Assembly (NCBI GenBank): GCA_028681035.1
Contig: JAQUJJ010000052.1
Span: 1-23,511, forward strand
Source: Candidatus Cloacimonadota bacterium
Lineage (GTDB): Bacteria > Cloacimonadota > Cloacimonadia > Cloacimonadales > Cloacimonadaceae
Direction: 5' to 3'
DNA length: 23,511 nucleotides
Part shown: one piece after another, positions 1 to 23,511 of the stretch
Position numbering within the stretch: position 1 is the stretch's first letter
Layout of the letters: every line of letters starts with the position of its first letter
Program-made: the position numbers and the translations under genes
The notes under the pieces: model-generated
What the model was told of the DNA's origin: nothing
The model's database searches: none
Seen by the model: the letters and a program-made list of their open reading frames with translations, nothing else

Positions 1-329
1 GCAAGCTGGAGTTCGATGCCAAACTGAATCTTCTCCCTGTAACGGATTTCGATGCGGTATTTCTCATCAAAACTGAGCAGCAGGGCATTACCCTTCCACT
101 CCAGTCCATTGCGTCTGGCAGCTTCAGTAAGGTAGTTCTCGACTATACCGATGATCTTCTGCTTATCGTAGATGATGCGTTCCTGCAGCTTGATGGCGTG
201 ATCCATCGCTTTTGTAACTGCTGCTTCCCTTTCAATGATTTCCTGATTGAGCACCTTGACGGATATCTCCCGTCCCTGTGCATCGATGAGGGTGCGTTCC
301 TTTGCTGTTTTAGTAGACTTACTACTCAT
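1..329 (-). CDS. DUF3164 family phage protein (3' truncated by window)
   Basis: My translation of the minus strand from the ATG at 329 gives about 109 residues before the window ends. It starts MSSKSTKTAKERTLIDAQG and includes LEWKGNALLLSFDEKYRIEI, which resembles the DUF3164 family found in early regions of Mu-like phages (Mu gp8-type). The function of that family is not established. A GGAGG lies at 336-340 (minus strand), 6 bases before the ATG, so the start is well supported. The ATG overlaps the last 8 bases of the upstream GemA-like gene, indicating translational coupling in the early operon. The C-terminus is outside the window. Family assignment is by recall of sequence style, without a profile search. 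Confidence 0.72.
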   Translation of the reverse strand, partial: MSSKSTKTAKERTLIDAQGREISVKVLNQEIIEREAAVTKAMDHAIKLQERIIYDKQKIIGIVENYLTEAARRNGLEWKGNALLLSFDEKYRIEIRYREKIQFGIELQL

Positions 330-753
330 GTGAATCCTCCTTAGGATCAATTGCTGTATTTTGAGTTGATTGTTGTTTCTTGATGTAGGACTGGAACATA
401 GCGATAACGGCTCTGCGTTCTTTCTTATCGAGCAGGTTCCAGTGACTCTTCTTATAATGGATGATCATAAAAGCCCGGAGATCGCTGTCTTTCCAGCCGA
501 CTTCTTTCATCAGGGCGAACATGTACTTGCCTTGTTTATCAAAGCTAAACTCTACCGGGCGACCATGCTTGCGGTACTTGATCATGAGTGACTTCAGCTC
601 CAGGAGCTTATCTTCGTGCAGAGCAGTTAGCGATTCTCCGAAGCCGAGACCATTCATGATGAATTTGAAGCCATCCTCGGGCCAGTGGAACTTCTTGACC
701 CGGAGGGCATGTATTTGCTGACGTAGTTGTCGTTCCCGTTGTTCCTGTTCCAT
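322..753 (-). CDS. GemA-like / Mu gp16-like early protein (DUF1018)
   Basis: A 143-residue protein. Its central and C-terminal part, with the stretches ALMKEVGWKDSDLRAFM and LLDKKERRAVIAMFQSYIKK, follows the pattern of the Mu gp16/GemA family (DUF1018): small, basic, mostly helical early proteins that in Mu affect host gene expression. An N-terminal basic segment (residues 1-25, rich in R, Q and K) probably forms a helix. Its position downstream of the A/B transposition genes and next to DUF3164 matches Mu-like early operons. It is separated by 20 bases from the gene before it and overlaps the DUF3164 start by 8 bases. The residue pattern supports family membership. The molecular role here is inferred only from the family. 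Confidence 0.7.
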   Translation of the reverse strand: MEQEQRERQLRQQIHALRVKKFHWPEDGFKFIMNGLGFGESLTALHEDKLLELKSLMIKYRKHGRPVEFSFDKQGKYMFALMKEVGWKDSDLRAFMIIHYKKSHWNLLDKKERRAVIAMFQSYIKKQQSTQNTAIDPKEDSHE

Positions 754-773
754 AGAATGCTCCCTATTCGTGG

Positions 774-1463
774 TTATTGTTGATACTTGCGACTGTAATG
801 CTCAATCAGCTCTTGAAACAATGCTCTGGCTTTTTCTCTTTGCTCCAGAATATGCATCCATTCTTGCTTCTTGGCTTCCTTGTAGGCGATGTGATCCAGT
901 CTGGCTTGTTCAGATTCTGCCTTTTTCAATACACTGAGTAGCTTGCGTTCCTCTACTTGAGCTTCGATACTAAGTTTATGAACACTGCTGTAGTTATGCC
1001 GCATCTTGCCTAAGATTCCTTGATCTATGTGCTTACCAATATCCCTTAGCTTATCCCGGGTTATCACGATGTAAGTATTACCAGACATTCCGATAATGCC
1101 TATTGAAGCGAGGGCTTCCATATAGACAAATACCCACTGGCGGCTGCGACCCATGTCTTTGGCAATAGCCCGGAGAGACTTGTAATTACCCTTCTCCACC
1201 AGATTTAGTAAGATGGTAGCAGAACCTTGATCAAACTGCCAGTCGCCTTTCTGGTTGTAACATACCTTGGGATTGTAACGGTCTATCTTGACGTATATAC
1301 CTTCTTTGAGATCGACCAACCTGATGGTCTTATTCTCCTGCAGTTCAATAAGCACAGTCTCTACGTCAGCTTCATTCTGTGCCGTCATTGCTGCCACTGT
1401 TTGAGCCGTAAAGGGCTTATTGAACTGTCTTACGAAGTTGAGTACCAAGTCGCGTGCTGTCAT
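774..1463 (-). CDS. Unrecognised early phage protein: winged-helix-like N-terminus, coiled-coil C-terminus
   Basis: A 229-residue protein I cannot assign to a named family. Residues about 1-60 (LVLNFVRQFNKPFTAQTVAA, then VLIELQENKTIRLVDLKEGIY) look like a winged helix, with a beta-hairpin wing ending in IYVKID. A second helix-turn-helix-like stretch (residues about 80-125) contains ATILLNLVEKGNYKSLRAIA and MGRSRQWVFVYMEALASIGI. Residues about 165-229 are charged and heptad-like (coiled coil). The ATG overlaps the MuB-like stop by 4 bases (1460-1463), so the two are probably translationally coupled. The duplicated DNA-binding look and its place directly after the ATPase suggest a transposition or replication accessory factor, but that is inference. 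Confidence 0.7.
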   Translation of the reverse strand: MTARDLVLNFVRQFNKPFTAQTVAAMTAQNEADVETVLIELQENKTIRLVDLKEGIYVKIDRYNPKVCYNQKGDWQFDQGSATILLNLVEKGNYKSLRAIAKDMGRSRQWVFVYMEALASIGIIGMSGNTYIVITRDKLRDIGKHIDQGILGKMRHNYSSVHKLSIEAQVEERKLLSVLKKAESEQARLDHIAYKEAKKQEWMHILEQREKARALFQELIEHYSRKYQQ

Positions 1464-2176
1464 TTTACTGCCGTAAAGTCGATGATTTTAGACTGCTGTT
1501 CATCAAAGCTCATGGTGCCATTTTCAAGGTTATGCATCATCTTGATGGCACGTCTTAAGCTGCCTTTGGCGTAGGAGTGGATTCTCTCGATGGAGTCACT
1601 GTTGATTTCCACATCCATTATTTCTTTGGCGATCAGATGAATATCTGCTCTGGTCACGGCTTTGAACTCATAGAAGGCATTGCAGCGATCAAAGTAGTAT
1701 TCACTGATCTGAGAGAGTCTATCCTTGGCATTCTGCATCCCCACCAGGATCACTACGGTTAAGGTCTCATCTACTATGTCCCGGATCGCACCCAGCAGTT
1801 TCTCATGTTGAAAGGCATAGTCGATCTCATCGATGATGATTACCGTCTCCGGGTTATCATCCAAGATCTGCATACTCATTTTGAAGATGTTATTGGTCGT
1901 TCCGGTGGGAATGAACGCTCCTAACTCAAACCGCTGATACAATGCGCTTAGCAGTTGCATTGCGAAGGACTTGGGTGTCGTGGTGGCTTCCAATCTGAGG
2001 TAGATATAGCATCTCTGGAATGCCATGCGTTGAGCATAAGTGGTCTTGCCGAGTCCCGGTCTGCCATAGATCAGTCCCAGTCCCACCATCTCCATCTTGG
2101 GTCTGTTCATCAGGTAGTTGATGCAGTGATCTGCCTCGACTACATTGGATATCTTGACGAGTAAATTCTGTTTCAT
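1460..2176 (-). CDS. MuB-like AAA+ ATPase, transposition target-selection protein
   Basis: A 238-residue AAA+ ATPase. Walker A is GRPGLGKTT (residues 38-46) and Walker B is VIIIDEID (112-119). A sensor-like VILVGMQNA precedes a region with candidate arginine-finger residues (SEYYFDRC). In Mu and related elements, the B protein binds DNA in the ATP state, marks target DNA and activates the DDE transposase. This protein is shorter than Mu B (about 312 residues) and lacks room for the N-terminal HTH of Mu B, so it is essentially the ATPase core. The ribosome binding site (GGAGG, complement of 2181-2185) overlaps the end of the transposase gene, whose stop is at 2185-2187. ExeA/TniB-type ATPases look alike, but the position next to a MuA-like transposase decides the call. 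Confidence 0.88.
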   Translation of the reverse strand: MKQNLLVKISNVVEADHCINYLMNRPKMEMVGLGLIYGRPGLGKTTYAQRMAFQRCYIYLRLEATTTPKSFAMQLLSALYQRFELGAFIPTGTTNNIFKMSMQILDDNPETVIIIDEIDYAFQHEKLLGAIRDIVDETLTVVILVGMQNAKDRLSQISEYYFDRCNAFYEFKAVTRADIHLIAKEIMDVEINSDSIERIHSYAKGSLRRAIKMMHNLENGTMSFDEQQSKIIDFTAVK

Positions 2177-2184
2177 GGTTCCTC

Positions 2185-4233
2185 CTACATTATTCCTATA
2201 AATTTGAGCATCTCTTCGAGACTCTTTTGTTTGGGCTTGATTTCGCCATCCTCATACTCCGTTAGTGGCTTCTGCTGAGGGATATCGAGCTTGTTGGGCA
2301 GTTGTTTCATTACTTCTTGTTCTAACTTCTCCAGCATCTGTTCCGGACCCGGTTTAGGTGCTTCGATGGCAGGTGCTTGGATAAAGGTGGGATTGCCTTC
2401 CAAGGCAGGCAGTGGCTTCATTAGCCTGTGAACTACCTCTTGCGACTTCTTTACCACTATCTTGGTGCGGTTGGCAATCTGCCTTTGATAGCGTTTGTTG
2501 GCTTTGATCTCTTTACTAAGCTCGGCATGGGAGATGGGATTATCCTTATCCAGATATACGAAGGGGTCTTGAGCTCTGCGGACTTCTGCCTGGCAGAGGA
2601 AGTTGTCTTGGATGTCATACACGGCGATCCATCTCAAATCTGCCAGATCGTACCTTATCACCACTTCTTTACCGATATGCTCCATCAGTTCCGTATTCCA
2701 ATACATCAGCTTGTTCAGCACTATACCGTTATTGCGTAGTGTCTTGCGTACTGCCGACATCATCATGAAGTTGAGCTTGTTGGTCTCTACCTTGCGATCT
2801 TGTGGCACCGGATAGCTGTTGAATACTACCCAGGGTTGTTTGCCGTTCAGGCCACCATGAGGGTTCTCTCCATACATGTATCTGATAAAGAAGCCGATCA
2901 TCTGCATGGCTTCTTGTATAGTGGGAGGATGACCTTCATACATCTTCCGTGCCCACTTTTCGTTACGCATCAGAGTCGCAGGTTTATCGGCAATCGAGGC
3001 TCCTCTAAAGGTGCTGATGAAGCGTTCAAACTGCTCTTGGAAGGTCTTGAAGAACCGCTCGATGATCTTGGCTTTAGCATTGTAACTCTCTGCGAAGGCT
3101 ACTTGAATACCCAGTCTGGGAAAGATACCTGCCAGATCACTTGAGAGGTCATGCTCCTGCCACTGTTCATGGAAGAGCTTACTCTTGAAAGCTTTGCCGT
3201 TATCCAGATAGACAAACTTGGGTACCGCTCCCCAGTTGAGAATAGCGTTACGGAAGGCGATCTGGATATGCTGACTGTCCTCGGTGAAGGCAAGTGATGC
3301 TCCTACCGGGTATCTCGATGCCCAGTCCATCACCATAATCATGGTCATGCGTTGGGCTTTCCCGGTCTTTGGATTGATAATATCGAAGGCAAGCACGTGT
3401 CCATCTGCCACCCAGACATCTCCCACATTGAGGAGAGTATTATCGCGGTGGATGGTCTTTACTATATCCTCTGCCACTGCCTTGCTGCCGAGTCTGGCTT
3501 GAGTCCAGATCGCTTTGTTGTTCTTTTCCCAGTCATTACACCAGCGAACCAGGGTTGGGATTGAACTGGGTGATTCCAGCGATCCCAAGCGATCATAGGC
3601 TTTAAGAGTGGTAACTGCGGTATAGACCTTTACCTTCTGCGGTGTTAGCAGCAGCTTCAGCAGGAAGTTCTGCTCCATGTATGTAACCTTGCGACCCCGC
3701 AAGTTGCTTTTACCCTTGTGGATCAAAGCAAACATATCCCGATTGGTCTCTAAATACTGATCAACCCACTTACGCAGCGAGCGTTCTGTGCGTTTACCCT
3801 TCAAACTGAAGAGTTCCGGCACCAGAGAGCCATTATTGTAATCCTCTGCTATCGAGTTCCAGGTCTCAAGCCTGGTATCGGAACATTCCAATCTCTCGAT
3901 GGCATCTTCGCAGAATCGGGAGTACAATTGAGCTTCATTCATACAACTGAGCAGTTCTTTGCTATCCGGTATCAGAACCGGATGCTCTTCCTTATATATA
4001 GGAGATGGAAGCTCCGGCTCGGGAATTGGCATTATCTCAGTTTGATTAGGCTCTGTCTTGTTAATCTTCAATTTGATTGATTTGTTATCCGTACGGATAG
4101 TTTTCTTTCGATTTCCTGCTGCTCGCAAGAACTTAACCTCTTGCCCTGATTTAATCAAAGCCATGATACGCTTGGCATCTTCATCGTAGCCTTCGGAGTT
4201 AGCTTGTGCTATGATATCTTCTATCAGTTCCAT
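2185..4233 (-). CDS. Mu-type DDE transposase (MuA-like) catalytic protein
   Basis: A 682-residue DDE integrase/transposase. The catalytic triad is visible: D277 in VWVADGH, D344 in FVYLDNGKAF and E392 in KAKIIERFF. The RNase H-like core spans about 270-410, followed by a Mu-type C-terminal beta-barrel region (about 470-570, containing RYDLADLRWIAVYD). Residues 120-245 carry helical DNA-binding domains like the end-binding domains of MuA. It would cut and join prophage ends during replicative transposition. The N-terminal enhancer-binding HTH of MuA is absent; residues 1-95 are charged and low in structure. A separate HTH protein is encoded immediately upstream, with its stop directly abutting this ATG (TAG then ATG at 4236-4231). 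The GGAGG just before that stop serves as ribosome binding site. All three catalytic residues are intact, so the gene looks functional. Confidence 0.93.
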   Translation of the reverse strand: MELIEDIIAQANSEGYDEDAKRIMALIKSGQEVKFLRAAGNRKKTIRTDNKSIKLKINKTEPNQTEIMPIPEPELPSPIYKEEHPVLIPDSKELLSCMNEAQLYSRFCEDAIERLECSDTRLETWNSIAEDYNNGSLVPELFSLKGKRTERSLRKWVDQYLETNRDMFALIHKGKSNLRGRKVTYMEQNFLLKLLLTPQKVKVYTAVTTLKAYDRLGSLESPSSIPTLVRWCNDWEKNNKAIWTQARLGSKAVAEDIVKTIHRDNTLLNVGDVWVADGHVLAFDIINPKTGKAQRMTMIMVMDWASRYPVGASLAFTEDSQHIQIAFRNAILNWGAVPKFVYLDNGKAFKSKLFHEQWQEHDLSSDLAGIFPRLGIQVAFAESYNAKAKIIERFFKTFQEQFERFISTFRGASIADKPATLMRNEKWARKMYEGHPPTIQEAMQMIGFFIRYMYGENPHGGLNGKQPWVVFNSYPVPQDRKVETNKLNFMMMSAVRKTLRNNGIVLNKLMYWNTELMEHIGKEVVIRYDLADLRWIAVYDIQDNFLCQAEVRRAQDPFVYLDKDNPISHAELSKEIKANKRYQRQIANRTKIVVKKSQEVVHRLMKPLPALEGNPTFIQAPAIEAPKPGPEQMLEKLEQEVMKQLPNKLDIPQQKPLTEYEDGEIKPKQKSLEEMLKFIGIM

Positions 4234-4842
4234 CTACTCCTCCGGGCTTACATCATTAGTATAGGAGGTAATGAACAAGCAATCCCGCTCTTCCGAGCCG
4301 AAGGTCATCCTCTCCATATTGAGATGCACTGCTTTTTGATTGTGCCTCTGGCAGTGGGACAATTCAAGATCAAGCAGTTCACGATCAGCCAAGACAAAGG
4401 TCTTAGTCGTATGTGTCTTGCCACTCGCCACTGTCCGCTTCACTGCCGCCAGACTGCCTTCACTCGTCATCCTGCGTATCGTCTTTACCGACTTTCCTGT
4501 TATGATTGCCACCCTCGTCAGTGGCAACCAGATCATGTCATACTCTTTTCCCATTTCATAACCTTCCACTCTAATCTGAATCTGTTCGTTTGGACTTGGA
4601 CAAATCTCAGAACTTGGACTTGGACATTTCAACCTGTTTGGACTTGGACATTTGCTCGGGCTTGGACATTTTCCGCAGCACTTGGACACATATTCCGCAA
4701 AAGAACGGATATTATGCCCTGATGCTATACGCAGAGAGAGCTTGTAGCCATTTTGTCCAAGTCCGATCGGAATTGCTTGGACTTGGACATTTTGCATCTG
4801 GCAGGACATACACCCTGCTGATTGTCGCTTTCTCGTGTTCAT
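4234..4842 (-). CDS. Small HTH protein upstream of transposase (possible detached MuA N-terminal domain)
   Basis: The open frame extends to an ATG at 4884, but that one has no ribosome binding site. I chose the ATG at 4842, which has GAGAGG 5 bases upstream (complement of 4848-4853), giving 202 residues. A second in-frame ATG at 4554 has GGAAGG 7 bases upstream (complement of 4562-4567) and would give a 106-residue HTH-only form. The part after 4554 has an HTH pattern: WLPLTRVAIITGKSVKTIRR, followed by a wing-like stretch and TFVLADRELLDLEL. This resembles HTH_17/MuA N-terminal domains that bind the phage enhancer. The part before 4554 contains Cys pairs and four CPSP units, but those arise from an 11-base DNA repeat, so whether that part is made as protein is uncertain. 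It abuts the transposase directly. Confidence 0.68.
   Translation of the reverse strand: MNTRKRQSAGCMSCQMQNVQVQAIPIGLGQNGYKLSLRIASGHNIRSFAEYVSKCCGKCPSPSKCPSPNRLKCPSPSSEICPSPNEQIQIRVEGYEMGKEYDMIWLPLTRVAIITGKSVKTIRRMTSEGSLAAVKRTVASGKTHTTKTFVLADRELLDLELSHCQRHNQKAVHLNMERMTFGSEERDCLFITSYTNDVSPEE
4592..4688 (-). promoter_or_regulatory. Array of five TGTCCAAGTCC-type sites upstream of the transposase HTH gene
   Basis: On the minus strand, perfect TGTCCAAGTCC copies lie at complements of 4592-4602, 4616-4626 and 4640-4650. One-base to two-base variants lie at 4658-4668 and 4678-4688. Start-to-start spacings are 24, 24, 18 and 20 bases. Three perfect copies and the 4658 variant are read as Cys-Pro-Ser-Pro; the 4678 copy is read in another frame as part of Val-Ser-Lys-Cys. 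The array occupies the place where Mu has its operator/enhancer, between the repressor gene and the transposase. The likely ligands are the repressor, the small HTH protein or the transposase; which one is inference. Confidence 0.72.
4754..4789. promoter_or_regulatory. Perfect inverted pair of TGTCCAAGTCC sites
   Basis: TGTCCAAGTCC at 4754-4764 (plus) and its exact reverse complement GGACTTGGACA at 4779-4789 form an inverted repeat with 11-base arms and a 14-base spacer. In the overlapping reading frame the two arms are read as Asn-Val-Gln-Val-Gln and Gly-Leu-Gly-Gln, unlike the Cys-Pro-Ser-Pro reading of the array at 4592-4668. The DNA motif, not the peptide, is therefore conserved. The dyad arrangement fits a dimeric regulator or a paired transposase/enhancer site. 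Confidence 0.7.
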
Positions 4843-5097
4843 TTTAACCTCTCTTATTAGTCTTGATGGGGTGCTAACTTCCATACAAGCAATATGTTGG
4901 GAAGTCCTTTCTGAGATTTACCGAGTTTTTCCGGCAGCTTTTTCATAGCCCTCAAGTTTTCCAGCCCAAACGCCATTGAGAAACACCCTGTCCAAAATTT
5001 CAGGTTGACACATCTATGCGGTTCTGTTTTTCTGTTCTAAGTTCATTTTGCTATCCGTATGGAAATTGTCAACAGCAAATTGAACAATGGAGACGTT
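4843..5097. promoter_or_regulatory. Divergent control region between early operon and repressor
   Basis: This stretch separates the leftward early operon from the rightward repressor gene and must hold promoters for both. A degenerate copy of the phage motif, TGTCCAAAATT, lies at 4989-4999. A perfect -35 hexamer TTGACA lies at 5004-5009 on the plus strand, but the sequence 16-18 bases on (TTTTCT region) is a poor -10, so the repressor promoter is only tentative. I see no convincing promoter pair for the minus strand. No gene is supported here. Confidence 0.45.
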
Positions 5098-5826
5098 ATG
5101 GCAGCCAAAGAGGTTGGAGAAAGACTGGCTATGGTAATGAAGACTATGAAGTTAAAGAACTACCAGTTTGCTAAAAAATTTAGCATCTCAGCAGCATCTT
5201 TATCCCGATATAAGTCCGGAGAGAGGTATCCAGACCCGGAATTATTGGTAAGATTATCCGAGTCCCAGGTTAATGTAAATTGGCTCTTAACAGGTAAGGG
5301 AACCACCCAGATTGTACAGGATTTTGATGGTTGGATGAAAGAGAGACTGGAAGAGAAGATGAAGGTGGTGGATAGCCAGACTGGCTTAGTTCAATCTCCC
5401 ACAATCGATTACACTCGCACAATTAGCCTGCAAATTCTCGGCGAAATTGCCGCCGGACCCAGAGAGCACATCGAAGACCTCCGGCATTTGGGCGAGAATA
5501 TTGAGATACCCCGTTCTCTGCTCCCCGGCAACTTCGCTAACTACTTGGCATTCAGAGTGAACGGTCATAGCATGGAGCCTAATATCATGCATGAGGACAT
5601 CGTTGTCATCAAACAAGAGGTAGATTGGGATTTTGCAAATGAAAGGGTCTGTGCAGTCCGAGCCGAGGACGGTACGACACTTAAGAAAGTGGAACTCGAT
5701 CATGCAAACAAGCGTGTTATTTTGCAACCATTTAATTTAGACTACAAAGTCCAGATTTTAGACTCGGATCAGGGTCTGGATATATTTCTGATCGGCATTT
5801 TGTCACTTCAGTTGCGGCTTTTTTAA
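5098..5826 (+). CDS. Phage repressor, XRE HTH plus S24 LexA-like self-cleavage domain
   Basis: The frame opens at an ATG at 5059, but no ribosome binding site precedes that. The ATG at 5098 has GGAG at 5089-5092, 5 bases upstream, giving 242 residues. Residues about 4-65 form a Cro/CI-type HTH (VGERLAMVMK, YQFAKKFSISAASLSRYKSG, NVNWLLTGKG). A linker of about 50 residues follows, then an S24 peptidase domain. In that domain an Ala-Gly candidate cleavage site lies at 119-120 (ILGEIAAGPR), the nucleophile Ser158 sits in NGHSMEPN and the general base Lys196 in TTLKKVEL. In this family, RecA-stimulated self-cleavage removes the DNA-binding domain and induces the prophage. It is transcribed away from the transposase operon as in Mu, where the c repressor lies between the left end and the operators. 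Confidence 0.9.
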   Translation: MAAKEVGERLAMVMKTMKLKNYQFAKKFSISAASLSRYKSGERYPDPELLVRLSESQVNVNWLLTGKGTTQIVQDFDGWMKERLEEKMKVVDSQTGLVQSPTIDYTRTISLQILGEIAAGPREHIEDLRHLGENIEIPRSLLPGNFANYLAFRVNGHSMEPNIMHEDIVVIKQEVDWDFANERVCAVRAEDGTTLKKVELDHANKRVILQPFNLDYKVQILDSDQGLDIFLIGILSLQLRLF

Positions 5827-5854
5827 ACTGATGCTTTGGGCTGGATGTGGGCAA

Positions 5855-6003
5855 TGTCCAAATCCAGTCCATAATCGGCTCAATTTGAAGTTATCAGTGA
5901 TTAAAACTCGTCCAAATCCGTCCAAATTCTAAATGTCCAAGTCCAAACATAGTCCATCATATCTCCCCACCACATAAAGCGTTATCCCCATTTGTCCAAG
6001 TGA
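5855..6003 (+). promoter_or_regulatory. Second array of TGTCCAAGTCC-type sites, at the presumed prophage end
   Basis: Plus-strand copies are TGTCCAAATCC at 5855-5865, CGTCCAAATCC at 5909-5919, CGTCCAAATTC at 5919-5929, perfect TGTCCAAGTCC at 5934-5944 and TGTCCAAGTGA at 5993-6003. Shorter GTCCA fragments lie between them. The region is non-coding and lies between the repressor stop and the first host promoter. In Mu-like elements this is where the transposase-binding end sites lie. Sharing the same motif with the array on the other side of the repressor suggests one protein binds both arrays. Confidence 0.68.
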
Positions 6004-6018
6004 GGACAATTTGAAGTT
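5881..6018. repeat. 12-base direct repeat CAATTTGAAGTT, two copies 126 bases apart
   Basis: CAATTTGAAGTT occurs at 5881-5892 and 6007-6018, in the same orientation, start-to-start distance 126 bases. Both lie in the non-coding stretch between the repressor stop and the first chromosomal promoter. The outer copy directly follows the last TGTCCAAG site. The pair may be part of composite transposase-binding end sites (as L1 and L2/L3 of Mu), but the exact terminal TG/CA dinucleotide of the prophage cannot be fixed without the other end. Confidence 0.6.
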
Positions 6019-6092
6019 TGGGCTGACGGTTTATATGTGATATTGTTCTCTAAGCAAGTTTCTAAAAAAAGGAGTTATAGTGGATTTTCTTC

Positions 6093-6120
6093 TTGACAAG
6101 TAATACATGCTGTTTAGTAT
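6093..6120 (+). promoter_or_regulatory. Sigma-70-type promoter for the LamG surface protein gene
   Basis: TTGACA at 6093-6098, a 16-base spacer and TAGTAT at 6115-6120 make a near-consensus promoter about 70 bases before the ATG at 6190. It lies just outside the prophage site arrays, so the insertion appears to have left the core promoter intact. Any upstream activator sites could have been displaced. Confidence 0.6.
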
Positions 6121-6189
6121 GTGCCCTATAGTGTGAGACTATTTTTAGTGGGCTAACTTAAATAATAACATGATATACATGGAGGAACC

Positions 6190-8178
6190 ATGAGATACAA
6201 ATTTATGATTATCTTTTTTGCGTTACTTTTAGGAGTATTCGCCTCTTGCTTTGCTGCGGCAAAGTCAGTTTATTTTGATGGCACCGGAGACTACATAACC
6301 TTGGGAGCAAACAAAACCCAAGCTGGAATGAATGGTGCCACAGGTTTAACCTTGGAAACTTGGGTTAATCCCTCAAGTCTGCGTACGGGAACGAATAGGA
6401 ACGTTATTGCTGATTTCTGTATTTCTGGTGCCAGTTCAATGGTCATGATGTATTTTACCGACAGTGGTAAATTAAGGTTTGGAGGCAGAAGCAGGTCAGC
6501 AGATAATTTTCAAGATATCCAAACTGCATCTGCTGTTGTAAGCTCAGGTTATTGGTATCATTTAGCGGGAGTTTTAGATTTTACCAATGATACTGTAAAA
6601 TTATACCTAAACGGAGAACTGATAGGTTCAAAGACCACCGGAGTTAGTTTCGGAAGTGACACTTATGTCTCTTCATCCGGTAGCACTGAAATCATAGGAT
6701 GCAATCAACCTTTAACCGCTACTCAGTACTTCCATGGTTACATGGACGATATGCGCATTTGGAGCACCCCCAGAACCCAAGCACAGATACAGTATGATAT
6801 GACAATTACCCTAGCCACTCCAAGTAATCTGCTTGGCTACTGGAAATTTGACGACAATGCCAATGATAGCTCCGGTAGTGGCTACACAGGGACTCTTATG
6901 GGCGATACAGCTTATTCCAGCACCTTGTTTCATTTCGGGAAATACTACCGTAGTATAGACACAGGTACGTGGCGAGATATTTCTAATTGGGAAGTATCGT
7001 TAGACAATTCCGATTGGGTTGCTGCTACAGTATATCCTATTGCCGAGGTTAACACTTACATACGCACTGGTGATGATATAACAATGGGTGCTAACGCCAG
7101 ATGCAAGAACCTGATTATGAATGGGGGCACACTTACAATAAGTACTTATGCTCTAAACATAACTGGAACGCTAACAGAAACGTCTGGGACTATTAGCGGA
7201 AAGCCCAATATCCTTGGCTATGCATCCTCTGCCAATAAACGCTTGGCGATCGCCGAAAGCGGAGTTATGGTTAGCGGATTCTCTGCCGCAACAAGTGTTG
7301 TTAGTAACATGCCTCAAAAGATAGATAGAGAGTGGACTCTCAACGGAACTTTCACTGGCAATAAATCTGTTACCTTCTATTGGAATGCAGCAGATGATGA
7401 TAGCTACAGTTGGGGTTCCCGTGTTCCCTCTGTCTATGATGGAGCTACAGAATACACCCAAACAGCTTACAACGTAAGCACATACCCACATTGGGTAACC
7501 GTAAGCCTTCCCTCTTTTGGAACTGATAATACCTATACAATTGGTAGAGATGATGAAGAAGCCCTACCCGTAGAATTATCTTCCTTTACAGTGGCTTTAA
7601 GTGCTTACAATAATGTTACATTACAGTGGATAACTCAATCTGAAACTAATGTTTCTGGTTTCAGGATTTACCGCAGTGTTGAAGCAAACTTTGAAACCGC
7701 AGAGATGTTGAGTCAATTTGTTGAGGCAACCAACACCTCGCAAATGCAGGTATATATGGTAACTGATAATGAGATTTATGATGATGGAACTTATTACTAT
7801 TGGTTGGAAAGCGCAGATATGGATGGTTCCAGCGAATTGCACGGGCCAATCAGCGTTAACGTGGCACTAACCAACAGCCAACCAACTCCTGAAATCCCGA
7901 TTAAACAGGGTATAATTAGTGCCTATCCCAATCCCTTCAACCCCACGGTAAACATTTCCTATATACTGGAGAAACAAGCTAAAACAGAAATATCGGTATT
8001 CAACCAGCGCGGTCAGCTAGTCCGCAGTTTGTTATCCACCGAACTTAAAAACGGACAACATAACTTGATGTGGAACGGAAAAGACAACGCAGGTAAGGAT
8101 TGCAGCAGCGGAATTTACCTGTTTGTAATGGAAACAGGAGGCAAACGCTTCACGAAACGGGCAACCCTAATGAAATAG
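6190..8178 (+). CDS. Secreted LamG/concanavalin-like surface protein with type IX sorting domain
   Basis: A 662-residue exported protein. Residues 1-23 form a signal peptide (hydrophobic FMIIFFALLLGVFASCFA, then AAA). Residues about 27-225 are a LamG/jelly-roll domain: VYFDGTGDYITLG, YWYHLAGVLDFTNDTVKLYL and a closing GYMDDMRIWSTPRT are its hallmark segments. The middle (about 250-460) is beta-rich. A fibronectin-like segment (about 463-565) starts LPVELSSFTVALS. The last 85 or so residues are a FlgD-Ig-like C-terminal sorting domain with YPNPFNP at 579-585 and the ending KRATLMK. Such domains direct cargo through type IX secretion to the surface in FCB bacteria. GGAGGA at 6181-6186 supports the ATG. 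LamG suggests carbohydrate or protein binding; the ligand is unknown. It is monocistronic: own promoter and terminator. Confidence 0.88.
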   Translation: MRYKFMIIFFALLLGVFASCFAAAKSVYFDGTGDYITLGANKTQAGMNGATGLTLETWVNPSSLRTGTNRNVIADFCISGASSMVMMYFTDSGKLRFGGRSRSADNFQDIQTASAVVSSGYWYHLAGVLDFTNDTVKLYLNGELIGSKTTGVSFGSDTYVSSSGSTEIIGCNQPLTATQYFHGYMDDMRIWSTPRTQAQIQYDMTITLATPSNLLGYWKFDDNANDSSGSGYTGTLMGDTAYSSTLFHFGKYYRSIDTGTWRDISNWEVSLDNSDWVAATVYPIAEVNTYIRTGDDITMGANARCKNLIMNGGTLTISTYALNITGTLTETSGTISGKPNILGYASSANKRLAIAESGVMVSGFSAATSVVSNMPQKIDREWTLNGTFTGNKSVTFYWNAADDDSYSWGSRVPSVYDGATEYTQTAYNVSTYPHWVTVSLPSFGTDNTYTIGRDDEEALPVELSSFTVALSAYNNVTLQWITQSETNVSGFRIYRSVEANFETAEMLSQFVEATNTSQMQVYMVTDNEIYDDGTYYYWLESADMDGSSELHGPISVNVALTNSQPTPEIPIKQGIISAYPNPFNPTVNISYILEKQAKTEISVFNQRGQLVRSLLSTELKNGQHNLMWNGKDNAGKDCSSGIYLFVMETGGKRFTKRATLMK

Positions 8179-8201
8179 ACTTAAGCTTAGCTAAAATATT
8201 A

Positions 8202-8229
8202 ACGCCGGCTCTTTTAGTCGGCGTTTTTT
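8202..8229 (+). terminator. Rho-independent terminator after the LamG gene
   Basis: ACGCCGGCT and AGTCGGCGT pair (9-base stem, one G-T pair) around the loop CTTTT, followed directly by a run of T. It lies 24 bases after the stop. Confidence 0.88.
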
Positions 8230-8481
8230 GTTTGCCCAGAATATTTGCACCCGCAAATGAGTTTAAGTGTCCTTCCCACCTTATCGGCGGGCAGAATACA
8301 CCATGCTAACAGTGGGTTTGCTAGAATCAGCACTTAGTTAATCCCAAGCCTTAATTAACATTCTAAGGCACAACATTTGTCCACGTCAACAATCACAAAA
8401 GCAAAATAATCTCAGCTTTGCACCACTTATTGCAAACATTAACAATTCAAATAGTTGATAAGTGTCGATATAGGAGATTAT
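8230..8481. other. Intergenic stretch before the C25 protease gene
   Basis: About 250 bases between the LamG terminator and the C25 start. It is A/T-rich toward its end. I find no convincing -35/-10 pair, RNA gene or repeat, though a promoter for the protease gene must lie here. Confidence 0.5.
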
Positions 8482-10077
8482 ATGCGAAAATACGTTTTAC
8501 TTGCAATGTTAGGAGTGATACACTTCCTTACCGCCAATGTGGCAATCGAAAACAACATCATGCAAACCAATAGTTTTAAGATAGAAAACAGGACATCTTC
8601 ATCGATGCAAATTACTTTTACCCTACCAGAATTCAATACAAAGAGCGAAAGCATAGGGGCTACTGTTTACAATCGTATATCCCTGCCTAATGCCAATTTC
8701 CTTACAGAATCTGGCATGCCAGAATTACCTGTTATGACTACCAATATTGCTATCCCATATAGAGGCAATGTTTCTGTTGAGGTGCTGTCCTCTTCACAAA
8801 GAGTATTATCAGGTTTCAAGCCATATCCTGCGCAGGATGGCAGTGAATCTGAAACACCCAAAGGAACAATCGTGAATAGCGAGTACTACCGCAGCGGTGG
8901 CAACTATCCCGAGGCTGAGATTCAATACAGTGACCCTATGATAATTAGGGATTTCCGGGTTATTACTATCCAAATTAACCCCTTCATATTTAATGCGCAA
9001 ACAGGTGAACTTAGCATTAGAGAAAATATCAGCTTCAGGCTTAATTTTGACAATACAATGGCTATAAACGAATTGGCGGTAGAACCCTTGAATATCTCAT
9101 CGAGCTTCTCAAACATTTATGAATCCACAATCTTGAATTACGGTGATTATCGCGGACAAATGATAGCCAATACCCCGCCCCGAATCCTCATTATCTACGG
9201 AGAGAACAATACTCAGGAATACTTGGATGCAGTTAACGCTTTTGCTTTTTGGAAAAGGCAGAAGGGTGCAGAAGTGCTTATGGCAAGTACCGCAGCAGGT
9301 GAAGCTGGTACATCAACTACTTCCATTAAAGCCTATATCCAAGCTAAATATGACAATCCTGCAACCCGCCCTGATTATGTAATCCTAATCGGCGATACAG
9401 GCGGTTCATACGCAATTCCAGCTTTTTCTGTCTCAAGTGGAGGAGGAGATTATCCCTACACTCACTTATCCGGTGACGACTTGTTGGGAGATTGTTTTAT
9501 TGGTCGTATTTCGGCGGAGAGTTTGTCGGAACTGCTTACTATATTAGCCAAAGTATATCTCTACGAAAGGGACATTAATCTAAATACGGCATCTTGGTTG
9601 AACCGGATGTTGTTAGTTGGGGATTGGTCACCTAGTGGTATCTCTACCGTTTATATAAGCAAATACATAAAAGAAATAAGCTCTGTTATCAATCCCAATT
9701 ACACTTACACAGAGATATATGGTGATGCACCGACCGCTTCAGCGATGAACGCTGCTTTAAACATGGGTGTGGGTGTCTTTGATTTTCGTGGGTATATAAA
9801 CATGTCGGGCTGGTCACCCAGTGCAAGTTTATTTAATGGTTTTAAGCTTCCTCACGCCGTAATCATTACCTGCTCAACTGGTAATTATTCGGGTAGTACG
9901 GCGACCACAGAGTCTTTCGTACGATTAGGTTCACAAGCTGTACCTCAAGGAGCTGTAACTGCCATTGGGATGAGCACCTCCACTACGCATACAACGTTTA
10001 ATAATGTGTTAACAGGCGGAATATTTGAAGGCTTATATATATATGGAATATGCGTACGATGGGCGAAGCATTGTTAA
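8482..10077 (+). CDS. C25 (gingipain-family) peptidase, 5' part of a frame-disrupted gene
   Basis: The frame runs from a TTG at 8455, but the ATG at 8482 has GGAG at 8473-8476 and begins a signal peptide (MRKYVLLAMLGVIHFLTANV), so I start there. Residues about 30-215 match a C25 propeptide (MPELPVMTTNIAIPYRGNVS). The catalytic region follows, with PRILIIYGEN, RPDYVILIGDTG, GDDLLGDCFIGRISAES and PHAVIITCSTGNYSG. Cys464 fits the gingipain nucleophile; the place of the gingipain His is Tyr438 (FDFRGYINMSGW). The frame stops early at 10077 after a TA run at 10034-10044; the rest of the catalytic domain (RTMGEALLNGK) continues in the next frame. As read, the product would be 531 residues and lack the end of the protease domain. 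Removing one TA joins the parts as GIFEGLYIWNMRTMGEALL. Confidence 0.85.
   Translation: MRKYVLLAMLGVIHFLTANVAIENNIMQTNSFKIENRTSSSMQITFTLPEFNTKSESIGATVYNRISLPNANFLTESGMPELPVMTTNIAIPYRGNVSVEVLSSSQRVLSGFKPYPAQDGSESETPKGTIVNSEYYRSGGNYPEAEIQYSDPMIIRDFRVITIQINPFIFNAQTGELSIRENISFRLNFDNTMAINELAVEPLNISSSFSNIYESTILNYGDYRGQMIANTPPRILIIYGENNTQEYLDAVNAFAFWKRQKGAEVLMASTAAGEAGTSTTSIKAYIQAKYDNPATRPDYVILIGDTGGSYAIPAFSVSSGGGDYPYTHLSGDDLLGDCFIGRISAESLSELLTILAKVYLYERDINLNTASWLNRMLLVGDWSPSGISTVYISKYIKEISSVINPNYTYTEIYGDAPTASAMNAALNMGVGVFDFRGYINMSGWSPSASLFNGFKLPHAVIITCSTGNYSGSTATTESFVRLGSQAVPQGAVTAIGMSTSTTHTTFNNVLTGGIFEGLYIYGICVRWAKHC
10034..10044. repeat. TA-dinucleotide run at the frame break of the C25 protease gene
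   Basis: TATATATATAT, five and a half TA units, lies precisely where the reading frame of the protease changes. Loss of one TA unit fuses the two frames into a single 2,016-residue product with the natural-looking junction EGLYIWNMRTMGEALL. This is either a slipped-strand mutation, a phase-variation tract or a sequencing/assembly error. Confidence 0.8.
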
Positions 10078-13000
10078 ATGGAAAACTATACATGAACCAA
10101 ATATTTGGTGTATCATCACCCACGAACGTAACTAACTTTTCGCATTGGTGCAACTTGATGGGCGACCCCACTATGGAAGTCTTTGTTGGTATTCCGTCCA
10201 CTTACCAAATTACTGCACCAGCTTCTATTCCTGTGGGCTATAGCTTATTGGATGTAGTTGTTACTGATGGTATGGGTACACCTGTTGCCAATCAGTGTGT
10301 AACTCTTTCCTTTGGCAGCGATATTCTGGCAACAGCATATTCCGATGCAGAGGGATTGGCAACGCTTAGCCTTCCTTCTCCCTTAACAGTGGGCACGGGA
10401 GTGATAACCGTATCCGGGCATAACTATAAACCCTTACAGCAGGACATCAGCTTGGTAGCAGGTGGATTAGTTCCGGGGCAAATTACCATAAATGACGACA
10501 ACATTAGTCCATCAATTGGCAACAACAATGGCTTGGCAAACGCAGGTGAGCGTATCGAGCTTACTTTTGCCTTACAAAACACCACAGCAGTTCACATGCG
10601 TGAAATTACAGGCACCATATCATGTGACAATCCCTATGTATCCATTCAAAACTCTGCAATTAGTTATGGTAGCATCTTAACTGGAACTACCCAAAGTAAT
10701 GCAAGTCCTGTGATTGTAGATATTGCTCCATCCTGTCCTGATGGAACACCTATTCGTTTTGTGCTTCAGCTCATAAACCTGAATGCCGTACAATACACAA
10801 TATCGGAGCATCTTATTGTTTACAACGGCAGGATAACGATTGTTTCTCAGACCGTGATTGATGGGCAAGATTCTGCTCTTGATCCCGATGAAGATGCTGA
10901 GCTGCGTTTTGTGCTTAGCAACTCTGGTTCATCTACGTTAACAGGTTTGAATGCCGAATTGACAAGTGTTAGTGATTTTGTAACCATAGATACAGATATC
11001 ATTAGTTATGGAAGCGCTGCACCTTCTGCTCAATTACAGCCATCAGGTAATTTTAGTGTATATGTAAATGCTCTTTGTGTTCCCGGAATGCTTATCCCTA
11101 TGAACCTAAGGGTCTTTAACGCATCTGGTTATGAACAGCAGATATCTCTTTCTTTCACGGTGGGTAATGTTTCAGTAACAGACCCTCTTGGTCCTGATGC
11201 TTACGGCTACTTGATATATGATGTGGGCGACACAGGTTATGAGGATTGTCCCTCTTATTCTTGGATGGGTATAGCTCCTGCCGAGGGAGGAAGCGGTACA
11301 CTTCTGGCAATTAGTGATGTTTACAACAGTAATGATGAAGGCGATCAGGTTGGTGCTGATGCTTTAGAAGTGGTCAATCTACCTTTTGCCTTCAGTTTTT
11401 ATGGCGTTCAATACAATACCATTACCGTTTGTAGCAATGGTTTCATCGCTTTGGGTGAAACTGGTAACGCCGAATTCAGGAACTTCCGTATCCCCGGAGC
11501 AATGGGACCCAACCCGATGATCGCAGGTTTCTGGGATGATCTGGCCACGAGCGATACTGGTAAAGTATATAGCTACTACGATTCTGCTAACCACCGTTTC
11601 ATAGTGGAATGGTATAGAATGCTAAATGGCTTCAATGGCACGAGCGAAGAAACCTTCCAAATCATTCTTTATGATCATCTCAATTCTTCTACAAGTACAG
11701 GTGACGGCACTATTCTTATGCAGTATAACACCTTTAATAATGTGGATGTTCAATCTGGAAATGAACATGGAAACTACTGTACTATTGGGATTGAAGACCA
11801 TACCGGTACAAGAGGATTGGAATACACATTTAACAATATCTACCCAACTGCAGCGGCATCATTATCAAATTCCAAAGCACTGTATATAACTACTGTTCCA
11901 AGAGTTGTCCCAGGCCCAAACATGACGATAATGGACATTCAGCACAGCGATACCAATGGCAACGGATTACTTGAACCTGGCGAAACGGATAACGCCACAA
12001 TAATCCTGAAGAACATTGGCGATGCAACGGCGACAAACGTTACTGCCACACTAAGCACAACTGACCCCTATGTAACAATAACTAATGCCACGGTTAACTA
12101 CGGTTCCATCGCTGCTCTTGCTACAGCAAATGGCTACAGCACTTATCAATTTAGCGTTTCGCCTTCATGTCCTCAGATTTATACAATAGTGGCTACATTA
12201 ACTATAACTGGAAGCAGCAATACTTGGGTTCGTACCATCCCGATTGTAATGGATATCCCTAACTTAGGCTTTGGCAATATGACAGTTACCGATACAAATG
12301 GTGATCACGATGGCAACATTGACCCCGGTGAAACTGCTGCTATCACCATCCAGCTAAACAATAGCGGTGGTGTTTCCAGCCAGGCAGGAACGGTCAACAT
12401 GAGCTGTGCCACTAACGGGATTACTGTTACAAACGGCAATGCAGCGTTTTCAGCATTAGCTGCACATGGGAGTGTAATCTTAACGTTTAATGTCACTGTT
12501 TCTTCAGAGATGGCAATCGGTTCTCTTGCTAACTTAGTATTCAATGCAACTGCTGGGATATACACTGCTTCAGCAAACAAGAGTTTAGAGATTGGCGCAC
12601 CTACAGAGATTACTATTGGTTCTGGAACCTCCGCACAATCTTATCCCATAGATCGCTATTACAATTACTCCGCCCATGAAGCTATTTACCTCGCTTCAGA
12701 AGTAGGCATAGCTGGCTCTATTAAAGCGATTGCTTTCAATAAATCCAGTGGTAGCGACGTAACTAATATTGAACCGTTCTCACTATATATGAAGAATACC
12801 AGCCAGACCTCTCTGGCTAGCGGAGATTATAGCCTTGCTGGATACACTTTAGTTTACAATGGGATATTCCCTAACAATGCTGCCAGTGGATGGATGGAAG
12901 TGAATCTGGATACTATGTTCGAGCATAACGGCATAGATAACCTTGCCATTCTTTGTTTAAATGGGTTCCAACAATACACATCCAGCTACCCATATTGGTA

Positions 13001-14534
13001 TTACACTTCTACCCCTGTAGCTCGGGCACGTCAAAACCACAGCGATAGTTCTGCTCCAAACGGTTTAACCGCCTCAAACAACCTACCCAATATCAGGATA
13101 AAGATGTTCCCGGACACCAGCGTCCTGTATCCACCAACTGATTTATCTGCCCACGGAAGCAATAGAACCGTAGCTCTTGCCTGGTCTTTACCGATTATTG
13201 GGACACCCACAGAATATAATATCTATCGTAATAACAGTCTGCTTGATACTACAACTGACTTGTTCTATTATGATATAACAGTAAGCAATGGCAACGCTTA
13301 CAGCTATTACGTTACCGCCATTTATGATGGGGAGGAATCCGTTGCTACGGCAACTTTAAACGCTACGCCTTCCTTAACTTCTGTGCCTTCCGCTACGATA
13401 GCAACAGAATCGGCAATTTCTACCAGTAACCAAGCTTGCCCAATAAATATTTACTATAAAAGCCTGCATGGGCAATCCGTCTATACCGCAGCAGAGCTTA
13501 ATGCAGCGGGCGTATATGGTCCCATAAACATTAACAAGCTAGGTTTCTACATCGTTTCTGCACCAAGCTTGGCTATGCCGAACTTCGTAATACGGATGAA
13601 ACATACTTCCGATACAAACGTATCAACCTGGCAACCTGCCGCAGGGATGCAAGCCGTTTATACAAACGCTGCATATATGCCTATTGTGGGTGGATACGAC
13701 ATGCTTACCTTTAATACACCCTTTACCTGGAATGGAACTGATAACATCGTGGTGGATACAGCCTTTGGTTTGGTAGCTAATTACTCGTCTAGCGGAACGA
13801 TACAATATTCTAGTATTCCCAATGGTTATCGTTATGCACGCAGCGATGGTTCAGACCAAAGCAATGTCTTCACAGGAGGCTCAACTGCGAGTAGCCGTCC
13901 CAATATTAAAATCTCTGTGCCTGCCGAAACTCAAAGTGCAATCATCTCCATGCCTGTAACTCCGCTTAATTTTGGCTCTATCGTTGAAGGCAGTAGCTCG
14001 GTTCAGCAAATTACTCTCAGCAACACTGGCAACCAAGTTCTTGCGGGTTATATTACTTGCCCTATAGGCTATCGTGTAGAGCTTGTAAGAAATAGTTCTT
14101 CAAACTCGGCTAAAGACGATGGAGAAGAGCAGACCAGATTGGGCTATCGTTTTACAGTTGAAGAAGGAATGAGCAAGACTTTTGCTGTTACATTCAGCCC
14201 TGCAACTCAAGGCACTTTCAGCGGCAACTTGGTGGTAACAAGTAATTCCACCACCAATAGCGTGCTGAATCGTCCTCTTAGCGGCAATGCTACTTCGGCT
14301 CCTCTGGAAACCCCACAGGCGTATATCCAGCAAAATGGTGCTTCCGTATTGATACAGTGGAATACCATCTCCAATGCAAATCATTATGAAGTGTGGAGGA
14401 GCAATAGCCCTGAAGGTCCGTTTACCATGGTAGGTACACGCACACTTCCGCAATATAACGATTTGTCTGCTGACAAGGCTTTTTATTACATTAAAGCCAT
14501 CAGCACCCCGCCTGCGAAACGGCAAAACAAGTAA
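10050..14534 (+). CDS. C25 peptidase multidomain protein, 3' part of the frame-disrupted gene
   Basis: It begins inside the protease domain (MRTMGEALLNGKLYMNQIFG, then HWCNLMGDPTMEVFVG, a typical C25 C-terminal end). The ATG at 10050 has no ribosome binding site and no signal peptide, so it is a continuation and not a separate gene. After an Ig-like domain (nt about 10195-10475) come CARDB-like beta-sandwich repeats starting near 10480, 10830, 11920 and 12280, each with a D.N.D/GE-type acidic motif (LLEPGETDNA, NIDPGETAAI). A nidogen-like module (PFAFSFYG, CSNGFIALGE) sits at about 11190-11890. Two related beta modules start near 12600 and 13380 around a fibronectin III domain (about 13130-13375). 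A final ASH-like (LNFGSIVEGSSSVQQITLSN) and FN3-like segment end in KRQNK. No C-terminal sorting domain is present, unlike the neighbouring exported proteins. Confidence 0.82.
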   Translation: MRTMGEALLNGKLYMNQIFGVSSPTNVTNFSHWCNLMGDPTMEVFVGIPSTYQITAPASIPVGYSLLDVVVTDGMGTPVANQCVTLSFGSDILATAYSDAEGLATLSLPSPLTVGTGVITVSGHNYKPLQQDISLVAGGLVPGQITINDDNISPSIGNNNGLANAGERIELTFALQNTTAVHMREITGTISCDNPYVSIQNSAISYGSILTGTTQSNASPVIVDIAPSCPDGTPIRFVLQLINLNAVQYTISEHLIVYNGRITIVSQTVIDGQDSALDPDEDAELRFVLSNSGSSTLTGLNAELTSVSDFVTIDTDIISYGSAAPSAQLQPSGNFSVYVNALCVPGMLIPMNLRVFNASGYEQQISLSFTVGNVSVTDPLGPDAYGYLIYDVGDTGYEDCPSYSWMGIAPAEGGSGTLLAISDVYNSNDEGDQVGADALEVVNLPFAFSFYGVQYNTITVCSNGFIALGETGNAEFRNFRIPGAMGPNPMIAGFWDDLATSDTGKVYSYYDSANHRFIVEWYRMLNGFNGTSEETFQIILYDHLNSSTSTGDGTILMQYNTFNNVDVQSGNEHGNYCTIGIEDHTGTRGLEYTFNNIYPTAAASLSNSKALYITTVPRVVPGPNMTIMDIQHSDTNGNGLLEPGETDNATIILKNIGDATATNVTATLSTTDPYVTITNATVNYGSIAALATANGYSTYQFSVSPSCPQIYTIVATLTITGSSNTWVRTIPIVMDIPNLGFGNMTVTDTNGDHDGNIDPGETAAITIQLNNSGGVSSQAGTVNMSCATNGITVTNGNAAFSALAAHGSVILTFNVTVSSEMAIGSLANLVFNATAGIYTASANKSLEIGAPTEITIGSGTSAQSYPIDRYYNYSAHEAIYLASEVGIAGSIKAIAFNKSSGSDVTNIEPFSLYMKNTSQTSLASGDYSLAGYTLVYNGIFPNNAASGWMEVNLDTMFEHNGIDNLAILCLNGFQQYTSSYPYWYYTSTPVARARQNHSDSSAPNGLTASNNLPNIRIKMFPDTSVLYPPTDLSAHGSNRTVALAWSLPIIGTPTEYNIYRNNSLLDTTTDLFYYDITVSNGNAYSYYVTAIYDGEESVATATLNATPSLTSVPSATIATESAISTSNQACPINIYYKSLHGQSVYTAAELNAAGVYGPININKLGFYIVSAPSLAMPNFVIRMKHTSDTNVSTWQPAAGMQAVYTNAAYMPIVGGYDMLTFNTPFTWNGTDNIVVDTAFGLVANYSSSGTIQYSSIPNGYRYARSDGSDQSNVFTGGSTASSRPNIKISVPAETQSAIISMPVTPLNFGSIVEGSSSVQQITLSNTGNQVLAGYITCPIGYRVELVRNSSSNSAKDDGEEQTRLGYRFTVEEGMSKTFAVTFSPATQGTFSGNLVVTSNSTTNSVLNRPLSGNATSAPLETPQAYIQQNGASVLIQWNTISNANHYEVWRSNSPEGPFTMVGTRTLPQYNDLSADKAFYYIKAISTPPAKRQNK

Positions 14535-14584
14535 GATAAACCAAGATAGATTCAGGGTTTACTTAACGCTGAATCCATAGACAT

Positions 14585-14619
14585 AGGGCTGCTGAGTAAA
14601 ATCGGCAGCCCTTTCTTTT
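14585..14619 (+). terminator. Rho-independent terminator after the C25 gene
   Basis: AGGGCTGC (14585-14592) and GCAGCCCT (14605-14612) form an 8-base GC-rich stem with a 12-base loop, followed by TTCTTTTG. It lies 50 bases after the stop. Confidence 0.85.
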
Positions 14620-14676
14620 GCTCGCTATAAGTGTCCGACGAGGACGTCAGACCTCCAAAGTAACCTTCTCTTATGT

Positions 14677-14788
14677 ACCTTGCTTATCCGCAACGGTTCC
14701 GAACCCTTACTGAAGCGGTGTTGATCGGGTGTTATCCCGATTAGATCCCGATCGGATCCCGATGAACACCCTTTCGGCTAAGCAAGGT
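14677..14788. repeat. Nested inverted-repeat structure in the large intergenic region
   Basis: The outer arms ACCTTGCTTA (14677-14686) and TAAGCAAGGT (14779-14788) are perfect 10-base complements. Inside, GGGTGTT (14727-14733) pairs with AACACCC (14765-14771). Between these, ATCCCGAT is repeated three times with exact 11-base spacing (14734, 14745, 14756). No reading frame is supported. It could be an interspersed non-coding repeat, a decayed miniature element or a structured RNA. Confidence 0.6.
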
Positions 14789-14793
14789 GCGTG

Positions 14794-14992
14794 TATGTAG
14801 CGCAGGACGCATTAAGTGTGGAGTCGATTTGGCTGTTCCTTATTACAAATCACCCTCTAACTTGTTAAGTCAAATGGACTACACTGGCACTAACACCACA
14901 AGGGTATGCTGTAGTCCTAAACGCCGCTGAAGATGCAGCTTATGTAAGGCTAACGATGGCGTTAACGACTCCAGATATGTAGCGCAGGACGC
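14794..14992 (+). repeat. 17-base direct repeat TATGTAGCGCAGGACGC, two copies
   Basis: Identical copies at 14794-14810 and 14976-14992. The second is followed by TGTTCCTGC, making a GCAGGA/TCCTGC hairpin (14984-15001). Another direct repeat, TGTAGTCCTAA, lies at 14910-14920 and 15202-15212. These look like short interspersed repeats filling the 780-base gene-free interval 14535-15312. Confidence 0.6.
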
Positions 14993-15077
14993 TGTTCCTG
15001 CATATAATATTGTAACAAAAGCTGTCCTCGGCTCGATCGAGGAACACCGTTCCAGCGAAAGTGCTAGTGTCTGGAGT

Positions 15078-15169
15078 TATAGGCGTCTCGCCTATACTGG
15101 TATTGCAGGCATCTTGCCTGCCCAAACAAGCGAGACGCTTGTTGTTCCTGTACAGGCGAGACGCCTGTA
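15078..15169. repeat. Cluster of four short palindromes with TCT/AGA loops
   Basis: Four perfect hairpins lie in a row: TATAGGCG-TCT-CGCCTATA (15078-15096), GCAGGCA-TCT-TGCCTGC (15105-15121), AACAAGCG-AGA-CGCTTGTT (15125-15143) and TACAGGCG-AGA-CGCCTGTA (15151-15169). Arms differ in sequence but each stays fully complementary. The loop is TCT in the first two and its complement AGA in the last two, so the pairs face each other. This resembles REP-type repeats. A reading frame crossing it on the minus strand is an artefact of the repeats. Confidence 0.78.
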
Positions 15170-15251
15170 GCTCCGGTTAATAATGCTAAAGTTACTTTGT
15201 CTGTAGTCCTAACCGGCACAGTTTGTTGTTGCAATATGCTAAGGGGTATGC

Positions 15252-15279
15252 AAAAGAAAAGCTCCACCATGCAGTGGAG
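15252..15279 (-). terminator. Rho-independent terminator for the minus-strand beta-barrel gene
   Basis: On the minus strand CTCCAC and GTGGAG (15262-15279) pair around a 6-base loop, followed by CTTTTCTTTT (complement of 15252-15261). It lies 33 bases after the stop of the beta-barrel protein gene. Confidence 0.75.
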
Positions 15280-15312
15280 ATGAATAGATGATTAGAGATA
15301 GGCTTTTATATG

Positions 15313-16053
15313 CTACATCTTCACAATAAAGCCTATGAGGGCATAATGCACAGCAGCAAAGGTAAACACTTCGTCAATATCCGAGCCACCTTCAAGTAAG
15401 CGATAGCCGGCTTTAACGCTTAGATTCTTGCGCAGGTCGTAGGTTGCGCCCACAAATACATCCTCAGCTCTACCGTAAGGAGATGCCAAGCCCTCTGCTT
15501 CCAGAACTAAATCCAGCTCATCGTTAATCCTATACCCTGCATTCAGGCTTAGTAACGGCACAAGCCCGGTGTTCTTCTTGCTGGCAAAGTTGCTGGACGA
15601 TTTTAATGATATCTCTGCATCCCGTAGCTTCAATGATGCACCTACTGCCCTGATACCATAGAACTCTTTGGGTAATAAATACCTGTATTGCAGGCGATAG
15701 GAATCAAAACGATACACCGCCTCCACTTGGTCATTCTTCCAGAAATGCTTACCTGTAAAAACAAGGTCTTTGGTTAATTTGTCGTCAGATTTCAGAGTTA
15801 AGGGAGTTGCCATTAGAGATATCTGATGACGGGGAGTAATGCGGTAGTGAATGTTTAAGCGGGTACTGAATGCAGAAGAGATGCCAACATCATTCTTCAA
15901 GGAAAACATGGTGTTGTTTGTATTATTGGGGATGCGAACATCGTTGTAACCCGGGATAGCAACACCTGTTTCCGCTTCAATACGGATATCGGGTAATGCG
16001 CATAGAGCGATAGCAGAGCTTAGGATTAGGGAGATAAGTAGAATCTTCTTCAC
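15313..16053 (-). CDS. Small outer-membrane beta-barrel protein
   Basis: A 246-residue protein of unknown specific function. Residues 1-19 form a signal peptide (KKILLISLILSSAIALCA). The rest alternates polar and hydrophobic residues in short strands separated by charged turns (STRLNIHYRITPRHQISLMA, YRFDSYRLQYRYLLP, LSVKAGYRLLEGGSD). This is the pattern of an 8- to 12-stranded outer-membrane barrel. The start is a GTG at 16053-16051 with GAGG 7 bases upstream (complement of 16061-16064). It has its own promoter and terminator. No adjacent partner gene explains its role; structural porin or surface protein are both possible. Confidence 0.72.
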   Translation of the reverse strand: MKKILLISLILSSAIALCALPDIRIEAETGVAIPGYNDVRIPNNTNNTMFSLKNDVGISSAFSTRLNIHYRITPRHQISLMATPLTLKSDDKLTKDLVFTGKHFWKNDQVEAVYRFDSYRLQYRYLLPKEFYGIRAVGASLKLRDAEISLKSSSNFASKKNTGLVPLLSLNAGYRINDELDLVLEAEGLASPYGRAEDVFVGATYDLRKNLSVKAGYRLLEGGSDIDEVFTFAAVHYALIGFIVKM

Positions 16054-16076
16054 TGTTAAACCTCATTATTCATTTT

Positions 16077-16105
16077 TAGATAATGCTGTATAGCATTAGT
16101 GACAA
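16077..16105 (-). promoter_or_regulatory. Promoter of the beta-barrel gene, with a dyad in the spacer
   Basis: On the minus strand TTGTCA (complement of 16100-16105), a 17-base spacer and TATCTA (complement of 16077-16082) form a good sigma-70 promoter, about 25 bases before the GTG. AATGCT and AGCATT (16082-16087, 16092-16097) form a dyad overlapping the spacer, a possible operator. Confidence 0.6.
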
Positions 16106-16145
16106 GCTATAGGAGAGGCAAAAAATGGCAAGCAAAAGAATAACT

Positions 16146-16183
16146 GGTTAACCCTCTAACCTGTTAACCTTTTAACCTGTTAA
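16146..16183. repeat. Short tandem AACCTGTTAA-type repeat
   Basis: The segment between the M14 stop and the beta-barrel promoter contains TTAACC three times and AACCTGTTAA twice (16158-16167, 16174-16183). A 17-base copy, ACCCTCTAAC(C/T)TGTTAA, occurs at 16151-16167 and, with one mismatch, at 14852-14868. Function unknown. Confidence 0.5.
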
Positions 16184-16184
16184 G

Positions 16185-18494
16185 CTACTTCATCAGCACC
16201 ATTTTCAAGCTACGGGTGTAATCACCTGCTTCCAGACGATACAAATATATACTGCTGCCTGTCGGCATCCCATTGTTATCAAGCCCGTTCCACACAATTT
16301 TATGGTCGCCCTTGGGCATATCTTTGGCAAGTAAATTGCGCACAAGCTGTCCCTTCAAGTTGTAGATTCTTAAGATAGTTGGCGTAGCCTTAGCCAGGCT
16401 GAAACTAATGGTAGTTTCGGGGTTAAAGGGATTGGGGAAGTTCGGGTACAATGCACACGCTGGCAAACTGGGATTCAGTTCATCGGTTGTGGGGGTGGAA
16501 CTGCCTGTAATAATGGCAATGTTGTCAATCGTCCAGCCGGGATCAGTAAGCTCTCTATCTGTAGAGGAATCTGTTAAATGAAAGCGCAGATAGACGCTTT
16601 GTCCGGCATATTGGCTTAGCGGGACGAACTCCTTGCGCCATTTGTCCCACTGACCAGATTTTGTCCATAATACTTGCCATTCCGTACCGTCTGAAGATAC
16701 TTCCACTGTAGCAGGGTCAAAATTCCATTCTGTGTATAGATGAGAGTCAAAAACGAGATATGGAGCTGAGCCAGCAGGCAAAGTAATGGGATTGCTTGTT
16801 TTTATCCATACATTGCAGTTCAAGTCATAAAAGCCTTTGCCACCCCAGCTATCCGTGATGGCATAGCCAGAAGCAGCCAGCTCGTTTTGGCGCACCCAAG
16901 GACCCTCAATCTCCCATGCGCTTGTTCCGCTTTCCCAAGTTTCGCTGAAAACAACCGTGGCGGGGCTTAGATTATACAGGTTTGTATTCTCACCGGCGTG
17001 CAAGTTAAGCGTGCCAAGAAAAGGATAATAGCCATCGGCATAAATCTGAATGGGATATTCGCCCTCATAACCATTAAACACAAAACCTCCGTTCACGTAA
17101 AGAGTATCTGGCTCATAACTGCCTATGATAACTCTTGCCGAGAGGTCTTGTCCTCCATTACGCACCGCTGCACTAAGCACAGCAGGTAGCTTGGGCTGAA
17201 GCGTTATATTGCGTTGCGTCCAGTTATTGTTATACACTTGGACACTAGGAATAATAGAATCGAAATAGCCTTTTTTCTTGGCTTGAACCGTATAACTGCC
17301 AGTGGTAAGAGGACGGTAATAGCGTCCTGTAGCAGGTTTTGTACGGCGAGGCTCGAACCAGGGAGCACTGTGTTGCTGGATAATAATCTCTGCTTCCAAG
17401 GGTAGAGTGGTAACTGCATCGCTAACCTTACCGGTTAACATTGAGGATGACGTTACCTCTGTGGAAAAAAACATCGCTCTGTTTATCAACCAGCGTACAC
17501 CATTACTACAACGCTGAATAGTGCCTGCCATAATAAGCGAATCCGGCTGAAGGTTTCTTGTTCCACACTCAATTAATAGCTGGATTGTGCCATATTGTTG
17601 ATAAAGCCAATCGTGAAAAGCGCCCTTTCTGCTGAGGTTGGGATACACATCATAGGTTCCGCCGCCTGCTTCTTTTTCTATCTGTGCGGCTACTGCATTA
17701 CCTATACTTGCAGCAAAGTTCATATCTGGACTGGGGCGCACTTCTTTCCAGTTGTATGAATAATATACCTTCTCAGAAAAACGACCCGTCCGTGATGAGT
17801 GCCATACAATTGAGTAAATGAACTTCTTCTGGTCACAAAGGGTTTTGATTGCTCTGGTTTCAGATTCGCTAAAAGGAGCTTCTCCGGCATAATAATCATA
17901 TACTTCATCCCCACCCGGCTGCATAAGTGTATCTCCGTGCACCCAATTGAAGCGGAAGTTGCGGTTAATATCCACACCATCGATGTCGTAACCGGGCTGG
18001 GATGTATCGTAATCGAAGATGCCATTTAGGTTATTATCTCTTTTATTCTTACGATAGCTAAGGTCTGTATTGGAAGTAACCACATTATGTCCTTCCGGGT
18101 TAGCAGTGGGTATGAACCACAAATCAAGCTGGCTAATCCATTGTGCATAGGGCATTTGGTAACGGCTGCTAAGTATTTCATTGATGTTGCTTAGCGTTAT
18201 TTCAACGCCCAAAACTTCCTCTGCATGAACCTGCCCAACAAAAAGCAATGCGGGTTCATCTTCATCGTCGTTTACAGCTACATTATCCGAGATTTGCAAG
18301 GCGTAGATGGGGATATTATCTTGTTGAGAATAGCCAATCATATGCAGCTTGGCAATATCCGGGTAATCTTGTGCAAAGCCTTGCAGCATGGTTGTAATCT
18401 GCTCGTAGGTGTGGTAACAAGCGGGTAAAACTGCTCCCAACATAAGGGGCGTAATTAGCAATATGATTAACCATAGCATCGTTATGTGCTTCAT
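16185..18494 (-). CDS. Secreted M14 zinc carboxypeptidase with type IX sorting domain
   Basis: A 769-residue exported metallocarboxypeptidase. A signal peptide covers residues 1-22. The M14 domain (about 25-345) shows zinc ligands H90 and E93 (GQVHAEEVLG) and H232 (IVWHSS). It also shows the substrate-binding NPEG, RKN and DINRNF motifs (132-135, 148-150, 175-180), and general base E309 in LLIECGT. A carboxypeptidase-regulatory-like domain follows (about 352-432), then a second Ig-like segment and a MAM/immune-inhibitor-A-like beta-sandwich (about 525-665, FSETWESGTSAWEIEGPW to PGWTIDNIAI). The last 85 or so residues are a sorting domain with NFPNPFNPETTISF and the ending KMVLMK. It probably trims peptides at the cell surface, complementing the nearby C25 endopeptidase. 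GGAG lies shortly upstream of the ATG. Confidence 0.9.
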   Translation of the reverse strand: MKHITMLWLIILLITPLMLGAVLPACYHTYEQITTMLQGFAQDYPDIAKLHMIGYSQQDNIPIYALQISDNVAVNDDEDEPALLFVGQVHAEEVLGVEITLSNINEILSSRYQMPYAQWISQLDLWFIPTANPEGHNVVTSNTDLSYRKNKRDNNLNGIFDYDTSQPGYDIDGVDINRNFRFNWVHGDTLMQPGGDEVYDYYAGEAPFSESETRAIKTLCDQKKFIYSIVWHSSRTGRFSEKVYYSYNWKEVRPSPDMNFAASIGNAVAAQIEKEAGGGTYDVYPNLSRKGAFHDWLYQQYGTIQLLIECGTRNLQPDSLIMAGTIQRCSNGVRWLINRAMFFSTEVTSSSMLTGKVSDAVTTLPLEAEIIIQQHSAPWFEPRRTKPATGRYYRPLTTGSYTVQAKKKGYFDSIIPSVQVYNNNWTQRNITLQPKLPAVLSAAVRNGGQDLSARVIIGSYEPDTLYVNGGFVFNGYEGEYPIQIYADGYYPFLGTLNLHAGENTNLYNLSPATVVFSETWESGTSAWEIEGPWVRQNELAASGYAITDSWGGKGFYDLNCNVWIKTSNPITLPAGSAPYLVFDSHLYTEWNFDPATVEVSSDGTEWQVLWTKSGQWDKWRKEFVPLSQYAGQSVYLRFHLTDSSTDRELTDPGWTIDNIAIITGSSTPTTDELNPSLPACALYPNFPNPFNPETTISFSLAKATPTILRIYNLKGQLVRNLLAKDMPKGDHKIVWNGLDNNGMPTGSSIYLYRLEAGDYTRSLKMVLMK

Positions 18495-18690
18495 AATATC
18501 TCCATTATTCGTCTTGTAAGTTAGTTAGTGTTGCAAGTTTTGCACCAAATCATAAGCAAAACCGTTCCGCATGATTACTCTCTCCTTAATAATCTCACTT
18601 GCAAAGCTCTCACTTTTTCATTGACACCTAGCCCCTATCCAGATTCATTGTCCCAAAGTATAGTGAATTTACACAAGGAGCAATAGATAC

Positions 18691-18921
18691 ATGAAACAGG
18701 GAATCCATCCTAAATACGAAGTAGCCACCGTTACCTGCGCTTGTGGCAGTGTTTTCGAAACACGTAGCACAAAAGGCAATATGCATGTTGATATATGTAA
18801 TGTCTGCCATCCATTCTACACCGGTAAGCAAAAGATTATCGATACAGCCGGTCGTGTAGAGAAGTTTAACAGGAAATACGGCGTTCCAGCTACCGAAACC
18901 GATACCGATACCGAGAAATAG
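18691..18921 (+). CDS. rpmE: 50S ribosomal protein bL31
   Basis: A 76-residue protein with the bL31 pattern: [20 protein letters not shown], then [20 protein letters not shown], then [11 protein letters not shown]. Four cysteines (16, 18, 37 and 40) make it the zinc-binding form. It sits in the large subunit near the central protuberance. An AGGAG precedes the ATG. The acidic tail (TETDTDTEK) is built from hexanucleotide repeats ACCGA(A/T/G). A terminator follows directly, so it can be expressed apart from the next operon. The 196-base divergent gap upstream has TTGACA at 18621 but no good -10 at the right distance. Confidence 0.96.
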
Positions 18922-18938
18922 AAAGCACGTATATTTTC

Positions 18939-18985
18939 ACGCCATTGAAACCGCTGGCTTTAGCCTCGGGCAATGGCGTTTTTCT
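18939..18985 (+). terminator. Rho-independent terminator after rpmE
   Basis: ACGCCATTG (18939-18947) and CAATGGCGT (18971-18979) form a 9-base stem with nested CCG/CGG and GGCT/AGCC pairs inside. TTTTCTTT follows. Confidence 0.88.
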
Positions 18986-19032
18986 TTATTAATGAAAATG
19001 AAGGCTTTCTTTAAGCAAGCAATAGGAATATT

Positions 19033-20013
19033 ATGACAGATAAAAAAGAAATCAGCGTAGGCGGACAAGCTGTAATAGAAGGCGTGATGATGCGCGGTCC
19101 GCAAGCCTTGGCAACAGCCATCAGGCGAAAAGACGGCAGCATCGAACTGCTTAAACAACCTTTTGTAAGCCTTACAAAACGTAACAAAGCTCTTGGCATC
19201 CCGATAGTACGTGGCTTTGTGTCGCTTATCGAAATGATGAGCATTGGCATTAAAACGCTTACCTTTTCCGCAAACCGTTTCGAGCTGGATTTGATTGCCG
19301 AGGACGAAGCGAAGGGCAAGATAAGCAAGAAAAAGAGCAAAGCTGCTGCCAAGACAGAAGATTTGCTTAGCTATGTTTTAGCCTTTGGATTAGCTTTTTT
19401 ACTCTTTGGTTTACTGCCCTACAAGCTATCGGACTGGATGAATCTTTCCAAGCAGGATTTCTACTTTAACCTGTTTGCCGGAGGTGTTCGCATTGTGTTC
19501 TTCGTACTGTATATTTACCTAATATCGTTGATGAAGGATGTTAAACGGCTGTTTCGCTACCACGGTGCCGAGCATAAGAATGTAAACGCTTACGAGCATG
19601 ATACCCCTCTGTTAATAGACAAGATACAGCAGTGGACTACTATCCACCCTCGCTGCGGCACAAGCTTCATGTTCTTCGTGCTGTTAACCGGTATCCTTAT
19701 CTTTTCTGTAGTCGATACTCTGGTATCTGCCTTTATCCTGCATAAGCCGGTACCTATGTTTTTACGCTTAGGCTATCACATGCTACTGATACCCTTTATA
19801 TCGGGTGTGTCCTATGAAGTTCTGCGCTTTTCCGGCAAGAACCTAAAGCACCCGCTGGTAAAGATGATGACCGTTCCCGGTATGGCTTTGCAGCGTATTA
19901 CTACTCAGCCGCCAGACGATAGCATGGTGGAGACAGCGCTTGTTGCCATGAAAGCCGCACTGGACATGGATATCAGCGAATACAATGTAACAATTATAGA
20001 GGATATCTCTTGA
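19033..20013 (+). CDS. DUF1385 (YqhQ-like) membrane protein
   Basis: A 326-residue protein with the family signature GGQAVIEGVMMRGPQ (10-24) and the conserved YHGAEHKNVNAYE (176-188) and HPRCGTSFMF segments. About four membrane segments can be seen: LLSYVLAFGLAFLLFGLLPY, then FAGGVRIVFFVLYIYLISLM, MFFVLLTGILIFSVVDTLVS and LGYHMLLIPFISGVSYEVL. The biochemical role is not established. The family is often encoded between rpmE and prfA, exactly as here. AGGA precedes the ATG. The stop overlaps the prfA start codon. Confidence 0.92.
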   Translation: MTDKKEISVGGQAVIEGVMMRGPQALATAIRRKDGSIELLKQPFVSLTKRNKALGIPIVRGFVSLIEMMSIGIKTLTFSANRFELDLIAEDEAKGKISKKKSKAAAKTEDLLSYVLAFGLAFLLFGLLPYKLSDWMNLSKQDFYFNLFAGGVRIVFFVLYIYLISLMKDVKRLFRYHGAEHKNVNAYEHDTPLLIDKIQQWTTIHPRCGTSFMFFVLLTGILIFSVVDTLVSAFILHKPVPMFLRLGYHMLLIPFISGVSYEVLRFSGKNLKHPLVKMMTVPGMALQRITTQPPDDSMVETALVAMKAALDMDISEYNVTIIEDIS

Positions 20014-21077
20014 TACCACGAGACAAACTAAACCAATTGGAAGAAGAACTTCACGAAACGCAGGAATTGATTAGCGATCCGGCAGTCATTACCGATGCTA
20101 AAAGGTATCGTGACTATCTTCGTAGATTCAAGGAACTGGGAGAGATTAATCAGGCTTGGAAACAGTATCAACTGTTGGAAACGCACATAGCCGAAGTGAA
20201 AGCTTTGTTGGAAAGCGAAAACGACCAAGATATGACCGCCCTCATCAAAGAAGAAGCTCTTAGCTTAGACACTCAATTAGAAACCGCTGAACTGAAATTG
20301 CGTGATTTGCTGATACCTAGCGACCCCAACGACAGCAAGAATGCAATCATTGAAATCCGTGCCGGGACAGGTGGAGAAGAGGCAGCTTTGTTTGTGGCTG
20401 ATTTGTACCGAATGTACAGTTACTATGCACTTTCAAAGAACTGGAAGCTAAGTTTATTAGATACCAATGAAACAGGTTTGGGTGGCTACAAAGAGCTGAT
20501 TATGCAGCTTAATGGAGATGGCGTTTACGGCTTAATGCGCTTTGAAAGCGGAGTCCACCGTGTGCAACGTATCCCCGTAACAGAATCCGGAGGCAGGATT
20601 CACACTTCTGCCGTAAGCGTAGCAGTGCTTCCCGAGGCAGAAGATATAGATATAGATATTCATGATAACGACCTGCGCATCGATGTTTACCGCAGTTCCG
20701 GCAATGGCGGACAAAGCGTTAACACCACAGATTCAGCCGTGCGCATTACACATATCCCCACAGGGATTGTGGTTACTTGTCAGGATGAGAAATCCCAGAT
20801 AAAGAACAAAGCCAAAGCCTTGAAAGTGCTGCGTAGCCGTTTATTGGATGCAGAAATCAGCCGTCAGGAGCAAGAAATAGCCAGTTCTAGGCGTGCACAA
20901 GTATCCACTGGAGACCGCAGTGCCAAGATTCGCACCTATAACTTTCCCCAATCCAGAGTAACTGACCATAGAATAAACTTGACAAGCTATAACCTCGATT
21001 CATATTTGGCAGGAAATATAGATGAGTTTATTCAGGCGTTACGCATTGCCTGGAGGAACGAAAAGGTGAACGCATAA
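20010..21077 (+). CDS. prfA: Peptide chain release factor 1
   Basis: A 355-residue class I release factor, the usual length. The GGQ motif that triggers peptidyl-tRNA hydrolysis is at 233-235 (SSGNGGQSVNTTD). The codon-recognition tripeptide is PVT (189-191), the RF1 version of P-x-T, so it reads UAA and UAG. Downstream ITHIPTGIVVTCQDEKSQ and the C-terminal helical domain are standard. The start is a TTG overlapping the stop of the DUF1385 gene (TTGA at 20010-20013) with AGAGGA upstream; it gives the N-terminus expected for RF1. prmC, which methylates the GGQ glutamine and often follows prfA, is not adjacent here. Confidence 0.97.
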   Translation: MIPRDKLNQLEEELHETQELISDPAVITDAKRYRDYLRRFKELGEINQAWKQYQLLETHIAEVKALLESENDQDMTALIKEEALSLDTQLETAELKLRDLLIPSDPNDSKNAIIEIRAGTGGEEAALFVADLYRMYSYYALSKNWKLSLLDTNETGLGGYKELIMQLNGDGVYGLMRFESGVHRVQRIPVTESGGRIHTSAVSVAVLPEAEDIDIDIHDNDLRIDVYRSSGNGGQSVNTTDSAVRITHIPTGIVVTCQDEKSQIKNKAKALKVLRSRLLDAEISRQEQEIASSRRAQVSTGDRSAKIRTYNFPQSRVTDHRINLTSYNLDSYLAGNIDEFIQALRIAWRNEKVNA

Positions 21078-22331
21078 ATGGTGTTAGTCCAGATAGTTCT
21101 TACTCTAATCACTCTATTATTTTTTCTGCTGCTCGCATTCCTGTTTTCCGGTTTCGAGACTGGGCTTATCTCCCTTGATCAGCTTGCTCTGGAGCGCGAT
21201 GCCAAGCGCAACAAATCCAGTGCTGCCTTGTTGAAGTTTGTCCGTCAACCGGATAAGTTTTTGGGCACCACGCTCATCGGCAACAACGTCGCCAATGTAA
21301 TCATAGCCTCTATCTCCACAGTTACAGTGGATAGATTCAGCTCTATTGCCTTTGATGCCCGTTACACAGCCTTATTAGTTGGCTCAATCGTGTTAATCTT
21401 CGGTGAGATTGTCCCCAAAGCCATATTCCGTGATCATGCCGATACCATTGTTCCCCGCTTTTTCCCGCTACTAAAGTTTTTTTACTACACCTTAAAGCCC
21501 TTTGTAGCTATCGTTACCTGGATGAATAAACAGCTACGGAAACTGTTACACCTCACCGAAGACAATCAATATGATTATCTAACCAAGGACGACTTATCTT
21601 TTTTACTCTCTCAGACAGCAACAGATGGCATCAGTGCTCCTCAGATGGAAATGATAGAAGATGCCTTGGATTTCACCGAGCAGGATGCTCACAACGTGAT
21701 GGTGCCCAGGACTGATATCGTGGCTGTTCAGGAGAACACGTTAATCCCCGAAGTTATAGAACTTGCACGTGAAGAAGGCTTTACCCGCTATCCCGTTTAC
21801 CGCAACAACATTGATGATATTGTTGGCGTATTGATCATTTATGACATCTTAAAGCGGGACTGCACAGACGATATGTGTGCAGGCGATATCATGCACGAAC
21901 CTTTGTTTGCTCCCGAAAACACAGATTTAGACATCTTGCTCCGTGATATGCAGAAAAAGCAGCGCAGTATGTCTATCATTGTGGATTCCTACGGCGGAAC
22001 TGCCGGCATAGTAACCATGGAAGACATTCTGGAAGAGATTGTCGGCGATATAGACGATGAATATGACGATGATGATGAAGATAACGATGTGGAGCAGATT
22101 AGCCCCAATACATGGCTGGCTCAGGCTGATGTGGAGATAGACCGTTTGGCGGACGACTATGATATCGATCTTCCCGAAGGTGATTATGAAACCATCGCCG
22201 GGCTTATCTTAGACCATTTGGAACGCATTCCGCATCAAGGACAGGTAGTAACCATCGGTGCCTATCGCATTCAAGTGTTGCAGGTAACCACCAAGAAGAT
22301 CATCAAAGTGAAAATACATAAAATAACCTAA
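21078..22331 (+). CDS. CorC/HlyC-type CNNM and CBS-domain membrane protein
   Basis: A 417-residue protein. Residues 1-195 form the DUF21/CNNM membrane domain, with several membrane segments and the signature SGFETGLISLD (24-34) and LIFGEIVPKAIF. A CBS pair follows (about 208-330: MVPRTDIVAVQENTLI, then SMSIIVDSYGGTAGIVTMED). An acidic run (DDEYDDDDEDND, about 331-342) links to a C-terminal CorC_HlyC transporter-associated domain (about 345-417). Members are linked to magnesium or cobalt homeostasis; they are often misnamed hemolysin. The ATG directly follows the prfA stop (TAA at 21075-21077), so it belongs to the same operon. Confidence 0.92.
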   Translation: MVLVQIVLTLITLLFFLLLAFLFSGFETGLISLDQLALERDAKRNKSSAALLKFVRQPDKFLGTTLIGNNVANVIIASISTVTVDRFSSIAFDARYTALLVGSIVLIFGEIVPKAIFRDHADTIVPRFFPLLKFFYYTLKPFVAIVTWMNKQLRKLLHLTEDNQYDYLTKDDLSFLLSQTATDGISAPQMEMIEDALDFTEQDAHNVMVPRTDIVAVQENTLIPEVIELAREEGFTRYPVYRNNIDDIVGVLIIYDILKRDCTDDMCAGDIMHEPLFAPENTDLDILLRDMQKKQRSMSIIVDSYGGTAGIVTMEDILEEIVGDIDDEYDDDDEDNDVEQISPNTWLAQADVEIDRLADDYDIDLPEGDYETIAGLILDHLERIPHQGQVVTIGAYRIQVLQVTTKKIIKVKIHKIT

Positions 22332-22346
22332 ATAGAGGAATTCATT

Positions 22347-23511
22347 ATGAAACTGATGGAATGTGTCCCCAATTTTAGCGAAGGCAGAGACCATGCTGTG
22401 CTCGATGCCATTGCCACCTCAATTAAAGCCGTGAGCGGCGTAGTACTTTTGGATGTGGATCCCGGAGCCGATACCAACCGCACCGTATTCACCATGGCGG
22501 GAGAACCCGAAGCAGTGGTGCAGGCAGCCTTTGCCGCCATTAAAAGAGCTTCCGAGCTGATCGATATGAGCAAGCATCATGGAGCGCATCCGCGTATGGG
22601 TGCCACAGACGTATGCCCCTTTATTCCCATCTCTGGCATGACTATGGAAGAGTGCAGCGAATATGCCCGCAAGCTGGGAAAGCGGGTGGGTGATGAGCTT
22701 GGCATTCCTGTTTATCTCTACGAAAATGCTGCCAGCAAAGAAGCCTGGCGCAACCTTGCCACCGTGCGCAGCGGAGAATATGAAGCCCTTGCCACCAAAG
22801 CCAAAGATCCTGCCTGGGCACCTGATTTTGGTCCCCATGTTTTTAATGCCAAAAGCGGAGCCACTGCCATTAGTGCCCGTGAATTCCTGATTGCCTACAA
22901 CATCAACCTCAACACCCGCGATAAAAAGAAAGCCCACGACATCGCCCTTTCCATCCGTGAAAGCGGCAAACCTGCCCGTGATGCATCCGGCAAACTAATG
23001 AAGGATGAACACGGCAACAAGATAAATACCCCCGGTCTTTTCACCCATTGCAAGGCAGTTGGCTGGTTCATCGATGCTTACGACCGCGCTCAGATTAGCA
23101 TCAACCTCACCAATTACAAGGTCACTCCGCCCTATGCCGTGCTGGATAAAGTGCGCGAGCTTGCCGGCGAAATGGGTATTCAGGTTACCGGCAGCGAGCT
23201 GGTGGGTCTTATTCCCAAATCTGCACTGGTGGAAGCGGGTAAATATTACCTTGCCAAGATGGGCGAAAGTACTGGCATACCCGAAAAGATGATTATGGAA
23301 ACCGCCATCCAGAGCATGGGACTAAGTGAACTGGGCGATTTTGATCTGGATAAAAAGGTTATCGAATATGCCATTGCCAAGCAGGATAGCCTGGTAAACA
23401 TGAAGCTGGATGCCTTTTGTGATCTGCTTTCCACCGATGCTCCTGCTCCCGGCGGGGGAAGTGTGGCTGCCCTCTGCACTGCCATGAGCGGTGCGCTATC
23501 ATCTATGGTGG
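22347..23511 (+). CDS. ftcD: Glutamate formiminotransferase/formiminotetrahydrofolate cyclodeaminase (3' truncated by window)
   Basis: The 388 residues in view start with MKLMECVPNFSEGRDHA, the FTCD N-terminal signature. His81 in HHGAHPRMGATDVCPF matches the catalytic histidine of formiminotransferases. The N- and C-subdomains of the transferase span about 1-325. The beginning of the cyclodeaminase domain follows (LDAFCDLLSTDAPAPGGGSV), so the protein is the bifunctional fused form. It moves the formimino group from formiminoglutamate to tetrahydrofolate and then releases ammonia to give methenyl-THF, linking histidine breakdown to the folate one-carbon pool. GAGG at 22335-22338 supports the ATG. 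It lies 15 bases after the CBS protein. The C-terminus is outside the window. Confidence 0.95.
   Translation, partial: MKLMECVPNFSEGRDHAVLDAIATSIKAVSGVVLLDVDPGADTNRTVFTMAGEPEAVVQAAFAAIKRASELIDMSKHHGAHPRMGATDVCPFIPISGMTMEECSEYARKLGKRVGDELGIPVYLYENAASKEAWRNLATVRSGEYEALATKAKDPAWAPDFGPHVFNAKSGATAISAREFLIAYNINLNTRDKKKAHDIALSIRESGKPARDASGKLMKDEHGNKINTPGLFTHCKAVGWFIDAYDRAQISINLTNYKVTPPYAVLDKVRELAGEMGIQVTGSELVGLIPKSALVEAGKYYLAKMGESTGIPEKMIMETAIQSMGLSELGDFDLDKKVIEYAIAKQDSLVNMKLDAFCDLLSTDAPAPGGGSVAALCTAMSGALSSMV

Follow-up and report, generated by a model that had tools for sequence, protein, structure and literature searches.

A motif array inside an early gene of a family of Mu-like phages and its putative reader, a winged-helix protein apparently detached from the transposase

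Results and Discussion

Genes of the prophage and its relatives

The DNA analysed here (hereafter, the window) is a stretch of 23,511 nucleotides from a contig of a Candidatus Cloacimonadota bacterium (JAQUJJ010000052.1). Family assignments identify within it a Mu-like prophage in which genes for an S24/CI-type repressor, a Mu-family transposase and an ATPase of the MuB/TniB type accompany a further, small gene. The gene for the CI/LexA-type repressor (5098–5826, plus strand; matches to HTH_3 and peptidase S24) is likely to start at 5098 rather than at 5059, as judged from the alignment. It is separated from the small early gene by a control region (4843–5097), in which promoter-like sites recognized by eye in the alignment face each other; the early one includes TTGACA at 5067–5072 on the minus strand. 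The early leader between the two genes also contains a palindrome, GGC..GCC, together with the conserved box AGAAAGGACTTCCCAA, possibly an RNA or protein site. The small early gene (4234–4842, minus strand) codes for an N-terminus written by the motif array described below (residues 1–100); next come a winged helix and a C-terminal part (residues 101–196). On the same strand lie the genes for a DDE transposase of the Mu family, lacking a recognisable N-terminal winged helix (2185–4233), and for an AAA ATPase of the MuB/TniB type (1460–2176), so that the combination by which Mu-like transposable phages are recognized, a Mu-family DDE transposase with an adjacent MuB-type ATPase, is present in the window. 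The transposase is predicted to adopt a Mu-type fold, as judged by structure comparison with a crystallised MuA chain; as domain I-alpha is not part of that chain, this comparison is no evidence for the loss of the domain. By eye, the host genes beside the insertion (6190–18494) code for large proteins of secreted type.

Relatives were collected by transposase alignment and comprise 59 genome loci, 46 of them titled as Cloacimonadota, and 79 viral loci, of which the last 31 are distant (25–29% identity). The small gene was matched in 26 of 124 Cloacimonadota genomes (21 strong and five weak matches). The counts of 67 given below refer to distinct relatives, after removal of copies more than 97% alike and of four loci without an anchor (L027 and L030) or with the array cut off (L031 and L062). 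Two scans of viral contigs with the small protein gave 22 loci and 15 loci, none of them on a contig new to the set. Among 50,697 phage records, neither the small protein nor the DNA of window positions 1–6060 had a match, and the matches to the transposase, found in 159 records, were all below 60% identity, with none covering 80%.

A motif array under DNA-level selection

The motif TGTCCAAGTCC, with up to two mismatches allowed, occurs 19 times in the window against 5.1 expected, a number reached in none of 100 dinucleotide shuffles, and 13 of the 19 matches fall within 4592–6003. Exact copies are located at 4592, 4616, 4640, 4754 (plus strand), 4779 and 5934. A direct array on the minus strand (4591–4688) consists of sites at 4677–4688, 4657–4668, 4639–4650, 4615–4626 and 4591–4602, all of which except the first (4677–4688) are read in frame as Cys-Pro-Ser-Pro. 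It is accompanied by an inverted pair with arms at 4754–4765 (plus strand) and 4778–4789 (minus strand). The original prediction was correct on the coordinates of the motif, the inverted pair and the reading of the same bases in several frames; a 'weak copy' that it placed at 4989 turned out to be unconserved, by eye, in an alignment of 15 elements and was dropped.

The alignment of 15 elements places the motif within the 5' half of the gene that precedes the transposase, downstream of a ribosome-binding site that is conserved, and the 25-bp spacing of the inverted pair is retained throughout (15/15); by eye, spacings within the array differ from element to element by multiples of three. Upstream of the winged helix, 67/67 distinct relatives have a reading frame that runs through the array without a stop for at least 82 codons, whereas a length of 80 codons is reached by 1.5% of frames in the other two phases. 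Since a Shine-Dalgarno sequence and an ATG are conserved at the small gene in the 15-element alignment, its start is placed at about 4842 and not at the listed open reading frame start, 4884. When codons conserved at the amino acid level were compared in 15 elements carrying the motif version of the window (M1, see below), a single codon was used at 10 of the 11 located in motif sites versus 3 of the 29 elsewhere (Fisher p 3.4e-6). Because conserved codons in motif sites are mostly single-codon, selection at the DNA level, as suggested from the window alone, is supported. The encoded protein text changes while the array stays: it reads CPSP or CPSG in elements with motif versions M1 and M2, and CDT, TVT or VTV in the others.

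The motif is thus conserved in related elements, and is not common in the genomes that host them: the exact copies located on the contig of the element itself number 11 of 11, 8 of 10 and 7 of 12 in three host genomes (G002, G004 and G001, respectively).

Organization of the left and right ends

Homology to the relatives stops at 5'-TATAAAC on the minus strand (6029–6035), so that base 6035 is the terminus of the element and host DNA begins at 6036; the point where homology gives way to host DNA is visible at nine left ends. The window holds one end only. Two relatives have left and right ends on a single contig, and there 5'-TATAAAG...CTTTATA-3' is enclosed by exact duplications of 5 bp (CCGGA and TCCAG); a length of about 34 kb was found for two elements. 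These duplications, together with the Mu-type fold predicted for the transposase, bear out the assignment of the element to the Mu-like group. Left ends were found by pattern in 37 of the 67 relatives, the other 30 lying outside the fetched stretch or having been missed; those of L032, L035 and L036, outside the 37, are visible by eye.

The termini at both ends carry a site of a different kind, TCAC-N7-8-[GT]CAAAT. At the left end one such transposase-type site is located at the terminus (E1, TCAGCCCAAACTTCAAAT; 6009–6026, minus strand) and one about 125 bp inward (E2, TCACTGATAACTTCAAAT; 5883–5900, minus strand). Between them are two copies of the array motif, La (TGTCCAAGTGAG; 5993–6004, plus strand) and, about 60 bp from it, Lb (TGTCCAAGTCCA; 5934–5945, plus strand); both occupy fixed positions in the relatives and follow the motif class of the array of the same element. 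The motif does therefore occur in two places flanking the repressor gene, as originally predicted, and of the further copies proposed at 5855–6003, those at 5934 and La stand. The third copy (TGTCCAAATCC; 5855–5865, plus strand) has a clear counterpart only in M1-class elements among the left ends compared. The pair at 5909–5927, a repeat with a 10-bp period (CGTCCAAATCCGTCCAAAT), is not a copy of the class motif, because by eye it remains recognisable whatever the motif class. This repeat, TTTGGAC recurring at a period of about 10 bp beside Lb, is much alike across motif classes in 18 left ends inspected by eye; in these 18 the end sites too stay recognisably constant despite the motif class. 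The spacer between La and Lb (5946–5992) is non-coding and conserved in relatives (GGGGATAA..GGTGGGGAGATA).

At the right ends, a pattern search revealed clusters of TCAC-N7-8-[GT]CAAAT sites, up to seven within 260 bp. The TGTC motif of the element's own class is absent within about 600 bp of all eight right ends checked (six of phage-sized and two of compact elements; one unrelated loose match is seen in g4), and TGTCCAAGTCC is confined to the vicinity of the left end and the gene before the transposase. Because these eight right ends lack the own-class motif and carry clusters of a different site, the motif is not the transposase end site. The search at the other prophage end, proposed as a check of the original prediction, accordingly went against it: a single motif for both ends is ruled out, and of the idea that one motif serves end and enhancer, the part that stands is its presence at both places, the end being the left one only, while the part that fails is its replacement of the transposase end sites. 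Right ends were not found in 7 of 11 sequences (G003:C7, G027, G026:C163, G037, L139, L140 and L143), several of which stop short of the right end. Two loci display what may be tandem insertions or end junctions: CTCTTTATAAAGAGTC joins the apparent ends of two elements in L004 (5710–5730), and end-like sequence adjoins the right end in L275.

Eight motif versions that switch together

We distinguished eight versions of the motif among the 67 distinct relatives and labelled the classes M1–M8: M1, TGTCCAAGTCC; M2, TGTCCAAGTGGT; M3, TGTCCAAGCGGG; M4, TGTCACAGTGCT/GGT; M5, TGTCACACCGAG; M6, TGTCACAGAGGT; M7, TGTCAAAGTGCT (L090); and M8, TG[G/T]CACAGTCC (L078). The sites of an element mostly belong to one version, with a mean of 1.35 mismatches out of eight within classes and 3.90 between classes; mixed versions are seen in L239, L083, L036 and the M3 and M6 elements, L083 being labelled M4 though its consensus is M6-like and L036 being labelled M2 though it mixes CCGG and GTGG. 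The best left-end site is within one mismatch of the element's own array in 37/37 left ends, and exact in 34, an agreement equalled in 0 of 5000 shuffles. Array and left end, as compared at the sequence level, switch version together. We also considered whether motif versions keep co-resident elements apart, and rejected it: there is no avoidance, 8 of 54 within-genome pairs sharing a motif compared with 128 of 1021 between genomes.

A small winged-helix protein as candidate reader

Residues 101–196 of the small protein are modelled as a winged helix with a C-terminal part, the array-encoded N-terminus being of low confidence and poorly ordered. In fold comparisons the best-ranking structures were Mu I-alpha and the domain of the Mu repressor, with which BldC and Xis tied, and weak family matches were to HTH_17 (32 of 36 members at E values up to 10) and to excisionase/Cox families. 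Covariation with the motif was computed on 64 rows, with columns counted from Trp105. Motif bases 5–6 associate best with residues 16 and 19 of the predicted recognition helix (residues 118–126; 4465–4491, minus strand), and bases 8–11 with residues 40, 38, 36 and 42 of the predicted wing (residues 140–147, SGKTHTTK; 4402–4425, minus strand). His40 accompanies TCC in 16 of 16 cases and is found nowhere else. The mixed M4–M1 motif of L078 goes with an M4-type helix and an M1-type wing, and L090, in which the motif differs at base 6, has WRR for WRY at the end of the helix, among other changes. All 13 distinct elements fetched later agree with the helix rule noted previously; the wing pattern noted at that time occurs in one of the 13, and its subsequently formulated His40 form in three, and these fit. 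The helix and wing patterns partly reflect shared history, and in the 43 elements with all three proteins, columns of the repressor and the transposase score similarly to those of the small protein. Mutual information was consequently rejected as proof of the reader, and so were counts of changes on the tree (8, 9 and 10), which do not discriminate either.

In the account of Mu transposase excerpted from PMC3362531, domain I-alpha binds the enhancer, and I-beta and I-gamma bind the ends. Among the families listed for 37 window-type transposases, no Mu_1-type or other winged-helix family is present at the N-terminus, and a low-confidence model has two short helices followed by disorder in residues 1–94. 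A profile of the small protein matched one of 139 transposases, that of the distant L105. In 14 distant relatives without the small gene, the N-terminal domain of the transposase could be aligned with the stand-alone winged helix (hhalign probability 95%, E 1.8e-8, 49 columns), compared with a probability of 0.4% for the N-termini of window-type transposases used as a control. In six of the 14 (L042, L043, L045, L050, L101 and L102) an array between repressor and transposase is lacking or was unscored. Outside the 14, the transposase of L106 also starts with a helix-turn-helix (HTH_17). On these alignments, the winged helix is separate or fused, never both. Behind the fused N-terminal winged helix, the transposase gene of L105 contains eight copies of TGTCG[TC]TGA (1468–1559) that are found nowhere else in 13.2 kb, and that of L106 has five copies of a AACGAACC repeat in the same place (1661–1760); 300 crude block shuffles gave 8-mer maxima of 4 and 3. 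Given these arrays, the association of a winged helix with sites in the gene that encodes it may predate the split.

Compact derivatives

Three elements of about 4 kb (L024, at 9188–13226; L025 and L026, respectively 97.3% and 92.6% alike to L024) differ in their left flanks and contain the left end, La, Lb, the array, the transposase and the ATPase, with one further gene in L024. A repressor and a winged helix were looked for in the three and not found, and the segment encoded by the array forms an in-frame fusion with the transposase. L013 and L015 start in the same way; transposase and ATPase are present there, and no repressor or winged helix was found. A matching 5-bp duplication was not found for L024 and L026. 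A second lineage without repressor and winged helix (L018–L020, 89–92% alike) has likewise kept the array and the left-end sites, although one Lb, in L020, is degraded and in L019 a gap in the record (N) lies between them. As far as sequences can tell, these derivatives argue that the sites matter beyond the control of lysogeny, or are relics.

What reads the motif

We consider it likely that the motif array is a Mu-type operator/enhancer, the main reader of which would be the detached winged-helix protein encoded by the array-bearing gene. This protein would correspond to the enhancer-binding domain (I-alpha), N-terminal in the transposases of Mu and of the distant relatives, in a form that stands alone. 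It would bind the inverted pair and the direct array within the body of its own gene, as well as La and Lb, the docking sites interspersed among the end sites of the transposase at the left end, and bridge array and left end across about 1.2 kb. By such bridging, the transposase bound at its end sites would be presented with the left end, and the bridged state would be coupled to early transcription through the small gene. What the comparisons establish are the sites, their fixed geometry, selection on DNA, the joint switching of array and left end, the covariation with helix and wing and the separate-or-fused winged helix; from these we infer binding, bridging and the effect on transposition and transcription. 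The expectation that the same protein acts at both places is retained, one protein probably reading both. A simpler architecture than that of Mu is not: there are two site systems, as in Mu, and the enhancer-binding domain is apparently a separate protein, so that the system is split rather than simplified.

Three other readings were weighed. An unlikely one is competition at the motif between two readers, the winged-helix protein and the CI/S24 repressor, the array silencing the early gene in the lysogen and serving transposition in the lytic phase. This would reproduce the arrangement of Mu, where repressor and transposase I-alpha compete at a shared operator/enhancer, an element that figures in the Mu literature. 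Among 44 elements, Ile49 of the repressor coincides exactly with CC at motif bases 8–9 in 5/5 cases, including L087, the repressor of which is 80% identical to that of L092 (M4) and only 41–45% to those of the M5 elements L007 and L008; repressor residue 46 goes with motif bases 5–6, but this is a single change on the tree. The promoter-proximal repeats, moreover, track the recognition segment of the repressor poorly, L051/L077 and L007/L008 having, by eye, alike segments and unlike repeats. Yet the region between the promoters possesses its own inverted repeats, independent of the array class (GTGAAC..GTTCAC is found in L007, an M5 element, and in L038, L075, L080 and L082, all M4), ten M1 elements share one motif and have seven different repressor recognition segments, L004 (M2) and L005 (M1) have an identical segment and different motifs, and the compact elements retain the array without a repressor. 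The L004/L005 pair and the class-independent promoter repeats contradict the repressor as sole reader, though not as a second one, which the Ile49 pattern favours.

It is improbable that the small protein is merely autoregulatory, binding its own gene body and the left end in a Ner-like manner to damp early transcription, with no role in transposition. The small gene is the first early gene, as ner is in Mu, and the motif sites lie downstream of the early promoter-like site; La and Lb, however, lie past the repressor gene and are flanked by the transposase end sites, compact elements that lost both repressor and winged helix have retained them, and a related domain forms part of the transposase in distant relatives. 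That the transposase itself reads the motif at both places, as was originally supposed, appears very improbable: L018–L020 and L024–L026 do have sites and a transposase in the absence of the winged helix, but the transposase must act at both ends, yet none of the eight right ends has the own-class motif, and these carry instead clusters of a different site, recognisable across motif classes.

Comparison with known systems

The reading we favour, a detached winged-helix protein acting at a Mu-type enhancer, places the array beside the operator/enhancer (IAS) of Mu, likewise a cluster of internal sites between the repressor and A genes on the left side, with I-alpha as its reader. In Mu, too, end sites and internal sites differ in sequence; the Mu enhancer stimulates transposition from supercoiled DNA. 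Further similarities, as far as excerpts of PMC3362531 and PMC3820752 describe Mu, are a winged-helix reader separate from the end sites, which other domains read, joining with a 5-bp stagger, and a MuB-like ATPase. Unlike in Mu, the reader is apparently a separate protein rather than the N-terminal domain of the transposase, the sites are inside the reader's own coding sequence with copies also at the left end, and there are many versions of the specificity. Phage D108 is related to Mu and has similar ends, and differs in operator/enhancer specificity and in the N-terminal domains. In contrast to the D108/Mu pair, with two versions and a domain fused to the transposase, there are eight versions here, with a pattern in helix and wing. 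The excerpted 2021 study of transposable prophages of Leptospira (PMC8705779) reports Mu-type transposases without an enhancer-binding domain, as here, and states that this domain 'so far appears specific to Mu'; a separate reader is not described in that excerpt, whereas the present elements have a candidate. Weak family matches and ties in fold comparison liken the small protein to small winged helices of the Cox/Xis/MerR type. Those proteins act in excision or transcription; here, by contrast, the gene comes first among the early genes of a transposing phage and has sites of its own inside it. Among the matches listed in a search of the open-access literature, subscription papers being outside its scope, we found no mention of these elements, nor of an enhancer-binding protein that has become detached.

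There is perhaps an even chance of a bolder reading, a transposition enhancer being located inside the gene of its own dedicated reader, a domain detached from the transposase, so that reader and sites form one inherited module that has drifted through at least eight specificities, with sites predictable from helix and wing, while the end sites remained much the same. Compact derivatives without a repressor may use a reader supplied in trans. Studies of DNA topology count the Mu enhancer among their classics, and here a natural family seems to have detached the enhancer function from the transposase and written its sites inside the gene of the reader. Its dozens of natural variants allow the roles of helix and wing to be told apart, and in distant relatives the domain is still fused. 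Two questions thereby become directly testable: how specificity can change jointly in a protein and at its dispersed sites, and what an enhancer contributes when only one end is touched.
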